Positions 1 through 64,000 of a stretch of 64,000 nucleotides of DNA are shown in pieces. The notes beneath the pieces are model-generated. The model did not search any database. It had not been told where the DNA came from and saw only the letters and a program-made list of their open reading frames with translations. The stretch spans positions 1-64,000 of the forward strand of contig WPIF01000001.1 of the NCBI GenBank assembly GCA_009773185.1, written 5' to 3'. The stretch is from Nitrospirota bacterium (GTDB lineage Bacteria > Nitrospirota > Thermodesulfovibrionia > Thermodesulfovibrionales > UBA1546). The translations under genes and the position numbers were made by a program. The stretch's first letter is position 1. Each line of letters begins with the position of its first letter.

Positions 1-112
1 TCTCCTTTTACGCGCATGTTTTTCCGGTAACATGCATTATGAGTCAACGATTCCTTTTTATCCTTTACTTCGGTAACATTTATTGTGAGGCAATTCGCCG
101 TTACAATAGCTA

Positions 113-141
113 TTGACCGGATTAAAACTTTCTGCTATAGT
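113..141 (+). promoter_or_regulatory. Candidate sigma70 promoter for the first membrane-protein gene
   Basis: TTGACC at 113-118 and TATAGT at 136-141 are separated by 17 bases. The ATG at 190 follows, with an AGGAG ribosome site at 175-179. Bases 1-112 hold no gene that I can see. Confidence 0.55.
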
Positions 142-189
142 CTTTTAATTAGCTAATAACTGGTTCGGCCTCGAAGGAGCAAACTACTT

Positions 190-1092
190 ATGACAAAGCA
201 CAACAAAGCTTTACTCATTGCAGTAGTCTGTCTGCTTGCCATAGCATATTTAACACCTGTAGGCGACATCATCTTCGCACCCACATCGAGACTCCCGCAA
301 GTCGCGCAATCCCAGCCATCAACCATTCAGGTCGAGGAACTGAGTTCGACTTCGTCAGCAGTCCTTCTTAGTGCGAGTGCATTCACAGCCTCGCAAGTCT
401 CAAATGAGCCTTTTCCTACCGCCATTACCGGAACAAGCCCAGGATCGCTTCCCAAAATTCCATTACCAAGAATCCGAACCGCCAAAAGTGATGATAGGGA
501 CTGGTACTCTACCATACTCACTGTTGTATATTTCCCGATCATCATGCTGGCTGGTGGAGGTCCAGTTCTCTTCGGAATTATCGCAATCGGCATTATCTCT
601 GCATCCTTTAAGAAATTGATACATTGGCGGAGAATCGTAGGTTCCCTTGCCTGGGCCTCTCTTCTCATCGTAATGATTGGCATCACTTACTTTCTTGCCA
701 TCTGGCCCCGTGTCGTACGCGAATACTATGGACAGCATCAGCAACTGATATGGGAACACTCGCCCTTGACGCACTATCTCGAAGGCGGGTTCTCGGTTAA
801 CCCGAATTCTCCAGATCGCCCGACGCTAACGCGCCTCGTAGTGGTCAATGGCACAGCTTCTCCCATTGATTTGTATGCCGACGGCTTTTGGATTGATAAA
901 GTGCCAGTGCAAGGGATCCGCGGATACAGGCAACTGCGAGATTTCTCAAGACTGACTGCCGTTGAGACCGATACACAGCTTACTGTGGACGATTTCTACT
1001 TTCGCGATAGCGGAAAGCAAAAAGGCTTTCTCGTTTACAACGTGCATGGTGCGGATAATCTTAGCATTGAAGAACCGCCAAGATATCGTTGA
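190..1092 (+). CDS. Hypothetical membrane protein (cassette gene)
   Basis: I do not recognise this 300-residue protein. It has an N-terminal hydrophobic segment (residues about 7-25), a polar Ser/Pro-rich stretch to about 100, then two hydrophobic segments (about 110-138 and 150-174). A soluble C-terminal domain of about 125 residues follows and is probably outside the cytoplasm. Bases 113-141 look like a promoter and 175-179 like a ribosome site, supporting the ATG at 190. The gene is followed 20 bases later by a well-formed attC site (1112-1185), so it is probably an integron cassette gene. That would fit its lack of resemblance to known families. Confidence 0.7.
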   Translation: MTKHNKALLIAVVCLLAIAYLTPVGDIIFAPTSRLPQVAQSQPSTIQVEELSSTSSAVLLSASAFTASQVSNEPFPTAITGTSPGSLPKIPLPRIRTAKSDDRDWYSTILTVVYFPIIMLAGGGPVLFGIIAIGIISASFKKLIHWRRIVGSLAWASLLIVMIGITYFLAIWPRVVREYYGQHQQLIWEHSPLTHYLEGGFSVNPNSPDRPTLTRLVVVNGTASPIDLYADGFWIDKVPVQGIRGYRQLRDFSRLTAVETDTQLTVDDFYFRDSGKQKGFLVYNVHGADNLSIEEPPRYR

Positions 1093-1111
1093 CTTTAGGG
1101 ATGAAGTATTG

Positions 1112-1185
1112 GCCTAACAACGGCTTCAACTTGGACTGGCAATACGCTTCGCTTCATTGCCAGCCAGTTAAGCCAAGCATTGGGC
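1112..1185 (+). repeat. attC recombination site (integron cassette type)
   Basis: The R'' box GCCTAAC (1112-1118) pairs with the R' box ATTGGGC (1179-1185). The L'' box GGCTTCAACT (1122-1131) pairs with the L' box AGTTAAGCC (1166-1174), leaving one extrahelical base at 1127, the hallmark of attC. The inner arms ACTGGCAAT and ATTGCCAG extend the hairpin. Box order, 3-4-base spacers and the 74-base length match known attC sites. R' departs from the GTTRRRY consensus at its first base. Confidence 0.85.
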
Positions 1186-1194
1186 AGGAAAAAT

Positions 1195-1632
1195 ATGAAT
1201 AAGAATGTGGTGGCTATAATTTGTGCCTCGATCGGTGCTATCGCTGTGATCGGCGGTGCTGTTATTGGGAAAAATCAACCAAGGCTCAAAATTGTGGTAC
1301 AGCAACCGAATTCCTCATCAAAAGAATCGCCTCAGCCTCAATCGGTGCCCGATAAGAAGAAGGGAAAAGCCTCGCTGACTTCAAAGGATCCCCATAGAAC
1401 TGTGACACCTCAGCGACCTGAAGGGAACGATAAGCCTTTGTCTCTATATTGCGCCTGTAAAGCGAACCAGACTTTCTGTTTTAGGACTGAGCCGGAATGT
1501 CAGACGTTTTCTCCGGTCTACGGATGTAGTCAAAGATATAGCGATGTGGCTGCCTTTAGTGTCTTTGATAAAAGCAAATGGAAGGAATATGACAACGGCT
1601 GGGTACATGAAAGCAAATGTATTATTGAATAA
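1195..1632 (+). CDS. Hypothetical secreted or membrane-anchored Cys-rich protein
   Basis: This protein of about 145 residues is not recognised. It has an N-terminal hydrophobic segment (residues about 4-23), a Ser/Pro/Lys-rich linker, and a C-terminal domain of about 60 residues with at least six cysteines (Cys-Ala-Cys, later Cys-Phe, Glu-Cys, Gly-Cys and Lys-Cys), suggesting disulfides. I chose the ATG at 1195, behind AGGAA, rather than the TTG at 1180, which lies inside the attC site. The next gene follows after 11 bases, so the two are probably co-transcribed. As the first gene after an attC site it is likely part of a mobile cassette. Confidence 0.65.
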   Translation: MNKNVVAIICASIGAIAVIGGAVIGKNQPRLKIVVQQPNSSSKESPQPQSVPDKKKGKASLTSKDPHRTVTPQRPEGNDKPLSLYCACKANQTFCFRTEPECQTFSPVYGCSQRYSDVAAFSVFDKSKWKEYDNGWVHESKCIIE

Positions 1633-1643
1633 AGGAGGGATTA

Positions 1644-2105
1644 ATGAGATTTACAATTAGTGTCATTGTTTTTGTTATTCTTATTTTAACGTTTGGGAAT
1701 GCAGAAGTCATTCAGTCTCAGGAAGTAACAAATGTCCCTATCCAATTTTTAACGCCCTACGCTTTCAAATGCGGAGAGAATGTTCCTTGGACTAGGCTTA
1801 CGGGATGGAGAGGCATAAGTGGAAAGTGTAGAAACGGTTTACTTTACACAGTGGTTGGCGAAGTCGACGCAGTAAAGGAAGGCCATATTAAAGCGAAGAT
1901 AGTAGTTCCCGAAGACAATAATACGGAATGGGCTCCCTTTAATGGCGAAGTCCAAGAGATTAGTAACAAAAGGTTTGAAATTCGGTTTTGCATTACTACG
2001 AAATCATCAACCCGACCAATTTGGTTCCAGGCTTATTCCAAGGACGGTAAGAAGGTAGGTGGCAAATGCACGGTAACATTGGTGGGCGTGCAATTAGAAG
2101 ATTAG
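1644..2105 (+). CDS. Hypothetical secreted protein
   Basis: This 153-residue protein has a clear signal peptide (hydrophobic residues about 5-19). I do not recognise the mature part, which looks beta-rich and contains four cysteines (in Phe-Lys-Cys, Gly-Lys-Cys, Phe-Cys and Gly-Lys-Cys contexts). An AAAGGAGGG ribosome site lies just upstream of the ATG. It sits 11 bases after one small secreted protein and 14 bases before an ankyrin/HEAT lipoprotein, so the three probably form an envelope operon. Confidence 0.7.
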   Translation: MRFTISVIVFVILILTFGNAEVIQSQEVTNVPIQFLTPYAFKCGENVPWTRLTGWRGISGKCRNGLLYTVVGEVDAVKEGHIKAKIVVPEDNNTEWAPFNGEVQEISNKRFEIRFCITTKSSTRPIWFQAYSKDGKKVGGKCTVTLVGVQLED

Positions 2106-2119
2106 CTTGAGGAAAGCAC

Positions 2120-3466
2120 TTGGGAAAACGCTCAAGAAAGAAGCACTCGATTACCACGAGTCTATCAAGATTTCTACTACTTGGCTTTGTCTGCGTCGTC
2201 TCCTGTTCAACACCTCAGCGCGTAGTCTTGAATGGTATCCCGATTGTCCTTAATGGCGCAGACCCCCCATATGTAGTAATAGAGGAGGCTAACTTCCGCG
2301 CCCCTCTTGACCTCTGCGCTGTTGCCTCATTGGCTGATGTCGAAAGGGTCAAATGGGCATGCGAAAACAATTATGATGTGAACATCACAGACAGTAATGG
2401 AGATACACCTCTACATAGTATTGCCATGCACTCAGCCAAGGCCCGGAGATTGCTTCAGTGGAATGATAACCGTGAAGAGACTGTTGTTAGCATTCTTGTT
2501 GAGCATGGCGCCAACATTCATTCAGTTAACAAGTTTGGCATGAATCCATTGCATACAGCTGCAATGGCTAATAATTCAGAAGTTGCTAAGGCGTTGCTTA
2601 ATCGTGGTGCAAATATCGAGTCAAAAGCCAAAATCGGCGATACTCCCCTTTTCGTGGCTGCACTAGAGAAAGGCAGTTTTGATGTACTCAAGGTGTTACT
2701 TGAGGCTGGTGCCCAAGTGGACTCCACTAATAATGAAATTGGTGCGACGGCACTTCATGCCGCGGTAGCCGTGAGTGACCTTGAAAATGTGCGATTGCTT
2801 CTTAAGTACGGTGCAGATCCGACAATCAAGGCTAACACCGGCATTACCCCTTTCGACATTGCACGAAGCACAAGAAACACAGAGATGATAGGAATCCTCA
2901 GCAACACAGACTTGAAAGAGGCTGGACCAGTCTATGCGGCAGACAAGAAATCGACCGAGCCATGGCCCGATGATTGGTCTGAGCGAAGAGCGTTACCAAT
3001 TAAGACACTTATCGAGAAGTTGACGGATTTAGATTGGGCTGTCCGTTCCGAAGCAGCCTATATCATAGGCATACGAGAAGAGACGCTTGCCTTCGAACCG
3101 CTGATAGTAGCTATGCGTGACGAGAATCCGCTTGTGCGATATTCCGCCGTGGGAGCGATTGGGACATTCAAAGATACACGTGCACTCGTTCCTCTAATCC
3201 ACGCTTTGGGGGATGATTATTTCATGGTTAAGTACACTGCAGCCAGAGCACTCGGCAAGCTTGCTGACAATCGCGCAGTCGAGCCGCTCATCAAAACGCT
3301 TCGAGATGCATACCCAACAGTTCGTTCCTTTGCAGCTGAATCACTAGGCAACCTTGGAGACAAGCGTGCAGTGGAACCGCTAATGAACCTGCTGGAGGAT
3401 CAGGACGAAACTGTCCGCTTCTACGCCACCGTTGCACTTGGTAAACTTGGCGTTGGGCAAAAATGA
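2120..3466 (+). CDS. Lipoprotein with ankyrin repeats and HEAT repeats
   Basis: The protein has 448 residues. It begins with a signal peptide and lipobox ending at Cys29 (Val-Val-Ser-Cys), so it is probably lipid-anchored. Residues about 60-265 carry four to five ankyrin repeats with recurring DTPLH, LLxxGA and TALHAA patterns. Residues about 290-448 carry four or five HEAT/PBS-lyase-type repeats (VRYSAVGAIG, RAVEPL, VRFYATVALGKLG). Both modules are protein-binding scaffolds; no enzyme motif is visible. The start is TTG at 2120 behind AGGAAAG. The protein ends abruptly after the last HEAT helix, and the coding end includes GCGTTGGGC, which resembles an attC R' box, so the 3' end may have been reshaped by recombination. 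Confidence 0.8.
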   Translation: MGKRSRKKHSITTSLSRFLLLGFVCVVSCSTPQRVVLNGIPIVLNGADPPYVVIEEANFRAPLDLCAVASLADVERVKWACENNYDVNITDSNGDTPLHSIAMHSAKARRLLQWNDNREETVVSILVEHGANIHSVNKFGMNPLHTAAMANNSEVAKALLNRGANIESKAKIGDTPLFVAALEKGSFDVLKVLLEAGAQVDSTNNEIGATALHAAVAVSDLENVRLLLKYGADPTIKANTGITPFDIARSTRNTEMIGILSNTDLKEAGPVYAADKKSTEPWPDDWSERRALPIKTLIEKLTDLDWAVRSEAAYIIGIREETLAFEPLIVAMRDENPLVRYSAVGAIGTFKDTRALVPLIHALGDDYFMVKYTAARALGKLADNRAVEPLIKTLRDAYPTVRSFAAESLGNLGDKRAVEPLMNLLEDQDETVRFYATVALGKLGVGQK

Positions 3467-3685
3467 AGAGAGTCGTTAGATACACTCTGATTTTGCTCGA
3501 AAAGGAGGAAATTGGCGACCGTTCTATTTAATTCATTTTGTTGCTGTGCTTCAGTCTATTTTCTTCTTCAGCCCTGCTGAGAAGAACAAAAACTTTCTGC
3601 CCTATCCTCTCACTTCACCTTCTCTATAAACTCCTTTGCTGCTTTCATGGAATCTTTCACTAACACCTCTTGCCCCCTCTCGGAA
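3467..3685. other. Intergenic stretch with a possible gene remnant
   Basis: No complete gene is visible. On the minus strand a short open stretch reads to a stop near 3618 (ending KAAKEFIEKVK), preceded by sequence that merges into the repeat at 3671-3800. It could be the last codons of a lost gene. On the plus strand a GGAGG at about 3503 precedes a TTG with only about 22 codons. Confidence 0.25.
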
Positions 3686-3800
3686 TCATAACTCCCCTTT
3701 CCCCCCTCTTATCTTTTCTCCTCGGCGAGTCGCCCGAGGCGACCTGAGTGCGGAAAGAGGGGGTGCCGAAGGCGGGGGCGTTAGGCTAAGAGGGAATGAG
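3671..3800. repeat. Dispersed C-rich/G-rich repeat, copy 1
   Basis: CCCCCTCTT and AAGAGGGGGTGCCG arms flank a CTCGGCGAGTCGCCCGAGGCG palindrome. Closely related sequence recurs at 4193-4252 and 59041-59216. This copy overlaps and extends the 3' end of the DUF559 gene. Confidence 0.6.
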
Positions 3801-4156
3801 GGTGTTACCTTCACCATCATTTTAGATAGACAACTATTTATATCAAGTAAAACCTCATGGTTCCAGAAGCGAATCACGTCAATGCCCCGGGCTTTCAGAT
3901 ATTCCGAACGAAACTCATCGTATTCACGCTTTTCATCATGCGTGTGTTGCCCACCGTCCAGTTCTATAGCGACTTTTATAGTAGGGCAATAAAAATCCAG
4001 GATATATGTGCCGATGCTGTACTGGCGGTAAAATCTCATTTCACAAAACTGCCTGTTTCGTACATGTGTCCAAAATATTTTTTCTGCCTCGGTCTGATTA
4101 CGCCTTAGCTCCCGTCGCCGCTGTTTCAAAGCCGGATCATTTCGCATGAATTTCAT
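3686..4156 (-). CDS. DUF559 (very-short-patch-repair-like) endonuclease-family protein
   Basis: Residues 1-115 are a typical DUF559 domain: a basic N-terminal helix with many Arg residues, then FYRQYSIGTYILDFYCP, then IELDGGQH, then RGIDVIRFWN. The acidic IELDGGQH and the ILDFYC strand are the expected PD-(D/E)XK/VSR-like core, so a nuclease fold is likely although activity is unproven. The last 40 residues (from about 117, rich in Pro, Ser and Arg) are encoded by a repeat found elsewhere in the window and are not part of the family. The original protein probably ended near residue 116. Starts at 4156 and 4147 are both possible. It is a single gene, with dispersed repeats on both sides. Confidence 0.8.
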   Translation of the reverse strand: MKFMRNDPALKQRRRELRRNQTEAEKIFWTHVRNRQFCEMRFYRQYSIGTYILDFYCPTIKVAIELDGGQHTHDEKREYDEFRSEYLKARGIDVIRFWNHEVLLDINSCLSKMMVKVTPSFPLSLTPPPSAPPLSALRSPRATRRGEKIRGGKGEL

Positions 4157-4192
4157 AACTCCCCAATATAGCGATTTAACTATCTTTCGTCA

Positions 4193-4252
4193 AGTAACTC
4201 CCCCTTGCCCCCTCTTAAGCTAAGAGGGGGTGCCGGAGGCGGGGGCGTTATT
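4193..4252. repeat. Dispersed C-rich/G-rich repeat, copy 2
   Basis: CCCCCTTGCCCCCTCTTAAG followed by AGAGGGGGTGCCGGAGGCGG forms a hairpin and matches the repeat at 3671-3800. It lies just upstream of the DUF559 gene. Confidence 0.6.
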
Positions 4253-4261
4253 AGGCAAGGT

Positions 4262-4293
4262 TAAAAAATAAAAAGGCCCCTTTGCGGGGCCTT
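4262..4293 (-). terminator. Rho-independent terminator of the acs/nuo operon
   Basis: AAGGCCCC (4273-4280) and GGGGCCTT (4286-4293) form an 8-bp stem with a five-base loop. On the minus strand the stem is followed by a T-rich run (complement of 4262-4272). It lies 47 bases past the end of the NuoG-like gene. Confidence 0.8.
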
Positions 4294-4339
4294 AGATTTT
4301 TGATTTAAAACTGGATCCCGTTTTCACGGGAATAACAAA

Positions 4340-6355
4340 TCAAGCTACCACTGCCTTTTCAGTCTCTTTAATCCATAAAAGCCTGGAGCCGTTTATAACT
4401 GATGCATTTATTGACTCGAACATTTCTTCCGGATTTACATCGAGGCCTTCTTTTTTCTTAAATGGCTTTAAGGCCGCCTTTGCTTTTACCTTTAATGCCT
4501 TCTTTATGTCTGAATCCTTTGGCTCTTTGATTGCCTTGCCCGCTGCTTTGGCCACCCCAATGAAAATCTCCCTGTGAGACATTGCCTCTCCTGCCGGTTC
4601 AACTGCCGCACACAGGCATTTAAGCCTTCCGAGATAATCCACCATCGTGCCTGATGTTTCAAGGAATGCCGCTGAAGGAAGCACTAAATCAGCCTGCTTT
4701 GCAAGTTCTGTCATGTGTGAATTCTGCACAATCAGAAAATCAGCCTGAGGTTTTTTATTCAAAGGCAGTTCTCCTATGGCATACAGGACCTTTGTTCCGC
4801 CTTTAGTCATCTCCTTGTATGATTTCCCGCTAGCGGCAAGGCCCATTAGAACAACGCCTTTAGCATTGCTTTCGATGGGAACCGATACAGCCGTGCCTTT
4901 AATCATTGCCAGATTTGCCGACGCATCATAAAGAGAAGGCGCAGACAGTATCAGGGGATTTGCTGCTGCTATAAATAACTCCGCAGCCTTAACTGCATCA
5001 TCCGAAGGGTCAACAGATGCCAGGGCATGGACCATCTCTTTAGGGGCCTTGGTGCCCTTTGATATGGCAGCCTGTGCAATCTCCGAGATTATCTTTGCCT
5101 CATCTCCTTTAACATTGAGCACTGCCACAGATGAGATATTTGTATCTCCTGAATTTATAACAATCAGCTTTGCTCCTGAATTCACCTTTTTCCTTACAAG
5201 CGCATCAAGCGCCGGCAGCACCCTTTTCCACTGGCTTGGATTCAGGCCGGCAAGGACAATCAGGTCCGCAGCCTCAGGGTCTGCGCTTTCATTTACCAAC
5301 GAATCAGCATCAGCATAAAGGCTGGCAGTTGTATCAATATTTTTTGTTTTAACAACATCGGCAAGCTGTTTTAAGACCAATGCATCTTCATTAAGGATTC
5401 CGGCTGTGCTTATAAAACCTGCATCAGCACCTGCCTTTTTGAGTTTCTCTGCAGCAATATGAAGGGCATCGTCCCATGTTGTTTCTTTAAGTTCATTGCC
5501 AACTCTTTTCATCGGAGCTGTAACCCTTGTCTCAGCTTCTATGCAGTCAAATCCAAATCTTCCATAAGCGCATATAAATTTCTCAATTGAGCCCTCTAAG
5601 GCGCCGGAATTTATCTTTGCAACCCTGCCGTCCTTTGTGCTTACGGTTATATCGCACCCGTTCCCGCAGAGAAGGCATACTGAATTTATTTTTTCATATT
5701 CCCATTCCCTTCCTTTTCTCCACCTGTCAGCCTCAAGAAGGGCATTGACAGGGCAGGCATCAACACAGCTTCCGCAGAAGGTGCAGGAAGATTCCTGCAG
5801 GGGTTTGTCATTGGCTGTGATTACCTTTGCTCCGACACCCCTTCCCATAAAGTCCAGGACATTTGTTCCCTGGTGCCTGCAAACCCGCACACATCTTCCG
5901 CAGAGGATGCAGTAGTCAGGGTCGCGTTTGATACAGGGATTTGCCTCATCAGTCGGATAACCGAATTTTTTTCTTGTGAAATTAGATTCCTTAAGCCCAA
6001 ATTCATAGGCATATTTCTGGAGGTTGCATACACCTGCCTTTGTGCATGTCATGCAGTCCAGCGGATGCATCGAGAGGATAAGGTCAATAACGAACCTTCT
6101 GGTCTCCTGAATCTTTTCAGTCTTTGTATTTACGACCATACCTTCTTTTACTTTGGTATTGCAGGCTATCATCGGAACTTTTGCTCCTTCTATCTCTACC
6201 AGACACAATCTGCAGGCGCCGATACCGGGCATGCCCTTCAGGTAACACAGATTTGGTATATGAATCCCTGCAAGCCCTGCGGCCTCAATGAGGTTTGCGC
6301 CTTCGGGAGACTCAACCATTGTGCCATCTATTGTCAGTTTTACCATTTTTGCCAT
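4340..6355 (-). CDS. NuoG-like iron-sulfur / molybdopterin-oxidoreductase-fold subunit
   Basis: This 671-residue protein has the NuoG architecture: an N-terminal [2Fe-2S] domain (Cys37, 48, 51, 65), a His-Cys3 cluster site (His97, Cys101, 104, 110), two [4Fe-4S] sites (cysteines between 141 and 201), and a further [4Fe-4S] motif leading into a molybdopterin-oxidoreductase-like domain (Cys227, 230, 234, 262). I see no catalytic Cys/Sec motif of formate dehydrogenase and no H-cluster of [FeFe] hydrogenase. It is therefore more likely an electron-wiring subunit than a catalytic one. It ends the acs operon after NuoE-, NuoF- and ferredoxin-like genes, pointing to an NAD(P)H-ferredoxin electron module serving CODH/ACS. 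Its partner and direction of electron flow are inferred. Confidence 0.8.
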   Translation of the reverse strand: MAKMVKLTIDGTMVESPEGANLIEAAGLAGIHIPNLCYLKGMPGIGACRLCLVEIEGAKVPMIACNTKVKEGMVVNTKTEKIQETRRFVIDLILSMHPLDCMTCTKAGVCNLQKYAYEFGLKESNFTRKKFGYPTDEANPCIKRDPDYCILCGRCVRVCRHQGTNVLDFMGRGVGAKVITANDKPLQESSCTFCGSCVDACPVNALLEADRWRKGREWEYEKINSVCLLCGNGCDITVSTKDGRVAKINSGALEGSIEKFICAYGRFGFDCIEAETRVTAPMKRVGNELKETTWDDALHIAAEKLKKAGADAGFISTAGILNEDALVLKQLADVVKTKNIDTTASLYADADSLVNESADPEAADLIVLAGLNPSQWKRVLPALDALVRKKVNSGAKLIVINSGDTNISSVAVLNVKGDEAKIISEIAQAAISKGTKAPKEMVHALASVDPSDDAVKAAELFIAAANPLILSAPSLYDASANLAMIKGTAVSVPIESNAKGVVLMGLAASGKSYKEMTKGGTKVLYAIGELPLNKKPQADFLIVQNSHMTELAKQADLVLPSAAFLETSGTMVDYLGRLKCLCAAVEPAGEAMSHREIFIGVAKAAGKAIKEPKDSDIKKALKVKAKAALKPFKKKEGLDVNPEEMFESINASVINGSRLLWIKETEKAVVA

Positions 6356-6428
6356 TTAATCCTCCTGTTATTAGTTATAGCGTTTATAGCGTTATAGCGC
6401 GACAAACGCAACAAACGCGATAAATGCA

Positions 6429-7019
6429 TTACACTCCAACCGGCTCCTTTGCCTTTACATCAACGATTTCAATCGCTCCGGTTGGGCATACCTTTATACA
6501 TTCGCCGCACTTGGTACATCTTTTCTGCCGTATCTCAAATGGCAGATAGCCGCTGCGATAGGTCTTTTTCTTTTCACCCTGTACTGCACTGTACTTGCAT
6601 GCATCCTGACAGAGCCCGCACATATTGCATTTATCAGGAATAATCCTGTATTCGATTAATGCAAGGCATTCCCTGTCGGGGCATCTTCCCCCTACATGCT
6701 CTTTATAAGCACCGGTTTCCATCCATTCAAGAATGAATTTTGCCGTGTCTTTGCCTTTTTTACATCTTGAAGCTTCAAGCATTTCTGATGCAATCTTTTT
6801 TATGGCAAAAAGGTCGGCTTCAGAGCCGAGTCCCTCAATAATGTTTTTAAGCCTTACCTCTGTCTCGTAACAGCCCATCTCACATGGAAAACATTTGCCG
6901 CACATAGGGCCGGCTAAAAATTCTTCTATGTAATAGAGGGCCTTATTGACAGGGCATTTCTTTGTCGCCTCTGCCTCTTTTTTTATGTCCTCTACTTTTT
7001 TTTCTTTTACTTCGCTCAT
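6429..7019 (-). CDS. Iron-sulfur protein: NuoF C-terminal-like domain fused to a 2[4Fe-4S] ferredoxin
   Basis: This 196-residue protein has two parts. Residues about 22-120 resemble the C-terminal [4Fe-4S] domain of NuoF (Cys40, 43 and 46 in CGKCFPC, with Cys86 as a possible fourth ligand). Residues 131-178 hold two classical [4Fe-4S] motifs (Cys131/134/137/141 and Cys168/171/174/178). There is no flavin or NADH site. It lies between the NuoF-like and NuoG-like genes and is probably a dedicated electron-transfer subunit bridging them. A stand-alone copy of the NuoF cluster domain is unusual. Gaps of 42 and 73 bases to its neighbours contain short repeats. Confidence 0.75.
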   Translation of the reverse strand: MSEVKEKKVEDIKKEAEATKKCPVNKALYYIEEFLAGPMCGKCFPCEMGCYETEVRLKNIIEGLGSEADLFAIKKIASEMLEASRCKKGKDTAKFILEWMETGAYKEHVGGRCPDRECLALIEYRIIPDKCNMCGLCQDACKYSAVQGEKKKTYRSGYLPFEIRQKRCTKCGECIKVCPTGAIEIVDVKAKEPVGV

Positions 7020-7035
7020 TTTTTCTCCAGTTATT

Positions 7036-7075
7036 TGTATTCAGCTGTCAGCTTACAGCTATCAGCTAACAGCTT
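7036..7075. repeat. Heptamer tandem repeat (CAGCTNN)
   Basis: About five units of CAGCTGT, CAGCTTA, CAGCTAT and CAGCTAA lie in a row. The array covers the last four or five codons of the NuoF-like gene and its downstream spacer. Confidence 0.7.
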
Positions 7076-8939
7076 GTTTTTTTTGTTTCTCTATCTTCAC
7101 TGCTCCAATGGGACATGCGTTATAACATGCCTTGCATTTTGTGCAATAGTCCTGGTCAATAAAGAAGGACCTTGTTGTCTCTTTTACAGCGTCAAACGCG
7201 CAGGCCTGTTTGCATAATCCGCAGAGGAAACACTGCTCATGGTCTATGCTGAAAACGCCCAGGCCGCTGCATGCCTTTGCCCTGCAATATTTATCATGGA
7301 TATGCTCTTCATATTCTTCCCGGAAATATTTTATCGTTGTAAGAACCGGGTTAGGCGCTGCCTGTCCCAGGCCGCACAGGGCGCTTCTTTTTATCTGTAC
7401 TCCAATCTTTTCAAGTTTTTCTATATCTCCGTCTTCGCCCTTGCCCGATGTTATCTTTTCAAGTATCTGTAGCATCTGATACGTGCCTGTCCTGCAAGGC
7501 GGACATTTTCCGCATGATTCTGACTGGCAGAAGGAAAGAAAATATTTTGCGACATCCACCATACAGTTGTCTTCATCCATAACAACCATACCGCCGGAAC
7601 CCATCATAGAGCCGACCTTTGAGAGCGAATCAAAATCTACGGGCAGGTCAAGTTTTTCAGCAGGGATACAACCGCCTGAAGGCCCGCCTGTCTGGACAGC
7701 CTTGAATTTTTTCCCTCCCATTATGCCGCCGCCGATATCATATATTATCTCTCTCAGGGTTATACCCATCGGCACTTCAACAAGCCCTGTGTTGACAACC
7801 TTCCCTGTAAGCGCAAAGACCTTTGTGCCGGGTGAATTTGGTGTGCCAATGCCCAGGAACCAGTCAGCGCCTTTTTCTATAATCTGTGGGACACACGCAT
7901 AAGTCTCTATATTATTCAGATTGGTTGGATAACCCCAGGCTCCGCCACCCGGCTCAGAAAGCCTTGGCGGCCTTGGCCTCGGGAATCCTCTCTCGCCTTC
8001 CAAAGAGGCTATCAATGCAGTAGATTCTCCGCATACAAAGGCTCCTGCGCCCTCTCTTATATCAATCGTAAAATTAAGGCCGCTGCCAAGTATGTTCTTG
8101 CCGAGCAGTCCGAGTTCCTCTGCCTGTTTTATGGCATGAGCGAGATTTTTGACTGCCAGAGGATATTCATGTCTCACATATATAAGGCCATATTGAGCGC
8201 CTATTGCATAGGCACACAAGAGCATGCCCTCAAAAAGACTGTGAGGGTCACCCTCCATAACAGACCTGTCCATAAATGCGCCGGGGTCGCCTTCATCTCC
8301 GTTTGCAATAACAAATTTAATTTTGCCGGAAGCGCCCTTGGTATGCTTCCATTTTTTGCCTGCCGGAAATCCTGCGCCGCCCCTTCCCCTGAGATTAGCC
8401 TTGTCTATCTCATTTAAAACCTGGTCAGGCGTCATTGAATTCAGCGCTTTTTCCAGAGCTGAATAACCTCCGACAGCTATGTAATGGTAAATATTATGCG
8501 GGTCAATAAGGCCGTTATTTCTTAAAGCAATCCTGAGCTGTTTTTTATAAAACGGCACATTTGTCATCTCAGGGACAGGTTCACTGAGAATATCTTCCCT
8601 GTAAAGCCCCTGCCGATAAGGCATATCTCCAATAACTGTATAGTTTAATATCCACTTTGCATGTTCAGGTTTAACCTTCTGGTAAAATATTTCCTGCGGC
8701 TCTACCTTAAGTATAGGGCCCTTCTGACAAAATCCCTGGCATCCTGTTTTCACAATTTCGAGATTTAATCCCTTTTTGCCTGCCTCTTCCTCAATAGCGC
8801 TTACGAGCTTTGGCGTGCCTGAAGCTGTGCAAGCGGTACCGCTGCAAACCCTTATCCTCGGAGTATCAGGCTTAAATGTCTCTTCTTTGATATGTTTCCT
8901 GAGATTTTTCAGGGCCTCTATATCTTTTAATCTTTCCAT
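7062..8939 (-). CDS. NuoF-like NAD(P)H-binding flavoprotein
   Basis: This 625-residue protein has the HydB/HndC/NuoF layout. An N-terminal thioredoxin-like [2Fe-2S] domain (Cys32, 37, 67, 71) comes first. The FMN/NADH-binding region follows, with GRGGAGFPAGKKW near residue 185 and GAFVCGESTAL near 300, then an SLBB segment. A [4Fe-4S] site (SCGKCPPCRTGT near 480) is next, and a C-terminal 2[4Fe-4S] ferredoxin domain (CFLCGLCKQAC and CTKCKACYNAC) ends it. It should oxidise or reduce NAD(P)H and pass electrons through its clusters to the neighbouring subunits. Its start overlaps the NuoE-like stop (TAATG), indicating translational coupling. The last residues (QAVS) are encoded by a heptamer repeat. 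Confidence 0.88.
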   Translation of the reverse strand: MERLKDIEALKNLRKHIKEETFKPDTPRIRVCSGTACTASGTPKLVSAIEEEAGKKGLNLEIVKTGCQGFCQKGPILKVEPQEIFYQKVKPEHAKWILNYTVIGDMPYRQGLYREDILSEPVPEMTNVPFYKKQLRIALRNNGLIDPHNIYHYIAVGGYSALEKALNSMTPDQVLNEIDKANLRGRGGAGFPAGKKWKHTKGASGKIKFVIANGDEGDPGAFMDRSVMEGDPHSLFEGMLLCAYAIGAQYGLIYVRHEYPLAVKNLAHAIKQAEELGLLGKNILGSGLNFTIDIREGAGAFVCGESTALIASLEGERGFPRPRPPRLSEPGGGAWGYPTNLNNIETYACVPQIIEKGADWFLGIGTPNSPGTKVFALTGKVVNTGLVEVPMGITLREIIYDIGGGIMGGKKFKAVQTGGPSGGCIPAEKLDLPVDFDSLSKVGSMMGSGGMVVMDEDNCMVDVAKYFLSFCQSESCGKCPPCRTGTYQMLQILEKITSGKGEDGDIEKLEKIGVQIKRSALCGLGQAAPNPVLTTIKYFREEYEEHIHDKYCRAKACSGLGVFSIDHEQCFLCGLCKQACAFDAVKETTRSFFIDQDYCTKCKACYNACPIGAVKIEKQKKQAVS

Positions 8940-9427
8940 TATTTGCTTCCCTTGACCCTGTTTATTATCTCATTAACCCTCTTTGGGCTGAGGTCTCCGG
9001 CAACTTCCTCATTTACAGTAATAACAGGCGCCAGGCCGCAACAGCCCACGCAGCCTACAGTCTCGAGGGTCAGTGATAAATCAGGCGTTGTCTCGCCTTC
9101 TTTTATGCCGAAGGACTCCTCTATCTTCTCAAGCACCTTACCCGAACCTCTGACATGGCATGCTGTGCCGGTGCATACACATACAATATTCTTACCCCTC
9201 GGCTTGAAATAGAAGTGTTTGTAAAAAGAAGCCGTACTGTAAACCTCTGACAGGGGTATATCAAGCTTCTTTGAAAGTGTATTTAATATATCCTCAGGGA
9301 GATAATTGTGTTCTTTTTGAATGCTCTGGAATGCATGAATAAGAACCCCCCTCTTTTTCTGGGTCTCTGTCAATATATCTTTAACGTTACCTATTTTTTC
9401 GTCTACGTTTAGTTCTTCTACTTTCAT
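8939..9427 (-). CDS. NuoE-like [2Fe-2S] thioredoxin-fold subunit
   Basis: This 162-residue protein has an N-terminal helical domain and a thioredoxin-like domain with a C-x4-C (CTGTAC) and C-x3-C (CVGCC) ligand set for one [2Fe-2S] cluster. This is the usual 24-kDa subunit layout of complex I and of NAD-linked hydrogenases. It would pair with the NuoF-like protein encoded immediately downstream, with which it shares one base (TAATG). It lies 53 bases after cooS/acsA in the same transcription unit. Confidence 0.88.
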   Translation of the reverse strand: MKVEELNVDEKIGNVKDILTETQKKRGVLIHAFQSIQKEHNYLPEDILNTLSKKLDIPLSEVYSTASFYKHFYFKPRGKNIVCVCTGTACHVRGSGKVLEKIEESFGIKEGETTPDLSLTLETVGCVGCCGLAPVITVNEEVAGDLSPKRVNEIINRVKGSK

Positions 9428-9439
9428 CTACCCTCCCCA

Positions 9440-9470
9440 ATATAAGTCATATATGTCCTATTTGACCTAT
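9440..9470. repeat. Short 9-mer tandem repeat inside the acs operon, copy 1
   Basis: AGTCATATA, TGTCCTATT and TGACCTATT follow each other. Nearly the same run recurs between acsE and acsD (16172-16202). Confidence 0.5.
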
Positions 9471-9480
9471 TAAACGCCTC

Positions 9481-11466
9481 TCAATATATTCCTATGTGCG
9501 GTTTTGCTGCTCTTTCAATATCACGCCTTGCAGCCATATCCATCAATACCCTCTCGGCTCCAAATTTACCCGGCTCATATTTTTTAAGTTTGAGAGCTTC
9601 CCTTGCCTTATCAATATAATCAAGGGTCATTTCAAGTATTTTTTCCGGATCCGGTTCGAAATGTAAAGCACCTTTAAATCTTTCAAACCATACTTCAGTC
9701 ATTATCCTTGTAACCTCTGCGCTTGCCCCTACAGGCGATTCACCGCCGAATATTACAGGGACGCCTGATGCCGCAAAATAGCATCCTATTGCAATCGCCT
9801 TCTCGGTTATCCATTCAGGGGCAATACCAACAGCAGGCATGCCGCCTATCTCATCAGAAAGCCCGCCTTCTGCCGCCATTGCAGTAGCAATGGTAAGAAT
9901 CCTTGTGTTATCAACACAGGAGCCGAGATGTAGTATCGGCGGAATGCCAATCGCTTCGCACACCTCTCTCAGTCCGGGGCCTGCATTTTCAAGCGCCATC
10001 TCAGGGGTTAAAAATCCTGCTGTGCCGCATGACGCTGAACTGCACCCTGTAGATAAAACAAGGACATCATTTTTAATCAATTCCAGCGCCAGAAATTTGT
10101 GTACGCCCGTGGAAGGGAACCTGGGGTTGTCGCATCCTGCCAGCCCTACAGCACCTCTGACTCTGCCGGCCATAATGGCGTCATTGAGCGGCCTGAACGA
10201 CGCCCTCCATTTCCCGCCCTGCATGTACTCTATATATTCCTGTGAGAAGCCGGCAATAACAGGATACTTTTTCGTAATATGGCTCCCTACTTTTTTCCTG
10301 TTCGGGAAATTATCAATCGCAATTCTTACTATCCCCCTCGCTACTTCTTTTGCCCTGTGCTCATCAAAAGGCACATGCTGCGCTCCGGGGATTCTTACTT
10401 TATCGGATGTTGTTAAGACTTTGGTATGGAATTTCTTGGAAAGCTCGGTAATGGCAGGCATTATGCACTGCACATCAACGACCATCGCATCCACAAGCCC
10501 TGTCATAATGCCAAGTTCCTGGTTTGTAAAACCTCCTGCTGTGGGGATGCCGTGCCTCATCATGACTTCATTGGCAGTACAGCACATGCCGCCAAGGTTT
10601 ATTCCCTTTGCGCCCTTTGTTTTGGCATAGGCCAGCAGGTCAGGCTCTGATACCACATCCACTATCATCTCGGCCAATGACGGCTCATGGCCGTGAATAA
10701 CCAGGTTGACCTCGTCTTCCTTGAATATCCCGAAACTCGCCTCTGCCCTTACAGGCATCGGAGTTCCAAAGAGTATATCCGTTATCTCAGTCGAAATCAT
10801 ACTGCCGCCCCAGCCGTTTGAAAGCGCAGTCCTGAGACCATGCGTCAACAGGGAATCGGCATCAGCGTCCATCCCCATTGTAGTCCGGTCCATACACTCT
10901 GCAATCTCTCTGTCAATGCCCCGCGGAACAATGCCCCACTTTTTCCATCTTTCCTGGGTCTTTTGCGGCGCCCTTTTAATAAAATTAACAGTGCCCCTCT
11001 GGCGTCCGAAATCCTCTATTAATTTCAGGGCTACATCCTTTGCCACATCATTTACAGGCCTTCCTTCAAACTCTATATTAAGATACCCTGCAACCCTGTA
11101 CAGTTTTTTTACATCTTTTATCTGAAAATCCTTTGCCTCTCCTTCGGCAACTGCAAGCAGGGTAAAGGCCATATCCCTGCCGTGGTCTCCGTGACAGGCC
11201 GTGCCTGCTGCTATCATCCTGACAAGATTCCTTGCCGCAACCACAGGGAGGCTTGCACCGCATACGCCATGTGCTTCCTCTTCGGCGTTTTTCCCTACAA
11301 GCCTGCATGGCCCCATATGGCACACCTTGCAGCATGCGCCTGTTTCGCCGATTGGACAGGGCTTGAGTTTTTCCGCCCTGTCAAAACAGGTCTCTATTCC
11401 CTGGGATTTTCCCCACTCAATTATTTGTTCAGCTTCTTTATTTCCACTTTTTACTGCCTTTTCCAT
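9481..11466 (-). CDS. acsA: Carbon monoxide dehydrogenase catalytic subunit (CooS/AcsA)
   Basis: This protein of about 661 residues catalyses CO2/CO interconversion at a Ni-Fe-S C-cluster and passes CO to acetyl-CoA synthase. It shows the N-terminal cysteine cluster for the B/D clusters (CPIGETGACCKVCHMGPC) and C-cluster segments: GGMCCTANE, GCDNPRFPS, STGCSSASCGTAG and HLGSCVDNTR. I chose the ATG at 11466, behind GGAGGT, over the upstream codon at 11493, which has no ribosome site. It sits directly downstream of acsB, as expected for a bifunctional CODH/ACS. An AT-rich spacer of 59 bases separates the two. Confidence 0.95.
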   Translation of the reverse strand: MEKAVKSGNKEAEQIIEWGKSQGIETCFDRAEKLKPCPIGETGACCKVCHMGPCRLVGKNAEEEAHGVCGASLPVVAARNLVRMIAAGTACHGDHGRDMAFTLLAVAEGEAKDFQIKDVKKLYRVAGYLNIEFEGRPVNDVAKDVALKLIEDFGRQRGTVNFIKRAPQKTQERWKKWGIVPRGIDREIAECMDRTTMGMDADADSLLTHGLRTALSNGWGGSMISTEITDILFGTPMPVRAEASFGIFKEDEVNLVIHGHEPSLAEMIVDVVSEPDLLAYAKTKGAKGINLGGMCCTANEVMMRHGIPTAGGFTNQELGIMTGLVDAMVVDVQCIMPAITELSKKFHTKVLTTSDKVRIPGAQHVPFDEHRAKEVARGIVRIAIDNFPNRKKVGSHITKKYPVIAGFSQEYIEYMQGGKWRASFRPLNDAIMAGRVRGAVGLAGCDNPRFPSTGVHKFLALELIKNDVLVLSTGCSSASCGTAGFLTPEMALENAGPGLREVCEAIGIPPILHLGSCVDNTRILTIATAMAAEGGLSDEIGGMPAVGIAPEWITEKAIAIGCYFAASGVPVIFGGESPVGASAEVTRIMTEVWFERFKGALHFEPDPEKILEMTLDYIDKAREALKLKKYEPGKFGAERVLMDMAARRDIERAAKPHIGIY

Positions 11467-11525
11467 TGTTACCTCCAACCTTATCAATTTCAAATCTCAA
11501 ATTTGAAATTTGAAATTATTTTTTA

Positions 11526-13724
11526 TTATAACATCGGTTCCATTCCAAGCGCGGGGTGTCCTGCACTCGTCAGGAACTCCAGTAATTTTTCTGAGTCCTC
11601 GGCAATTGTTTCATCAGCAATCTTGTCAAGAAGGTCCGGAACACCTTCATCAGCAGCCCTTTTGTTGAATTCTTCTTTCAGGCTTTCCTTCAGGTTTTTT
11701 GTCATCCATACGATTCTCTTTATGCCGCCGTCCCCATGAAGGAATTTCTTGCTCACTATGAAGTTTCTTCCTATGCCCATAAATCCGGGGTTCTGGGTCC
11801 CTCCGCCAACGCTTCCTGCCAGCGTTGAAAACTTCATCCCCGCAGGCGTCATGCCAGTATGGCCTCTCTGGACTATCATAATCCCGTTAGCCTCGGGAAT
11901 TATTGCGACGATACACTCAAAACAGCCGCATGAAGTCATGGGATTTTCCATGATTGTATAAAGATTCAGTGTCTCGACTGCGCCGCCGGACGCCTTTTTC
12001 AGGTAATCATCAATGCCGACATATCTTCCGAATCTTGCATCCAGAAGATCACCTTTTGCAATAGGCTGGTTTCCGCCTGTAGGGTCTATCTCAAAGGCAG
12101 CCTTTCCATCGAGCCAGTTGTAGGCCCCGCACAGGCCAAGCCTTTCAGGGCTTATAACACATACATGGCTCGGTGCAAACGACTGGCAGAGGAGACAGGA
12201 ATAAAATGTATCAACTGCCTCATCAGTAAGATTTCCGAGCCTGTGGTCGCGCTCCTTATATGCCTTTCTGGCCTCTTCCTGGATGGCAAGGACATCTTTT
12301 TCATCCACATATATTGTAACCTGGACCTTGTCCACGATGGACTTAAACCTGTGGTGTGACATTGTGGCCTGAACTATACCTATGTGCTCCAGGGTCAATC
12401 CGTCTTTTTTTGCATTATTGCTTATCCTTATCCAGTTAAGGTCACGCTGCCCCATATGCCACAGCCCCTGGGCCTCATTAAGGTTATGGTGTATCTTTCT
12501 TTCTATGATAGACTCGAAATCCTTCTGCATCTTTCTTCCTGCAACATCAATAACAATGCCCAAAGGCATCTGTCCGCCTTTTTCGAATCTCTCTTCCCAA
12601 TTTTCACCGACAATAACGACTTTATTGTCCTCTATTTCATCAAGTTCCTTCATTCTCACCCATTCAAACGCAGGTGTCCTCTGTCCGCCAAACTCTATGA
12701 ACATGTCTTCTTTTCTTATGCGCTCGCCCTCAAAGGCAGGCCCGTAAGCAACAGGGATAGGAGGCTTCTCCACTGTAATTTTTAACCCTCTGACCTCAAT
12801 AGACCTCTGGACTATTTTATTATGGTCTAACTCCTTGTCAACTTCTTCATAAATACATACGCCGGTTGGATGAATAACAGGGATATCTGTATCTGCAATA
12901 GCAGGGAATCCCATGTTTATTGCTCCTGCTCCTGTGGTCCATATGATGTCATCCAGAGGGCCAAGAACAGTAGCAAATGCAAAGACCCTGTCTTTCTGAT
13001 ATTTAAGGTGCTCTTTATAATCACCCGGCTTTTTGCCTCCGAATATGAGTGATGCCCTTATTGCCCAGTCAAGTGCATATAGTGTATGCTCTGTGTCAGG
13101 CCCCAGGGGAACTATCCTTGTATCCCATCCAAGTTCGACACCCTTCCTTAAGAGCTGTTTTGTGACACTGTTGCCGTTAACATGCCCTGAAAGAAATGTC
13201 AGGATATTTTTTTCCTGAAGCTCTCTTATTATCTTGACTGCGGTGTCATCATCCGGAGCCGCTCCGATAACAGCGGCAAAACCCGGCATTGTTCCGTCAA
13301 CAAGCTGGATGCCAAGATTCCTCTGGATAGTGTCTGTTATAAAACCGTTATAAACATAGCCTGTCTCAGGGTCTTTGCAGGGCTCAAGGCCGTTGATGTA
13401 ACGGACAGCAAGCAATATCTCTTCTGCAAAAAGTGTTGCCATTCCTGAATCAAGCGCTTCTCCAAGATAGGGCTTCCATAAATGCTCTTCCGGTTCTTCA
13501 TGGAGTAATTCCTTTGCCATACTGAGAGCAACCTTCATATCCGCAAGTGTCTTTACAGGAAAGGCTGTCATTGCATATATCATCGGAAGATAAAAAGCAG
13601 TATCAGGGAATTCGAAAGCAAAGTCTTTGCCTTTTTCAGCAATGGCCTTTTCGAGCATTTCCTCAGCCTGTTTGACTAATTTATGGCTGCCTCTTATGAC
13701 CGCAGAGGCTATTAACTTAGACAT
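11526..13724 (-). CDS. acsB: Acetyl-CoA synthase catalytic subunit (bacterial AcsB)
   Basis: This 732-residue protein is close to the usual length of bacterial AcsB. It joins CO, a methyl group from the corrinoid protein and CoA to form acetyl-CoA at the Ni-Ni-[4Fe-4S] A-cluster. The ligand cysteines are visible in CLLCQSFAPSHVC, LGLCGAYNW and TSCGCFEC. The N-terminal CO-tunnel domain, absent in archaeal CdhC, is present, so this is the bacterial form. The start has a GAGGGAACA context. A MITE-like palindromic element separates it from acsC upstream. Confidence 0.95.
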   Translation of the reverse strand: MSKLIASAVIRGSHKLVKQAEEMLEKAIAEKGKDFAFEFPDTAFYLPMIYAMTAFPVKTLADMKVALSMAKELLHEEPEEHLWKPYLGEALDSGMATLFAEEILLAVRYINGLEPCKDPETGYVYNGFITDTIQRNLGIQLVDGTMPGFAAVIGAAPDDDTAVKIIRELQEKNILTFLSGHVNGNSVTKQLLRKGVELGWDTRIVPLGPDTEHTLYALDWAIRASLIFGGKKPGDYKEHLKYQKDRVFAFATVLGPLDDIIWTTGAGAINMGFPAIADTDIPVIHPTGVCIYEEVDKELDHNKIVQRSIEVRGLKITVEKPPIPVAYGPAFEGERIRKEDMFIEFGGQRTPAFEWVRMKELDEIEDNKVVIVGENWEERFEKGGQMPLGIVIDVAGRKMQKDFESIIERKIHHNLNEAQGLWHMGQRDLNWIRISNNAKKDGLTLEHIGIVQATMSHHRFKSIVDKVQVTIYVDEKDVLAIQEEARKAYKERDHRLGNLTDEAVDTFYSCLLCQSFAPSHVCVISPERLGLCGAYNWLDGKAAFEIDPTGGNQPIAKGDLLDARFGRYVGIDDYLKKASGGAVETLNLYTIMENPMTSCGCFECIVAIIPEANGIMIVQRGHTGMTPAGMKFSTLAGSVGGGTQNPGFMGIGRNFIVSKKFLHGDGGIKRIVWMTKNLKESLKEEFNKRAADEGVPDLLDKIADETIAEDSEKLLEFLTSAGHPALGMEPML

Positions 13725-13758
13725 TGTTCCCTCCTCAAGTTATATAGTTCCTTATACT

Positions 13759-13846
13759 GTCATTCCGTGCTTGACACGGAATCCAGTTTTTTATTTCCTA
13801 TCTTAACAGAGACAGCATCTGGATTCCTGCCCCCGCAGGAATGACA
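13759..13846. repeat. MITE-like double-hairpin element between acsC and acsB
   Basis: TGTCATTCCGTG...CACGGAATCCAG is followed by CTGGATTCCTG...CAGGAATGACA, giving two hairpins in mirror arrangement with TGTCATTCC ends. A related half copy (CTGGATCCCG...CGGGAAT) lies at 4311-4333, next to the operon terminator. Confidence 0.7.
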
Positions 13847-13858
13847 TTTTTATTATCT

Positions 13859-15202
13859 TTATGCTGCCCTGCCCTTTAAGAAAGCCGGCAAGCCATTCGC
13901 TTCTCTGGGGCCAACCGTTATTTTCCAGCCTTCGAGTTTTTCCTCGATAGACCCGCTTAATATCGCAACATATCCCGGGATTATCAATTCCCTGTGCTTC
14001 ACTTCGTTTTCGATGCCGCTTTCCTTAATGAAAGCCGCTATCTTTGATGCCGTAAATTTACCTGCGGCCCATGCTGTTAATACGGACAACCCTTCGCAGT
14101 CCATCACTGCAAGCCTGCTCGGGACCTTGCTGTTTTCTATCTCACCGGAAACAATAAAATATGTAAGGGAGAAGTTTGTTGTTATCATGAGCGGAGATTC
14201 CTGGGTCGGTTCTCCGAGTTTGTATATTTTCTGCTCCACCTGCATAGGGACCTGCGGGTCAGTATAGATATTCTGCCGCAAAGTAAACAGGGCAAGGTTT
14301 TTCCACTTCTCTATGCTGCTCAAAACTATTATCGAGGCATATTTTGCAATACCTACTGCTGCAATAAGCGCCTCGTGGAGGCTGTCGTCCCTCTGCGCAA
14401 AATTAATAACAGGATAACCCAATGCCTTGAAGTTCTTCTTTATGGCAGCCCTTCTTATCAGGGTGTTATTCCCAATAATGTCCTTTGCCTTTTTTGCGCC
14501 TGAGTCTATGACCATATCTTCAACGCCGAGTGATTTTATTTTTTCAGTTAATGCTGAAAGTTCGTCAAGACTGTTTGCCGTTACGCCGAGGATTGCCTTT
14601 TCTGCCTTTGCTATATTTGCCATTGCCTCGGCATTTCCTGAATTGGCGCCAAATACAATGGGCCTTTTACCTGTAAAAATCTTTACCGCTGCCTCTGCAG
14701 ACGCAGTATCTGTTGTGGAAAGTATTACAGGCACGTTCGGGGCCTTTGACGAAATAATTTTTGCTGCTGCCTCAAATTTCCCTTTGTCGCCCGAAGCATT
14801 TGTAAGTGCTATCGCGTCAACCCTGAGCTTCTGCCCCACCCTGTCAAGTTCTGACGAAAGCACCTCTTCTATTTTCTTTGTAATATCGGATTCTGAAAGT
14901 GTATCCTTTATCTCAATTGCCAGAACGCATGGGTTCACAAACTTTTTGTCATGCCTGAAAAGCACTGTCTCTTCGCCCATCTTAACAGCCTTATCGCCTG
15001 TACCGAAGGTGATTGGCCTGACCGGAGGCGCTGAGGCCTCTCCCAGTATTTTCTTTGCATCTTCTGAAACATCAGGGCATAAATCGAGTGTTGCCTGTCT
15101 TTGCGCAAGTTTCATTGCAAAGGCAAGGCATGTAGGATGCCCGCATTTTTTGCAGTTTGTCTTCGGTAATAATTTAAATATCTCTACGCCTGATAAAGCC
15201 AT
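13859..15202 (-). CDS. acsC: Corrinoid iron-sulfur protein large subunit (AcsC)
   Basis: This 447-residue protein carries the methyl group on a corrinoid between methyl-THF and acetyl-CoA synthase. The N-terminal [4Fe-4S] domain is clear: Cys17, 20, 25 and 42 in NCKKCGHPTC followed by LCPD. A TIM-barrel and a C-terminal corrinoid-binding domain (VLTAWAAGKF, then ITVGPREANGLPAFLK) follow. The length matches the family. It follows acsD by two bases, so translation is probably coupled. Confidence 0.93.
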   Translation of the reverse strand: MALSGVEIFKLLPKTNCKKCGHPTCLAFAMKLAQRQATLDLCPDVSEDAKKILGEASAPPVRPITFGTGDKAVKMGEETVLFRHDKKFVNPCVLAIEIKDTLSESDITKKIEEVLSSELDRVGQKLRVDAIALTNASGDKGKFEAAAKIISSKAPNVPVILSTTDTASAEAAVKIFTGKRPIVFGANSGNAEAMANIAKAEKAILGVTANSLDELSALTEKIKSLGVEDMVIDSGAKKAKDIIGNNTLIRRAAIKKNFKALGYPVINFAQRDDSLHEALIAAVGIAKYASIIVLSSIEKWKNLALFTLRQNIYTDPQVPMQVEQKIYKLGEPTQESPLMITTNFSLTYFIVSGEIENSKVPSRLAVMDCEGLSVLTAWAAGKFTASKIAAFIKESGIENEVKHRELIIPGYVAILSGSIEEKLEGWKITVGPREANGLPAFLKGRAA

Positions 15203-15204
15203 CT

Positions 15205-16149
15205 CTAACCTCCCAGTTCCTCGATTACTTTTCCCACTGCCTCAACAGCCTTCGGGTGCCTCATTATAAGAAGTTCAGCTCCTGACATGAGCAATGCCGT
15301 TGCTGTTGTTGCTTCCCATGCAATGCCTCTTTCCTCTGCGTTGCCCCAGAGAGGCACCTCTGATTCAGGGGCCTGAGTCTCCTTTATCTTCCATACATAC
15401 ATGCCGACATCGGCAAGCATCGGCGGCTGCATAGTAAGGTCATTCTGTGTCAGCGCAGCGAGCCTTATCCTTTCCATAACTGAATACGTATATTCAAGTC
15501 CGTAACCCAATGCAGAACACATGGGGTCTGTTATAAGTCTTTCTTTATCAAAACCCATCTGTGTTATGAGGATGTTAAGCTGTTTTGAAAGGTTTATGTC
15601 AAGCTCTGACATGGCTATCAATTTGTGGTTGTTCGCCATCGCAGCAGCGGCGATTGTCTTGTAATTGGCCTCCTGCGCCTTTCCTATTATGCAATTCTTG
15701 TCTTTTGAAGCCTCTGCGGCAGCTATAAGGACAGGGGCATCCTTTTCAGCATTATTGCTGCCAAGAATTATTAAAGGCACATTTATCGCTGAGAGTACAT
15801 CTTTTACTGTCTTTGCGGCATCTTCGGGAGAGCGGTTTTCCCTGTCAGGATGCGTACCGATAAGCCTGAGGGCTATCGCCTTTGCCTTTAATGTGTCCTG
15901 GCAGAATTTTGCCCATGTAACAGGGTCTCCTGACACGCTGCTGTATGGTTTCTGAACATTTTCAGGCCAGTCTGCCGGAGGTATATCCTGTATCTCATAC
16001 GCTATCAAGGGTTTGTTCGGGACTGTGCCCTCGAATGAGTTAAAGGGAAGAACATTTTCACCGCCAAAGCTGAGTGCATTTGCGCCTGTGCCTGCGTTTA
16101 CCTGATAAACCTTACCTGAATAAGTTTCCTTGGGAGCAACAAAAGCCAT
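15205..16149 (-). CDS. acsD: Corrinoid iron-sulfur protein small subunit (AcsD)
   Basis: This 314-residue protein forms the heterodimer with AcsC and has the TIM-barrel fold of the family. Recognisable segments include NALSFGGENVLPF near the N-terminus, LRLIGTHPD in the middle, and ITDPMCSALGYGLEY. It has no cluster ligands of its own, as expected. It lies between acsE (78-base gap) and acsC (two-base gap). Confidence 0.93.
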   Translation of the reverse strand: MAFVAPKETYSGKVYQVNAGTGANALSFGGENVLPFNSFEGTVPNKPLIAYEIQDIPPADWPENVQKPYSSVSGDPVTWAKFCQDTLKAKAIALRLIGTHPDRENRSPEDAAKTVKDVLSAINVPLIILGSNNAEKDAPVLIAAAEASKDKNCIIGKAQEANYKTIAAAAMANNHKLIAMSELDINLSKQLNILITQMGFDKERLITDPMCSALGYGLEYTYSVMERIRLAALTQNDLTMQPPMLADVGMYVWKIKETQAPESEVPLWGNAEERGIAWEATTATALLMSGAELLIMRHPKAVEAVGKVIEELGG

Positions 16150-16171
16150 TTTAAAACCTCCTAAAAAAATA

Positions 16172-16202
16172 AATATAAGTCATATACGTCTTATATGACC
16201 TA
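16172..16202. repeat. Short 9-mer tandem repeat inside the acs operon, copy 2
   Basis: AGTCATATA, CGTCTTATA and TGACCTATT lie between acsE and acsD and match the run at 9440-9470 upstream of the NuoE-like gene. Confidence 0.5.
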
Positions 16203-16227
16203 TTCTTTATCACGCTTTTTCTCTTAT

Positions 16228-17085
16228 TTACATTTCCAGATACGAATGCGCATAAAGGGTTTTACCCATAATGACATCAATTGTTTTTGTTATCTCTGCC
16301 ATTTTTTTAGCGTCATCAATTTTCTTCCCCGCAAGAACATCTTCAATCATCTTTTTCTCCTGCAGGGCTTCCGCCATTTCATGAGCATCAGCTATGGCTG
16401 CAGTCAATCCGGCATCCATCAGCATTACAAAGTAGTGTTTATTTAGAATCGGCCTAAGAGTCTTGGGACATCCATTGGATATATTGCTTAGCCCAACCAC
16501 TGTCTTCATCGGCGGGTCGTTGATTTCCTGGAACATCTTAATCGCCTTTATCACATGTCTTGCATGGTCCTGCGAGGTTGCAATCTGAAGAACCAGAGGG
16601 TCGAGATAAATATCTTCGAGCGGAACGCCATATTCCATAGCCCTTGCCATTATCTCTGCTGCTATTCCGGTGCGCTCTTCTGCATCAGCAGGAAGGCCGC
16701 CCTTCCCCACTGTGAGCCCTATGACCTGCGCATTATATTTTGCTCCGAGTTCGAGGATTGGAAATCTCTCGGGGTCATTGGATGTTGAATTAATCAATGG
16801 CCTGCCCCACTGATTATTATGGACTTTTAATCCTGCCTCTATTGCATTTGCATTTGTTGTATCAAGGCATATTGGCAGAGGAACAACTTCCTGGATTGTT
16901 GTGACCATCCACTGCATCAAATCCTCTCCTCCGTCTTCTGCAGGTCCGATATTGGCGTCAATTATGCCGGAGCCTTCTTTCCACTGCCGGGTTGCAATCT
17001 CCTGTATAGGAGCCTTATCTTTTTTCATCATCGCCTCTCTAACTCTCTTTGCAATGATGCTTAATTTTTCCCCTATTATTAGCAT
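16228..17085 (-). CDS. acsE: Methyltetrahydrofolate:corrinoid iron-sulfur protein methyltransferase (AcsE)
   Basis: This 285-residue pterin-binding TIM-barrel protein transfers the methyl group from methyl-THF to AcsC/AcsD. Expected segments are present: the N-terminal LIIGEKL, DANIGPAEDGGED, CLDTTNANAIEAGL, LINSTSNDPER and VVGLSNISNG. It is about 20 residues longer than the Moorella enzyme, mostly at the C-terminus. It is the first gene of the acs operon, with AAGGAGG ahead of the ATG and a candidate promoter at 17153-17181. Confidence 0.93.
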   Translation of the reverse strand: MLIIGEKLSIIAKRVREAMMKKDKAPIQEIATRQWKEGSGIIDANIGPAEDGGEDLMQWMVTTIQEVVPLPICLDTTNANAIEAGLKVHNNQWGRPLINSTSNDPERFPILELGAKYNAQVIGLTVGKGGLPADAEERTGIAAEIMARAMEYGVPLEDIYLDPLVLQIATSQDHARHVIKAIKMFQEINDPPMKTVVGLSNISNGCPKTLRPILNKHYFVMLMDAGLTAAIADAHEMAEALQEKKMIEDVLAGKKIDDAKKMAEITKTIDVIMGKTLYAHSYLEM

Positions 17086-17152
17086 CCGTTAACAACCTCC
17101 TTAAAGTAAATTAGAACTCTGTACCCATGACCAGCAAACTGGAGGGAAAATT

Positions 17153-17181
17153 ATTTTATCACAAAAGATTGATGAGGTAAA
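17153..17181 (-). promoter_or_regulatory. Candidate promoter of the acs operon
   Basis: On the minus strand TTTACC (17181-17176) and TAAAAT (17158-17153) are 17 bases apart, about 65 bases before the acsE ATG. The surrounding bases are AT-rich, and I see no riboswitch. Confidence 0.45.
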
Positions 17182-17233
17182 CAGATTTAAAGCGGTTTTT
17201 AAATTTTTAATTTTTATGAATCTATAAAATTTT

Positions 17234-18349
17234 TTATTTTCTTATCCCGGACAATGCATCACGGGCTCTTTCATTGTGCGGATTTATTCTTAACGCAAAA
17301 TCAAAGGTCCTGCCTGCTTTCTCAACAAGCCCCCGCTTTGTATATACTATGCCAAGCTCCGTGTAGTAATCATCATTAAAGGGTTCTATCTCAATCGCCT
17401 TTATTAATACGTCTTCCGCCTCCTTAAACATCAAAGTATTTACAAGAGACATCGCAAGATAAAAATGATAACATGCCTTATCAGGGCTGAGGGTCACAGC
17501 CTCTCTGAATATATTTGCAGATTCATTATACTTACCGCTCATGAATAGTTCAGTGCCTCTTTTATATAATGCATCAGGACTGCTCGCTTCGCTGATAGCA
17601 TTCAGCATAACCTCTTTGCTGGTTTTGCTATAGTCAACGGGAAGCACCGATTCCACGCTGTTCAGGGCATATAAGACCTTTAGCGTCTCCAACTCATCTC
17701 CATGAAGCCTTGTAAGGATATCCAGCACCCGGTTTTTACCGTCTATCAAGCCTATAATCTTGCCCTCTGTTTCATCAAACCTGAATTTCTTTAAAAGCTT
17801 GCCTGAATCAGGAGACAGCGTAAGGACAGTAGTAAGCGGCAAGGCATTTCTTATCTGCGGGAAACTGTCCATTTTTTTTATTCCTTTATATATGAGAGTA
17901 ACGGTATCGCTGTCAAGTCTTACAGGTTCGTCTATCCTGAAAGGCGCTTCCTCAAAAAAAAAGTGCCCGTCTTCCCATTTAAAAATGCTGAGCACAATAT
18001 CTTCTATCTGACTTTTTACAGCGCTCTCTATCTCCTTCTGTGTAAGATAACCAAGCTCAACAAGGATAGAGCCATGACGCTTGCCTGTTTTTTCAAGCAG
18101 CCGTATGGACTCGTAATACTGGATGACCCTGAGCTTTCCCTTTTTCAGGAGATGAACGCCGAGACATTCCTCCTCTCTGTTAGAAGTTGCAAAGATAATC
18201 TTTCCGTCTTTTATATAAATACGCTTTTCAGCAGGCCAGTTTTTAAGATAAACAGTTCCTGTCTTGCCGAAATTACTGATAGCCATAAGGACCTCAGGGA
18301 ACCTGTAGTCCCTGAGCCGTTTGTATCTGCTGTCCAATGTCTCTGTCAT
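17234..18349 (-). CDS. DUF4388 (PATAN-like) protein with TPR repeats
   Basis: The 371-residue protein has an N-terminal DUF4388 domain (residues about 10-150). This starts with FPEVLMAISNFGKTGTVYL and includes the GSILVELGYLTQKEIESAV helix-turn segment typical of GspE-N-like modules. Residues about 260-371 form three TPR units (LYKRGTELFMSGKYNESANI and following). DUF4388 proteins are often linked to two-component or gliding-type regulation, but no partner is visible here. There is no signal peptide, so it is probably cytoplasmic. Its exact function is unknown. Confidence 0.75.
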   Translation of the reverse strand: MTETLDSRYKRLRDYRFPEVLMAISNFGKTGTVYLKNWPAEKRIYIKDGKIIFATSNREEECLGVHLLKKGKLRVIQYYESIRLLEKTGKRHGSILVELGYLTQKEIESAVKSQIEDIVLSIFKWEDGHFFFEEAPFRIDEPVRLDSDTVTLIYKGIKKMDSFPQIRNALPLTTVLTLSPDSGKLLKKFRFDETEGKIIGLIDGKNRVLDILTRLHGDELETLKVLYALNSVESVLPVDYSKTSKEVMLNAISEASSPDALYKRGTELFMSGKYNESANIFREAVTLSPDKACYHFYLAMSLVNTLMFKEAEDVLIKAIEIEPFNDDYYTELGIVYTKRGLVEKAGRTFDFALRINPHNERARDALSGIRK

Positions 18350-18434
18350 ATAATGTAATGAGCCTCTCTGGTTTTATATAGCATCGGCAATATTTGTAAA
18401 ATCTTTAAACCAATCTTATTGTATAAGCCTGCCC

Positions 18435-18464
18435 TTGTCAATCTTTTTTAATCAGATGTATAAT
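18435..18464 (+). promoter_or_regulatory. Promoter of thiD, likely leaderless
   Basis: TTGTCA (18435-18440) and TATAAT (18459-18464) are 18 bases apart. The ATG at 18472 begins seven bases after the -10 box, about where transcription should start. Confidence 0.7.
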
Positions 18465-18471
18465 GCTCTTT

Positions 18472-19236
18472 ATGAAATCAGCATTAACAATAGCCGGCTC
18501 TGATCCCACCGGCGGGGCAGGACTTCAGGCTGACCTGAAGGTATTCAGGGCCTTCGGAGTTCACGGGCTTTCAGTAACTTCAGCGCTTACCGCACAGAAT
18601 ACCGAAGGCGTCAGCGCTATAATTCCTGTTGATAAGGGCTTTTTTATAGGCCAGATGGACGTGCTTTTAAGGGATATCAAACCGGATGCCTTAAAGACAG
18701 GGATGCTTTACAGCGCATGGGCTGTGGATATTATAGCAGTCAGGATAGAGGACTATTCTTTAAAGAATCTTGTAGTTGACCCTGTCACTGTATCATCAAC
18801 CGGCGTACCCCTTGTCGAACAGGAAACCCTGGAGGCCATTAAAGAGCAGCTTTTCCCTCTGGCAAGCGTGATAACCCCGAACATATATGAGGCATCAGTA
18901 CTTACGGGGATTAATGTAGAAAATGTATCTGATATGGAAGAGGCTGCAAAAAGGTTAAAAGAAACAGGGCCTGCAGTTGTGATAATCACCGGCGGCCATC
19001 TGGAAGGCCTGGCGCTTGACTTATACTATGACGGCGAAGGTTTTCACAGGATAGAAGCTGTCAAGAGCATGGGGGAATATCACGGAACCGGATGTGCTTT
19101 TTCCTCTGCAATCACTGCATCACTGGCATCAGGACATTCGGCTCTTGAATCAGCGAGAAAAGCAAAAGAATTTATTAATAATGCCATCAGAAAGGCGTAT
19201 CATCTGGGAAAAGGCATGGGGCTTTTGAACTTGTAA
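18472..19236 (+). CDS. thiD: Hydroxymethylpyrimidine/phosphomethylpyrimidine kinase (ThiD)
   Basis: This protein of about 254 residues phosphorylates HMP and HMP-P for thiamine synthesis. It shows the ribokinase-like signatures: TIAGSDPTGGAGLQADLK at the N-terminus, VDPVTVSSTG, ITPNIYEASVL, and the C-terminal GTGCAFSSAI with the catalytic-site Asp-to-Gly/Cys region typical of ThiD. I chose the ATG at 18472 because an upstream in-frame ATG at 18463 lies inside the -10 box. There is no ribosome site, and the transcript is probably leaderless. No other thi gene is nearby. Confidence 0.92.
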   Translation: MKSALTIAGSDPTGGAGLQADLKVFRAFGVHGLSVTSALTAQNTEGVSAIIPVDKGFFIGQMDVLLRDIKPDALKTGMLYSAWAVDIIAVRIEDYSLKNLVVDPVTVSSTGVPLVEQETLEAIKEQLFPLASVITPNIYEASVLTGINVENVSDMEEAAKRLKETGPAVVIITGGHLEGLALDLYYDGEGFHRIEAVKSMGEYHGTGCAFSSAITASLASGHSALESARKAKEFINNAIRKAYHLGKGMGLLNL

Positions 19237-19261
19237 TTTAATAATTTAAGCTTCCTGAAAA

Positions 19262-20050
19262 TTATTTTGTTTTATGTCCTGATTGTTTTTTAATTCCTGC
19301 ACTGTCTATCCTGAAGATATCTTTCTGTTCTTCAATGATATCACCTACCAGAAGGTCTACAATATAATCCCTGAGCATCTTTAAATGCCTTGCCGTCAGG
19401 TCCTTAAATTCTATTGCCATCCCGGATACCACTTTAAACACATTCGTATAAACATCCTTCTGATATATTACTACGCCTTTTAGCCGGATGGGTTTCCCGT
19501 CTTTGAGTTTTATTAAAACTTCCGCTTTCGCACCAATTGGCAGGGGCTTTACACTTCTGACAAAGATGCCTCCCTCCGACAGGCTTACAGCATAATAGTT
19601 ACGGGCTATTCTCCTGTGTGTTATGGAAACTTTTTTATCGAATGTGGTCCTTAAAAACCTTCTCTTGGTGTTTCTTGAGAAGGTTACACACTCCTGTATT
19701 ATGCTGTGGAATTCGAGTATATTGACCGGCTTTAAAAGACAACTGAAGTGATCATGCCTTGCACATTCTTCAAATGCCTTTCTGTCTTTTTCTTTGTACG
19801 TTATGAGTACGGGCACGTTTGATATATGCTCAACAGCAGAAACAAGCGTCGGGGCCTTGATGCCGTTCTTCTCCTTAATTGCCGCATCAATAATTACAAT
19901 ATCAGGCTTTATTATCTTTAAAAGCGTCAGCGCCTCAGAACCGTCTCTCGTAGGAACAACATTAAATCCGAGCCTGCTTAAAACCAGAGAAAAATACATT
20001 GCAAAGGCTTCGCTGTCGTCCACAATCAATACCGTCGGCTTATAACTCAC
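19262..20050 (-). CDS. Response-regulator receiver domain fused to a PilZ domain
   Basis: In this 262-residue protein, residues 5-125 form a REC domain (VLIVDDSEA acidic pocket; phosphoacceptor Asp near residue 50 in DIVIIDAAI; conserved Lys in CLLKPVN). Residues about 135-235 form a PilZ domain, with an RRFLRT-type arginine motif and SLSEGGIFVRS (D/NxSxxG-like). It would link a phosphorelay to c-di-GMP. The DxSxxG motif begins with Ser-Leu-Ser rather than Asp, so c-di-GMP binding is plausible but uncertain. It is divergent from mtgA, and no sensor kinase is adjacent. Confidence 0.85.
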   Translation of the reverse strand: MSYKPTVLIVDDSEAFAMYFSLVLSRLGFNVVPTRDGSEALTLLKIIKPDIVIIDAAIKEKNGIKAPTLVSAVEHISNVPVLITYKEKDRKAFEECARHDHFSCLLKPVNILEFHSIIQECVTFSRNTKRRFLRTTFDKKVSITHRRIARNYYAVSLSEGGIFVRSVKPLPIGAKAEVLIKLKDGKPIRLKGVVIYQKDVYTNVFKVVSGMAIEFKDLTARHLKMLRDYIVDLLVGDIIEEQKDIFRIDSAGIKKQSGHKTK

Positions 20051-20172
20051 CTTTTGTTTCCCTATAGTATATATTTTATTCTCTAACTTAAAGTTCCAAG
20101 CGCAAATTCAACCTGCCTTACTCTACAATATTTTTATATTTTTTAAAAGCAGATGCAGTAAAATACCAGACC

Positions 20173-20988
20173 ATGGCAAAAAGAAAAAAAAGGGGGCCGC
20201 TCAGAAAGCTGTTCTGTCTTGCAGTTATTTTTATTATCTCAGGGCTCTCTGCCTATCTCTATTTCACCTTCCCTGACTTTGTATCCCTCAAAAAACATAA
20301 CCCCAGGAAGACTTCATTCATGGAATACAGGGAGCAGGAATGGGGAAAAAAAGGCAAAAAATATACTATCCAGCAGAGATGGGTTTCCCTGTCCCGGATA
20401 TCGCCGTATCTCATTAAAGCCGTGCTTATTGCTGAAGACGACAAGTTCTGGAGCCATGAGGGTTTTGATTATGAGGCCATGCAGAAGGCAATAGAGAAGG
20501 ATATTAAGGCAAAAAAATTCAAGCTTGGCGGAAGCACAATATCACAGCAGCTTGCAAAGAACCTCTATCTCTCCCCATCAAAAAACCCTGCCAGAAAAAT
20601 AAAAGAGGCAATTATCACATGGAGGATGGAAAAAGCTCTGTCAAAAAAGAGAATCCTTGAGCTTTATCTTAATGTAGCAGAATGGGGAGACAGAGGGATA
20701 TTCGGCATTGAGGCTGCCTCGTGGCATTACTACGGCAAGCCTGCATCAGGCATTACACCTGAAGAAGCGGCAAGGCTTGCATCCGTGCTCCCCAATCCGA
20801 GAAAATATAACCCCCTCGGTGATTCAAAATATGTGTTGAACCGCTCGAATCTTATTTACAGTATAATGGTGAGAAGAGGAATTGTTGTGCCTGAATACGA
20901 AGAGGTTGTGAAAGAAGAAGATAAAAAAGAAAGCAATCAGAGTGAAATCAAAGGGCCTCAGGAAACAACAAACCCTTCCGCTCAGTAA
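20173..20988 (+). CDS. mtgA: Monofunctional peptidoglycan glycosyltransferase (MtgA)
   Basis: This 271-residue protein has one N-terminal membrane segment (residues about 12-30) and a GT51 domain. The catalytic Glu lies in AEDDKFWSHEGFD. The downstream family motifs GGSTISQQLAKNLYL, RKIKEAIITWRMEK, KKRILELYLNVAEWG and GIFGIEAASWHYYGK are also present. It polymerises lipid II in the periplasm. There is no transpeptidase domain. The last 30 residues are Lys/Glu-rich. No clear ribosome site is seen before the ATG; TAAAAT at 20159-20164 could be a -10 box of a near-leaderless message. Confidence 0.93.
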   Translation: MAKRKKRGPLRKLFCLAVIFIISGLSAYLYFTFPDFVSLKKHNPRKTSFMEYREQEWGKKGKKYTIQQRWVSLSRISPYLIKAVLIAEDDKFWSHEGFDYEAMQKAIEKDIKAKKFKLGGSTISQQLAKNLYLSPSKNPARKIKEAIITWRMEKALSKKRILELYLNVAEWGDRGIFGIEAASWHYYGKPASGITPEEAARLASVLPNPRKYNPLGDSKYVLNRSNLIYSIMVRRGIVVPEYEEVVKEEDKKESNQSEIKGPQETTNPSAQ

Positions 20989-21034
20989 ACAGAGTGGTTA
21001 ATTTTTATAATCAAAAAAACAGGTTTTTTGCTCC

Positions 21035-21103
21035 TTATTTCTTTTTCTTCTTTGCTGTCTTTTTTGTAGCGCACGTTCCCTTGTGGCCGGGTTTACAGGA
21101 CAT
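21035..21103 (-). CDS. 22-residue lysine-rich small protein
   Basis: On the minus strand a strong ribosome site (AGGAGGTG) lies about seven bases before an ATG. This opens a 22-codon frame ending in TAA: MSCKPGHKGTC then ATKKTAKKKKK. It has two cysteines around a Pro-Gly-His-Lys-Gly core and a poly-Lys tail. It is convergent with mtgA. The strong ribosome site and clean stop suggest a real small gene, and a nucleic-acid or metal-binding role would fit. I do not recognise the family. Confidence 0.55.
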   Translation of the reverse strand: MSCKPGHKGTCATKKTAKKKKK

Positions 21104-21230
21104 ATCATTCACCTCCTTTTAAATTCAACCTCTAGTTGCAATATATCATGCAGGCAGGTGACTGTCAAATAAAAAAATATATCCCGCTCAAAGACAATTC
21201 CCTCCTGCCTTAGATGAAAATTGTTTCAAT

Positions 21231-21259
21231 TTGACATTGCTTTTAAATTGGGGTATAAA
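21231..21259 (+). promoter_or_regulatory. Promoter of the GYD-domain gene
   Basis: A perfect TTGACA (21231-21236) and TATAAA (21254-21259) are 17 bases apart, 50 bases before the ATG at 21309. The small palindrome ATTGTTTCAAT (21220-21230) abuts the -35 box and could be an operator. Confidence 0.75.
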
Positions 21260-21308
21260 GGTGTCAGGAAGGGGGAAGTATACGCCGCATAGAAAAAGGA
21301 GGAAAGAT

Positions 21309-21593
21309 ATGGCATCTTACATAATTTTAAGCACTCTCACAGACGAGGGCAGAAAGACGATAAAGGAAAAACCTAACAGGATTCTTGAGGTCAACAAAGA
21401 ACTCGCAAAAATGGGTATTAAGGTAAAACAGCAGTATGCAGTGCTTGGCCCGTATGATTTCGTGAATATTGTGGAAGCTCCGGACAACGAGACAGTGATG
21501 AGGATGTCTGTTGAGCTTGGGGCAAGGGGCTCTGTTCAGCTCCTTACATTAGTTGCAATACCTGTTGAAGAATTTATAAAAAAAATCAGATAG
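21309..21593 (+). CDS. GYD-domain protein
   Basis: This protein of about 94 residues starts at 21309 behind AAAGGAGGAAAG; the longer frame from 21231 overlaps the promoter and is rejected. The sequence (YIILSTLTDEGRKTIKE, then YAVLGPYDFVNIVEAPD, then GSVQLLTLVAIPVEEF) is a typical GYD domain, a ferredoxin-like fold of unknown biochemical role. It is a single gene with its own strong promoter. Confidence 0.85.
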   Translation: MASYIILSTLTDEGRKTIKEKPNRILEVNKELAKMGIKVKQQYAVLGPYDFVNIVEAPDNETVMRMSVELGARGSVQLLTLVAIPVEEFIKKIR

Positions 21594-21743
21594 TTTTTAT
21601 ACCCCCTTCCCTGTTGTTTTTATATTGATTTAAGAATCAAACACGCCCTTTTGCTCGTTGCTATCTGCAACGGCATGTCTGAAAATACAATGGCAATTCT
21701 TGGGCCTGATTTGTTAAACTATAATAGTATTATAAGGTAAGTA

Positions 21744-22496
21744 ATGATTAAGCTTTTATTTATTATTTCATTCCTGTTAGTGCCTTCCTTTGCCTTTGCA
21801 TGGGGGCCTCTGACACATGTCTATCTTGGGAGCGAGATATACTATTTCGGCTCACTATTACCTGCCGGCATATATGCCTTAATGAAGAAATACAGGAATG
21901 ACTTTATCTACGGTAACCTTATGGCAGACATCATTGTCGGCAAAAAATATCTGCCTGACGAGAAAAGTTCCCATAACTGGGATGTCGCCTTCAGCCTGTT
22001 TGATGCTGCCACAACACAACAGCAAAAGACCTTTGTCTATGGTTATATGAGCCATCTTGCAGCAGATACTGTCGCACATGAGAGGCTCACGATAGGAAGA
22101 AAAAATGTCGGCCATACATTTCTTGAACTGAAGGCAGACAGCATCGTTGACAAGAAATACTGGTTTAAGGCCATAGCAATTGATAAAAAGGTCCAGGTAA
22201 GGAACGATATTTTCCTTGAGAGGTCTCTGGAGAGGGCCATGTTTTCCTTCAAGACAAATAAACGCATTTTTAAAAGTGTAGTGCTCCTTTCCGGCCTGCA
22301 TCAGGAGGGGTTAAGCAGTTTTATTGACAGGAATATAATAGTGCCTCCTGCTTATACAAAGGAATACATTACAAAATTCCAGGAAGAATCCCTTGACAGA
22401 ATTATTGATATCCTCCAGAACGGCAGGGATTCGGAAGTCCTGAAAAAAAATCCGCTTGGCAGCCCAAGACACAGAAGACGTTTATTCCTCTCCTAA
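21744..22496 (+). CDS. Zinc-dependent phospholipase C-like secreted protein
   Basis: In this 250-residue protein, the signal peptide ends after Ala19, leaving a mature N-terminus beginning Trp-Gly-Pro-Leu-Thr-His. In the Zn-dependent phospholipase C family (PF00882) the free N-terminal Trp and an early His bind zinc, so this start is telling. Further likely ligands are Asp in NLMADIIVG, His in SSHNWDV, and the GYMSHLAADTVAHER run with His and Asp. It is probably a periplasmic or membrane-facing metallo-hydrolase; its substrate is unknown. A repeat element follows its stop. Confidence 0.75.
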   Translation: MIKLLFIISFLLVPSFAFAWGPLTHVYLGSEIYYFGSLLPAGIYALMKKYRNDFIYGNLMADIIVGKKYLPDEKSSHNWDVAFSLFDAATTQQQKTFVYGYMSHLAADTVAHERLTIGRKNVGHTFLELKADSIVDKKYWFKAIAIDKKVQVRNDIFLERSLERAMFSFKTNKRIFKSVVLLSGLHQEGLSSFIDRNIIVPPAYTKEYITKFQEESLDRIIDILQNGRDSEVLKKNPLGSPRHRRRLFLS

Positions 22497-22518
22497 AGTA
22501 ATCTATTTATTTCACAGA

Positions 22519-22643
22519 GACAGGCAGAATGTGGTATTTGAGCGGTTTTTTTTGCCGATAGTCCGACAGTTCACATAATATATAAAGAGGCAAAAACCTC
22601 GGAGCGTAGCGAGAATGAGCGAAAATGCTGCATGCTGCCTGTT
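22519..22643 (+). repeat. Palindrome-ended dispersed element, copy 1 (upstream of moeA)
   Basis: Terminal arms ACAGGCAG and CTGCCTGT pair. The core shares TTTGAGCGG...TTGCCGATAGTCC...CCTCGGAGCGTAGCGAG with copies at 23953-24069 and 40751-40859. Confidence 0.8.
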
Positions 22644-22664
22644 CTGTTTTTTATTTCTCTGCAA

Positions 22665-22693
22665 TTGACTAATCCTTTTCAAAATGCTATTAA
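22665..22693 (+). promoter_or_regulatory. Promoter of moeA, likely leaderless
   Basis: TTGACT (22665-22670) and TATTAA (22688-22693) are 17 bases apart. The ATG at 22700 begins only six bases past the -10 box, and no ribosome site precedes it. Confidence 0.6.
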
Positions 22694-22699
22694 AGACTG

Positions 22700-23953
22700 A
22701 TGCGTGATATGCTCGGCAGAGAAGAAGTTGTTACTGTTGAAAAGGCCCTTGAACTTATATTTAAAAATTGCTCTCCTGCATTACCTCCTGAAGTGAAAAT
22801 AAAGATTGAAGATTTTTATCAGAGAATCCTCGCAAGAGATATATGCTCACCTGAAGACCTGCCGCAGTTTGCGCGTTCAACAGTTGATGGTTTTGCAGTT
22901 GCTTCTTCAGATACATTCGGGGCCACAGAAGGCTTGCCGTCGTATCTGAATGTTACAGGCGAAATATTAATGGGTGAAGAGCCATCCCTTGAAATAAAAA
23001 AAGGAACAGCCGCAAAAATAGCAACAGGCGGAATGCTCCCAAAGGGCGCTGACGCTGTTGTGATGATAGAACATGTTCAACAGGCAGACAAGAAGATGAT
23101 CGAGGTTATGAAACCTGCTGCACCCGGAGAAAATGTGATTCAGGCAGGCGAAGATGTGAGGAAAGGCGATCTGATATTTAAAAAAGGGCATCGTCTAAGG
23201 CCGCAGGATGCTGGTGCGCTTGCAGGCATTGGAATAACAGAGATATTCGTCTATGAAAAACCCATTGTTTCGATAATATCAACAGGTGATGAGATTGTTC
23301 CCGCAGGCAGCAGGCTTAAGCCCGGACAGGTAAGAGACATAAATTCATTTAATCTTGCAGGCCTTATCTCAGAGGCAGGAGGCAACCCTGTGAAACAGGG
23401 GATTTTCAGCGATGAATATGCCGTGATTAGAAATATCGTTGAAAAGTCTCTTGGAGATTCTTCGATGGTGCTGATTTCAGGCGGAAGCTCTGTTGGCACA
23501 AAGGATATGACCGCAAAGATTATAAATGATGTTGGAAAACCAGGCACGCTGTTTCATGGAGTGTCAATAAAACCCGGCAAGCCAATGATAGGAGGCATTG
23601 TAAACAATAAACCCATATTCGGCCTTCCTGGGCATCCGGCTGCCATTACTGTCTGCTTCGAGCAGTTCATAGAGCCTGTCCTGACAAAACTTACAGGACT
23701 TTCAGAAAATAAGTTCAAAGGCAGAAAATCCTCTGTAACGGCAAAGATGGCAAAGAATATCGCATCAAGCTCAGGGAGGGAAGACCATATAAGGGTTGCG
23801 CTTGAAGAGCGTGGCAGTGAAATCTGGGCTAATCCGATTCTTGGTAAATCAGGGCTTATAACGACGCTTGTTAAGGCTGACGGGATTGTTGTTATCCCTC
23901 TCAGAAAATTGGGAATAGAACAGGGAGAGGTGGTTGAAGTGAGGTTATTTTAG
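22700..23953 (+). CDS. moeA: Molybdopterin molybdenumtransferase (MoeA)
   Basis: This 417-residue protein inserts molybdate (or tungstate) into adenylylated molybdopterin. It contains the conserved ARSTVDGFAVAS region, the GGMLPKGADAVVMIEHV segment, STGDEIV, RDINSFNL, the MoCF-type SGGSSVGTKD motif, and VSIKPGKPMIGG with LPGHPAA. Its length is standard. It would serve Mo/W enzymes encoded elsewhere; none in this window clearly needs the cofactor. The gene is bracketed by two inverted copies of the dispersed element, and its stop codon abuts the second copy. Confidence 0.93.
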   Translation: MRDMLGREEVVTVEKALELIFKNCSPALPPEVKIKIEDFYQRILARDICSPEDLPQFARSTVDGFAVASSDTFGATEGLPSYLNVTGEILMGEEPSLEIKKGTAAKIATGGMLPKGADAVVMIEHVQQADKKMIEVMKPAAPGENVIQAGEDVRKGDLIFKKGHRLRPQDAGALAGIGITEIFVYEKPIVSIISTGDEIVPAGSRLKPGQVRDINSFNLAGLISEAGGNPVKQGIFSDEYAVIRNIVEKSLGDSSMVLISGGSSVGTKDMTAKIINDVGKPGTLFHGVSIKPGKPMIGGIVNNKPIFGLPGHPAAITVCFEQFIEPVLTKLTGLSENKFKGRKSSVTAKMAKNIASSSGREDHIRVALEERGSEIWANPILGKSGLITTLVKADGIVVIPLRKLGIEQGEVVEVRLF

Positions 23954-24069
23954 ACAGGGGATAGCATCTTCGCTCATTCTCGCTACGCTCCGAGGTTTTT
24001 GCCTCTTTATATATTATGTGAACTGTCGGACTATCGGCAAAAAAAACCGCTCAGACACTATCCCCTGTC
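23953..24069 (-). repeat. Palindrome-ended dispersed element, copy 2 (downstream of moeA)
   Basis: Terminal arms GACAGGGGATAG and CTATCCCCTGTC pair perfectly over 12 bases. The core matches copy 1 in reverse orientation. The first base is shared with the moeA stop codon. Confidence 0.85.
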
Positions 24070-24136
24070 TTTATTTAATTATGGATGGAAAATCTGTGAT
24101 ATAGCTCAAAACAGCCCTGCATTGGCTTTGCTATTC

Positions 24137-24166
24137 TTGAAACATAAGCTGTTTTTATGTTTTAAT
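24137..24166 (+). promoter_or_regulatory. Candidate promoter of tRNA-Val and the thrS operon
   Basis: TTGAAA (24137-24142) and TTTAAT (24161-24166) are 18 bases apart, and the tRNA begins nine bases later. Confidence 0.45.
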
Positions 24167-24174
24167 TGTATCTC

Positions 24175-24249
24175 AGGCTCGTAGCTCAGGGGGAGAGCGC
24201 TTCCTTGACACGGAAGAGGTCGGCGGTTCGATACCGCCCGGGCCTACCA
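24175..24249 (+). tRNA. tRNA-Val (GAC)
   Basis: The cloverleaf has acceptor AGGCTCG paired with CGGGCCT, anticodon loop TTGACAC (anticodon GAC), T-arm GGCGGTTCGATACCGCC, discriminator A and an encoded CCA. Only 22 bases separate it from the thrS ribosome site, so the two may share a transcript. Confidence 0.93.
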
Positions 24250-24283
24250 TTTTTTTTAATAAATATAAACCGGAGGGTTAAAA

Positions 24284-26179
24284 ATTAAATTACGATTTGC
24301 GGATAACACAGAAAAAGAGATTGCTGACCTCTCAGAGATAAAAAAAGAATTCAGGAAGAGCGGGGCTTTAGCATTCAGGCTTGATTCAGATTTAAAAGAC
24401 CTGGACTTTGTAAAAGACATTTCATCCGAAGCCACGATTGATATTATTACCTTTGATTCCCCTGAAGGCAAACAGATTTACAGGCACAGCACGTCTCATG
24501 TAATGGCGCATGCTGTCAAGGAATTGTTCCCTGAGGCAAAACTTGCTATCGGCCCTGCAATAGAAGAAGGCTTTTATTACGACTTTGATATGGACAGCCC
24601 ATTCACGCCTGAAGACCTTGCCGCAATAGAAAAGAAGATGTCCGAAATAATTAAGAAGAATAATCCTTTTGTAAGAAAAAATATATCAAAGAAAGATGCG
24701 ATAGACCTGTTCAGAAAAATGGGAGAGGCTTACAAGGTTGAGCTTATTACTGAGATAGCTGACGAGGAAATGTCCATTTATGAGGAAGACGGTTTTATTG
24801 ATTTATGCCGCGGGCCTCATGTTTTTTCAACAGGGGCGATTAAGGCCTTCAAGCTTCTGAGCATTGCAGGCGCATACTGGCGCGGCAATGAGAAAAATAA
24901 AATGCTTCAGAGGATTTATGGAACGGCTTACACTTCTAAAGAAAAGCTAAAAGAACATCTCGATTTCCTCGAAGAGGTCAAAAAAAGAGACCACAGAAAA
25001 CTCGGGAAAGAGCTCGACCTGTTCAGCGTAAGCGATGACATAGGCCCCGGACTGATTCTCTGGCATCCTAACGGAGCGATTATAAGAAAGACTATAGAAG
25101 ATTTCTGGAGAGACGAACATTACAAGGCAGACTACAAGCTGCTTTATTCACCGCATATAGCAAAACTCAACCTGTGGCAGAAGAGCGGGCATCTCGACTT
25201 TTACAGGGAGAATATGTATTCACCGATGGAGATAGAGGGCATAGATTACGAACTTAAGCCTATGAACTGCCCATTCCATATAAGCGTTTATAAAAGTTCT
25301 CTCAGAAGCTACAGGGAATTCCCGGTCAGGTACGCGGAACTCGGGACTGTTTACAGGTATGAGCGTTCAGGGGTATTGCACGGGCTGCTTCGCGTCAGAG
25401 GGTTTACCCAGGATGACGCCCATATATTTTGCAGGGAAGACCAGATGGAAGACGAGATACGGAACATACTCGATTTCACGCTTTTTATCCTTAAGACATT
25501 CGGATTTGATTCATATGATGTCTATCTCTCAACCCGGCCTGAAAAATATGTAGGGACTCCGGAGAACTGGGAAAAGGCAACTAATGCACTCAGTCAGGCC
25601 CTTGAGAAAAAGGGGCTGGCATACCAGGTAGACCCCGGAGAAGGCGTGTTCTACGGCCCGAAGATAGACATAAAAATAAAGGATTCCTTAAACAGGTCCT
25701 GGCAGTGCAGCACGATTCAGGTTGACTTCAATAACCCGGAAAGATTTGATATTAACTTCAGGGGAAGTGACGGAAAAGACCACAGGCCCATAATGATCCA
25801 CCGCGCCCTGATGGGCTCTCTGGAAAGATTCTTCGGGGTTCTCATAGAGCATTATGCAGGTATATTTCCTCTGTGGCTTGCGCCTGTTCAAATCGGGATA
25901 ATTACAATAGCTGAAAGACATTCTGATTATGCGCTGGGAATTGCGCGCAGTTTAAAGGCTGAAGGCCTCAGGGTCGAAACAAATCTTGAAAATGAAAAAA
26001 TTGGCCATAAAATAAGAGAGGCCACTATCAGAAAAGTGCCTTATTTGGTTATAATAGGCGATAAAGAGATGGCTGAAGGGAAACTGACTGTAAGAAAGCG
26101 CAGCGGTGAAAACATAGGCCCGTTTACGGCAGAAGAATTTACCGGCGTAATAAAAAGCGAGATAAAAAATAAAAAATAA
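24284..26179 (+). CDS. thrS: Threonyl-tRNA synthetase, apparently with an AUU start
   Basis: The protein is about 631 residues. A short TGS domain leads to HSTSHVMAHAV (editing-domain HxxxH), with the second editing motif at DGFIDLCRGPH. The class II core motifs follow (RYAELGTVYRYERSGVLHGLLRVRGFTQDD; MIHRALMGSLERFFG), with a C-terminal anticodon domain. No ATG, GTG or TTG occurs in frame before 24503, which lies inside the editing domain. Full length requires starting at ATT 24284, six bases after GGAGGG. It heads the thrS-infC-rpmI-rplT-pheS operon, directly after tRNA-Val. Confidence 0.9.
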   Translation: MKLRFADNTEKEIADLSEIKKEFRKSGALAFRLDSDLKDLDFVKDISSEATIDIITFDSPEGKQIYRHSTSHVMAHAVKELFPEAKLAIGPAIEEGFYYDFDMDSPFTPEDLAAIEKKMSEIIKKNNPFVRKNISKKDAIDLFRKMGEAYKVELITEIADEEMSIYEEDGFIDLCRGPHVFSTGAIKAFKLLSIAGAYWRGNEKNKMLQRIYGTAYTSKEKLKEHLDFLEEVKKRDHRKLGKELDLFSVSDDIGPGLILWHPNGAIIRKTIEDFWRDEHYKADYKLLYSPHIAKLNLWQKSGHLDFYRENMYSPMEIEGIDYELKPMNCPFHISVYKSSLRSYREFPVRYAELGTVYRYERSGVLHGLLRVRGFTQDDAHIFCREDQMEDEIRNILDFTLFILKTFGFDSYDVYLSTRPEKYVGTPENWEKATNALSQALEKKGLAYQVDPGEGVFYGPKIDIKIKDSLNRSWQCSTIQVDFNNPERFDINFRGSDGKDHRPIMIHRALMGSLERFFGVLIEHYAGIFPLWLAPVQIGIITIAERHSDYALGIARSLKAEGLRVETNLENEKIGHKIREATIRKVPYLVIIGDKEMAEGKLTVRKRSGENIGPFTAEEFTGVIKSEIKNKK

Positions 26180-26238
26180 GTTACAATATTCAGCTTTGGC
26201 AGTTTTGAACTGCGGGTATTTTATATGGAGGTGAAGGT

Positions 26239-26739
26239 ATAAGCAAGAACATAAGAGTAAACGAACAGATAAGGGCAAAAGAAGTAAGACTTATTGACGG
26301 AGAAGGAAAACAGGTAGGCGTTATCCCTGTGAGAGAAGCATTAGTTATGGCTGTAGAAAAAGACCTTGACCTGGTAGAGGTATCGCCGGAAGCAACCCCC
26401 CCGGTCTGCAAGCTGCTGGACTTTGGCAAGTATAAATATCAGTTGAGTAAAAAGCAGACTGCAGGTAAAAGGATTGATGTAAAAGAAGTAAAGATCAGGC
26501 CCCAGATAGATATACATGATCTGGAGTTGAAAGTTAGAAACATAAGACGTTTCCTGGACGAGGGTAATAAGGCAAAGGTCATGATGTTCCTCAGGGGAAG
26601 AGAAATGGCCAGGCCGGATCTCGGGATGAAAGTCTTTGAGAAAATTTCACAGATGCTGACAGGAAAGTTCAATATAGAGGTTATGCCAAAACTGGAAGGC
26701 AAGAGTATCACAATGGTAATAGCGCCAGGCGGCAAGTAA
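26239..26739 (+). CDS. infC: Translation initiation factor IF-3, AUA start
   Basis: This protein of about 166 residues binds the 30S subunit and checks initiator tRNA and start codons. The N-domain begins [19 protein letters not shown]; the linker and C-domain ([19 protein letters not shown]...[14 protein letters not shown]...RGREMAR) are complete. The conserved N-terminus can only be reached from ATA at 26239, five bases after GGAGGTG. The next usual start (GTG 26329) would delete 30 conserved residues. AUU, AUC and AUA starts are the known basis of IF-3 autoregulation. Confidence 0.92.
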
Positions 26740-26753
26740 AGGAGGTTAATAAT

Positions 26754-26951
26754 ATGCCAAAAATTAAAACACATAGAGGGGCAGCCAAGAGATTCAAGCT
26801 TACAGGCACAGGCAAGGTAAAGAGGAGCAAGGCTTTTAAGAGCCATATCCTTACACACAAGCCTGCAAAGAGAATGAGGGGTTTAAGAAATGCCACTCTG
26901 GTTCACAAGACAGAGGAAAAGAACATAAAAAGACTTTTACCATATCTGTAA
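26754..26951 (+). CDS. rpmI: 50S ribosomal protein L35 (bL35)
   Basis: This basic 65-residue protein has the standard N-terminus [14 protein letters not shown] and the [14 protein letters not shown] segment. AAAGGAGGT precedes the ATG. Its place between infC and rplT is the canonical order. Confidence 0.95.
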
Positions 26952-26974
26952 AGATAAAAAATTAAAAAATAAAG

Positions 26975-27012
26975 ATAAAAGAGTTCAGTATTTTTAATAT
27001 TTGCTCTTTTAT
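26975..27012 (+). terminator. Possible attenuator hairpin between rpmI and rplT
   Basis: ATAAAAGAG (26975-26983) pairs with CTCTTTTAT (27004-27012), followed by TTTTG. The stem is AT-rich and the loop has 20 bases, so it would terminate weakly; it could take part in L20-type feedback. Confidence 0.35.
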
Positions 27013-27035
27013 TTTTGAATTTCAGGAGGATTAAG

Positions 27036-27395
27036 ATGCCAAGGGCTAAAGGTGGATTTAAAACAAGAAGAAGAAGAAAAAAACTGCTTGAGAAGGCAAA
27101 GGGATACTATAGTGCGAAGAGCCGCCTTTTCAGGATAGCAACGGAGGCGGTTGACAAGGCCTTACAATATGCCTACAGGGACCGTAAAGTAAAGAAACGT
27201 GAATTCAGGTCTCTCTGGATTATACGGATTAACGCTGCGGCTCGGGCAGCAGGATTGACTTACAGCCAGTTTATAACAGGGCTTAAAAAGGCACAGATAG
27301 CATTGAACAGGAAGACGCTTGCGGATATGGCCTATACCGATCCAAAGGCTTTCAATGCTATTGCAGAGACAGTTAAGAAAAAACTTGCCGCATAG
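27036..27395 (+). CDS. rplT: 50S ribosomal protein L20 (bL20)
   Basis: This protein of about 119 residues starts at the ATG at 27036 behind CAGGAGGA, giving the family N-terminus [37 protein letters not shown] and the C-terminal [12 protein letters not shown] are conserved. It is an early assembly protein and, in other bacteria, a translational repressor of its operon. Confidence 0.96.
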
Positions 27396-27410
27396 AAGCG
27401 GCGGGTAACT

Positions 27411-28424
27411 ATGCCTGATAACGATTCCCTTAAAAAAATCTTTCTCGCTGAATTAAACATAGCTGCGTCTGTTGCAGAACTTCAACAGCTCAGGGTCAAA
27501 TATCTCGGTAAAAAAGGGGCGCTGACAGCGCAGCTCAAAAGCCTTTCCACTCTGCCGGCTGAAGAAAGACGGTCTTTTGGAAAGACAGTAAATGAACTTA
27601 AAGAATTCATTGAGACTGAAATATCTGCAAGGGCCTCTGTTTTAGGCAATGCAGACCTCAGTAAGAGGCTGGCCTCAGAAGCTATTGATGTAACCCTTCC
27701 CGGCAAATATACACCCTTCGGCAGTGAACATCCGATAAACAAAGTCCTGAAAGAGATTACGGATGTATTTATCACGATGGGATTCGGCGTTGAGGAAGGG
27801 CCACAGGTAGAACTCGACTACTATAATTTCGAAGCCCTTAATATGCCAAAAGACCATCCTGCAAGGGATATGCAGGACACATTCTACATCACTGACGATG
27901 TGATGCTGAGGACCCATACTTCACCTGTACAGATACGGGTGATGGAGCAGAAGAAACCTCCCCTGAGGTTCATAGCTCCGGGCAAGGTTTACAGATGCGA
28001 TGCAGATGTATCTCATACACCGATGTTCCATCAGGTTGAAGGACTGATGGTGGATACGGATATATCTTTCAGCGACCTTAAGGGTGTCCTGGAGACTTTC
28101 ATCCACAGGATATTCGGCCCTGATACTCCTGTAAGGTTTAGGCCCAGCTTTTTCCCTTTCACAGAGCCCTCGGCAGAAGTTGATATCGGTTGTGTCTTTT
28201 GCAAAAGAAGGGGATGCCCTGTATGCAAGAGCACCGGATGGCTTGAGATACTCGGAGCAGGGATGGTAAATCCGCATGTATTTGAGATGGTTGGCTATGA
28301 CCCTGAGGCCTATACTGGCTTTGCATTCGGAATGGGAGTTGAGAGGATAACCATGCTTAAGTATTCCATAGACGACATCCGGCTTTTCTACGAAAATGAT
28401 ATACGCTTCCTGCGCCAGTTTTAA
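27411..28424 (+). CDS. pheS: Phenylalanyl-tRNA synthetase alpha subunit
   Basis: This 337-residue protein has an N-terminal coiled coil, then the class II catalytic core: [44 protein letters not shown], then the C-terminal [15 protein letters not shown]. It is complete. A four-Cys insert ([16 protein letters not shown], about residues 263-278), probably a small zinc site, is common in the family. The usual partner pheT does not follow: the next gene, yajQ, is convergent 12 bases away, so the beta subunit must be encoded elsewhere. Confidence 0.94.
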
Positions 28425-28436
28425 ATCAAAAACAAG

Positions 28437-28934
28437 TTACCTGTAATTTATAAACTCCATGTGTATCCCAAGGTCTTTTCCGCGGAGCATTGTCATCACT
28501 GTCTGAAGGTCATCTATCTTTTTTGCCCTCACCCTCACCTGGTCTTTCTGTATCTCTGCCTGAACCTTCATCTTTGAATCCTTGATAATCTTCACAATCT
28601 CCTTTGCCTTTTCCTGCACAATCCCCTGCTGGAGAGTGATAACCTGCCTCGCTGTTCCTCCTGCTGCCTGCTCAACCTTTCCGTACACAAGAGATTTAAG
28701 GGAGACCCCGCGTTTGGCAAATTTTGACTGGAGTATATCAATGACGCTTTTCATCTTCTGTTCATCGTCAGAGATGAGAGTTATCTCAGCCTTATCTTTA
28801 TTGAACTCAATACTGCTCTTGCTTGCCTTGAAGTCAAACCTCTGGCTCATCTCTTTAGTCGCCTGCTGGACAGAGTTTAAGACCTCCTGCATATCTACCT
28901 TGCTTACTATATCAAAAGAATGTTCATCTGCCAT
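28437..28934 (-). CDS. YajQ-family nucleotide-binding protein
   Basis: This protein of about 165 residues starts at the ATG at 28934 behind GGAGGGG. The sequence begins [17 protein letters not shown] and shows [11 protein letters not shown] and the C-terminal [16 protein letters not shown] of the YajQ/DUF520 family. These are two ferredoxin-like domains reported to bind c-di-GMP or tRNA/nucleotides in some species. It may pair functionally with the PilZ protein at 19262-20050, but that is speculative. A cassette array begins about 55 bases upstream of its start. Confidence 0.9.
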
Positions 28935-28987
28935 TTGCCCCTCCGGATAAATTAGTCGCTCAAAGTCATGTAACAATAATATTATAA

Positions 28988-29063
28988 GTTAAACAGAGGT
29001 GCAGGGGCAAATAACCGATGCAAAAAAACATAGCGGCTATTACCTGTCGCCTCTACCGTCAGC
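28988..29063 (-). repeat. attC-like site, cassette array site 5
   Basis: On the minus strand GAGGCGACAGG pairs with CCTGCACCTC with one bulged base, and AATAGCC pairs with GGTTATT. Outer boxes are GCTGAC and GTTTAAC. The site follows the gene at 29065-29556 directly. Confidence 0.5.
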
Positions 29064-29064
29064 T

Positions 29065-29556
29065 TCATTTTCTGCTCTTCCAGATTTTTCTAAAAGGGAT
29101 TATTTCCTTATAGATGGAGCCATTGAATTTTTCAGGGGCGTAGTGATCAAATGATATAGTTAGCTTGCTGGTCTCGTATTGATAAACTTGCTCTTCCTTC
29201 ATCTTTTTTTCATAGAGGTCTATGCTTACACGTCCCACGTTACTGCCTTTTTCAACTGAGATAGAGTTTGACGCCCAATAGGGCATATCTGGAAGAACAA
29301 ATAATTTTACTTCTTCATTGGGAATTTCATCTTGATAAGTATAAAATACGTCAACAATAAGGGAATAATCTGTTTCCTGTACTACGGTAACCTTGTCGAC
29401 TTTAATCTTATGAGGAGGTTTTAACTTAGTTCCTCTCTTAAATATGGTAACACCAGACCTATCAGTGTGACCGGAAGGTTTTTTTGTTGCTTGAGCTGTT
29501 GCTATTAAAATGAAAACGAACATTATTATGAGTGACATGAGTGACAATTTTTTCAT
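29065..29556 (-). CDS. Hypothetical secreted protein (cassette gene)
   Basis: This protein of about 163 residues starts at 29556 behind GGAGA. The signal peptide spans residues about 1-22 (MKKLSLMSLIIMFVFILIATAQA). The mature part is beta-rich and has no motif I recognise. It is flanked on both sides by attC-like hairpins in the same orientation, so it is probably an integron cassette. Confidence 0.6.
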   Translation of the reverse strand: MKKLSLMSLIIMFVFILIATAQATKKPSGHTDRSGVTIFKRGTKLKPPHKIKVDKVTVVQETDYSLIVDVFYTYQDEIPNEEVKLFVLPDMPYWASNSISVEKGSNVGRVSIDLYEKKMKEEQVYQYETSKLTISFDHYAPEKFNGSIYKEIIPFRKIWKSRK

Positions 29557-29580
29557 TATCAAATCTCCTTTGGCGGATAG

Positions 29581-29712
29581 AACTAACGTATGTGTCACTG
29601 ACGAGTGCTACTGAAAAACAACAACATGCTAAAACTAATTTGCACATCTTAAAACAATGCACGTTAAAAAAGCATCCTGTGGCACTCGTTCATGTGCGCG
29701 CAATTGTTAACT
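29581..29712 (-). repeat. attC-like site, cassette array site 4
   Basis: On the minus strand AGTTAAC (29712-29706, containing the stop of the upstream gene) faces GTTAGTT (29587-29581). The inner arms ACGAGTGCCAC and GTAGCACTCGT pair over 11 bases with one wobble. The length of 132 bases is near that of long (VCR-type) sites. Confidence 0.55.
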
Positions 29713-30507
29713 TTTAATCAAAGTTAATTGTTTGTAATATTGCTCTAAATCATAATCAGATTCGTCAAAATCTTTAGAACTTCTATATTCCTTTATTTCA
29801 TCAACCATTCGATTGAATTTATTTATCAACCAACCATATTTTACTTTTAAATCTGGTTTATCCGTATTAATATACGGGGTAATAATTTCCCTAAGGTTTT
29901 CAATATATAATGGTTCATCCTCAGCAGAATCTAAGTTTTCAAAAGCTTTCCCAAAATAATCAATGTAATACATATTGTCTGTGTCTTTTGATACGATACT
30001 GTTTATGCTATCAAGTTCATCCTCTGGAGCATGATGAAAAGAATGAAATTGCTTCCCAATATCTAATATTGTTTCATCAAGTATAACCCTAGGGAATAAG
30101 GCTGCCTTCGATTCTGTGTCATACGCTTTAATAAATCCTGGTCCAAAAAGTATTTTATCTGTATGGATTAATTTGCCAAGAGTAATTCCTCCCCTACATA
30201 ATACTTTGTGTTTTAACAATTCGCTAATAAGTACCTGAATATCAAATAAGTTGTAAAATATTCCACTTTCTTCGCTATAAAGAAAAGATATTACTATAGA
30301 ATCTGAAAATTGCGTCACAACCTTTGATTTTTCAAAAAAGCCTTCAGGATTATCCAAATCCAAAATTTTTCTGATAGTCGAAAAAATATAATATGTTTTC
30401 TCAATATCTTTTTCCTTATCATTCCCTTTACCATCGGTTGTTTCAGCAATAATATCTCTAAATCCGAGAATATCAATAAGCGCTATAATTCTCATTTCAT
30501 ATTTCAA
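29707..30507 (-). CDS. Class III nucleotidyl cyclase-like protein (cassette gene)
   Basis: This protein of about 266 residues matches the order of class III cyclase motifs. ALIDILGF has Asp12 in the first-strand metal position. FSDSIVI has Asp69 where the second metal Asp is expected. RGGITLG resembles the RIGIHTG motif (residues 105-111). Substrate-specifying and transition-state residues cannot be identified by eye, so activity and base specificity are unknown. The start is TTG at 30507 behind GGGAG, or the ATG four codons later. Its stop codon is part of an attC box. Cyclases in mobile islands can signal in phage defence (for example Pycsar), but no cognate effector is clearly adjacent. 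Confidence 0.5.
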   Translation of the reverse strand: MKYEMRIIALIDILGFRDIIAETTDGKGNDKEKDIEKTYYIFSTIRKILDLDNPEGFFEKSKVVTQFSDSIVISFLYSEESGIFYNLFDIQVLISELLKHKVLCRGGITLGKLIHTDKILFGPGFIKAYDTESKAALFPRVILDETILDIGKQFHSFHHAPEDELDSINSIVSKDTDNMYYIDYFGKAFENLDSAEDEPLYIENLREIITPYINTDKPDLKVKYGWLINKFNRMVDEIKEYRSSKDFDESDYDLEQYYKQLTLIKS

Positions 30508-30551
30508 GATTGTTTCTCCCTTATATATTCTGCAAAATATAGATTGCTAAT

Positions 30552-30624
30552 TCTTAACTTTCAGGGTAAGCGGCTTTGCCCCGTTGAAAATAAAGGCAAG
30601 GGTCGCTTTAACCTGTAGTTAGCC
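30552..30624 (-). repeat. attC-like site, cassette array site 3
   Basis: On the minus strand the box GGCTAAC (30624-30618) contains the stop of the upstream gene. AGGTTAAAGCGACCCTTGCC pairs with GGGGCAAAGCCGCTTACCCT over about 19 positions with one extra A and several wobbles. The final box is GTTAAGA (30558-30552). The length is 73 bases. Confidence 0.65.
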
Positions 30625-30846
30625 TATTATTATTTGAAGTAAAAATCCTATTATTACCAGTCCTATTCCGCATTTGAACGCCATAGGCGAAATAAAAGAA
30701 GCCAAATATATTCTTCCGCCTCTATTATCTTCTTGATACGCCTCTCCCAGGTTTTTCCCGAATGAAAATGCTATCAATATAGTTCCTATAAGATTCAGCA
30801 AAAGCCCTAACTTGTCCCAAATAAACAATAGTATTGAGTTAATCAT
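30619..30846 (-). CDS. Small two-helix membrane protein
   Basis: This 75-residue protein has two hydrophobic segments (about 3-26 and 55-74) separated by a charged loop (GKNLGEAYQEDNRGGR). Its start overlaps the preceding gene by four bases (ATGA), so the two are coupled. No family is recognised. It could be a holin-like or effector-like membrane protein, but nothing visible proves this. Confidence 0.55.
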   Translation of the reverse strand: MINSILLFIWDKLGLLLNLIGTILIAFSFGKNLGEAYQEDNRGGRIYLASFISPMAFKCGIGLVIIGFLLQIIIG

Positions 30847-31052
30847 TTTGCTTTGCCAACGTGGATGCCGTAATATTTCAATACGTTATTTCTAAATTTT
30901 TTCAAGCCATACTCAGATAGCGTTGTCTTGAATTTTGTATCTGGGTCAGAACATGAAATTGTCAGATTTTTTTCCATATCACAGTTACCACATGGGAATA
31001 CGCTAAGCTTTATAGTGAGCGTCTTCCCTTTTCCATCTCTTGATACCGGCAT
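30843..31052 (-). CDS. Small hypothetical protein
   Basis: This 69-residue protein has a CGNC motif (residues 21-24) and a third cysteine at residue 34. AAAGGAGGT lies just before the ATG. It is the first gene of a two-gene cassette, with a membrane protein overlapping its end. No family is recognised. Confidence 0.55.
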   Translation of the reverse strand: MPVSRDGKGKTLTIKLSVFPCGNCDMEKNLTISCSDPDTKFKTTLSEYGLKKFRNNVLKYYGIHVGKAK

Positions 31053-31075
31053 GGAACCTCCTTTAAATTTAATCA

Positions 31076-31155
31076 GGCTAACGACTCAAATAACCCGCTG
31101 GTGTAAAACCCTTGAAAACCAAGCTCGGCTTATCGCCAGTCGGTCTTGACGTAAT
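31076..31155 (-). repeat. attC-like site, cassette array site 2 (degenerate)
   Basis: On the minus strand GTTAGCC (31082-31076) is a good R'-type box. ACCG-CTGG and CCAGCGGGT arms pair, and CAA/TTG extend them. The matching outer box near the DUF4062 stop is poor. Confidence 0.45.
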
Positions 31156-31169
31156 TGTCAGTGTCATCA

Positions 31170-32342
31170 TTATAGAAAGTTTCTCCTCACCCTTTCGAGT
31201 TCTTTAGATATCTCCGAAGTGTCCGGGGCCGTAAGTGTAAGGGTTAACTTAATTTCCGTGCCCTCTTTGTATTGGTCGATGTTATCGAAGATATGGTTAG
31301 TTTCCTTGTGAATATATGTAGCATAATCTTCTATTTCTTTAATTGCATTCGTAGCCATTAGGGAAGTTAGCTCAAGAAGCCTGCTGAAGGCGTCATCAAC
31401 ATTTAAAGTTAGAAATTCTAAGCGCCATTCGATGAGTCTCTTATATCCATCCGTAAATCTCTTGGCAATATAGTGGATATGTTTTGCATCCCCCGGCTGG
31501 CCCGGTGCACCAAACGCGACGGGTAGACCTTCATTAAGAAGTGTTGTTGACGATGTAAGCGTGTTCAATATAAGGCTGAGATGTTGCGAGACCCAGTCGG
31601 CGACCTCAAGATGGTCTTTCAATGCTGTTCTTTGGCCGTATGAAACTCCATATAATAAATCTCTCCTAATATCCTCATATTTTTCAATGTAATCTTTGAG
31701 AACTTCTGCAAAGAAACGATACTCCCAGCCTCGGGGCCTCTCTATAAGTATTTGAAGAGCCTTTGGAGATATGTCAGCAAGCGCTTTATCATCCAAAATG
31801 CCGGGCATTATTTTCGCCCTGAGGTCGAGGCAATCCATGAATAGATAGGCAAATTGATGCTTAAGAGTTTCACAGATTTCCTGAGCGGACTCAAATGAAA
31901 AAACCCAATTATCTTTCGTGTCTCGAAGTAACTCAACAAACTCAAACAATTTGTTGTTGTCAACTACTTCTGAGAAATCCGCTTCTTTATTTTTTCTCCA
32001 CACTGGAAGAATGTTTATAATATTTTTTGCTACAAAAACATAAATTGGCGTGCCCTTCGCTTTTGCCTCGATATACTCCAAGTTGGTTACAGATTTACCG
32101 TTATCTGCAATAGCACCGTATCGTCCCCCAACTATCAGTATGAATATGTCTGCCCTATTTTTGACCGTTTCTCTGCAATTCCTAATCGTATCGTATGACG
32201 GATTTATGGGGAATGAATTGAAGTCGGAGAGAACTGGATCAAGCCCAAGAGACTCAATAAATTGTTTTAAATCTGCTCTTAATTGACCTAAATCAAAACA
32301 GGTTGAACTAACAAATATAGATGGCCTAAATCCCTTTGGCAC
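31170..32342 (-). CDS. DUF4062-domain protein (cassette gene)
   Basis: In this 390-residue protein, residues 6-110 form a DUF4062 domain: SIFVSSTCFDLGQLR at the N-terminus, then DIFILIVGGRYG and SVTNLEYIEA. This Rossmann-like fold, related to TIR/nucleoside-processing domains, commonly precedes NTPase or repeat modules in bacterial immunity and signalling proteins. The remaining 280 residues look helical and show no P-loop, so this is not a full STAND/NLR protein. The GTG start has a distant GGAG. It lies within a cassette array with attC-like sites on both sides. Confidence 0.7.
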   Translation of the reverse strand: MPKGFRPSIFVSSTCFDLGQLRADLKQFIESLGLDPVLSDFNSFPINPSYDTIRNCRETVKNRADIFILIVGGRYGAIADNGKSVTNLEYIEAKAKGTPIYVFVAKNIINILPVWRKNKEADFSEVVDNNKLFEFVELLRDTKDNWVFSFESAQEICETLKHQFAYLFMDCLDLRAKIMPGILDDKALADISPKALQILIERPRGWEYRFFAEVLKDYIEKYEDIRRDLLYGVSYGQRTALKDHLEVADWVSQHLSLILNTLTSSTTLLNEGLPVAFGAPGQPGDAKHIHYIAKRFTDGYKRLIEWRLEFLTLNVDDAFSRLLELTSLMATNAIKEIEDYATYIHKETNHIFDNIDQYKEGTEIKLTLTLTAPDTSEISKELERVRRNFL

Positions 32343-32367
32343 AATATTCTATTTCTCCTTTCTTAGC

Positions 32368-32456
32368 TACTAACGCCGGAAATGAGGTGCATGTGCAACC
32401 AGCCTTTGCAAAAACCCACAGAGGCTATTCCCAGCGCCCCGATTTAATTGTTATAC
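32368..32456 (-). repeat. attC-like site, cassette array site 1
   Basis: On the minus strand GTATAAC (32456-32450) faces GTTAGTA (32374-32368). The arms show AAAT/ATTT four bases inside the boxes, GG/CC pairs, and an AGCC/GGCT stem around the loop. Confidence 0.5.
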
Positions 32457-32504
32457 GTTGTCTTGCTATATCAGTCGATTTCAAATAGAAACATTCTTAT
32501 GAGA

Positions 32505-33014
32505 CTAACTTTCTAATTTTACAAAGATATCATGTATAGATTTTGGCCATATCATAATATGGAGGAGCGCACCAAAAGCAACGCCTAACGTTGATGACAA
32601 GAGCCACTCGTTAAAAGTTTGAATAAAAACATAGCTATACAGAGCAGAGGCGCTTGAAAATGTTAAGAATAATATCAGGAAGCCTACAATCCTTGTGGGA
32701 ATCAAATACTTGATTCCGAATAACATGGCAAAACCCAAAAACAGCCCGCTGATAACTCCCCAGATATTAAGCTGAAGTGTCTCGATTTTTACAAATTCGG
32801 GTGTTTTAAAAAGTGCAATTTCGTAAACAAAATAGATTACAAATAATACTAGACCTGCCCAGAAACCCGATCGCGCTGAAGTTCTGTTCTCGCCCATAGG
32901 AACATTGAGCATAATTGATCTTCCGAGAAAAAAAAGACCAACAAGAATCAAAGGAACTACTACCCAATAGGCAACGAAAGTGAAAATGTTCTTAATGCCA
33001 TTATTTTCTATCAT
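32505..33014 (-). CDS. Hypothetical multi-pass membrane protein (cassette gene)
   Basis: This 169-residue protein has about five hydrophobic segments (residues roughly 9-28, 46-62, 80-98, 104-128 and 132-152). GGAG lies about six bases before the ATG. No family is recognised. It is the first gene of the minus-strand cassette array. Confidence 0.6.
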   Translation of the reverse strand: MIENNGIKNIFTFVAYWVVVPLILVGLFFLGRSIMLNVPMGENRTSARSGFWAGLVLFVIYFVYEIALFKTPEFVKIETLQLNIWGVISGLFLGFAMLFGIKYLIPTRIVGFLILFLTFSSASALYSYVFIQTFNEWLLSSTLGVAFGALLHIMIWPKSIHDIFVKLES

Positions 33015-33098
33015 CCATTTCTCCTTTACCCTTAAAAGCTGACTAAGCCGCTTATAAATAACGATATCGTCTTTTTCTTAAATATCATTTTTTGTCAC

Positions 33099-33105
33099 GT
33101 CTAAC
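33099..33105 (-). other. Possible array-proximal recombination box
   Basis: The minus strand reads GTTAGAC, an exact match to GTTRRRY, upstream of the first cassette gene. It could mark the attI-side boundary. Seven bases alone are weak evidence. Confidence 0.3.
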
Positions 33106-33160
33106 ATTATATTTCATATCCCATGCGTCTCGTAGAGTCGAGCCTACGACTTTTTGTGAT

Positions 33161-33189
33161 ACTTTAGGAAAAATTGCAGGTTGAGTCAA
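33161..33189 (-). promoter_or_regulatory. Candidate promoter reading into the cassette array
   Basis: On the minus strand TTGACT (33189-33184) and TAAAGT (33166-33161) are 17 bases apart. The promoter points into the array, as a cassette promoter would. The palindrome TCGTAG...CTACGA (33131-33150) lies just downstream. Confidence 0.4.
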
Positions 33190-33238
33190 GAGAAATCTTA
33201 GCCGAGGTAAAAATCAGGCATAAACCAGATGGTTTTTA

Positions 33239-33268
33239 TTGACAAGAATGATAAAATAACTTATCATT
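33239..33268 (+). promoter_or_regulatory. Promoter and operator of the toxin-antitoxin pair
   Basis: TTGACA (33239-33244) and TATCAT (33262-33267) are 17 bases apart. The inverted repeat AATGATAA-N6-TTATCATT (33247-33268) covers the -10 box, a likely autorepression site. The ATG at 33278 begins 10 bases after the -10 box, so the message has almost no leader. Confidence 0.7.
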
Positions 33269-33277
33269 AATCTAATC

Positions 33278-33562
33278 ATGGACATTTTATATAAACCGCC
33301 TTTTAAGAAATTTGTTAAAAAACAATCCAGGGCATTTCAGTTAGCTATCGAGGATGCGGTTGAAGTAGTTATAAATACTCCGGATACTGGAGAAGCTAAA
33401 AAGGGCGATTTATCAGGTTTTAGAGTGCATAAGTTTAAATTTCAGAGGCAGGAATACTTAATAGCCTATAAAATAGAAAGCAATAGCATGGTATTTTATA
33501 TGATTGGCACACATGAAAATTTCTATCGAGATATTAAACAATATCTCAGGGAGGGTGAATAA
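33278..33562 (+). CDS. RelE/ParE-superfamily toxin
   Basis: This 94-residue protein has the order of features of RelE/YafQ/HigB-like toxins: a basic N-terminus (PPFKKFVKKQ), a helical middle, then GFRVHKFKFQRQEYLIAYKIE and FYMIGTHENFY. It probably acts as a ribosome-dependent mRNA interferase, although the catalytic residues cannot be assigned with certainty. It precedes its antitoxin, as in higBA-type operons. No ribosome site is seen. Confidence 0.82.
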   Translation: MDILYKPPFKKFVKKQSRAFQLAIEDAVEVVINTPDTGEAKKGDLSGFRVHKFKFQRQEYLIAYKIESNSMVFYMIGTHENFYRDIKQYLREGE

Positions 33563-33564
33563 AC

Positions 33565-33864
33565 ATGATTACAGCAAGAAAAGTTTATAAAGAAATACTT
33601 GATATGCCGATAACGGAAAGGGAAAGACTCTTTTCTTTTATTGCAAGGCTTGGTTTCGAAAAAGAGCATTATACCCATTCTGAAGTGTTCAGCGACGTAA
33701 GACAGTCTCCTTTTACTATCAAAGAGGCAGCGGAATATCTTGAAGTTGCAGAGATAACAGTAAGGAGATGGGCAAGAGATGGCATTCTGAAACATAATAG
33801 AATCGGCAAGAACATAGTCTTTGATACTGACATGATAAAGGCGTTTAAAAAACAAAGACAATAG
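33565..33864 (+). CDS. HTH antitoxin (excisionase/MerR-like DNA-binding domain)
   Basis: In this 99-residue protein, residues about 47-97 form a helix-turn-helix of the HTH_17/excisionase type (FTIKEAAEYLEVAEITVRRWARDG, then IGKNIVFDTDMIKAFKKQ). The N-terminal half is helical and probably binds the toxin. It starts two bases after the toxin stop, with AGGGAGGG just upstream. It probably represses through the operator at 33247-33268. Confidence 0.82.
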   Translation: MITARKVYKEILDMPITERERLFSFIARLGFEKEHYTHSEVFSDVRQSPFTIKEAAEYLEVAEITVRRWARDGILKHNRIGKNIVFDTDMIKAFKKQRQ

Positions 33865-33891
33865 CATCTATTCACAAACCAGTCACACCCT

Positions 33892-33929
33892 CAAAATAAA
33901 AATGGGTTACGGTTTCATCGTAACCCATT
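33892..33929 (-). terminator. Terminator of the tRNA cluster
   Basis: AATGGGTTACG (33901-33911) and CGTAACCCATT (33919-33929) form a perfect 11-bp stem. On the minus strand it is followed by TTTTTATTTT. Confidence 0.85.
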
Positions 33930-33941
33930 CACTTTTAAAAG

Positions 33942-34014
<73 letters not shown>

Positions 34015-34108
34015 GGTAAAAATGTTAAAGCGTTCATTGCGTTATAGCGTTATTGCGATTATACTTTTTCCACTATAACGCTCAACGCCATGACTCGCAA
34101 ACGCTATC

Positions 34109-34185
34109 TGGCGCGCCTGAGAGGATTCGAACCTCCGACCCTCGGCTCCGGAGGCCGATGCTCTAATCCGCTGAGCTACAGGCGC
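34109..34185 (-). tRNA. tRNA-Arg (CCG)
   Basis: Acceptor GCGCCTG pairs with CAGGCGC, the anticodon loop is CTCCGGA (anticodon CCG), discriminator G, and CCA is encoded. Confidence 0.92.
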
Positions 34186-34187
34186 AT

Positions 34188-34264
34188 TGGGGTGAGCGAG
34201 GGGACTTGAACCCCCAGCCCTTGGAGCCACAGTCCAATGCTCTGACCATTGAGCTACGCTCACC
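34188..34264 (-). tRNA. tRNA-His (GTG)
   Basis: The anticodon loop is CTGTGGC (anticodon GTG). An extra 5' G pairs with discriminator C, as His-tRNA requires. CCA is encoded. Confidence 0.94.
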
Positions 34265-34354
34265 AATTTGCGTTACAGCGTTTATCACGTTCATTTTTTT
34301 GCATCTTTATTATATAACGCCATAACACTCAAACGCTATAACTCATTACGCTAT

Positions 34355-34431
<77 letters not shown>

Positions 34432-34483
34432 TTTTACTTGTCAATGAGCCAACTACTAAATACTGAACAATTCAGTTTGTATT

Positions 34484-34561
34484 TGGTCGGGGCGAGAGGA
34501 TTCGAACCTCCGGCCCCCTGCTCCCAAGGCAGGTGCGCTAGCCAGGCTGCGCTACGCCCCG
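34484..34561 (-). tRNA. tRNA-Pro (TGG)
   Basis: Acceptor CGGGGCG pairs with CGCCCCG, the anticodon loop is CTTGGGA (anticodon TGG), discriminator A, and CCA is encoded. It is the first tRNA of the five-gene minus-strand cluster. Confidence 0.94.
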
Positions 34562-34573
34562 TTCAAAAAAAAG

Positions 34574-34641
34574 TATCAAAGGGTCAAAGCTTCAAAAAGC
34601 GGTAATACTCTGATACTTTGATACTATGACACTCTGATACT
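34574..34641. repeat. 8-mer tandem repeat (ACTNTGAT)
   Basis: ACTCTGAT, ACTTTGAT, ACTATGAC and ACTCTGAT follow one another between tRNA-Pro and the TPR lipoprotein stop. Confidence 0.6.
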
Positions 34642-34645
34642 ATAC

Positions 34646-35350
34646 TTAATATTTCAGTATCTCCAGATAATCACCTATATCTTTTTCCTCGTCCCCTTTT
34701 GCCTTGAGTTTCCTCTGTTTCAAATCATTGATAGCCTTACCCTTATCACCTTTGTACAAAGGATCAATCTCTACTGCCTTTGTTATGGCTGTTGCTGCAT
34801 CGCCATATTTACCTTTCGCATTATAGGAAAGCGAAAGATCATAATAAGAATAATAGAAGTCAGACGCCCTCTTCAGCGCCTCTTTATTTGCATCTATTGC
34901 CTCATCATACCGCCCAAGCCTGTAATATACTCTGCCGAGATTGTTATATGCCTTTTCAGGAGTACGATACAAAAGATTTGAAAGAGCTTTTTTGTAAGAA
35001 TCAATTGCTTCATCAAACCTCCTGGATTTTTCATATGCAAAACCGAGATTGTTATAAGCCTCGGAAAAATCATGGTCAACCTTCAGCGCCTTCTGGAAAA
35101 AATCTATCGCCTTTGGAAAATCGTCAAACTTCAGGAGGTATATTATTCCAATTGCATTCAGCACTTCCTTGTCCCCGGGGTTGAGTTCATATGCCTTCTG
35201 AAACTCAATGAATGCCGGTTGAGCATTGTTCTCATTAAGATATGATACGCCCAGTTTAAAATGGGCATTCGCCTGCTGTTGTTCCTCCACGCTTACTGTT
35301 GCGCAGGAACAAATGAACATAAGCATAATCAGACATAAAAGTTTTTTCAT
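34646..35350 (-). CDS. TPR lipoprotein (PilW/PilF-like)
   Basis: In this 234-residue protein, the lipobox ends at Cys16 (Ile-Cys-Ser-Cys). Five to six TPR units follow from residue about 26 (ANAHFKLGVSYLNENNAQPAF, EAYNNLGFAYEKSRRFDEAI, KAYNNLGRVYYRLGRYDEAI). Its size and layout resemble type IV pilus assembly lipoproteins that aid secretin insertion. No pilus gene is nearby, so a generic outer-membrane scaffold role is equally possible. Confidence 0.82.
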   Translation of the reverse strand: MKKLLCLIMLMFICSCATVSVEEQQQANAHFKLGVSYLNENNAQPAFIEFQKAYELNPGDKEVLNAIGIIYLLKFDDFPKAIDFFQKALKVDHDFSEAYNNLGFAYEKSRRFDEAIDSYKKALSNLLYRTPEKAYNNLGRVYYRLGRYDEAIDANKEALKRASDFYYSYYDLSLSYNAKGKYGDAATAITKAVEIDPLYKGDKGKAINDLKQRKLKAKGDEEKDIGDYLEILKY

Positions 35351-35454
35351 AAATCAAATCTCCTCTGTTTACCGTGTTATTTTAACATAAAAGACGAAAA
35401 CAAGAGATAGAAAAACAGCAAACACCTTCATTAAACCCCGTTAGGCTTTATAGG

Positions 35455-38400
35455 CTATAGAGGTTTTGCTTCTTCTGCCGGCAGCTTCTCCAAAATTCCT
35501 CTTATGAGCTTATACGTTTCGCTCCATGCAAGTCGCAGGCTCGACTCTTCGAGATTCCCGGCCTTAATCTCAAAACCTTCAGGAAGAAATCTTATCCTGT
35601 CACCAACGGTATCCCGAAGTCCGAAAATATTTTCTGCTTCAACCTTTGTGCCCTTTGAAAAGATAATCCGTATATTTCCGCTGACTTCCTCAATATCTGT
35701 AACCTTAAGCTTCCTTGCCATTATCTTAAGCCTCATTACATCAAAGAGATTCTGAACCTCTGCAGGCAGCCTGCCAAAGCGGTCTTTAATTTCATCAACA
35801 AGCGCATTCAGGCCCTCATCATTCCTGGCTGATGCGATCTTCCTGTAAATGCTCAGCCTTAGCGTAATATCCTCAATAAATTCATCCGGTATGAACGCAG
35901 ACACCCTCAGGCTTATGCGGGGGTCTATCTCTTCTTCTGTCTTGATACCCCTTAATTCAGCCACTGAATTTTCGAGCATATCAACATACATATCAAATCC
36001 GACCGCATGTATATGCCCTGACTGTTCAGGCCCAAGCATATTCCCTGTTCCCCTTATCTCAAGGTCCTTCATCGCAAGCCTGAACCCGGCCCCAAGATAG
36101 TTCATGTCCTGAATAGCCTGCAGCCTCTTTTTTGCCTCATCAGTGATAATGTCTTCTCCCGGGACAAGAAAATATGCATACGCCCTTACATTACTTCTTC
36201 CTACACGGCCCTTAAGCTGATAAAGGTCTGCAAGCCCCATCCTGTCCGCCATGTTTATTATTATTGTGTTTGCACTCGGTATATCAAGGCCTGAACCTAT
36301 AATCGCTGTTGAAACAAGAACATCAATCTCTCCATCTATAAACCTTTTCATCACCTTTTCAAGTTCTCTTTCATGCATCTGTCCGTGCGCAACAGCAACC
36401 CTTGCCTCAGGCGCAACACGCTTGACATAATCGAAAATTTTTCCTATATCCTTAATCCTGTTATGGACAAAATATGTCTGGCCGCCCCTTTCCATCTCCC
36501 TCTCTATGGCATCCTTTACTGTCTGTTCATTGAGTCCGGTGACTATGCTTCTTACGGCAAGCCTTTCTTCCGGCGGGGTTTCAATAAGGCTCATGCCCCT
36601 GATTCCTGACAATGCCATATTAAGCGTCCTCGGGATTGGCGTTGCAGTAAGAGTAAGAACATCAACACCCCTTTTAAGCTCTTTTATCTTTTCTTTTTGT
36701 GCAACCCCGAAACGGTGTTCTTCATCAATTACAAGAAGGCCGAGATTATGAAAGCTGATATCTTTTCTCAGCAGTGTATGGGTCCCTATCAGTATGTCAA
36801 TATCTCCATTAGCAACTTCTTTTATTGTCCCGGACTGCTCATGCCTTGACTTGAACCTGCTCAGATAGCCTATTGTCACAGGAAAAGCAGAAAATCTCTG
36901 TTTAAACGTCCTGTAATGCTGCTCGCATAAAAGCGTCGTAGGCACAAGGACTGCGACCTGCCTGGCGTCATAGACTGCCTTGAATGCCGCCCGCATGGCA
37001 ACCTCTGTCTTGCCGTAACCAACATCTCCGCAAAGAAGCCTGTCCATGGGCCTTTCCGTCTCCATATCAGACTTTATCTCTTCTATTGCCCTCGCCTGGT
37101 CAGGTGTTTCATCATAATGGAAAAAATCATCAAACTCCGTGTGAAGTTCTGTGTCTCCGCTGAACACAAAACCTTTCGAGACCTCCCTCTCGGCATAGAG
37201 CCTCAGGAGTTTCTCTGCCATCTCCCTTATTTTCTTTTTTACCCTTTCCTTGGTCCTCTGCCAGGTCTTCCCGCCAAGCCTGTCAGCTTTAGGAAGGACG
37301 CCTTCTTCAGCATGATACTTCTTTATCTTTTCTATAGCGTAAAGCGGAAGATAAAGCCTGTCTCCCCCGGAATATTCCAGAACCATGAGGTCGCCTTCAT
37401 AGCCCTCTACTGTCTGCTTTACAAGGCCTGCAAACTTTCCAATCCCATGGTCTTTGTGCACAATAAAATCACCAACAGCCAGGTCATCCAGTGATATGAG
37501 GAGTTCTGATACCTTTGATTTTTTTATTGACCTGAATGCCGGCCTTTCACCGAATATCTCTTTTTCTGTAAGAATCAGGAGCCCTGGAAGAAAAAAACCT
37601 GATGAAAGTTCTCCAATGGTTATCGATATACTGCCCTTGTATTCAGAAATCTCCTCTTTTTCAACCACAGGCGCAACAACATCCCCTCCGCCCGGGGCTG
37701 ACATAAGAACATCTCTTATCCTTTCTGCCTGTCCGGTTGATGATACTACTATGACTATCCTGTTCTCCCTGCTTATTTTTTTTATGGCATGAGGAAGTTC
37801 ATAGATGGATTTTCTTTCATTGTGGTATATGCCATGCCCTTCCATGGGAAGGAGCCCCGCATCAATCGCCGCTCCCTCTTCTGTTATCCTCTGTGAAAAA
37901 GAAAATTTTGAAAGCATTATTGCGCCTTCAGGAAAGGCATACGGGGGATGTATAGAATCCGGGAAAAAATAATTAATATCACCGGCCATTGAAAAAATGT
38001 CTGTGCCTTCTAACGGCTCCGCAGCCGGAAGGATAATTAATTCTCCGGCATCTTTAACTGATTTTTGCGTATTTATATCAAAGGTCCTGATTTTATCTAT
38101 TGTATCTCCGAAAAATTCAACCCTGAAAGGGTTCTCATGAGTCGAAGGGAATATATCAAACAGCCATCCCCTGCGGCTGAATTCACCGTGCTCAACAACT
38201 ATCGAGACACGTTTATATCCGAGCTTAATAAGTTTTTGCTCCAGTACATCCCTGCTCATCTCAAAAGGGGCCTTTAACTGTAAAGCATTATCTTTCAATT
38301 CTTCATGCGGCCACACTTTTGCATCCAGAGCATCTTTTGAAGTTATTATAGAATCGCCTTCATTAAAGTTATAAATAACCTCTGCCCTGTGGCCGCAGGA

Positions 38401-38646
38401 TTCAGGGCCGTTTGGTTCGGGAAGGAATAAAATATTGCGTGGCGTCATGCGTGAAGCATTGAACACTGACCTGAAAAACAAAATGTCCTTATATAATTCT
38501 TCTGCTGTTTCTTCTATATGCTCAATCATAATAAACGGCTTGTCCTGCAAGGCAAGGAAAAGCGCCATAGATGAACCGGAGAGGTTATAGATGTGCGAAG
38601 AAGGAGAGATGTTCTTTACTCTGTCTGAAAATAGGCTAAAATCCAT
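35455..38646 (-). CDS. mfd: Transcription-repair coupling factor (Mfd)
   Basis: This 1063-residue protein has the complete domain order: a UvrB-like N-terminal region; the RNA polymerase interaction domain (LDDLAVGDFIVHKDHGIGKF); a RecG-like translocase with Walker A (LCGDVGYGKTEVAMRAAF), DEEHRFGV and the TRG-type motif (GQTYFVHNRIKDIG, GRVGRSNVRAYAY); and a C-terminal TRCF domain. It displaces stalled polymerase and recruits UvrA. It is the last gene of the uppS-to-mfd operon and starts eight bases after rfaE2. It is slightly shorter than the E. coli protein (1148). Confidence 0.95.
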   Translation of the reverse strand: MDFSLFSDRVKNISPSSHIYNLSGSSMALFLALQDKPFIMIEHIEETAEELYKDILFFRSVFNASRMTPRNILFLPEPNGPESCGHRAEVIYNFNEGDSIITSKDALDAKVWPHEELKDNALQLKAPFEMSRDVLEQKLIKLGYKRVSIVVEHGEFSRRGWLFDIFPSTHENPFRVEFFGDTIDKIRTFDINTQKSVKDAGELIILPAAEPLEGTDIFSMAGDINYFFPDSIHPPYAFPEGAIMLSKFSFSQRITEEGAAIDAGLLPMEGHGIYHNERKSIYELPHAIKKISRENRIVIVVSSTGQAERIRDVLMSAPGGGDVVAPVVEKEEISEYKGSISITIGELSSGFFLPGLLILTEKEIFGERPAFRSIKKSKVSELLISLDDLAVGDFIVHKDHGIGKFAGLVKQTVEGYEGDLMVLEYSGGDRLYLPLYAIEKIKKYHAEEGVLPKADRLGGKTWQRTKERVKKKIREMAEKLLRLYAEREVSKGFVFSGDTELHTEFDDFFHYDETPDQARAIEEIKSDMETERPMDRLLCGDVGYGKTEVAMRAAFKAVYDARQVAVLVPTTLLCEQHYRTFKQRFSAFPVTIGYLSRFKSRHEQSGTIKEVANGDIDILIGTHTLLRKDISFHNLGLLVIDEEHRFGVAQKEKIKELKRGVDVLTLTATPIPRTLNMALSGIRGMSLIETPPEERLAVRSIVTGLNEQTVKDAIEREMERGGQTYFVHNRIKDIGKIFDYVKRVAPEARVAVAHGQMHERELEKVMKRFIDGEIDVLVSTAIIGSGLDIPSANTIIINMADRMGLADLYQLKGRVGRSNVRAYAYFLVPGEDIITDEAKKRLQAIQDMNYLGAGFRLAMKDLEIRGTGNMLGPEQSGHIHAVGFDMYVDMLENSVAELRGIKTEEEIDPRISLRVSAFIPDEFIEDITLRLSIYRKIASARNDEGLNALVDEIKDRFGRLPAEVQNLFDVMRLKIMARKLKVTDIEEVSGNIRIIFSKGTKVEAENIFGLRDTVGDRIRFLPEGFEIKAGNLEESSLRLAWSETYKLIRGILEKLPAEEAKPL

Positions 38647-38654
38647 CAGCTAAC

Positions 38655-39110
38655 TTACAGCTTCTTAATCTTCTCAATAATTCCCGTAGTTGATACGCCT
38701 TTGACATATGGAAGGCTGCGGGTTTCTTTTGCGATATCAGAACCGACGATATCCTCTTTCTTCCAGTCACCGCCTTTGACAAGGATATCAGGCTTTAGAA
38801 GTTTTATTAATTCATAAGGGGTATCTTCATCAAACACCGTTATATAATCTACCATTTCAAGAGCTGCCAATATCTCTGCTCTCCGCTCCTGCGGATTAAC
38901 CGGCCTTCCCGGCTTTATTACAGAGACAGACTTATCTGAGTTTAATCCTATTACAAGCACATCTCCAAGAGCCCTTGCCTCTTTCAGATACCTTATATGT
39001 CCTACATGCAGAATATCGAAGCAGCCGTTGGTAAAGACAACCTTCCTGCCTTTAGCCTTGAGGCTGTCAACTACTGCCTTGAGTTCATTCCAATTTAATA
39101 TCTTTTCCAT
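38655..39110 (-). CDS. rfaE2: D-glycero-beta-D-manno-heptose 1-phosphate adenylyltransferase
   Basis: This 151-residue nucleotidyltransferase has NGCFDILHVGHIRYL (HxGH motif) and the C-terminal LVKGGDWKKEDIVG and GVSTTGIIEKI typical of the RfaE2/HldE C-terminal domain. It adenylylates heptose-1-phosphate for LPS core, implying an LPS-bearing outer membrane. It is a stand-alone domain; the kinase half is not in the window. Confidence 0.9.
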   Translation of the reverse strand: MEKILNWNELKAVVDSLKAKGRKVVFTNGCFDILHVGHIRYLKEARALGDVLVIGLNSDKSVSVIKPGRPVNPQERRAEILAALEMVDYITVFDEDTPYELIKLLKPDILVKGGDWKKEDIVGSDIAKETRSLPYVKGVSTTGIIEKIKKL

Positions 39111-39121
39111 AATCTCTTTGC

Positions 39122-39147
39122 CCTCAGCTCTCAGCTCTCAGCATCTC
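39122..39147. repeat. Heptamer tandem repeat (CTCAGCT)
   Basis: CTCAGCT, CTCAGCT and CTCAGCA cover the last codons and stop of the NUDIX gene. Confidence 0.55.
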
Positions 39148-39564
39148 CTTTGCCTTCTCTACTATTTTCCTGTCACCCTTATAACTGACCTTTGCCAGCG
39201 CTGTATCAAGAGGAAACCATGAGGCATCATCAACCTCTGCATCGTGGTCTTTAGTGCTGCCGCCCAGGTATTCCATCAGATAAAAATGCACTGTCTTCCT
39301 GCACCTTGCATTTTCTCCTTTGATGTAATACCAGAAAGAGATATCTCCTATCTTATCCCTTATCCTGCCCTTCAGCCCTGTTTCCTCCCTGACCTCTCTG
39401 ACAGCTGTTTCTTCGGGGCTTTCACCTTTGTCTACAATGCCTTTTGGCAGGCACCAGACATTCCCGCCCTTAACTGCAATCAGCGCAATCTCTGTTACAT
39501 CGGCATTGGCCCTGAATATAACTCCGCCGGATGACACCTGGTTTTTTATGGTTGCGGGTCTCAT
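39124..39564 (-). CDS. NUDIX hydrolase
   Basis: This 146-residue protein contains an intact Nudix box (residues about 40-62: GIVDKGESPEETAVREVREE followed by TGL). The overall layout (SSGGVIFRA N-terminus; DDASWFPLDTALAKVSY) resembles the diadenosine-polyphosphate/MutT-like group. Substrate is unknown. The C-terminal LRAES is encoded by a heptamer repeat. It lies in the operon between rseP and rfaE2. Confidence 0.88.
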   Translation of the reverse strand: MRPATIKNQVSSGGVIFRANADVTEIALIAVKGGNVWCLPKGIVDKGESPEETAVREVREETGLKGRIRDKIGDISFWYYIKGENARCRKTVHFYLMEYLGGSTKDHDAEVDDASWFPLDTALAKVSYKGDRKIVEKAKEMLRAES

Positions 39565-39567
39565 ATC

Positions 39568-39643
39568 ACAAACAGGTTAAGGTTGAGGTTGAGGCTAAGA
39601 ATTTTCTTTCCCTTTACCTTAATCTTAGCCTTAACCTTAATCT
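39568..39643. repeat. Hexamer repeats forming a long hairpin
   Basis: GGTTAA/GGTTGA units on one side and CCTTAA/CTTAGCC units on the other can pair (TTGAGGTTGAGGCTAAG with CTTAGCCTTAACCTTAA). The hairpin lies between rseP and the NUDIX gene. Confidence 0.55.
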
Positions 39644-40714
39644 TCATGGTATTGCCTTGCCTGTGACAATTCTCATTATATCATTGTATAAAGCGAAGGT
39701 CATTAAGGCTATAATCACTGCAAGCCCGACCTTTTGCGCAATAATCATCACCTTTTCGCTGAGGGGCTTCCGTCTTATCGCCTCAAAGGTCAGAAACATA
39801 AGGTGGCCGCCGTCAAGTATGGGTATCGGCAGAAGATTAAGTACACCGAGGTTTATACTTATCACTGCCATAAATACAAAAAAATTCATGGCGCCAAGCG
39901 ATGCCTGCTCACCTGCCATCTGAAAAATAAGGATTGGCCCGCCGATAGTATCTGCAGGGACAATCCTCTGTATAAGCTTCACAATCCCAACGATTGTCAG
40001 CACAGATACCTCCCAGGTCCTTGTAATGCCGCTTGCTATTGCACTGCCAACCCCTTCTTTTTGTATGAAAGAGCTTCCTGAAGGTTTTATCCCTATCAGG
40101 CCTATCTCTTTTTCCTCCCCGAATATGTCTTTTATTTTTTTCCTTTCAGGGGTTATTGGCACAACGATAATATTGTTATCCCTTTTTATCTTAAAACTGA
40201 GAGCCTTATCCGGATTTTTATGTATAATGGCTGTCAGCTCTGTCCATTGATTTACCATAACTCCATCCGCCTCAACAATCCTGTCACCCTTCATAATCCC
40301 TGCTGCACTTGCCGGCGATTGTTTCATAACCTCGCCAACCTCAGGAAGAAGAACAGGCAAGCCGTGCATAAATATAAAAATGAAAATGAGCGCAGCAAAA
40401 AACAGGTTGAAAACAGGGCCTGCAAAAACTATTGCCGCCCTTTTCCATACAGGCTGGTAATTGTATGCAAACGGCTTGTCCTCTTCCTTAATCTCTTCAC
40501 CCGGCTCTTCTCCCAATGGTTTTACATATCCGCCTAATGGAACGGCAGAGATAAGGTATTCCGTGTCTCCATACTTCCTGCCGATAAGTTTCGGGCCAAA
40601 TCCCAGAGAAAACTTCAGGACCCTTACGCCAACCAGTTTGGCCAAAATAAAATGCCCGAATTCATGCACGAATATCAGAATTCCAAGTAATACTATTGCT
40701 GAAAGAAATGTCAT
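39644..40714 (-). CDS. rseP: RIP metalloprotease RseP (site-2 protease)
   Basis: This 356-residue membrane zinc protease has HEFGHFILAKLVGVRV (HExxH) in the first membrane segment and NLLPIPILDGGHLMF (third ligand Asp) in the third. One PDZ domain (residues about 115-190, AASAAGIMKGDRIVEADG) lies between them. It cleaves anti-sigma factors within the membrane during envelope stress. It sits downstream of dxr, the common order. Confidence 0.94.
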   Translation of the reverse strand: MTFLSAIVLLGILIFVHEFGHFILAKLVGVRVLKFSLGFGPKLIGRKYGDTEYLISAVPLGGYVKPLGEEPGEEIKEEDKPFAYNYQPVWKRAAIVFAGPVFNLFFAALIFIFIFMHGLPVLLPEVGEVMKQSPASAAGIMKGDRIVEADGVMVNQWTELTAIIHKNPDKALSFKIKRDNNIIVVPITPERKKIKDIFGEEKEIGLIGIKPSGSSFIQKEGVGSAIASGITRTWEVSVLTIVGIVKLIQRIVPADTIGGPILIFQMAGEQASLGAMNFFVFMAVISINLGVLNLLPIPILDGGHLMFLTFEAIRRKPLSEKVMIIAQKVGLAVIIALMTFALYNDIMRIVTGKAIP

Positions 40715-40750
40715 CTCTTATCTCCTAACTCGATTTCATTAACTCTACCA

Positions 40751-40859
40751 CAGGCAGGGCATAGTATTTGAGCGGTTTATTTTGCCGATAGTCCATAAAA
40801 TAAAGATGCAAAATCCTCGGAGCGCAGCGAGAATGAGCGAGAATGCTATGTTCTGCCTG
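40751..40859 (+). repeat. Palindrome-ended dispersed element, copy 3 (dxr 3' end)
   Basis: Arms CAGGCAG-N2-CATAG and CTATG-N2-CTGCCTG pair. The core matches copies 1 and 2. The last dxr codons and its stop lie inside the element. Confidence 0.8.
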
Positions 40860-42003
40860 AAAAGCCATTAATACTTTCCCTTGCCCTTTCCCTTGCCCAC
40901 CTGTCCGCCTCAATAACCACATCAATCTCTGTGACAGGCTCTTTCCTGTGCGAATTCATTACCTCTTTAATTATAACAGGAATATCATTAAACCCTATCC
41001 TTTTTTGAAGAAATGCATCCACGGCAACCTCATTTGCGGCATTTAAAACAGCAGGCATTGTTCCGCCTTCTTTAGACGCCTCATACGCATATAAAAGACA
41101 GGGGAAACATTCTGTGTCAGGTTTCCGGAATGTGAGTTTTTCAATACTGCTTAAATCAAGCTCCGGCATGGGCTCCTCAATCCTTTCAGGATATGAAAGC
41201 GCATAAGCTATGGGGCCCTTCATATCAGGGACTGAAAGCTGTGCCAGATAACTCCTGTCTTTAAACTCAATCATTGAATGGACTATGCTCTGAGGATGTA
41301 CAAGCACATCAATCTTATCTGAAGAAAAACCAAAAAGATGATGTGCCTCTATGACCTCAAGCCCCTTATTCATAAGCGTTGCAGAGTCTATTGTTATTTT
41401 CCTGCCCATATCCCAGTTTGGATGTTTCAGGGCATCCTCCAGAGTCACCTTGCCCAACTCTTTTCTGGTACTGCCGAAAAAGGGGCCGCCGGAAGCGGTA
41501 AGCACTATCCGTTTTATGGAGTCCCTGCCCCGCCCTTCGATGCACTGAAATATGGCGCTATGCTCGCTGTCCACAGGAATTATTTTTGAGCCGTATTTTG
41601 CTGCATACGCCATAACTATCTCCCCTGCAACAACAAGGGACTCTTTGTTGGCGAGCCCGACTGTTTTCCCTGCCCTTACAGCAGAAAGCGTCGGCAGAAG
41701 GCCTGCAAAACCAACAATTGCTGAAAGTACAAAATCAGACCTGCTGTATGAAGCAACCTCTGCAATGCCTGCATCGTCTGACAAGACTTCAATATCAAGT
41801 TTTTTTCTTAACTTGATTGCGTTTGCTCCATCAGCTACTGCCACTATTTCCGGCTTAAATTTCTTTATCTGATCTTCGAGTAATCTTATGTTGCTGTTAG
41901 CAGTAAGCCCTATTACCTTAAACCGGTCCCTGCATTTTGAGATTACTTCAAGAGCGCTTCTCCCTATCGAGCCTGTCGAACCTAATATTGTTACCAGTTT
42001 CAC
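40846..42003 (-). CDS. dxr: 1-deoxy-D-xylulose 5-phosphate reductoisomerase
   Basis: This protein of about 385 residues starts at GTG 42003, overlapping the cdsA stop (GTGA). LVTILGSTGSIGRSALEVI is the NADPH site. The catalytic motifs are VDSEHSAIFQ, LTASGGPFFG, NWDMGRKITIDSATLMNKGLE and LSYPER. The C-terminal helical domain is complete up to SGRT, whose codons come from a dispersed repeat. It makes MEP for isoprenoids, consistent with uppS in the same operon. Confidence 0.94.
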   Translation of the reverse strand: MKLVTILGSTGSIGRSALEVISKCRDRFKVIGLTANSNIRLLEDQIKKFKPEIVAVADGANAIKLRKKLDIEVLSDDAGIAEVASYSRSDFVLSAIVGFAGLLPTLSAVRAGKTVGLANKESLVVAGEIVMAYAAKYGSKIIPVDSEHSAIFQCIEGRGRDSIKRIVLTASGGPFFGSTRKELGKVTLEDALKHPNWDMGRKITIDSATLMNKGLEVIEAHHLFGFSSDKIDVLVHPQSIVHSMIEFKDRSYLAQLSVPDMKGPIAYALSYPERIEEPMPELDLSSIEKLTFRKPDTECFPCLLYAYEASKEGGTMPAVLNAANEVAVDAFLQKRIGFNDIPVIIKEVMNSHRKEPVTEIDVVIEADRWARERARESINGFSGRT

Positions 42004-42839
42004 TTTATTAACCCAAAAACTATTGCAGCCCAATAGAGCACAGGCCCGGCAAACAGCACCCCGTCAATCTTATCAAGCACGCCGCCGTGTCCCGGAAATA
42101 TGTTGCTTGAGTCTTTAATGCCGGCATCCCGTTTGAACATTGACTCCACCAGATCTCCTATAATAGTTACTGCGCCCGTAATTATTCCCAGCCCGACAGC
42201 CGTAAATAAAGGCAAGGCTATTGAAGATATAAATACCGTCTTAAGAATAACCGCTCCTGCTGCCCCGCCTGCTATGGAGCCGACAGCGCCTGCAACTGTC
42301 TTATTAGGGCTTATCGCCTCATACAGTTTTCTCCCGCCAATACCTTTGCCCATATAATATGCAAGGCTGTCCGAGGCCCACACGCATCCGTAAAGGAATA
42401 TTATCCATTCATATCCCTGATTCCTGAGGTATATCTGATAACCAAGGAGCCATGGAATATATACGATAGCAGTCACTGCAGTTGCTGTATCAAACAGCGA
42501 GGATTCAGGGCCACGTTTAAAAAAAAGTCTCATGCAGGCAATCACGATAAATAAGACTGCAAACAAATCAAAAGGCTGAAAGCCGAGGGCTGTCCCGACA
42601 AGTCGGGACTCTCCGGGGAGAGAGGGCTGAGGGCTAAAGGCTAAAATAGTTACTGCCCCGAAAGCAAGGCCCGTATATTTCAACAGGCCTTTAACCCTGT
42701 ACATAGAATAGAATTCGTACTGTGCAACAGCTGTGACGGCAATAAGCAAAAAAAGAAAATACACTGCCGGAAGTTTTGTTATGTAGAAATAAGCAAGGGG
42801 CAGTATGATAAAAGCAATGATCAGCCTTTTCCGATGCAT
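42000..42839 (-). CDS. cdsA: Phosphatidate cytidylyltransferase (CdsA)
   Basis: This 279-residue multi-pass membrane protein makes CDP-diacylglycerol. The C-terminal signature SNIFPGHGGVLDKIDG is intact, preceded by DSLAYYMGKGIGGRKLYEAISPNKT. Residues about 64-90 (AFSPQPSLPGESRLVG) are encoded by heptamer repeats and a CCCGACAAGTCGGG palindrome inserted in frame in a loop between two membrane segments. It overlaps dxr by four bases and starts just after uppS. Confidence 0.93.
   Translation of the reverse strand: MHRKRLIIAFIILPLAYFYITKLPAVYFLFLLIAVTAVAQYEFYSMYRVKGLLKYTGLAFGAVTILAFSPQPSLPGESRLVGTALGFQPFDLFAVLFIVIACMRLFFKRGPESSLFDTATAVTAIVYIPWLLGYQIYLRNQGYEWIIFLYGCVWASDSLAYYMGKGIGGRKLYEAISPNKTVAGAVGSIAGGAAGAVILKTVFISSIALPLFTAVGLGIITGAVTIIGDLVESMFKRDAGIKDSSNIFPGHGGVLDKIDGVLFAGPVLYWAAIVFGLIK
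42570..42649. repeat. Heptamer repeats plus palindrome inside cdsA
   Basis: GAGGGCT, GAGGGCT and AAAGGCT units (+ strand) flank TCCCGACAAGTCGGGA. The insert keeps the cdsA frame. Confidence 0.65.
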
Positions 42840-42840
42840 A

Positions 42841-43557
42841 TCAGGGCTTTGCCCTCAGAGGCACAGCGCCGAACCTTCTCTCCCGCATCTGGTAATCATG
42901 AAGTGCAACGTAAAATTCATCCTTTGTAAAATCAGGCCAGAGCGTATCCGTGAAATAAAACTCGGAATACGCGCCCTGCCAGAGCAGGAAATTGCTTATG
43001 CGCCTTTCCCCGCTTGTCCTTATTATAAGGTCAGGCGATGGAAGGCCTGCTGTATCCAGAAAAGAATCAAAAGAATCCTCTGTAATCTTGTCCGGGTCAA
43101 TGCCGGATGAAACAAGTTTTTTCACTGCCCTGATGATCTCATTCCTTCCCCCGTAACTTAGGGCTGAAGTCAATGTCATGCCGGTATTGCCGGCTGTCCT
43201 TTCCTCTGTTTCAGATATCAGCGCCTGTATATTATCAGGCAGCATCCATGTCTCCCCTATTGTCCTGAAGACAATCCCTTTTTCCATAAACTCATTAAAT
43301 TCATTTCTGAGATATATCTCGAGAAGTTTCATCAGGGTTGCAACTTCGGCTTTAGGTCTCTGCCAGTTTTCTATGGAAAAGACATATAAGGTCAAGTTTT
43401 TTATCCCAACTTCCATTGCAGCGGCAATTATCTCCCTTGCCCTTTCCGAGCCTCTCCTGTGCCCTTCAATCCTGGGAAGACCGCGTAATTCAGCCCACCT
43501 TCCGTTCCCATCCATTATTATTCCCACATGCGCCGGGATTTTCTCAGATAATAACAC
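42841..43557 (-). CDS. uppS: Isoprenyl transferase (undecaprenyl diphosphate synthase)
   Basis: This 238-residue protein has the family motifs HVGIIMDGNGRWAELRGLPRIEGHRRG (catalytic Asp and FPP site), LYVFSIENWQRP, ALSYGGRNEI and the C-terminal RTSGERRISNFLLWQGAYSEF with DFTKDEF. It makes the lipid carrier for peptidoglycan and LPS. It is the first gene of the operon leading to mfd. Confidence 0.95.
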   Translation of the reverse strand: MLLSEKIPAHVGIIMDGNGRWAELRGLPRIEGHRRGSERAREIIAAAMEVGIKNLTLYVFSIENWQRPKAEVATLMKLLEIYLRNEFNEFMEKGIVFRTIGETWMLPDNIQALISETEERTAGNTGMTLTSALSYGGRNEIIRAVKKLVSSGIDPDKITEDSFDSFLDTAGLPSPDLIIRTSGERRISNFLLWQGAYSEFYFTDTLWPDFTKDEFYVALHDYQMRERRFGAVPLRAKP

Positions 43558-43637
43558 CGTTACCTCCTCCCATTACCGCGTGTAGCGGATCGCGTATATA
43601 TTTAATTCCATTACACGCTGCTCACTATACGCTTTTT

Positions 43638-45371
43638 TTATCTCCCCTTAAGCGAATATATGTAAAGCACACTGCCCAGCGGATTTTCTCCCTTAAAAAT
43701 ATTTTGCAGTTTTATCCCGAATGACGGCCTGTCAAGCAAAATAAGCCTGTCGCCTTCAAGCGAATAATCAAGCAGGGTCCCCGGGATATTCTCTATAACA
43801 GTCCTTTCTTCCATGGAAACCCCGGTCCACCACAGGCTCCTGACCTGAGAATTGCTGTATCCCATCCCCTTAGCCATATCTACAAACGGAAGCCTCTTTA
43901 TAACAAAGACCTCCCTGTTTTGCAGGGAAAGCCTGTCCTTTACAGACCATTTTTCCTTCATATCTGCCATAACAGTAGGCGCCGGCTTTCTGAATGTTGT
44001 GAGAAAACCTCCGTAATCCTCTTTGCTTTGCCATATCTTCTTCCCGCCATCATAAAGGCTAAGATATCCTGCATCATCATAGGCAAGGATTAACCTTCTG
44101 CCGTCGGACTCATTTATGTAGACAAAATCGTAAATATTAACATCGCCTGGAAGGCTTATATTACCGCCTTTCTTATATCCATCTTTCCATATAATCGTAA
44201 AAACAGGGCCTCTGTATCCTTCTCCTGCAGTATATGCCTGTGCAATAAGTTCGCTCCCTATACGCCTCAAAAAGACATTACCTTCCCAGAGCACAGAAAA
44301 CTTATCATTTTTCATTTCATATATGCGCGAGATAATCTTTTCATCCTTCATAAGAGTAAGCATGACCTCGTGCCTGCCGTCTCCATTTATATCCATAACA
44401 TCGAGCCAGAGATGGTCATCCATTGCAGCGCCCTTAATCTCATAGCGGCGGCTGACTTCACCGCCAGGCATATAAAAACGCACATCCTTGCCTGTGCTCA
44501 GCAATATTTCTGCCTTTCCGTCGCCATCAACATCGCCGGATGCAATTAATCTCACCCCAAAAGGCAGATCAACATAAAGCCATGTGTCAACTTTTTGAGG
44601 GCCAAAAAATTCTTCGCCAAACTTAAATTCCTTCATAAGCGCAAAGGCAACCTTCGTCTCGCTCTCTGCAAATCTGACTGCATTATCAACCCAGAACAGT
44701 CTCTGCATGAGCAGGATATCTCCTCCTGCACCTTTCGCCGAGAGGATAAGCACAACATCTGCATTCAGCTTCTTCGCCTCTGCAAGGACCTCATCATCGC
44801 TGTCGGTCTCAAGCGCTGTATCAATAAGTTCAAATCTTCCCGTCTCCTTCAGCAGCCTGTAATACGAATCTGCAAGGCTCCAGTCAACATTCCTGCGATG
44901 ATAAAAAAGCATACGGACGCCTGTCTCTGAAACCCTTATCCTGTCAGATTCCTTCGCAGCGCCCTTAAGGATGCTGATAGCTGATGTATCGGGGCCGACA
45001 TCTCTTACTTCAGCCTTACCGATTACTGCCTCCAGTAGCCCTATAGGTTCTTTAGTAACCGGATGCAGAAATGGAGTCCCTTCCCTGAAAACAGTAAAGC
45101 GCATCCCTTTTTTTACATCTGCCTTAATGCCAATATCAGCTACAGCGCTTCCATTGCTAATTGATTTAATTCTGCCCTTCAAGGGCTTAAAATATGAAAG
45201 GACTTCGTCCCGCATTATATTAAGAGGATTGTCATCGGCATGAGCAGTGAACAGTGAACAGTGAACAGTGAACAATAAAAAACCAGTGAACAGTAAACAG
45301 TGAATAGTGAATAGTCTTCCGATTTTTATTAACTGACACCTGACACCTGACACCTGTTTTATTAGCCTCAC
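43638..45371 (-). CDS. Secreted FG-GAP-type protein with FlgT/CsgG-like N-domain
   Basis: This protein of about 577 residues starts at GTG 45371, overlapping the GH57 stop (GTGA). The long N-terminal signal region (residues about 20-50) is made of repeated units (LFTIHCLLFT, LFTVHCSLFTAHA) encoded by GTGAACA heptamers. Residues about 60-120 resemble the FlgT C-terminal fold (AVADIGIKADVKKGMRFTVFREG). A CsgG-like segment and FG-GAP/VCBS beta-propeller blades (DVDGDGKAEILLSTG, DINGDGRHEVMLTL) follow. It is probably an outer-membrane-associated periplasmic protein. Its function is unknown. Confidence 0.65.
   Translation of the reverse strand: MRLIKQVSGVRCQLIKIGRLFTIHCLLFTGFLLFTVHCSLFTAHADDNPLNIMRDEVLSYFKPLKGRIKSISNGSAVADIGIKADVKKGMRFTVFREGTPFLHPVTKEPIGLLEAVIGKAEVRDVGPDTSAISILKGAAKESDRIRVSETGVRMLFYHRRNVDWSLADSYYRLLKETGRFELIDTALETDSDDEVLAEAKKLNADVVLILSAKGAGGDILLMQRLFWVDNAVRFAESETKVAFALMKEFKFGEEFFGPQKVDTWLYVDLPFGVRLIASGDVDGDGKAEILLSTGKDVRFYMPGGEVSRRYEIKGAAMDDHLWLDVMDINGDGRHEVMLTLMKDEKIISRIYEMKNDKFSVLWEGNVFLRRIGSELIAQAYTAGEGYRGPVFTIIWKDGYKKGGNISLPGDVNIYDFVYINESDGRRLILAYDDAGYLSLYDGGKKIWQSKEDYGGFLTTFRKPAPTVMADMKEKWSVKDRLSLQNREVFVIKRLPFVDMAKGMGYSNSQVRSLWWTGVSMEERTVIENIPGTLLDYSLEGDRLILLDRPSFGIKLQNIFKGENPLGSVLYIYSLKGR
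45241..45357. repeat. Heptamer arrays (GTGAACA and TGACACC) in a signal-peptide region
   Basis: At least six units of GTGAACA or variants (45241-45316) and three of TGACACC (45333-45356). Both lie in the coding sequence of the FG-GAP protein's N-terminus. Confidence 0.85.
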
Positions 45372-47623
45372 TTCTTCCCCTCTCCAAAACAAATATTGAA
45401 CCCTATTTTTTCCGCCCCGGTCTCCTCAGCGACTCGCCGGGTGCGAGCGGATCCCCGATTACTATCACTCAAATCAAGCTTCTTCATGAATAAAAATGCC
45501 GTGCCCTGATACAGCCTCTCAACTCCCTGCTCTGACAGGGAAATGGTCTCCACCGGATAATGCCACAAATCCACATCTTCGTCAAAGGAAAACTCCATCT
45601 TCAGGTTGAGAAATTCGTCCTTAATGAAAAATCCGGTTATAGCATTATGCATGCCTTTATCCTTTATAAAAAGAGATTTATTCCCTGCATGTACTGTGGC
45701 ATATGGAGAACCTAAAAAAGAGAGATTAAATTCTATAGCAAATATGCCAGCATACCTGCCCCCGAGCAGGTAATCAACCCTTATCCCTGATTTTTTGCCC
45801 ACCCCGGCGGATCCCTGAAATAAAACAGTCTTGTCAATTTTTACCTGACAGCCTGAAGCAATTCCCTCCCTTGACAGGATGACGCCTGTGCCCTCCTTCT
45901 TTTTAATCTGCTCCAGATGATAAGGACTGCCTATAAAGTCACCCCTTTCATCGTATTCGGACCTTATTAAGTCATTGAGTTTTATATTATAATCGAAAAA
46001 ATGGTCCAGCAGCGACATTCTTCTGTAATTATCGTATACAAGGCAATCCAAAAGGCCTTCCTCTTTAACAAAAAATCTGTCGTGGATTGTCTTTGCTTCT
46101 CCTGCATCATTTTGTGTTGTCTCTAATATTTTAGAATGATATGCCTCAGGCCTGCGGGTAAGTATATCCAGTGTATTAACCTGCCTGCTTTTTATTGAAA
46201 GCTCAACAAGCGCCCCGCCCTCTTCTGTAAAAAATGCAGCCATATCTCCCCTGCCTATGCATATATCCTTAAACCCGTCGCAATCAAGGTCGCCCTGTTC
46301 AATAAATTCCGTAACTTTTCCCCTTTCTGTAACTTTTGCAACTATTTTCCCTTTTGTTTTTTTACCCTCTGAACCTAATATCTTTTCAGCCGCTAATTCT
46401 GCATTGAGAAGATGCCTGTACAATGAAGACCTCAGATGCGGCAGGTAAAGCCCCCCAAAGATGCCGTGCCAGTATGCATCATTACACTGGCCCTTCCAGA
46501 GTTCATGCAGCATTAAGCGTGTAGCATTTAGCGTATGGCGTGTAGGTTTTTGAGATTTTCTTTCTCTACCCGCTACACGCTGCGCGCTAACCGCTTTGAT
46601 TGCCTCATGCACTTTATTGCTTATCATCAACATCCTCTTATGGATATGGTTTGATTCGGGATATTTTGCAAAAAAGGAACGCCATGTCCCTCCCCTCAAA
46701 AAACTTTTGGCCCTGTCTCCGAACAGCTTCTGCATCTCGGTTAACGCATACTCATAATCAAGCGCACTGTCAGGAGGCAAGGTCCACTCACCCATTTCCC
46801 TGTAAGACGCAGCAGGCAGATATACCATGCCATTTGGATAGAACCTTTCCTGATGCCCGGCAAAGGTTGTAGTCTCTATCCATTCGGAGTTCTCTTCAAG
46901 GGCGGAAAAAAATCTATTAAGCCAATCCTCTTCATAGCAGTGCTTATATGTGTCAGGCCATAACCCGAATTTTTCACCGTCATCCGCCATGGTAAGCAGA
47001 GGAGAGCCTCCTGCCATGGAAACCTCTTTCAGGTATGACATTACATTATCAACATCCTTAAAGGGTATGCGATATCTCAATTCCTCGCTCCCCGGAAAAA
47101 CCTTTATTGAATGCCCGTTTTCTTCTGTCATGTAATACCCTAAAAGGTCCCGGTTCTCAAGCCCTGCAAGCTTAAAATGATAATCATCCACTGACAGATA
47201 TTCTATCCCTGCCTGTAATATATACTTTGGTATATGCGGCTCCCATACCCTTTCTGCAAGCCACATGCCCCTGGGCGCATAACCAAACCTGTCTTTTATA
47301 TAGGCGGTCATCTCTTCTATCTGCGTAACCCTGTCGTTCTCCGGCAGGGAACAGAGGACCGGTTCGTAGAACCCGCCTGAAAGCAACTCTACCCTCCCGC
47401 CTTTTATCAGCGCCCTTATCATATCAATTGCCTCGGGATGCCTTTTTTCGAACCACAAGAGGAGATTCCCGGAGTAATGCAGAACAATCTTTAATTTCCG
47501 GCGCTCAAGAAACCGCTCAAGAAAAGGCAGATATGCGCGCTGGTAAGCCTCTTCAAGCACATGCTCAAAATTTCCCACAGGCTGATGGTTATGGATTGAA
47601 AGTATAAGCTTGAGTTTTGACAT
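45368..47623 (-). CDS. Glycoside hydrolase family 57 (alpha-amylase / 4-alpha-glucanotransferase type)
   Basis: This 751-residue protein opens with the GH57 signature SIHNHQPVGNF. The nucleophile Glu is in WLAERVWEP and the second catalytic Asp is probably in TMADDGEKFG. The central DUF1925-like and C-terminal DUF1926 beta domains follow, as in Pyrococcus-type amylase/glucanotransferase. It probably acts on glycogen-like alpha-glucans; no signal peptide, so cytoplasmic. Residues about 342-371 and about 721-732 (RGSARTRRVAEE) are encoded by dispersed repeats inserted in frame. It overlaps the FG-GAP gene by four bases. Confidence 0.88.
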   Translation of the reverse strand: MSKLKLILSIHNHQPVGNFEHVLEEAYQRAYLPFLERFLERRKLKIVLHYSGNLLLWFEKRHPEAIDMIRALIKGGRVELLSGGFYEPVLCSLPENDRVTQIEEMTAYIKDRFGYAPRGMWLAERVWEPHIPKYILQAGIEYLSVDDYHFKLAGLENRDLLGYYMTEENGHSIKVFPGSEELRYRIPFKDVDNVMSYLKEVSMAGGSPLLTMADDGEKFGLWPDTYKHCYEEDWLNRFFSALEENSEWIETTTFAGHQERFYPNGMVYLPAASYREMGEWTLPPDSALDYEYALTEMQKLFGDRAKSFLRGGTWRSFFAKYPESNHIHKRMLMISNKVHEAIKAVSAQRVAGRERKSQKPTRHTLNATRLMLHELWKGQCNDAYWHGIFGGLYLPHLRSSLYRHLLNAELAAEKILGSEGKKTKGKIVAKVTERGKVTEFIEQGDLDCDGFKDICIGRGDMAAFFTEEGGALVELSIKSRQVNTLDILTRRPEAYHSKILETTQNDAGEAKTIHDRFFVKEEGLLDCLVYDNYRRMSLLDHFFDYNIKLNDLIRSEYDERGDFIGSPYHLEQIKKKEGTGVILSREGIASGCQVKIDKTVLFQGSAGVGKKSGIRVDYLLGGRYAGIFAIEFNLSFLGSPYATVHAGNKSLFIKDKGMHNAITGFFIKDEFLNLKMEFSFDEDVDLWHYPVETISLSEQGVERLYQGTAFLFMKKLDLSDSNRGSARTRRVAEETGAEKIGFNICFGEGKK
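45425..45460. repeat. Palindromic element inside the GH57 gene
   Basis: CTCAGCGACTCGCCGGGTGCGAG resembles the CTCGGCGAGTCGCCCGAGG palindrome at 3720-3740. It is in frame near the C-terminus. Confidence 0.45.
46511..46598. repeat. Heptamer repeats (AGCGTGT family) inside the GH57 gene
   Basis: AGCGTGT, AGCATTT, AGCGTAT and GGCGTGT run one way and CCGCTAC, ACGCTGC run back, giving a fold-back insert of about 30 codons in frame. Confidence 0.7.
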
Positions 47624-47765
47624 TAAGTTATAGATCCCTTAAATTTTGTATTTATTCCCCTGCAAATTTACGAATTACCTTGCAGAACACACCCACTTAA
47701 ATTTTATAATTATAGCATATATGGTACTGTTAATAGCTTAAATTGATATCACCCGTTAACAAACT

Positions 47766-48890
47766 ATGAAACTTATTTTTATAAAGAAAAACTTCTCGGT
47801 TCACGGCGGCGCTGAAAATTACATGAAAACACTTATAGCCCACCTGAGCGATAAAGCTGATATCCACGTCGTAGCAAAAAAATGGATAGAAAGCCCGGGG
47901 ATAACCTTTCACAGAATAGATTCACTGTCTCTTGGTTCATTCCTGTCAACAATAGCCTTCAATGCCGGTACCTGCCGCAAAATAAAAACCCTCAGCGCCG
48001 ATTGCGTAATAAGCTTTGAACGCACGACGTGCCAGGACATATACAGGGCAGGAGAAGGATGCCACAGGGAATGGCTCAGGCTCAGAGAAATGAGCGAGCC
48101 CTTCTGGAAAAAATATACATTCATGATAAACCCGCTTCATATCGCGCTTCTGAGGCTTGAGAAGCAATTGTTCTCAGACACAAAAATTATTATTGCAAAC
48201 TCAAATATGGTCAAATCCCAGATAATGAAGCATTATAATGTCCCGGAGGAGAGGATACGGATTATTTACAATGGCGTTGACCTTAAACGGTTCTCTCCTG
48301 AAAATGCGGAGATCCACAGGGCGAAGATGCGGCAGGAGCTTTCGATAAGTGAAGACACAAAACTCATCCTCTTCGTGGGCTCGGGTTTTGAGAGAAAAGG
48401 CCTCAAGACACTCCTCCGTGCAATATCTCTTTTAAAGCAGGGAAATGATATAAAGCTGATAGTTATCGGTAAAGGAAATATTAAAAAATTCCAATCTATC
48501 GCAAAAAAATACGGAATTCATGACAGGGTTTTATTTCCCGGGCCTCAGAAAGAGATAGAAAAATTCTATGCAGCAGCAGATGTATTTGCGCTTCCGACAA
48601 TCTATGACCCTTTCAGCAATGCAACACTGGAGGCAATGGCATCAGGGCTTCCGGTCATAACAACCAGAAATAACGGGGTATCAGAGCTAATACAGGACGG
48701 CGAAGAAGGCTTTGCAATAGAAAACCCTCTGGATTACAATATGCTGGCTGAAAAAATAAAATCAGCCCTTGCAGGGCATGAAGCAATGGGACACAAGGCA
48801 AGGCTCAGGGCAGAAAAATTTCCCATAGAAAAAGCAGCAGATGAGTTTATAAAAATAATAGAGGGGAAGCAAGCTTCCCCTCTATCTTAA
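47766..48890 (+). CDS. GT4-family glycosyltransferase (LPS-core type)
   Basis: This 374-residue GT-B protein has an N-terminal acceptor domain (NFSVHGGAENYMKTL, RAGEGCHREWLR, as in RfaG-like heptose/glucose transferases). In the C-terminal nucleotide-sugar domain are IRIIYNGVDLKRF, LFVGSGFERKGLKTLL and the EX7E motif in DPFSNATLEAMASGLPVITT. It probably adds a sugar to LPS core or a capsule precursor. The last codons form one arm of a hairpin that also terminates the convergent gene. No ribosome site is evident before the ATG. Confidence 0.88.
   Translation: MKLIFIKKNFSVHGGAENYMKTLIAHLSDKADIHVVAKKWIESPGITFHRIDSLSLGSFLSTIAFNAGTCRKIKTLSADCVISFERTTCQDIYRAGEGCHREWLRLREMSEPFWKKYTFMINPLHIALLRLEKQLFSDTKIIIANSNMVKSQIMKHYNVPEERIRIIYNGVDLKRFSPENAEIHRAKMRQELSISEDTKLILFVGSGFERKGLKTLLRAISLLKQGNDIKLIVIGKGNIKKFQSIAKKYGIHDRVLFPGPQKEIEKFYAAADVFALPTIYDPFSNATLEAMASGLPVITTRNNGVSELIQDGEEGFAIENPLDYNMLAEKIKSALAGHEAMGHKARLRAEKFPIEKAADEFIKIIEGKQASPLS
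48851..48885 (-). terminator. Terminator of the cytochrome-locus end, inside the glycosyltransferase 3' end
   Basis: ATAGAGGGGAAGC (48858-48870) and GCTTCCCCTCTAT (48873-48885) form a perfect 13-bp stem. On the minus strand it is followed by TATTATTTTTA. The stem lies in the coding sequence of the convergent gene. Confidence 0.75.
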
Positions 48891-48900
48891 CTATTAATAC

Positions 48901-50976
48901 CTATTTTCGCATCTCATGAGGCACAACTGCTGTCGCTGATGAAATAGTCGCATTGCCTGCAAAGTCTGTTGCCCTGTAGGTTATCGTATAGACCCTTCCG
49001 TTTCCTGTTCCAGCCCTTTCTGCTCTCAGTGATAGCGTTCCATCTGCGTTAACCACGATGTCGTTTGCCGTGTCTCCGTCTCCCAAACCATTGTCAGGCT
49101 CGCTGCTCGTTACTGATATGAGTTCTACCTGCACATTGCTTGTCAGATTGTCGCTCACGGTTATCGAAGGCATTATATTCACCATCTTGTGATTCGGCGG
49201 CCATAGAAGTCCGGGATTTAATGTTACGCTTAAAACAGGCGGTGTTCTGTCAATCATAATTTCAACTGACTTTGCCTGTCCAATATTACCTGCATAATCA
49301 ACCGCCCAATAGCTCAAGTTGTGTCTTCCATCAGCAGCGATTGTTAGGGTTGCTGCTGAGCCTGAGATTATGGTCTCTGCCCCATCGAATATGTAATGTA
49401 TCTCTTTCGCGCCAGAACAATTGTCTGTGGATGTGAGATTTATATTCACATCTGATTTGTACCAGCCGTTGTTGCCTGATGTGCCTGTGATTGTTGCACT
49501 GGTTGATGGAGGCACACTGTCTTGCACTGTTATGACAACTGTGTCTTCTGCTGTTCCACCTTTTCCGTCATCTACTTTAAGGGTGATTGAATAAGTTCCG
49601 AGCGGAATCTGAACTTGAGGATTTACACCGGTTGCCGTACCAAAGATTCCTGTCCATGTGTATGTGAGCGCGTCTCCGTCCGGGTCTGATGAGCCGGAAC
49701 CGTTAAGTGTTACTGCTGCTCCATTTGATCCGGAACAACTTATGGTCTGGTCAGGGCCGGCATTGGCAACTGGGATTTGATTTGATTCAGGCCCAAAAAA
49801 CTTCACCCAAATATGCCCTGGAGACATTGTACCGGGAAGAGGTCCTCTCCATGTTATTGCAAAGCGCTCCTTTCCTGCCATAGCAACCTTTCCCCAACTG
49901 CCCAATGCGTTAAGGTTAACCTGAAACGCTCCATTGATGGGAGTTCCATCAACATCATATCTCTGGGCAAAAACTCCATAAGAACTTTCATCCTGTCCAT
50001 AACCCATCCATGCAATAACTTCTTCATACCCATCAGGATCTCTTGAAACAGATGGAATCCACTGAAGACCTGTTAAATAAGTATTTACCCTGAATTCAGC
50101 TGTAATAGGCGCGGCATCAGTATTAAATCGCCTGGCATAAACATCATATCCACCACCTCCGTGCCCGCCACTCCATGAAACTGTAAAGTTACCTTCGCTG
50201 TCCACGGCAACAGAAGGGTAAAAATAAGAAGACGTTGTTGTATCTTCATTGACCTTGACTAATCCAGTTAAGGGATTTCCATTAAAGTCAACTATCCTCG
50301 CATATACACCTGTCTCCAAAGAAGCGCTTGACCGCCACGCAAAGACAAACCTGTCCTTTGCAGCAGATACATCAGGCATAGTCTGATGATACAGATCCCC
50401 CTGGTATATATAAACCTCTAATGCTCCAGTAATAGGGCTGCCGTCAGGGCCATAAATGCGACCCATAACAGTCCCTTCCATTTGCGCCCATGTTACCGCA
50501 AAATGGCCTGTTGGAGCGACACCTATTCTGGGACCATTAAAAAGAGGAGGATAAAAACTTCTACCGTTGTTCACCCCAAATTCCGGCCCCATCGGAACCC
50601 CATCTGGTCCAAATCTGCGGGCACGTATATCACCGCCATTACTGCGCTCATAAGTATACCAAACAATAACAGAGTTTCCCTGAGCATCCATTCCAGCCCA
50701 CGGCCATATCTGGTTACCTGCAGTATTTTCATTCACGAGAAAAGGCGCAGTTGTTGGTTTGCCGTCAGGGCTGTAAATGCGTGCCCAGATTCCCGCACCA
50801 TCTTCATCTACACTTCTCCATACAACAATAGCCTTTCCATTTTCATTCATAGCTATGTGGGGGTACGATCCACCAGTTAACCCTTCGCTTGCCAAAAGGT
50901 CATCGGTCAGCGGAACTGCATCAGCCCATGAAAAACATGGATACAGCAAACACAAGAGCAAAATCAACTTCTTCAT
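48901..50976 (-). CDS. Secreted protein with propeller-like repeats and a PKD domain
   Basis: This 691-residue protein has a signal peptide (residues 1-18). Residues about 35-405 carry seven or more repeats with a recurring pattern of VAWRS/ITWRG, RRFGPDGVPM-type turns and FxVN strands, looking like a beta-propeller. Residues about 405-490 form a PKD-like domain (PVANAGPDQTISCSGSN, GSSDPDGDALTYTW, GKGGTAEDTVVITV). Two Ig-like segments follow to the C-terminus. There is no haem motif and no sorting tail. It is the last gene of the minus-strand cytochrome locus and may be an adhesive or scaffold exoprotein. Confidence 0.7.
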   Translation of the reverse strand: MKKLILLLCLLYPCFSWADAVPLTDDLLASEGLTGGSYPHIAMNENGKAIVVWRSVDEDGAGIWARIYSPDGKPTTAPFLVNENTAGNQIWPWAGMDAQGNSVIVWYTYERSNGGDIRARRFGPDGVPMGPEFGVNNGRSFYPPLFNGPRIGVAPTGHFAVTWAQMEGTVMGRIYGPDGSPITGALEVYIYQGDLYHQTMPDVSAAKDRFVFAWRSSASLETGVYARIVDFNGNPLTGLVKVNEDTTTSSYFYPSVAVDSEGNFTVSWSGGHGGGGYDVYARRFNTDAAPITAEFRVNTYLTGLQWIPSVSRDPDGYEEVIAWMGYGQDESSYGVFAQRYDVDGTPINGAFQVNLNALGSWGKVAMAGKERFAITWRGPLPGTMSPGHIWVKFFGPESNQIPVANAGPDQTISCSGSNGAAVTLNGSGSSDPDGDALTYTWTGIFGTATGVNPQVQIPLGTYSITLKVDDGKGGTAEDTVVITVQDSVPPSTSATITGTSGNNGWYKSDVNINLTSTDNCSGAKEIHYIFDGAETIISGSAATLTIAADGRHNLSYWAVDYAGNIGQAKSVEIMIDRTPPVLSVTLNPGLLWPPNHKMVNIMPSITVSDNLTSNVQVELISVTSSEPDNGLGDGDTANDIVVNADGTLSLRAERAGTGNGRVYTITYRATDFAGNATISSATAVVPHEMRK

Positions 50977-51031
50977 GGCATCCTCCTATCTAACATAGAA
51001 TAGACTCAGCAATAAATTAGCTTAAATAAAT

Positions 51032-51123
51032 ACAAGGTCGTTGCGAAAAGTGATAACTGCAAAGCAATCCAAAAGACACAAAACAACAAAGAGATTGCCA
51101 CGCTACGCTCGCAATGACAAGTT
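51032..51123. repeat. Dispersed element of the 'GATTGCC...GCTCGCAATGAC' type
   Basis: AGATTGCCACGCTACGCTCG followed by CAATGAC, with GTCGTTGCGAAAAG and GCAATCC at the other end, forms a loose inverted repeat between the cytochrome and PKD genes. Heptamers (ACACGCT, ACCCGCT) follow at 51193-51229. Confidence 0.5.
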
Positions 51124-51230
51124 ATACATCAAAAAAAGGTTTTCAGGGGTTCCCCTTTTTTAAACTTTTCCCCTTCTTACCCTTTGAAACTCTTTCCCTA
51201 CACGCTACCCGCTAAAACGCTACACGCTTC

Positions 51231-52253
51231 CTATTTATGCACCTTGCTGTGGCAGGTGAGGTTGCACTGCGCCCTGCCGCTGCCATAATCAAGATACTGG
51301 CCTGCGCCTGTAACCACGGAAGGATTGAATTCTATCAAATGAGGATTTGTGCTGCTGCCGTGCGAGGCATGACATGTATAGCATGAGGTCTTTTGATAGA
51401 CTATATGCTCCTTATGCCCGTAATCGCCTGACTGGCTGCCCTTGAAACTCTGATTGGAAAGAATACTGTCACGGTTATGGCAGGTATAGCACAATTCATA
51501 AGCATAAAGGCTCTCAGCCCCGTCTAGCGTGTTATAGTTCACCCTGAGCAGCGGAGGATAATCAGAACCATGAGGTTCGTGGCACTGTGTGCAGGTTATA
51601 AAACTGCCCTGAGGGAGGTCCTTGAAAAGGCTCGTGCTCCTGCCTTTTGCAACCCTTTCAACAGGGTGATAGGATGCATTTGCCGGGTCAAATTCCAGTC
51701 TCATATTGGAGCTTGAGGAAGGAAGGTTTATGCTGTCTGAATGGCAGTTATAGCACACCTCTGCTTCTTTTTCCGCCATCTTTTTTGCGCCTGAAAGAGA
51801 TGTGCCTTTTATCCTTGCCATTCTGTTGCGCGGGCTTGTCATGTGAGTGTTATGGCAGTCCTGACAACTGACATGCCTCGGCATTGCAGTATCCTTTTCC
51901 GGCAGCGCTTCATTGGCTATATGATATTTTGCCGTATCTATAATTGGATGGTTGGACCTCTTCATTAACAGGCTGTAGATGTTAGTCCTCGCCCGCTCTT
52001 CAGCCGAGCCTGAAGGGCCATGACACCTCAGGCACAAATCCACTATACGGCCCTTGCCTTTGCCTGATGGTTTATGACATGATCTGCATCCACCACTAAC
52101 CTTTGTTCTATTAAGATGCGTGCCTTTTTCAGCAGCGCTGACAACGCCTGAAGATACAAAGGTTAAGAAGGTCAAGCAGAGCAAAAAGGTTAATGCCATT
52201 TTGCCATCTTTGTTCTCTTTACCCCTTTGAAACTTATGAACCTTTTTAAACAT
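51231..52253 (-). CDS. Octahaem c-type cytochrome
   Basis: This protein of about 340 residues starts at 52253 behind AAGGAGA. It has a signal peptide, then seven CXXCH motifs (CRSCH, CLRCH, CQDCH, CYNCH, CTQCH, CYTCH, CYTCH) and a final CNLTCH with three residues between the cysteines. Extra histidines (NTH, EPHGS, ASHGS, SNHP, SYHP) could be distal ligands, as in doubled-CXXCH cytochromes. It is periplasmic or extracellular and could feed electrons to the tetrahaem protein encoded just upstream. A specific enzyme activity is not indicated. Confidence 0.85.
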   Translation of the reverse strand: MFKKVHKFQRGKENKDGKMALTFLLCLTFLTFVSSGVVSAAEKGTHLNRTKVSGGCRSCHKPSGKGKGRIVDLCLRCHGPSGSAEERARTNIYSLLMKRSNHPIIDTAKYHIANEALPEKDTAMPRHVSCQDCHNTHMTSPRNRMARIKGTSLSGAKKMAEKEAEVCYNCHSDSINLPSSSSNMRLEFDPANASYHPVERVAKGRSTSLFKDLPQGSFITCTQCHEPHGSDYPPLLRVNYNTLDGAESLYAYELCYTCHNRDSILSNQSFKGSQSGDYGHKEHIVYQKTSCYTCHASHGSSTNPHLIEFNPSVVTGAGQYLDYGSGRAQCNLTCHSKVHK

Positions 52254-52263
52254 TATTTTCTCC

Positions 52264-53151
52264 TTATGGGCAAGTATAATGGCATGTTTCACACAAAGGG
52301 TTCCAGTTTAAAGGTGTGCCTTTCACCAAAAACTTGTTATTTCCGCCAGGATCATTATGCGGGTCATGGCAGCTTCTGCATTGAACACCCATCGCATTCC
52401 CCTCACCGGGGGGATATAGATGCGTTGTCTTATAGAGTTTTACAGGGTCAGTAGAAGAAATAGTGCCAGGGTCTCTAATCGGCATACTAACCTCAGGGCA
52501 CTTGGCAAACACCGCCGCCGCAAGAGCGCTGTTATACTCCATCGAAATCAAATGATCTCCCCACCCGATATCCAAATGTTTGCCACCACTGACAAAGTTT
52601 GTTCCGAGACATGTATAGTCAAGCGGTCCGCATGGCAAATAATCCTGCGGCGTCATAGGAATATTCCCTGCCATTCCAGACCCGGGCACATTAACAAGCT
52701 GGCCCAATGCCACTGTTCCGTCATGACAGCCAAGACAGAGTTTTGAACTGCCGTCAGGCTGCTTGGCCAGCGTAACACGCCATGTATCGCCGCCATAAAA
52801 TCCGCTTGCCTCAAACCTGACACTATAAGTTGCGCTGCTGATTGAATGGTTCCATAATGGAGAGCCTGCAATGCTGGCTTCCTTGCTCGCTGAATGAGGC
52901 GTATGGCAGAAGACGCATTTCTGGGTCACTCCGCTCGCACCCGTTGCTTTAATGGTAGTAGGAAGAGGAGCATTTGCAGACAGGTCGTGTTTTGTGCCTA
53001 CTATCCCCGCAAAGACAACAGAAGTTACAAAAGTGTAAATAGTTACAAGAGTTACAAAAGTTGCAATACAAAAGTTGCAGAAGTTGAACCTATTGAAATT
53101 TTTTATCATTTTGAAACTCATTTCTTTAACCTTTTGAAATGTATTGAGCAT
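52264..53151 (-). CDS. Tetrahaem c-type cytochrome, OmcE-like (larger paralogue)
   Basis: This 295-residue protein has a signal peptide, mature VGTKHDLSANAP, then four CXXCH motifs: CVFCHTPH, CLGCHDG, CRSCHDPH, CETCH. The order KHDL ... CHTPH ... PLWNHS ... KLCLGCHDG ... CHDPH ... CETCH parallels the 219-residue protein at 59639-60298, so the two are paralogues. Seven non-motif histidines could supply bis-His ligation. The plan resembles the tetrahaem filament cytochrome OmcE. About 75 extra residues lie between haems 2 and 3. The signal-peptide region (NFCNFCIATFVTLVTIYTF) is encoded by 9-mer repeats. GGAGGA lies 11 bases before the ATG. Confidence 0.8.
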   Translation of the reverse strand: MLNTFQKVKEMSFKMIKNFNRFNFCNFCIATFVTLVTIYTFVTSVVFAGIVGTKHDLSANAPLPTTIKATGASGVTQKCVFCHTPHSASKEASIAGSPLWNHSISSATYSVRFEASGFYGGDTWRVTLAKQPDGSSKLCLGCHDGTVALGQLVNVPGSGMAGNIPMTPQDYLPCGPLDYTCLGTNFVSGGKHLDIGWGDHLISMEYNSALAAAVFAKCPEVSMPIRDPGTISSTDPVKLYKTTHLYPPGEGNAMGVQCRSCHDPHNDPGGNNKFLVKGTPLNWNPLCETCHYTCP

Positions 53152-53270
53152 AATTTTTTAACTCCTCCTTAAACTTTTTAACCTTTTGTAACTATTGAAA
53201 CTTTTTACCTTTTTCTTTATTTCCCCTTTTGTAACTTTTTACCCTTATCACCCTTTTTAACCATTATTTG
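53040..53270. repeat. 9-mer repeat tract, cytochrome N-terminus and upstream spacer
   Basis: On the minus strand GTTTCAAAA, GTTACAAAA and GTTGCAATA-like units recur. They run from the spacer behind the NHL gene into the signal-peptide codons of the tetrahaem cytochrome. Confidence 0.65.
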
Positions 53271-54328
53271 CCTCCCAGAAACTGAAACACCTGAACCCTG
53301 CGGTTATAGGTATCAGCTATATATATTTTATCATCTTTATCAATAAATATGCCTGCCGGAAGCCAGAACATCCCCCTGTCCCCTCCTTCTTCGCCAAAAG
53401 GCAACAAAAGCCTTCCATCCCCGTTAAATATCTTGACCGTGTCCTTGGAAGAATCCACAACATATATGTTGCCCTCGCTGTCAGCAGCAACGCCTTTTGG
53501 AAGCGCGAATTTATCGTAAGAATCCCCTGCCGAGCCGAACTTCGAGCTGAATTTTCCCTGCCTGTCAAAACCCTGTATCCTGAAATTCAAGGTGTCGGTC
53601 ACCCAGATCCTTCCGTCCTTATCCACCGTGATATGAGTGGGATAGTTGAACTCTCCATCGCCATCGCCCCTTTTTCCAATAATCAATCTTACGCTGCCGT
53701 TGGCAGGGCTTATTCCATATACCTTATGGTCAAGCGCGTCAACGACATATATGAGGTCCTTGTCTTTGTCATAAGCAAGTCCTGCGGGCCTGACAAATTT
53801 AACCTCAGATAGATTGCCGGTAAATTTTCCGTCTTTATCATAAACAAATATTTTATTAAGGTCCGAGTCGCTTACATATATGTTTCCTGCCTTATCAGCG
53901 ACAATACCGACGGGAAATCCGAGCTCGCCTTTGCCGCTTATTCCGAGCTGCAGGACCTCCATTGTCTTGATATTTATGACAGTCGCCCTCATTGCGCCTG
54001 AATCAGCTACATAAAGCCTCTCGCCTTCAAAATAAACGCTGTAAGGCATCACGAGCGCACGGCTGGCCTTCGGGTCTGTAGGGTCGCCTCCTCCGGCAAG
54101 AAAATCCACGAAAGACATCCTGGGCGCTAAAGAATAAAGGCTCCACAGGTATTTTATCCTTGGCTTTTCAGGCTGCCCCGGCCAGAGAATACCCTCGCTC
54201 ATGGCATAGTCAATATTGGCCTTGTAAACAGGCGCGCAAGCAACAAAAAGAAGGGGAAAAAGTGTAAGTAGGGGAAGAAGGTGAAATAGGTAAAAAAGTT
54301 TCAACTTAAATAGTTTCATCTTTTTCAC
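53264..54328 (-). CDS. NHL-repeat beta-propeller lipoprotein
   Basis: In this 354-residue protein, the lipobox ends at about Cys31 (Phe-Val-Ala-Cys). Residues about 95-350 carry six NHL units (RLYVADSGAMR, NIYVSDSDLNKIFVYDKDG, LIYVVDALDHKVYG, RIWVTDTLNFRIQGFDRQGKF, NIYVVDSSKDTVKIF, KIYIADTYNRRVQVFQ). It is probably an outer-membrane-anchored propeller. A second NHL protein is encoded at the far end of the locus (63218 onward). NHL proteins are recurrent neighbours of nanowire and porin-cytochrome genes in Geobacter. The leucine-rich signal peptide is encoded by 9-mer units. Confidence 0.88.
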   Translation of the reverse strand: MKKMKLFKLKLFYLFHLLPLLTLFPLLFVACAPVYKANIDYAMSEGILWPGQPEKPRIKYLWSLYSLAPRMSFVDFLAGGGDPTDPKASRALVMPYSVYFEGERLYVADSGAMRATVINIKTMEVLQLGISGKGELGFPVGIVADKAGNIYVSDSDLNKIFVYDKDGKFTGNLSEVKFVRPAGLAYDKDKDLIYVVDALDHKVYGISPANGSVRLIIGKRGDGDGEFNYPTHITVDKDGRIWVTDTLNFRIQGFDRQGKFSSKFGSAGDSYDKFALPKGVAADSEGNIYVVDSSKDTVKIFNGDGRLLLPFGEEGGDRGMFWLPAGIFIDKDDKIYIADTYNRRVQVFQFLGGK

Positions 54329-54395
54329 CTTTTGAAACTTTTGTATTGCAACTTTTGAAACTTCTGTAACTATTGTAACTTGATGTTAAGAGTTT
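54236..54395. repeat. 9-mer repeat tract in and before the NHL lipoprotein signal peptide
   Basis: On the minus strand CTATTTCAC, CTTCTTCCC, CTACTTACA and CTTTTTCCC (Leu-Phe/Leu-His/Pro/Thr) encode the hydrophobic core. The same units (GTTTCAAAA, GTTACAATA) fill the upstream spacer. Confidence 0.75.
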
Positions 54396-54778
54396 CATTT
54401 AAATTTTGCCCCCCTGATCTTTGAGACTTTTAAGGATTCTATTAAATAATATATCAGCCTTGATACTTCTGATGCTACTTTTATAATTTTATCAAATTCT
54501 TCCCCGGAAATATAGCCTAAATCCAAAGCAATATAAAGCTGTGTTCTTAGTTCTCCGCAGGAACCTTTTGCTATATACAGAAATTGAATAAATTCATTAT
54601 TTGACCCCCGCTCAAAACCTTCCGCTATATTTGATATTACTGAGATAGATGAGCGTTGAATTTGGTCTTTTAACCCAAAATCTTTCAAGAATCTTTGATT
54701 TTTTGTAATAGCATAAATCTGTTTGCAAAGTTCTCGCCCCTTCTGCCAAGCAACAATGTCTTCAAATCTCTTAATCAT
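54395..54778 (-). CDS. Four-helix-bundle protein (23S rRNA intervening-sequence / Avd-like family)
   Basis: This 127-residue protein is the typical S23/IVS family: FEDIVAWQKGRELCKQIYAIT, then FGLKDQIQRSSISVISNIAEGFERG, then ELRTQLYIALDLGYI. These form a pentameric four-helix bundle; relatives occur in 23S rRNA insertions and as the Avd accessory of diversity-generating retroelements. Here it is free-standing: no rRNA, reverse transcriptase or variable repeat lies nearby. Function is unknown. It lies between the PpiC and NHL genes, with 9-mer repeats on both sides. Confidence 0.87.
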   Translation of the reverse strand: MIKRFEDIVAWQKGRELCKQIYAITKNQRFLKDFGLKDQIQRSSISVISNIAEGFERGSNNEFIQFLYIAKGSCGELRTQLYIALDLGYISGEEFDKIIKVASEVSRLIYYLIESLKVSKIRGAKFK

Positions 54779-54868
54779 ACTTCTTCCTTTTTTATTTTTG
54801 AACCTTCTGTAACTTTTGCAACTTTTTCACCTTAATTAACCTTCTGAAACTTTTTCACCTTTTTACCC
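54779..54868. repeat. 9-mer repeat tract
   Basis: Units such as TTCTGTAAC, TTTTGCAAC, TTTTTCACC and TTCTGAAAC fill the spacer between the four-helix-bundle gene and ppiC. Confidence 0.65.
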
Positions 54869-55855
54869 TTACTTTATTGAAATAACCGCCTTTTCTTTCA
54901 GCGCTTTTATCAATGCCTCCCTGGCTTCTTTATAGCGTTTGCCTTCAAGCTCTTTTTTCAGGGAATCCTTCACCCCGGCAAAATCAAGCTGTTCCTCAGG
55001 CTTCTTTTCCTCAAGCCTGATTATATGGTAGCCGTATATCGTTTCTATAAGCCCGCTTACCTCACCAATATTAAGCCTGTATGCTGCTTCCTCCAGTTCC
55101 TGCATAAGCCTGCCTTTATGAGACAGGCCAAGGTCCCCGGCCTTCATCCTGTAATCATCCTCTGAATACTTATAGGCCAGCGCTGCAAAGTCCTCCCCTG
55201 CCTTAACCCTCTTAAGCAAATCTTCTGCCTGCTTCTTTTTTTCTTCTCTTTCTGCCTGCGTAGCAGTGGGAGAAACGTTTATTGACATCTCCCTCACCCT
55301 TATCCTGTCAGGTGAAACAAACTTGCCCTTGTTTTTATTATAATAGTCTTCCAGGTTTGCCTCAGACAGTCTTATCTTATCTTCAACTTCCTGCTTTATA
55401 AATTTCCTGCTAATAAGCTCTTTTTCTATAAGCCTCCTGTAGCTATCCTCGGTCAGCCCCATCTTTTCAAGTGCGCTATAAAAATCCTTTTTCTTTTTAA
55501 ATGCCTCTTTATTTTTATTAAAGATTTCTTTCACCTCTGATTTTTTGACACTGATGCCAAGCCTTTTCCCTTCCTGATACAGCAATTCTTTTTCAATAAG
55601 CGAATCAACCGCGGACTTCCTCAGTTGTTCCGTCCTTTCATCCGATAACCTCCCGTGAAAAGAGCCTGCGGGCATCAGCCTGTTGACTGCCATCTGAACC
55701 TCAGCCTCTGAAATATTCTCACCGTTAACAGAAGCTGCAATCTTCTTTTCCCCTGCAAAGCAAAGCGTGTAGCTATCAGGGGATAGCGGGTAGCGGGTAG
55801 CGGATAGCGTGTAGAAAAATAAAACCAATACACTGATTACTAAAATCCTTAACAT
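54869..55855 (-). CDS. PpiC/SurA-type periplasmic peptidyl-prolyl isomerase
   Basis: This 328-residue protein has a signal peptide, a SurA N-terminal-like helical chaperone domain (residues about 35-175) and a parvulin domain (about 185-280: RVREMSINVSP, AGEDFAALAYKYSED, AGDLGLSHKGRLMQELEEAAY, IETIYGYHIIRLEEKKPE). It assists folding of outer-membrane or secreted proteins, here plausibly the barrel encoded upstream and the cytochromes. Residues about 14-31 of the signal region (LSATRYPLSPDSYTL) are encoded by AGCGGGT/AGCGTGT heptamers. Confidence 0.9.
   Translation of the reverse strand: MLRILVISVLVLFFYTLSATRYPLSPDSYTLCFAGEKKIAASVNGENISEAEVQMAVNRLMPAGSFHGRLSDERTEQLRKSAVDSLIEKELLYQEGKRLGISVKKSEVKEIFNKNKEAFKKKKDFYSALEKMGLTEDSYRRLIEKELISRKFIKQEVEDKIRLSEANLEDYYNKNKGKFVSPDRIRVREMSINVSPTATQAEREEKKKQAEDLLKRVKAGEDFAALAYKYSEDDYRMKAGDLGLSHKGRLMQELEEAAYRLNIGEVSGLIETIYGYHIIRLEEKKPEEQLDFAGVKDSLKKELEGKRYKEAREALIKALKEKAVISIK
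55763..55816. repeat. Heptamer array (AGCGGGT/AGCGTGT) in the ppiC signal region
   Basis: AGCGTGT, AGCTATC, ...AGCGGGT, AGCGGGT, AGCGGAT and AGCGTGT follow one another within the coding sequence. Confidence 0.8.
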
Positions 55856-55948
55856 TTTTTTATCCTGAGACCTTTATCTTTTTTCATTTTGTTTTATTAC
55901 CTTTCTTTCCTTCTTCTTTCTATTTTATCTTCTCCCCTACCCGCTTCT

Positions 55949-57988
55949 TTATAATATCCTGAACGGCCGTGTCACTTTCAGCATTACTTTCCTTTCCGTT
56001 GTTTTATTGCCGGCTGCATCCCTTTCCTTCTTAAGCGATAAATCAAGGTCTAAAAATACTGAACGCCATCTCCAGCCGACAGAGGGCGTAATTTCAAACA
56101 TGGTAGCATTGCCAGGCGTTGTTTTAGAGTAATTTGCATAGAACCTGAACGTTCCGGTCCTTGATATCTTATAGCTAAACTGGCTGTAGATGTTGAAGTT
56201 CTTTGTGTTCGTCCCGCCCTCAGGCATATCCATTGTATATCCTGTGCCGATAGTAACTCCAACTTTTCTCGTCACCGTCATATATATCGTATTGTTCCAT
56301 TTGAAAGACTTGCTTACCTGCGGGGAATATAAATATTCAGCATCAGATGTCAGGTTCATCGTACTCAGATATACATTCAGATTCACGGTTGCCCTGTGCG
56401 ACGTCGCAACCTTATGCTGGCTGCGCGTTGCGCCTCCTATTGCTGTTGTGCCTGAGGAGCCTCTGTCGCCTGTGTTCTTTGAAAGTCCAAATGTGTATTC
56501 GGTCCTGATGGAATAATCCCAACCCGATACCTGAGGTTTAAGGGTTTGCGTCTTAAGGGTATTCTTCATCGGATCAATCTCGATGCTGACGGTATGCCCC
56601 TTGCGCGGCCTGAAGGTATAAGCGATGCCTGTCTGGAAACTGAATGTAGTCCCTAATTTTCCGCCGGTTACGCCAAGAGATGAATTCCAGTCTGTATTAA
56701 GTCCAAACCGCCTGAAGGCCGATATGGACCCGTTGCCGAAATAGTCTTTCCTCCCGTCGCTCGAGCGCGCAAATCCGGCTCCGAAGCCATAAGACAGGTT
56801 TACGCCCTTATACAGGTATGGAGTAGCGTTTGACACATTAGCGGAAATATTATATTGCTTGACAGATGCAGAGGAACTGCGGGAATAATTTCCATGAATG
56901 CCGTAGTACCATTTTTTTGTCATACCTGTAAGCGAAGAGTTAAAATTCAATGACTTTATATCATTTTTTCTGTAATAAATATGGTTATCAAATTTCTGAA
57001 AAAACTTCCACTTTAACTCTGTCCGGGTATCCAGCTCGCTGCCGCGTCCCTTATGCGAGTTACCGCTGCTGTTCCACTCGTCATAGTCAAAATTTAAGGA
57101 ATAGTCTGTCTTTACGGCATAGCTATGCCCCGTGAACCTCAGGGCGGCGCTCCTCCAGTCGGACTTTACCCCTCTGCTGTAAGTGGCAGTTTTATCAATA
57201 TTAAAATATGTTGCTCTGGGCAGGGTATCTGCAATTGAAGAAAAGAGTCCCTCAGATTTTACAGGCTTAATAACAGGCCTCGGCCTTGGAGCAATGTTCT
57301 GGTCTTCCTCCTCCTCATCGTTCAGATTTACATTCGTGTTTGCATTTGTATTTGTATTTGTATTTGCATTAGCGTTTGCATTTGCATTGTAGTTAGCGTT
57401 AGAATTGGAGTTGGAATTGGAATTGGAGTTGCTGCTGACTACAGGCAGTTTAGAAATCTCACGTTTGCGGGGTTTTATCTTTCGCGCGTAAGACATGTTC
57501 AAACCATAGTTTGAGGTCTTAAAATCCCTTCCGTCTGTCCTTGACGCCCGGAGAGAAAAGCTAAAAGGCTTATAGGAAAAAAAGACCGTCTCTATGCCAT
57601 AGGTCTTGGTGAGGCCTCTATTGTAAGTCGCAGCGCCGTCGCTGACTGCATCCACACCTGTATTTATGGTGTAATACATTAACTTGGGGCTGATCACATA
57701 GCTCTGGAACCTCAGCCTGTAATTCTGGGTGAATTTGTTTGTATGGGTTGTCTGACTGTTGGCTTTTTTCTGTTGATCTTCATAAGTTAATGAGACATCC
57801 CCGTTGAGCGAATATTTCCGCATGCGCATCATTGCATCCCTTTCCACCAACGGCCCGGCAGATGCGTTCTCAGGCATAAACAAAAAAAGAGCGCAGAGAG
57901 CAAAGAGCAGAGCGCAGAGAGCAGAGCAGGGGGCGTCCGCCCGGGGGAGCCCCTGCACGCTTTCTTTATATGTCTTGGTCTTTTTCAT
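55949..57988 (-). CDS. Large outer-membrane beta-barrel protein with an Asn-rich tract
   Basis: In this protein of about 679 residues, a long signal region leads to a barrel of alternating strands through to the C-terminal RKVMLKVTRPFRIL. Many strand pairs are visible (FTQNYRLRFQSYVISPKLMY, YSRGVKSDWRSAALRFTGHSY, GTFRFYANYSK, RWRSVFLDLDLSL). The number of strands is not countable by eye but exceeds 20. Residues about 185-225 are an Asn-rich loop (NSNSNSNS, NANANAN, NTNTNTN, then EEEED) encoded by hexamer repeats. It may be the outer-membrane conduit for the cytochromes. No haem motif. No ribosome site precedes the ATG at 57988; heptamers occupy that place. Confidence 0.75.
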   Translation of the reverse strand: MKKTKTYKESVQGLPRADAPCSALCALLFALCALFLFMPENASAGPLVERDAMMRMRKYSLNGDVSLTYEDQQKKANSQTTHTNKFTQNYRLRFQSYVISPKLMYYTINTGVDAVSDGAATYNRGLTKTYGIETVFFSYKPFSFSLRASRTDGRDFKTSNYGLNMSYARKIKPRKREISKLPVVSSNSNSNSNSNSNANYNANANANANTNTNTNANTNVNLNDEEEEDQNIAPRPRPVIKPVKSEGLFSSIADTLPRATYFNIDKTATYSRGVKSDWRSAALRFTGHSYAVKTDYSLNFDYDEWNSSGNSHKGRGSELDTRTELKWKFFQKFDNHIYYRKNDIKSLNFNSSLTGMTKKWYYGIHGNYSRSSSASVKQYNISANVSNATPYLYKGVNLSYGFGAGFARSSDGRKDYFGNGSISAFRRFGLNTDWNSSLGVTGGKLGTTFSFQTGIAYTFRPRKGHTVSIEIDPMKNTLKTQTLKPQVSGWDYSIRTEYTFGLSKNTGDRGSSGTTAIGGATRSQHKVATSHRATVNLNVYLSTMNLTSDAEYLYSPQVSKSFKWNNTIYMTVTRKVGVTIGTGYTMDMPEGGTNTKNFNIYSQFSYKISRTGTFRFYANYSKTTPGNATMFEITPSVGWRWRSVFLDLDLSLKKERDAAGNKTTERKVMLKVTRPFRIL
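57325..57432. repeat. Hexamer repeat encoding the Asn-rich loop
   Basis: Units of TTTGTA/TTTGCA and TTGGAA/TTGGAG (+ strand) repeat about 17 times, giving alternating Asn and Thr/Ala/Ser. Confidence 0.85.
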
Positions 57989-58012
57989 ATACACGCTACA
58001 CCCTGCACGCTA
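57889..58012. repeat. Heptamer arrays at the barrel-protein N-terminus and upstream
   Basis: GAGCGCA, GAGAGCA and GAGCAGA-type units (57889-57930) encode the Cys/Ala/Leu-rich signal region. ACACGCT and GCACGCT units (57953-58012) replace the usual ribosome-site region. Confidence 0.7.
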
Positions 58013-58013
58013 A

Positions 58014-58307
58014 TTACTTTCTCCTCCCTTTTAAGTGAACAGAACACCCCTGTCTTTCGAGGCTGTTAACATCCCTTTTAAGAGTCGAGACCGACGTCAG
58101 AAGGAGCGCATTCAGATCTGCATAGCCAAGGGGCATCCCCTGTTTCTGCGCCTCCGAGGTCAATCTCATAATCCTCTTTTTCCTCAGCTCTGAAAGTCCC
58201 TTAGAACTGAGGGTATATTCATCGTCGTTATCCACAAGCGTAAGCATAAGAGTCTTATACGCCTGTTTCCGCGCCGTTATGTAGTATTTAAGCTTCCCAA
58301 AATCCAT
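58014..58307 (-). CDS. Small HTH protein (DUF1670-like), tandem copy 2
   Basis: This 97-residue protein has a probable winged-helix core (residues about 38-90: LSELRKKRIMRLTSEAQKQG, YADLNALLLTSVSTLKRDVN, LERQGCSVHL). It resembles the HTH part of DUF1670 and is clearly a duplicate of the gene just upstream. It is likely a DNA-binding regulator of the neighbouring barrel and cytochrome genes; the target is inferred from position only. Confidence 0.65.
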   Translation of the reverse strand: MDFGKLKYYITARKQAYKTLMLTLVDNDDEYTLSSKGLSELRKKRIMRLTSEAQKQGMPLGYADLNALLLTSVSTLKRDVNSLERQGCSVHLKGRRK

Positions 58308-58316
58308 TTCTACTCC

Positions 58317-58613
58317 CTACACGCTACACGCTTTTTCTGATTTCCCATTCTTTATAAATATCTCTATACCCTGTTTCTTCAGGTAACTGATGTCCCTCTT
58401 TAAAGTTGCCAGAGATGAAAGCAGGATGAGATTCAGGTCTTTATAGCCGAGAAGGCAGCCCTGCTCTTTTGCTTCGCGCAGGAGCCTCATTATTCTTTTT
58501 CTCCGGAGCTCGGAAAGGCTTGTATACTTGAGGTCGTCCTCGTCGCATACAGTGAGCTCAAGCGAGAGCAGCCTGTGCCCGTCTTCGATCTTATAAATTA
58601 AATTTCCGCTCAT
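58317..58613 (-). CDS. Small HTH protein (DUF1670-like), tandem copy 1
   Basis: This 98-residue protein has the same core as its neighbour (LSELRRKRIMRLLREAKEQG, YKDLNLILLSSLATLKRDIS, LKKQGIEIFI). The spacer between the pair is nine bases and holds ACACGCT heptamers. The two proteins may form a heterodimer. The upstream frame that continues to 58865 is repeat sequence and not a gene. Confidence 0.65.
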   Translation of the reverse strand: MSGNLIYKIEDGHRLLSLELTVCDEDDLKYTSLSELRRKRIMRLLREAKEQGCLLGYKDLNLILLSSLATLKRDISYLKKQGIEIFIKNGKSEKACSV

Positions 58614-59293
58614 CTACCACCAGTTTAAAAAGTTGCAGTAGTTACAATAGTTGCAAAAGTGCATTTTAGAATTCCTTCCCCTATTGAAACTATTTACCCT
58701 ATTGAAACTTTTTCCCTTTTTGTAACCTTTTCCACTATTTAAACTTTTCATTTTCACCTTTTGTAACTTTTTCCCCTTATTACCCCTTTTTAAAAGCTCA
58801 TTTGAGCCTGATTTTAACAGGGCAAAAAAAATTTCTAAATAGATATCATACAAGAACCGTGCCATAAAAATAAAGGGGAAATATTTAAAAAATGTAAGTA
58901 GTTCAGATAGTTATGAGAACTTTCAAAGGCTGCTGAAATCACAAAAATAAAATAGAGGGTAAAGGCTCAGGAGATTCAAGAAATTATCCCTTCTTTCTCA
59001 AAACACCCCTGCCCCTCCTTAAACTTAAATAGGAAGGAAAGTGGTCAAACCACCCCCTTGCCCCCTCCTTTTCTCCTCGGCGAATCCGCTGGGGCGGAAA
59101 CCAAGGAGGGGAACTATGGTAAGCACTGTAGTTTTTAGCTCCCCGCCTTCGGCACCCCCTCTTTTCTCCCTATGGACATAACCCCACCTTCACCTCCCCT
59201 TAACTTAAGGGGAGGACGGGAGGGGTTAAGGGGTGGTAAGGCGTCAGCTCGGTTGCGAGTCGTACTGACTTGAAAGCTACTTGGAAATCATAT
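58614..59293. repeat. 680-base non-coding stretch made mainly of repeats
   Basis: 58620-58790 is a degenerate 9-mer tract (GTTGCAGTA, GTTACAATA, GTTGCAAAA on the minus strand). 59041-59216 holds copy 3 of the C-rich/G-rich repeat, and 59244-59264 the CTCGGTTGCGAGTCG palindrome. I see no gene in it. Confidence 0.7.
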
Positions 59294-59539
59294 CTATTTA
59301 CGGAAAAATATCTGCAGAATGGCTATTAACGAGGCAAGCTGGCCTATCCAGAACAGAAACATCCACTTGATGATGTCAGATTTCACGTTAGCCAAATCTG
59401 TTTTTGTAGCAAGTATATCGTGTTTTTCTTCAAACTTCTTTTCAACCTTTGTCTCTATATACTCAACAAGGGTTTTGGCTTCTTTCTCGCCAACCTTTTC
59501 TTTTAAAATCTCATAAAGTTCTATCTCAGTCACATGCAT
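59294..59539 (-). CDS. Small coiled-coil membrane protein (DUF1640-like)
   Basis: This 81-residue protein has a charged coiled-coil region (residues about 5-55, with a TKTDLANVKSDIIKW heptad pattern) and a C-terminal membrane helix (about 58-78). The layout matches the short DUF1640/CCDC90-like proteins common in bacteria; their role is unknown. It is probably expressed separately from the cytochrome gene, because a terminator lies between them. Confidence 0.7.
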   Translation of the reverse strand: MHVTEIELYEILKEKVGEKEAKTLVEYIETKVEKKFEEKHDILATKTDLANVKSDIIKWMFLFWIGQLASLIAILQIFFRK

Positions 59540-59589
59540 CGAAAACTCCTTAATAGTAAAGATACCAAAAATCTGTTAAAAACTCAACA

Positions 59590-59620
59590 AAAAAAAGGAG
59601 GGGATTTCTCCCCTCCTTTT
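59590..59620 (-). terminator. Terminator behind the small tetrahaem cytochrome gene
   Basis: GGAGGGGA and TCCCCTCC form a stem with a four-base loop. On the minus strand a run of eight T follows. It can also work on the plus strand (CCTTTTTA). Confidence 0.85.
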
Positions 59621-59638
59621 TAGCTAATCTAATCACTT

Positions 59639-60298
59639 TTACTTATTGTGACACTTAACACACAGAGCGCTGGCCGCGTTGTCTACTCTCAAGAACGGTG
59701 CGTTTGTGTTGTTATGGACGTTGTGACAGCTTGCGCACTGCACTTTACTTGCATACAGAGGAATCTCACCTGCTGTTGCAGTCACGTTAGAAGAGCTGTT
59801 AGGAGTCTTAAGTCCTCCATCTGATGTTGCCAGGGCCCCATCATAAGTGAAGTTGACCGGATGGTCATCAGTGAGGTCTGTGCCCAGATTGGCGGCGCCA
59901 GTTACCGATATTAGAGTACCTACGTTACTATTATCCTTAGGCGCCTTATACAATGCGTTAACAGCCACCAGGCCGTCATGACATGTCATACAGAGCTTTG
60001 AAGTGGATGCAGCACCAGGCGTTGCTGGGTTGTTAACTTCACCGGGTACAGCATTCAGGGTATCGCTGCCATATACGCCATAGGTTCCACTGTCAGGACC
60101 AAAACTGTGGTTCCACAAAGGATCTTGCTTGTTTGCACCTGTTGCCTGGTGAGGCGTATGGCAGTATACACATACCTGTGATGATAATTCACCGGTAATG
60201 TACCCCCTCATGTCATGCTTTGAGCCGACAACTGTCCAACCAAATGCAAGGCTTGCTACAAAAAGCATTGCTACGGTTAATATTAATATCTTTTTCAT
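59639..60298 (-). CDS. Tetrahaem c-type cytochrome, OmcE-like
   Basis: This 219-residue protein has a signal peptide to about residue 20 (VASLAFG). The mature protein begins WTVVGSKHDMRGY. Four CXXCH motifs follow (CVYCHTPH, CMTCHDG, CASCHNVH, CVKCH), with the last three residues after the fourth haem ending the chain. Five other histidines (KHD, TPH, NHS, DHP, NVH) are enough for four bis-His haems. Length and haem number match OmcE, the filament-forming cytochrome of Geobacter. A strong terminator follows and a 590-base gap precedes it, so it is probably a single, highly expressed gene. Filament formation is inferred. Confidence 0.85.
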   Translation of the reverse strand: MKKILILTVAMLFVASLAFGWTVVGSKHDMRGYITGELSSQVCVYCHTPHQATGANKQDPLWNHSFGPDSGTYGVYGSDTLNAVPGEVNNPATPGAASTSKLCMTCHDGLVAVNALYKAPKDNSNVGTLISVTGAANLGTDLTDDHPVNFTYDGALATSDGGLKTPNSSSNVTATAGEIPLYASKVQCASCHNVHNNTNAPFLRVDNAASALCVKCHNK

Positions 60299-60886
60299 TC
60301 GTTTTCACCTCCTTTCATTTTTAGAATAAAATTTTAAATTTCCGTCTATCTATCATGCAATCTATATGCCAATCCTCTTTAGCGTGTAGCGTGTAGCGTG
60401 TAGCGTGTAGTAATTTAACAACATTTTTATAATTTTGCAATAAATCAACATTCTTCCTTCTGTCCCCTACCCGCTATCTTCTTATTTTCTACCCGCTACA
60501 CGCTACACGCTTTCTTTAAAACTGTGTGTTTAAACCCTCTATTGCGTATTTTTACTCAGCTCTGTTTTAACTCCGACGACCTTGCTTGTGCCTTTAAATT
60601 GCAACTTTTTCACCTTTTGAAACTTTTTACCCTTTTTAAATATCTCTCATCTCTTTTTGCTAGAGCTTATCTTAAATACATTCATAACAACTTGTCAATA
60701 GTTTTTATATTTGTTTTAATATTTGACAACCATCAGTTTTCCCCTCCCTTGAGGGGAGGGGAAAAAAGAGACCATGTTTTCCCTATCAAGCCGGTACGAC
60801 TCGCAACCGAGTGGGAGGGAACTATTTTTATCGCTACAAGTTTTATCACTTCAAGGTTCCACACAAAACACGGATGAGTCTTATAT
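60299..60886. other. 590-base gap upstream of the tetrahaem cytochrome: repeats and regulatory space
   Basis: 60380-60410 holds four AGCGTGT heptamers and 60490-60512 their complements (ACACGCT), which could pair across about 100 bases. 60598-60640 is a 9-mer tract. 60741-60766 is a GGGGAGGGG hairpin, and 60794-60812 the ACTCGCAACCGAGT palindrome. No gene and no clear promoter are visible; ribosome-site-like GGAGGTG lies just before the ATG at 60298. Confidence 0.6.
60380..60410. repeat. AGCGTGT heptamer array
   Basis: Four perfect consecutive units of AGCGTGT, the cleanest example of this family in the window. Confidence 0.9.
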
Positions 60887-63190
60887 TCATCTTGAAAGAG
60901 CCTCCATCTCTTCCCTTGCCTTTTTTGCATACGCTCCTGTCGGCTCGATCCTCAGATACTCTGCCCACTCTCTCTTGGCCATCTCGGTATTTCCCCTTTT
61001 CTTATATATCAGGGCCAGACCATAACGGCTGCTTGCAAAATTCCGGTCTATGGCAACTGCCTTTTTATGGTTTTTATATGCCTGTTCGAATTTCCCGGTT
61101 TCATAATATATATAACCGAGATTGCTGTATGCTGCAGGGTTCCCCGGGTTTGCCTCTATGGATTTCGTGAATTCCTGCATCGCTGTATCAAAGTTCTTTT
61201 CAAGATAGGCACTGACGCCCTTCCTGAAATATTCCTCTCCAAGCCTGATTTTCGCAAACGCAATTCCCTTCTGAGCCATCGGCAGAAAGTTAAAAGGTTC
61301 CGTGATTCTTACTTTTGAGAACATAACCAGAGCCTCATTGTAGAGACCGCTCTCATTATATACAAGCCCGAGAAATGCATATCCCCTTGACGAACCTGTC
61401 TCTGTTACATTTCTTTTCAGCTCTCTGATTATGCCGTCCCGGTAGCCATCAACATGGAGTTTTGCAATGAGGCCGCCATTTATATCATCCGCAGGTTTTA
61501 TGAACCGGTACTCATCTTGCATTATCACAGAATCATACATCCCGCCTCTTTTCAGGTAAAGCAGGGATTGGTCATCCCAGTAAACCAGTGCCCACCGGGG
61601 ACTTGAAAGGAATGAACTCGGTTGCGAGTCGAGCATCCGACCGCCGCCGGCCTCATGCGGGTTAAGCAGAAGGTATCCGACAAGAACGGATTCAAACCCG
61701 TATAGGCCTTCAAGCTCATCCAGCACAGATGGATCCGCCTGCGCAATATTAACCTTCTCCAACAAATCCCCAGGAAGGCCAAATCTGCCGTCAACAAAGA
61801 CTCTTCTTTTGGGAAAATCCCTCCATGTTATATACTGGCCCCAGTGAAACAGGTTGAACATCCTGCCGGTTATGTTCCTTTTATCCATATACCGGAGGGC
61901 TTCCTCAGGGACCAGGCCATAGTTTATGCCAAAACCGAATTGTTGCCGGCTGTCGCCAAAGGGCTTTACATGCGCTAGGGCCAGCGCAGAATAAAGTACC
62001 AGCCAGACAGCTAAAATAGCCGCGCCAGCTCTGCTTCTGAAAATCTGCGAGGCCCATCGCTCCCTGCCCTCTGCGCCCTGCTCTCTGCTCTCTGCCCTCT
62101 GCCGACTGCCCCCGGCGCTTTTAAAAATTTCAGAGAGATTTCTTGCCAGAACAGGGCCCGCTATTATGCCGAGCAAAGGCACAAACCTCATTGCAGTGAA
62201 TGAAAGAACAATAAAAGGCAATACAAGAAAAAGATGAATAAGGGACGGATATTTTTTAGCTTTTCCGGTCGAGCGTGAATAATAAACCATACCCCAATTT
62301 AGAATAAACGATGCAGCAACAGCCAGAGACATAAGGTACGGCCATTTGATAAAACCCCACCTTGGACGCTGAAGCTCGATAATATTTATTCCCTGGCCCG
62401 CTCCTGGGTTAAGCATGTTTTTCGCCTGATCCCCGGCTTGCCCCGTTAGAAAAAGCTTTCTAAGCGGGGCAAGCGAGGCCATGATATCATAACCGGCAGT
62501 ATATTGGCTTATAAAATAAGGGCTCACAAGCGACATGGCAAAAGAGGCCGCAAAGACAAGAGCAATTGTCTTTATCTTTGCCCTCTGCTCTCTGCTCTCT
62601 GCCCTTTTCCCATCCAGATACAGCTGAAGCATCCCGCCGGCGATAAAAGCCAGGAACGGAATAAACATCAGGCTTATGCTTACATGCATATTGGCCCATG
62701 CCATGTGGACCAAAGGTAGGAGGTAAATGTATTTTTTGTTCTCATATAAAAAAGCATTAAGCGAAAAAACAGTGAAGGACAGAAAAACCATGAGAAATAT
62801 ATCAGGCCTTTCTACAAAGCGGGGGCGGGTCATGATAATAACCACAGTCATCACGCCTATGGCAATTATATAATTTTTGTAAGGCTGGAGGGAATCTCTG
62901 GTAAGAAAATAGAATGCAGTTGTTACCGTAACTGCTTTTAAGGCTATAACGCCATAGATATTAAAGAGATGCCAGGCGATATAAAAAACAAAGCCGAAAA
63001 GCCATGAAGCAGAAGCAAAGGGTTTTCCAAGCATGGGGTATGTGAAAGGCTCTGACTCAGGCAATCCCCTCAGATTGAAAATCTCCCTGCCGATGCTCAG
63101 ATGCGTCCACGCATCTGAATTCTCGATTTTTATAAGGGCAAGTACAAAAACAGAGAAAAGAAAAAATATAAAAAGAACCTTATCTCTCAT
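60887..63190 (-). CDS. Multi-pass membrane GT-C-like protein with C-terminal TPR domain
   Basis: This 767-residue protein has about ten to twelve membrane segments in residues 5-405. The first periplasmic loop has NSDAWTHLSIGREI, recalling the acidic/HL motif of GT-C lipid-linked glycosyltransferases. A soluble stretch follows, then three to four TPR units at residues about 640-760 (AAYSNLGYIYYETGKFEQAY, FASSRYGLALIYKKRGNTEMA). It may glycosylate surface components, perhaps the cytochromes. The residues SREQRA/RAESREQGAEGRE at about 197-205 and 362-375, and QPSSF at about 520, are encoded by dispersed repeats. It starts 27 bases after an NHL gene. Confidence 0.75.
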   Translation of the reverse strand: MRDKVLFIFFLFSVFVLALIKIENSDAWTHLSIGREIFNLRGLPESEPFTYPMLGKPFASASWLFGFVFYIAWHLFNIYGVIALKAVTVTTAFYFLTRDSLQPYKNYIIAIGVMTVVIIMTRPRFVERPDIFLMVFLSFTVFSLNAFLYENKKYIYLLPLVHMAWANMHVSISLMFIPFLAFIAGGMLQLYLDGKRAESREQRAKIKTIALVFAASFAMSLVSPYFISQYTAGYDIMASLAPLRKLFLTGQAGDQAKNMLNPGAGQGINIIELQRPRWGFIKWPYLMSLAVAASFILNWGMVYYSRSTGKAKKYPSLIHLFLVLPFIVLSFTAMRFVPLLGIIAGPVLARNLSEIFKSAGGSRQRAESREQGAEGRERWASQIFRSRAGAAILAVWLVLYSALALAHVKPFGDSRQQFGFGINYGLVPEEALRYMDKRNITGRMFNLFHWGQYITWRDFPKRRVFVDGRFGLPGDLLEKVNIAQADPSVLDELEGLYGFESVLVGYLLLNPHEAGGGRMLDSQPSSFLSSPRWALVYWDDQSLLYLKRGGMYDSVIMQDEYRFIKPADDINGGLIAKLHVDGYRDGIIRELKRNVTETGSSRGYAFLGLVYNESGLYNEALVMFSKVRITEPFNFLPMAQKGIAFAKIRLGEEYFRKGVSAYLEKNFDTAMQEFTKSIEANPGNPAAYSNLGYIYYETGKFEQAYKNHKKAVAIDRNFASSRYGLALIYKKRGNTEMAKREWAEYLRIEPTGAYAKKAREEMEALSR
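61616..61633. repeat. Palindrome ACTCGGTTGCGAGTCGAG inside the GT-C gene
   Basis: The same core occurs at 59244-59264 and 60794-60812. Here it is in frame. Confidence 0.6.
62062..62106. repeat. CTCTGCT/CCCTCTG heptamers inside the GT-C gene, copy A
   Basis: About six units (CCTGCTCTCTGCTCTCTGCC region) encode a charged loop between membrane segments. Confidence 0.75.
62578..62610. repeat. CTCTGCT heptamers inside the GT-C gene, copy B
   Basis: GCCCTCT, GCTCTCT and GCTCTCT encode another hydrophilic loop (SREQRA). Confidence 0.7.
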
Positions 63191-63217
63191 TACTCCCTAC
63201 CCGCTAATCGCTACACG

Positions 63218-64000
63218 CTATTTAACAGTCTGCCTCTTTTTCCACTTCTCGCTCATGTACTGAAAGACCTGGACTCTCCTGTTAAGCTGGTCTACAACAT
63301 AAATCATATCATTGCCGTCTATCGCAATGCCGGCAGGAACTGAGAACTGGCCAAAGCCCTCGCCGGCGTTGCCGACAAAAGTAAGCAAACGCCCTTCCTT
63401 ATTAAATACCTGGAAATTCTGAAAGGCCGCATCCACTATATATATATTGTCCTCTGAATCAAAGGCTATGCCTTTGGGCCTTACAAAATTGCCCGGCCTG
63501 TCTCCCAGCTCGCCGAACATTTTTATATGCTTCTCTGCAGGGTCAAAGACCTGAATCCTGAAGTTTCCTGTATCAACGACATAGAGATTGCCTGAGCTGT
63601 CAACAGCAATACTTGTAGGAAAATTAAATTCCCCTGCATCCCTTCCCCTCTTGCCGATGGTCCGGAGATGCTTTCCGTCAAGACTGTAGACCAGTACATA
63701 ATGTCTTTTAGCATCAGCAATATAGAGCTTCTGCCTTTTTTCATCAAGCGCCAACCCGCTCGGCGCATCAAATCCGCTTGCATGACTAATATCATAAAGA
63801 TAGTCGCCATTTTTATCATAAACAACCACCTTGTTAAGCGATGTATCCGCCACATAAATCTTTCCATCCCGGGAAATAGCAATTCCGGACGGAAGTCTGA
63901 GTTTCCCTCCTCCTAATGTTTCCTCACCGATAAAACTGAGTTTTTTGTTCTTCCTGTCAAAAACAAAAACTCTTCCCAGGTCAGACACATAAACCCTGGC
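63218..64000 (-). CDS. NHL-repeat beta-propeller protein, 5' end outside the window
   Basis: At least 260 residues are visible. Six NHL units are seen (KIYVADTSLNKVVVYDKNG, KLYIADAKRHYVLVYSLDG, NLYVVDTGNFRIQVFDPAEK, NIYIVDAAFQNFQVFNKEG, MIYVVDQLNRRVQVFQYMSE). The frame is open to the last base of the window (ARVYVSDLGRVFVFD), so the GTG at 63988 is internal and the true start lies beyond 64000. It is a paralogue of the NHL lipoprotein at 53264-54328, with the same WVTDT/VVDT-NFRIQ-FD blade order. It is the most upstream locus gene visible. Confidence 0.85.
   Translation of the reverse strand, partial: ARVYVSDLGRVFVFDRKNKKLSFIGEETLGGGKLRLPSGIAISRDGKIYVADTSLNKVVVYDKNGDYLYDISHASGFDAPSGLALDEKRQKLYIADAKRHYVLVYSLDGKHLRTIGKRGRDAGEFNFPTSIAVDSSGNLYVVDTGNFRIQVFDPAEKHIKMFGELGDRPGNFVRPKGIAFDSEDNIYIVDAAFQNFQVFNKEGRLLTFVGNAGEGFGQFSVPAGIAIDGNDMIYVVDQLNRRVQVFQYMSEKWKKRQTVK

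Follow-up and report, generated by a model that had tools for sequence, protein, structure and literature searches.

The window, a stretch of 64,000 nucleotides from a 2.8-Mb genome of a groundwater Nitrospirota bacterium (order Thermodesulfovibrionales), contains three copies of a short, non-coding repeat of ~115-135 bp that lies in gene spacers (Table 1). Copy 1 stands between a Zn-dependent phospholipase C-like gene and moeA, copy 2 directly follows moeA in antisense orientation and precedes a tRNA-Val gene, and copy 3 occupies the spacer between a site-2 protease (M50) gene and dxr and is antisense to both. An earlier note on this DNA had described three copies with differing ends whose arms pair in each case, two of them flanking moeA in opposite orientation and two touching a stop codon. 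The sequence agrees: all three are found by a covariance model (R1, below), the moeA pair lies on opposite strands, in copy 2 the closing helix (P1) overlaps the moeA stop codon with its outermost pairs, and the dxr stop codon falls inside the right arm of copy 3.

Table 1. Coordinates in the window of the three element copies, their parts and the adjoining genes; bit scores are those of covariance model R1.
Feature	Position	Strand	Score, basis or detail
Zn-dependent phospholipase C-like gene	21744-22496	+	Pfam
Copy 1	22518-22644	+	123.5 bits
Copy 1, P1 left arm	22521-22539	+	pairs with 22623-22641
Copy 1, junction strand GAGCGG	22540-22545	+	(near-)invariant in alignment A1
Copy 1, P2 hairpin	22546-22598	+	UUU bulge, NUUUUGCC / GGCAAAAN-CC, variable A+T-rich loop; N-N pair compensation
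Copy 1, P3 mini-hairpin	22604-22610	+	GC-GTA-GC, C(GNA)G triloop
Copy 1, junction strand GAGAATGAGCGA	22611-22622	+	alignment A1
Copy 1, P1 right arm	22623-22641	+
moeA	22700-23953	+	MoeA domains by Pfam; stop TAG 23951-23953
Copy 2	23948-24074	-	128.2 bits
Copy 2, P1 right arm	23951-23969	-	overlaps moeA stop 23951-23953
Copy 2, P1 left arm	24053-24071	-	5' side on minus strand; sequence
tRNA-Val	24175-24249	+
Site-2 protease (M50) gene	39644-40714	-	Pfam
Copy 3	40748-40862	+	108.1 bits
Copy 3, P1 left arm	40751-40769	+	sequence
Copy 3, P1 right arm	40841-40859	+	holds dxr stop 40846-40848; sequence, ORF list
dxr	40846-42033	-	DXP reductoisomerase by Pfam; stop 40846-40848

We also note other repeats in the window. 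Spacers at 52207-54872, 58664-58789 and 60588-60645 consist of runs of a degenerate 9-base unit like CTTTTGAAA / CTTTTGTAA (repeat family D1), and TACACGCT / AGCGTGTA units occur in several spacers (57990-58013, 58306-58334, 60379-60513, 46563-46590 and 63191-63221). Short G+C-rich palindromic repeats of the GGTGCCGAAGGCGGGG and CTCCTCGGCGAGTCGCC types lie at 3747-3783, 4222-4250 and 59141-59171, and also at 3713-3741, 45417-45445 and 59068-59096.

Fold, covariation and distribution of the element

The strand that reads GAGCGG...GAGCGA can fold as a Y, in which P1 leads through tandem G.A pairs into a three-way junction that carries two hairpins, P2 and P3. The three junction strands, GAGCGG, CCTCGGAG and GAGAATGAGCGA, are invariant; in copy 1 the GAGCGG strand forms its tandem G.A pairs with the GCGA on the 3' side and then supplies the GG of P2. 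P1 is ~19 bp long and nearly private in sequence to each copy. The tandem G.A pairs (5'-TGAG / CGAA) and two G-C pairs come next, and in two distant copies the pair beside the tandem G.A goes from G-C to A-U on both sides. The arms have a consensus, AAGGCAGGAYATAG, and a fixed length, as is expected of a unit, and the share of Watson-Crick pairs, 90% at position 18, is down to about 30% by position 22; the base of P1 is its variable part, with no conserved base there or outside the helix. In P2, GG-UUU-NUUUUGCC pairs with GGCAAAAN-CC around a loop that is A+T-rich or occupied by another repeat, and a plain hairpin or other stem sequence takes its place at L115, L243 and L322. P3 is a hairpin of very variable sequence.

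The P2 loop of L063, L076, L103, L106 and many other loci holds a further palindromic repeat, ACAACCCCCTTAGTCCCCCTTTGCTAAGGGGGA...GTTGT, and palindromes of the CCGCCTC..GAGGCGG type are lodged in P3 or, at L133, in an arm. The invariant GCCGATA, present in P2 of nearly every copy (e.g., window 22554-22560), resembles the -10 motif of sigma-28 promoters; by eye there is no -35-like match at the usual distance from it, and the likeness is probably a coincidence.

The earlier note read the matched changes in the arms as selection or repair acting on the hairpin itself, and proposed checking arm covariation on a larger set of copies. That check was run on 134 unselected, 79 aligned and 21 distant copies, all of which covary strongly, so the reading is supported and the opposite outcome, a set without covariation, did not occur. 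Over the 17 inner positions of P1, the 134 copies not picked for pairing average 14.0 Watson-Crick, 1.95 G.T, 0.32 A.C and 0.72 other pairs with their own arms, against 9.7, 3.1, 1.55 and 2.7 when arms are swapped between copies. Alignment A1 (79 copies, picked for good pairing) has a covariation score of 0.368, compared with a shuffled mean of 0.151 and slid controls of 0.06-0.09, and alignment A2 (21 copies from other genera and families, fitted to the model) scores 0.547 versus 0.192. Of these tests the arm swap is the cleanest, because A1 includes only well-paired copies and the model served to align A2. Covariation is strong in P1, P2 and P3 alike. Three points go beyond the earlier reading: the constraint is strand-specific, with G.T retained and A.C avoided, the fold has a three-way junction instead of being a plain hairpin, and the element can move.

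Model R1, built on 79 copies, finds 113 copies in the window's own genome (E<=0.01), where a BLAST-like search scored 40. The junction strand GAGAATGAGCGA has 85 exact occurrences there versus 0 for a reversed control, and each belongs to a short copy listed by the model; an autonomous version with canonical ends was not found, and left halves that stand alone are either deletion hairpins or probably matches by chance. Among 296 genomes sampled across the phylum, 50 have covariance-model matches (44 from the same order, counting this genome, 5 from the same class and 1 other), the element is present in 23 of the 41 genomes in a set of relatives, and named records with many copies are mostly Nitrospirae or Thermodesulfovibrionales MAGs. 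The element matches no Rfam 15 family, either in the window at the gathering threshold or in six loci at E<=5, a viral collection holds 1 match to the left motif and 0 to the right, and our literature search found no account of such repeats in the phylum Nitrospirota. A cousin repeat family of ~170 nt, of the form TTGAGCGGCATCAGAGATTTTTCGGTAACAGTTCTTAG ... CTTAGAACTGTCGAAAAATATCGTAGCAAGCGAAA, occurs in the same genomes (this one, G001 and G002; L338, L341, L344 and other loci). It has variable, complementary arms, the element's GAGCG...AGCGAA ends, GAA or TTT triloops and a different interior.

Strand, loops and changes at resident loci

Wobble pairs in P1, read on the GAGCGG strand, are strongly unequal, with 261 G.T versus 43 A.C (30 versus 2 in the distant copies, 23 versus 4 in the cousin family); the composition of the P1 columns alone gives about 2 to 1, and symmetric mutation or symmetric correction would give equal numbers. 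The G.T:A.C bias is equal in every gene context (++ 55:9, -- 144:27, convergent 45:9, divergent 29:4) and so does not stem from operon mRNA; the folding strand is set by the element. Nor is it a simple C-to-T strand bias, since it appears in A/G changes (pairing retained in 45, lost in 12) and C/T changes (28 and 8) alike, in a tally that includes replaced copies. No replication-strand preference was resolved.

By gene calls from a simple codon-usage script, 83 of 108 co-directional spacers (77%) have the folding strand antisense to their genes, so that a simple function at the mRNA 3' end of moeA or dxr is unlikely to account for the constraint. The median distance to adjacent gene 3' ends is 17 nt; set beside intrinsic terminators, which are stable stems with a T run behind them at a 3' position, the element is mostly antisense in orientation and its core-deleted hairpins persist in spacers. 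In 95% of 150 copies the + strand is predicted to be more stable as RNA than the - strand (-46.4 versus -39.5 kcal/mol). One possible explanation of the antisense excess is that the fold with the greater stability (by ~7 kcal/mol) is selected against in mRNA; an insertion bias is equally possible.

P3 has a triloop in 45 of its 92 distinct hairpins and in 144 of 215 when counted by copy, with C(GNA)G loops numbering 13 and 97, respectively; GNRA tetraloops number 2-3 and UNCG loops 0. Terminator-like hairpins at the same loci have triloops in 11 of 58 cases and C(GNA)G in none. The tandem G.A motif 5'-PyGAPu is well known in DNA as well, and among DNA mini-hairpins d(GCGAAGC) is known for its extraordinary stability. 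Hairpins of the d(GCGAAGC) kind are described in PMC10527192. The triloop-rich P3, the C(GNA)G loops and the tandem G.A pairs tip the balance toward single-stranded DNA over RNA without proving it: RNA has triloops too, and the P3 variants are related by descent.

These observations bear on the possibility that the GAGCGG strand is transcribed and that selection at each locus acts on a three-way-junction RNA (regulatory RNA, ribozyme or protein-binding site). The classical signature of a functional RNA is present in the G.U intermediates, compensatory changes and conserved unpaired junction bases, the + strand is the more stable as RNA, and at resident loci broken pairs do not accumulate with divergence, but we think this explanation unlikely, if far from negligible, given a folding strand that is mostly antisense, a wobble bias identical across gene contexts, loops of DNA type, no Rfam match and no consistent gene association among the neighbours inspected.

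Changes at resident loci were counted leaving out pairs with replaced elements and same-genome duplicates. Only 8% of random copy pairs differ at <=6 pairs and 0.5% at <=3, so the pairs compared are mostly vertical. The 17 close vertical pairs (flanks >90%, <=6 changed pairs) show 9 G.U-keeping, 5 A.C and 11 other single changes and 0 double changes, a G.U share near the one third to be expected if there were no selection. The 24 older pairs (flanks 65-90%, <=6 changed; the L006/L076 deletion described below left out) show 24 G.U, 5 A.C and 9 other changes together with 18 matched double changes; chance would give about one, as estimated from the counts (some pairs share a locus). That broken pairs are few at greater divergence means that broken states are purged, compensated or corrected, and with 18 matched changes against about one expected, selection at copying alone is insufficient; the arms must also be selected or corrected while a copy stays at its locus.

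Palindromes of the element's kind are known substrates of quasipalindrome correction, and template switching during replication could copy one arm onto the other and keep them complementary without any function. Such self-correction fits the one-base deletion matched in both arms between L006 and L076 and the matched transversions at one locus (L228/L269, pair 17 A-T to T-A; L265/L280, pair 9 C-G to A-T), for which a G.T intermediate is unneeded. We nevertheless judge it improbable as the explanation, because a symmetric process should leave A.C equal to G.T, each copy retains about two G.T pairs, changes of recent date (flanks >90%) are mostly uncorrected and include no double change, and the invariant junction is left unexplained.

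Mobility and the origin of the arms

The element moves. Orthologous spacers within a genus are filled in one genome and empty in another (L077 versus L003, with 97% flank identity; L253 versus L156; L159 versus L188), one spacer has been taken repeatedly by different copies, often in opposite orientation, and relics survive, as at L255, where comparison with L169 identifies the right arm of an older copy beside a newer one. Orthologous pairs comprise 19 inverted and 101 same-orientation cases, 43 of the 101 being the same genome met twice. Inversion of the core in place was considered and rejected for most inverted pairs, which are independent insertions in which the sequence beside the arms differs too; L056/L223, a pair with similar arms, may be an exception. 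Target-site duplication gave no signal over 133 copies, with imperfect repeats in single cases only.

The arms belong to the inserted unit, and empty sites mostly have no palindrome. The converse, that the core inserts into the centre of existing palindromes such as terminators and that the arms are target sequence, strikes us as very improbable. It could account for a convergent spacer in which G000 and G001 have only the palindrome TACAGCAGAGGAC-A/T-GTCCTCTGCTGTA and G002 has the full element, but this arm-only product is also the exact outcome of deletion between 4-bp TGTC repeats, and two further arm-only hairpins, at L187 and L304, retain part of the core. Also against it are the consensus and fixed length of the arms, the absence of any palindrome from L003, L156 and L188 at the site filled in a close relative, and the lack of a clear excess of free consensus palindromes in the genome (8 versus 4 in the control). 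The hairpins at L187 (G003) and L304 (G000) are core-deleted derivatives that share one structure: distal arms with TTTGAGCGGTTT running directly into the distal right arm.

An ordinary decaying MITE family with arms alike through shared descent only, which would suit a short, non-coding, mobile repeat of high copy number and no internal gene, is hardly credible, being refuted for the arms by the loss of much pairing on swapping and by compensatory changes far above shuffled and slid controls.

Known palindromic elements and the proposed reading

No mobilizing enzyme for the element was found. The earlier note had suggested a Y1/RAYT transposase, and this link was not supported. Y1 genes are present in the genome, at C41, C30 and C5, but those of RAYT size (C41 and C30) have other inverted repeats on their flanks, and there is no model match within the 8.0, 8.0 and 3.5 kb read around the three. 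Moreover, Y1/RAYT genes are present in many genomes without the element and absent from G006 (100% complete, 7 copies), and we rejected RAYT/Y1 as mobilizer on both the flanking repeats and the mismatched distribution. At L184 (G000 C30:44000-52000) a RAYT-like open frame of 322 aa is accompanied by GGGTCAAACCTTCA inverted repeats and an adjoining tandem AGAGAAATTTGAGGGTCAA array, perhaps an REP system of its own.

Several known systems share features with the element. Integron attC sites have arms that vary yet pair, and their folded single strand is recognized by shape, but attC has conserved core boxes at the stem base, whereas the element's stem base is variable and has none. ERIC and bcr-type repeats resemble it in being ~125-150 bp, structured and intergenic; the described families, unlike the element, have conserved ends, and we know of no sequence relation between them. 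As for the MITE of a DDE transposon, with its conserved terminal inverted repeats and constant-length target-site duplication, the element's arms are inverted without being conserved in sequence, and no such duplication was seen. The GTAG- and CGTC-tagged REPs are likewise palindromic, intergenic and often 3' of coding regions, and some types have no dedicated transposase (PMC3733652), but they are 20-40 bp with a terminal tetranucleotide tag, whereas the element is ~125 bp with nothing conserved outside P1. The palindromic elements derived from IS200/IS605 (TnpA Y1) also have strand-specific hairpins on single-stranded DNA (PMC6006769); their hairpins are subterminal and served by guide tetranucleotides, however, none of which we recognized in the element, and the Y1 distribution does not match.

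REPINs are REP doublets that form hairpins, with RAYT transposases (Bertels & Rainey 2011, PMC3116915). The element is like them in having ~100 short intergenic copies of which one strand is predicted to fold as single-stranded DNA, and in REPINs, too, compensatory hairpin changes are reported and movement is thought to involve single-stranded DNA (PMC3116915). The two differ in that REPIN ends (a 16-mer with the REP) are invariant and the spacer compensates, whereas the element's ends vary and its central three-way junction is invariant. The 5' GT[AG]G tag of REPs, with invariant ends at the hairpin foot, is not seen in the element, whose P1 ends vary, and the RAYT genes of this genome have no flanking element copies.

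Our best reading is that the element is a palindromic mobile repeat read by shape, a variant of the REPIN kind with the design reversed, its ends variable and its centre fixed. We put at about an even chance the fuller proposal that it is a mobile DNA repeat whose putative enzyme reads a folded single strand by shape, that strand being single-stranded DNA more likely than RNA; movement as a folded single DNA strand would be compatible with the strand-specific wobble pairs and the DNA-type loops. Helix sequences vary freely between copies provided that they pair on the GAGCGG strand. In the proposal, the putative trans-acting enzyme would recognize the folded strand from its shape and the bases of its junction rather than from its terminal sequence. 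A copy with arms unpaired on the folding strand could not be copied and would be lost, so that arms would drift by matched changes through G.T intermediates to private but complementary ends, with additional maintenance of pairing during residence. More tentatively, and at somewhat less than even likelihood, the element may represent a mobile-element class without fixed ends, in which a single DNA strand is read only via the three-way junction and the existence of a closing helix, whatever the sequence of that helix, by an as yet undescribed enzyme, and of which the cousin family would be a second case of the same design.

The standard way to prove an RNA functional is by covariation, and here a large, ancient covarying family shows signs that its folded molecule may be DNA. 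The element is therefore a test case for telling selection on single-stranded DNA from selection on RNA and from palindrome self-correction. Should recognition depend on the fold alone and leave the ends free, the REPIN idea would extend to elements that sequence-based and terminal-repeat finders miss, and would point to an undescribed enzyme in the Thermodesulfovibrionales.
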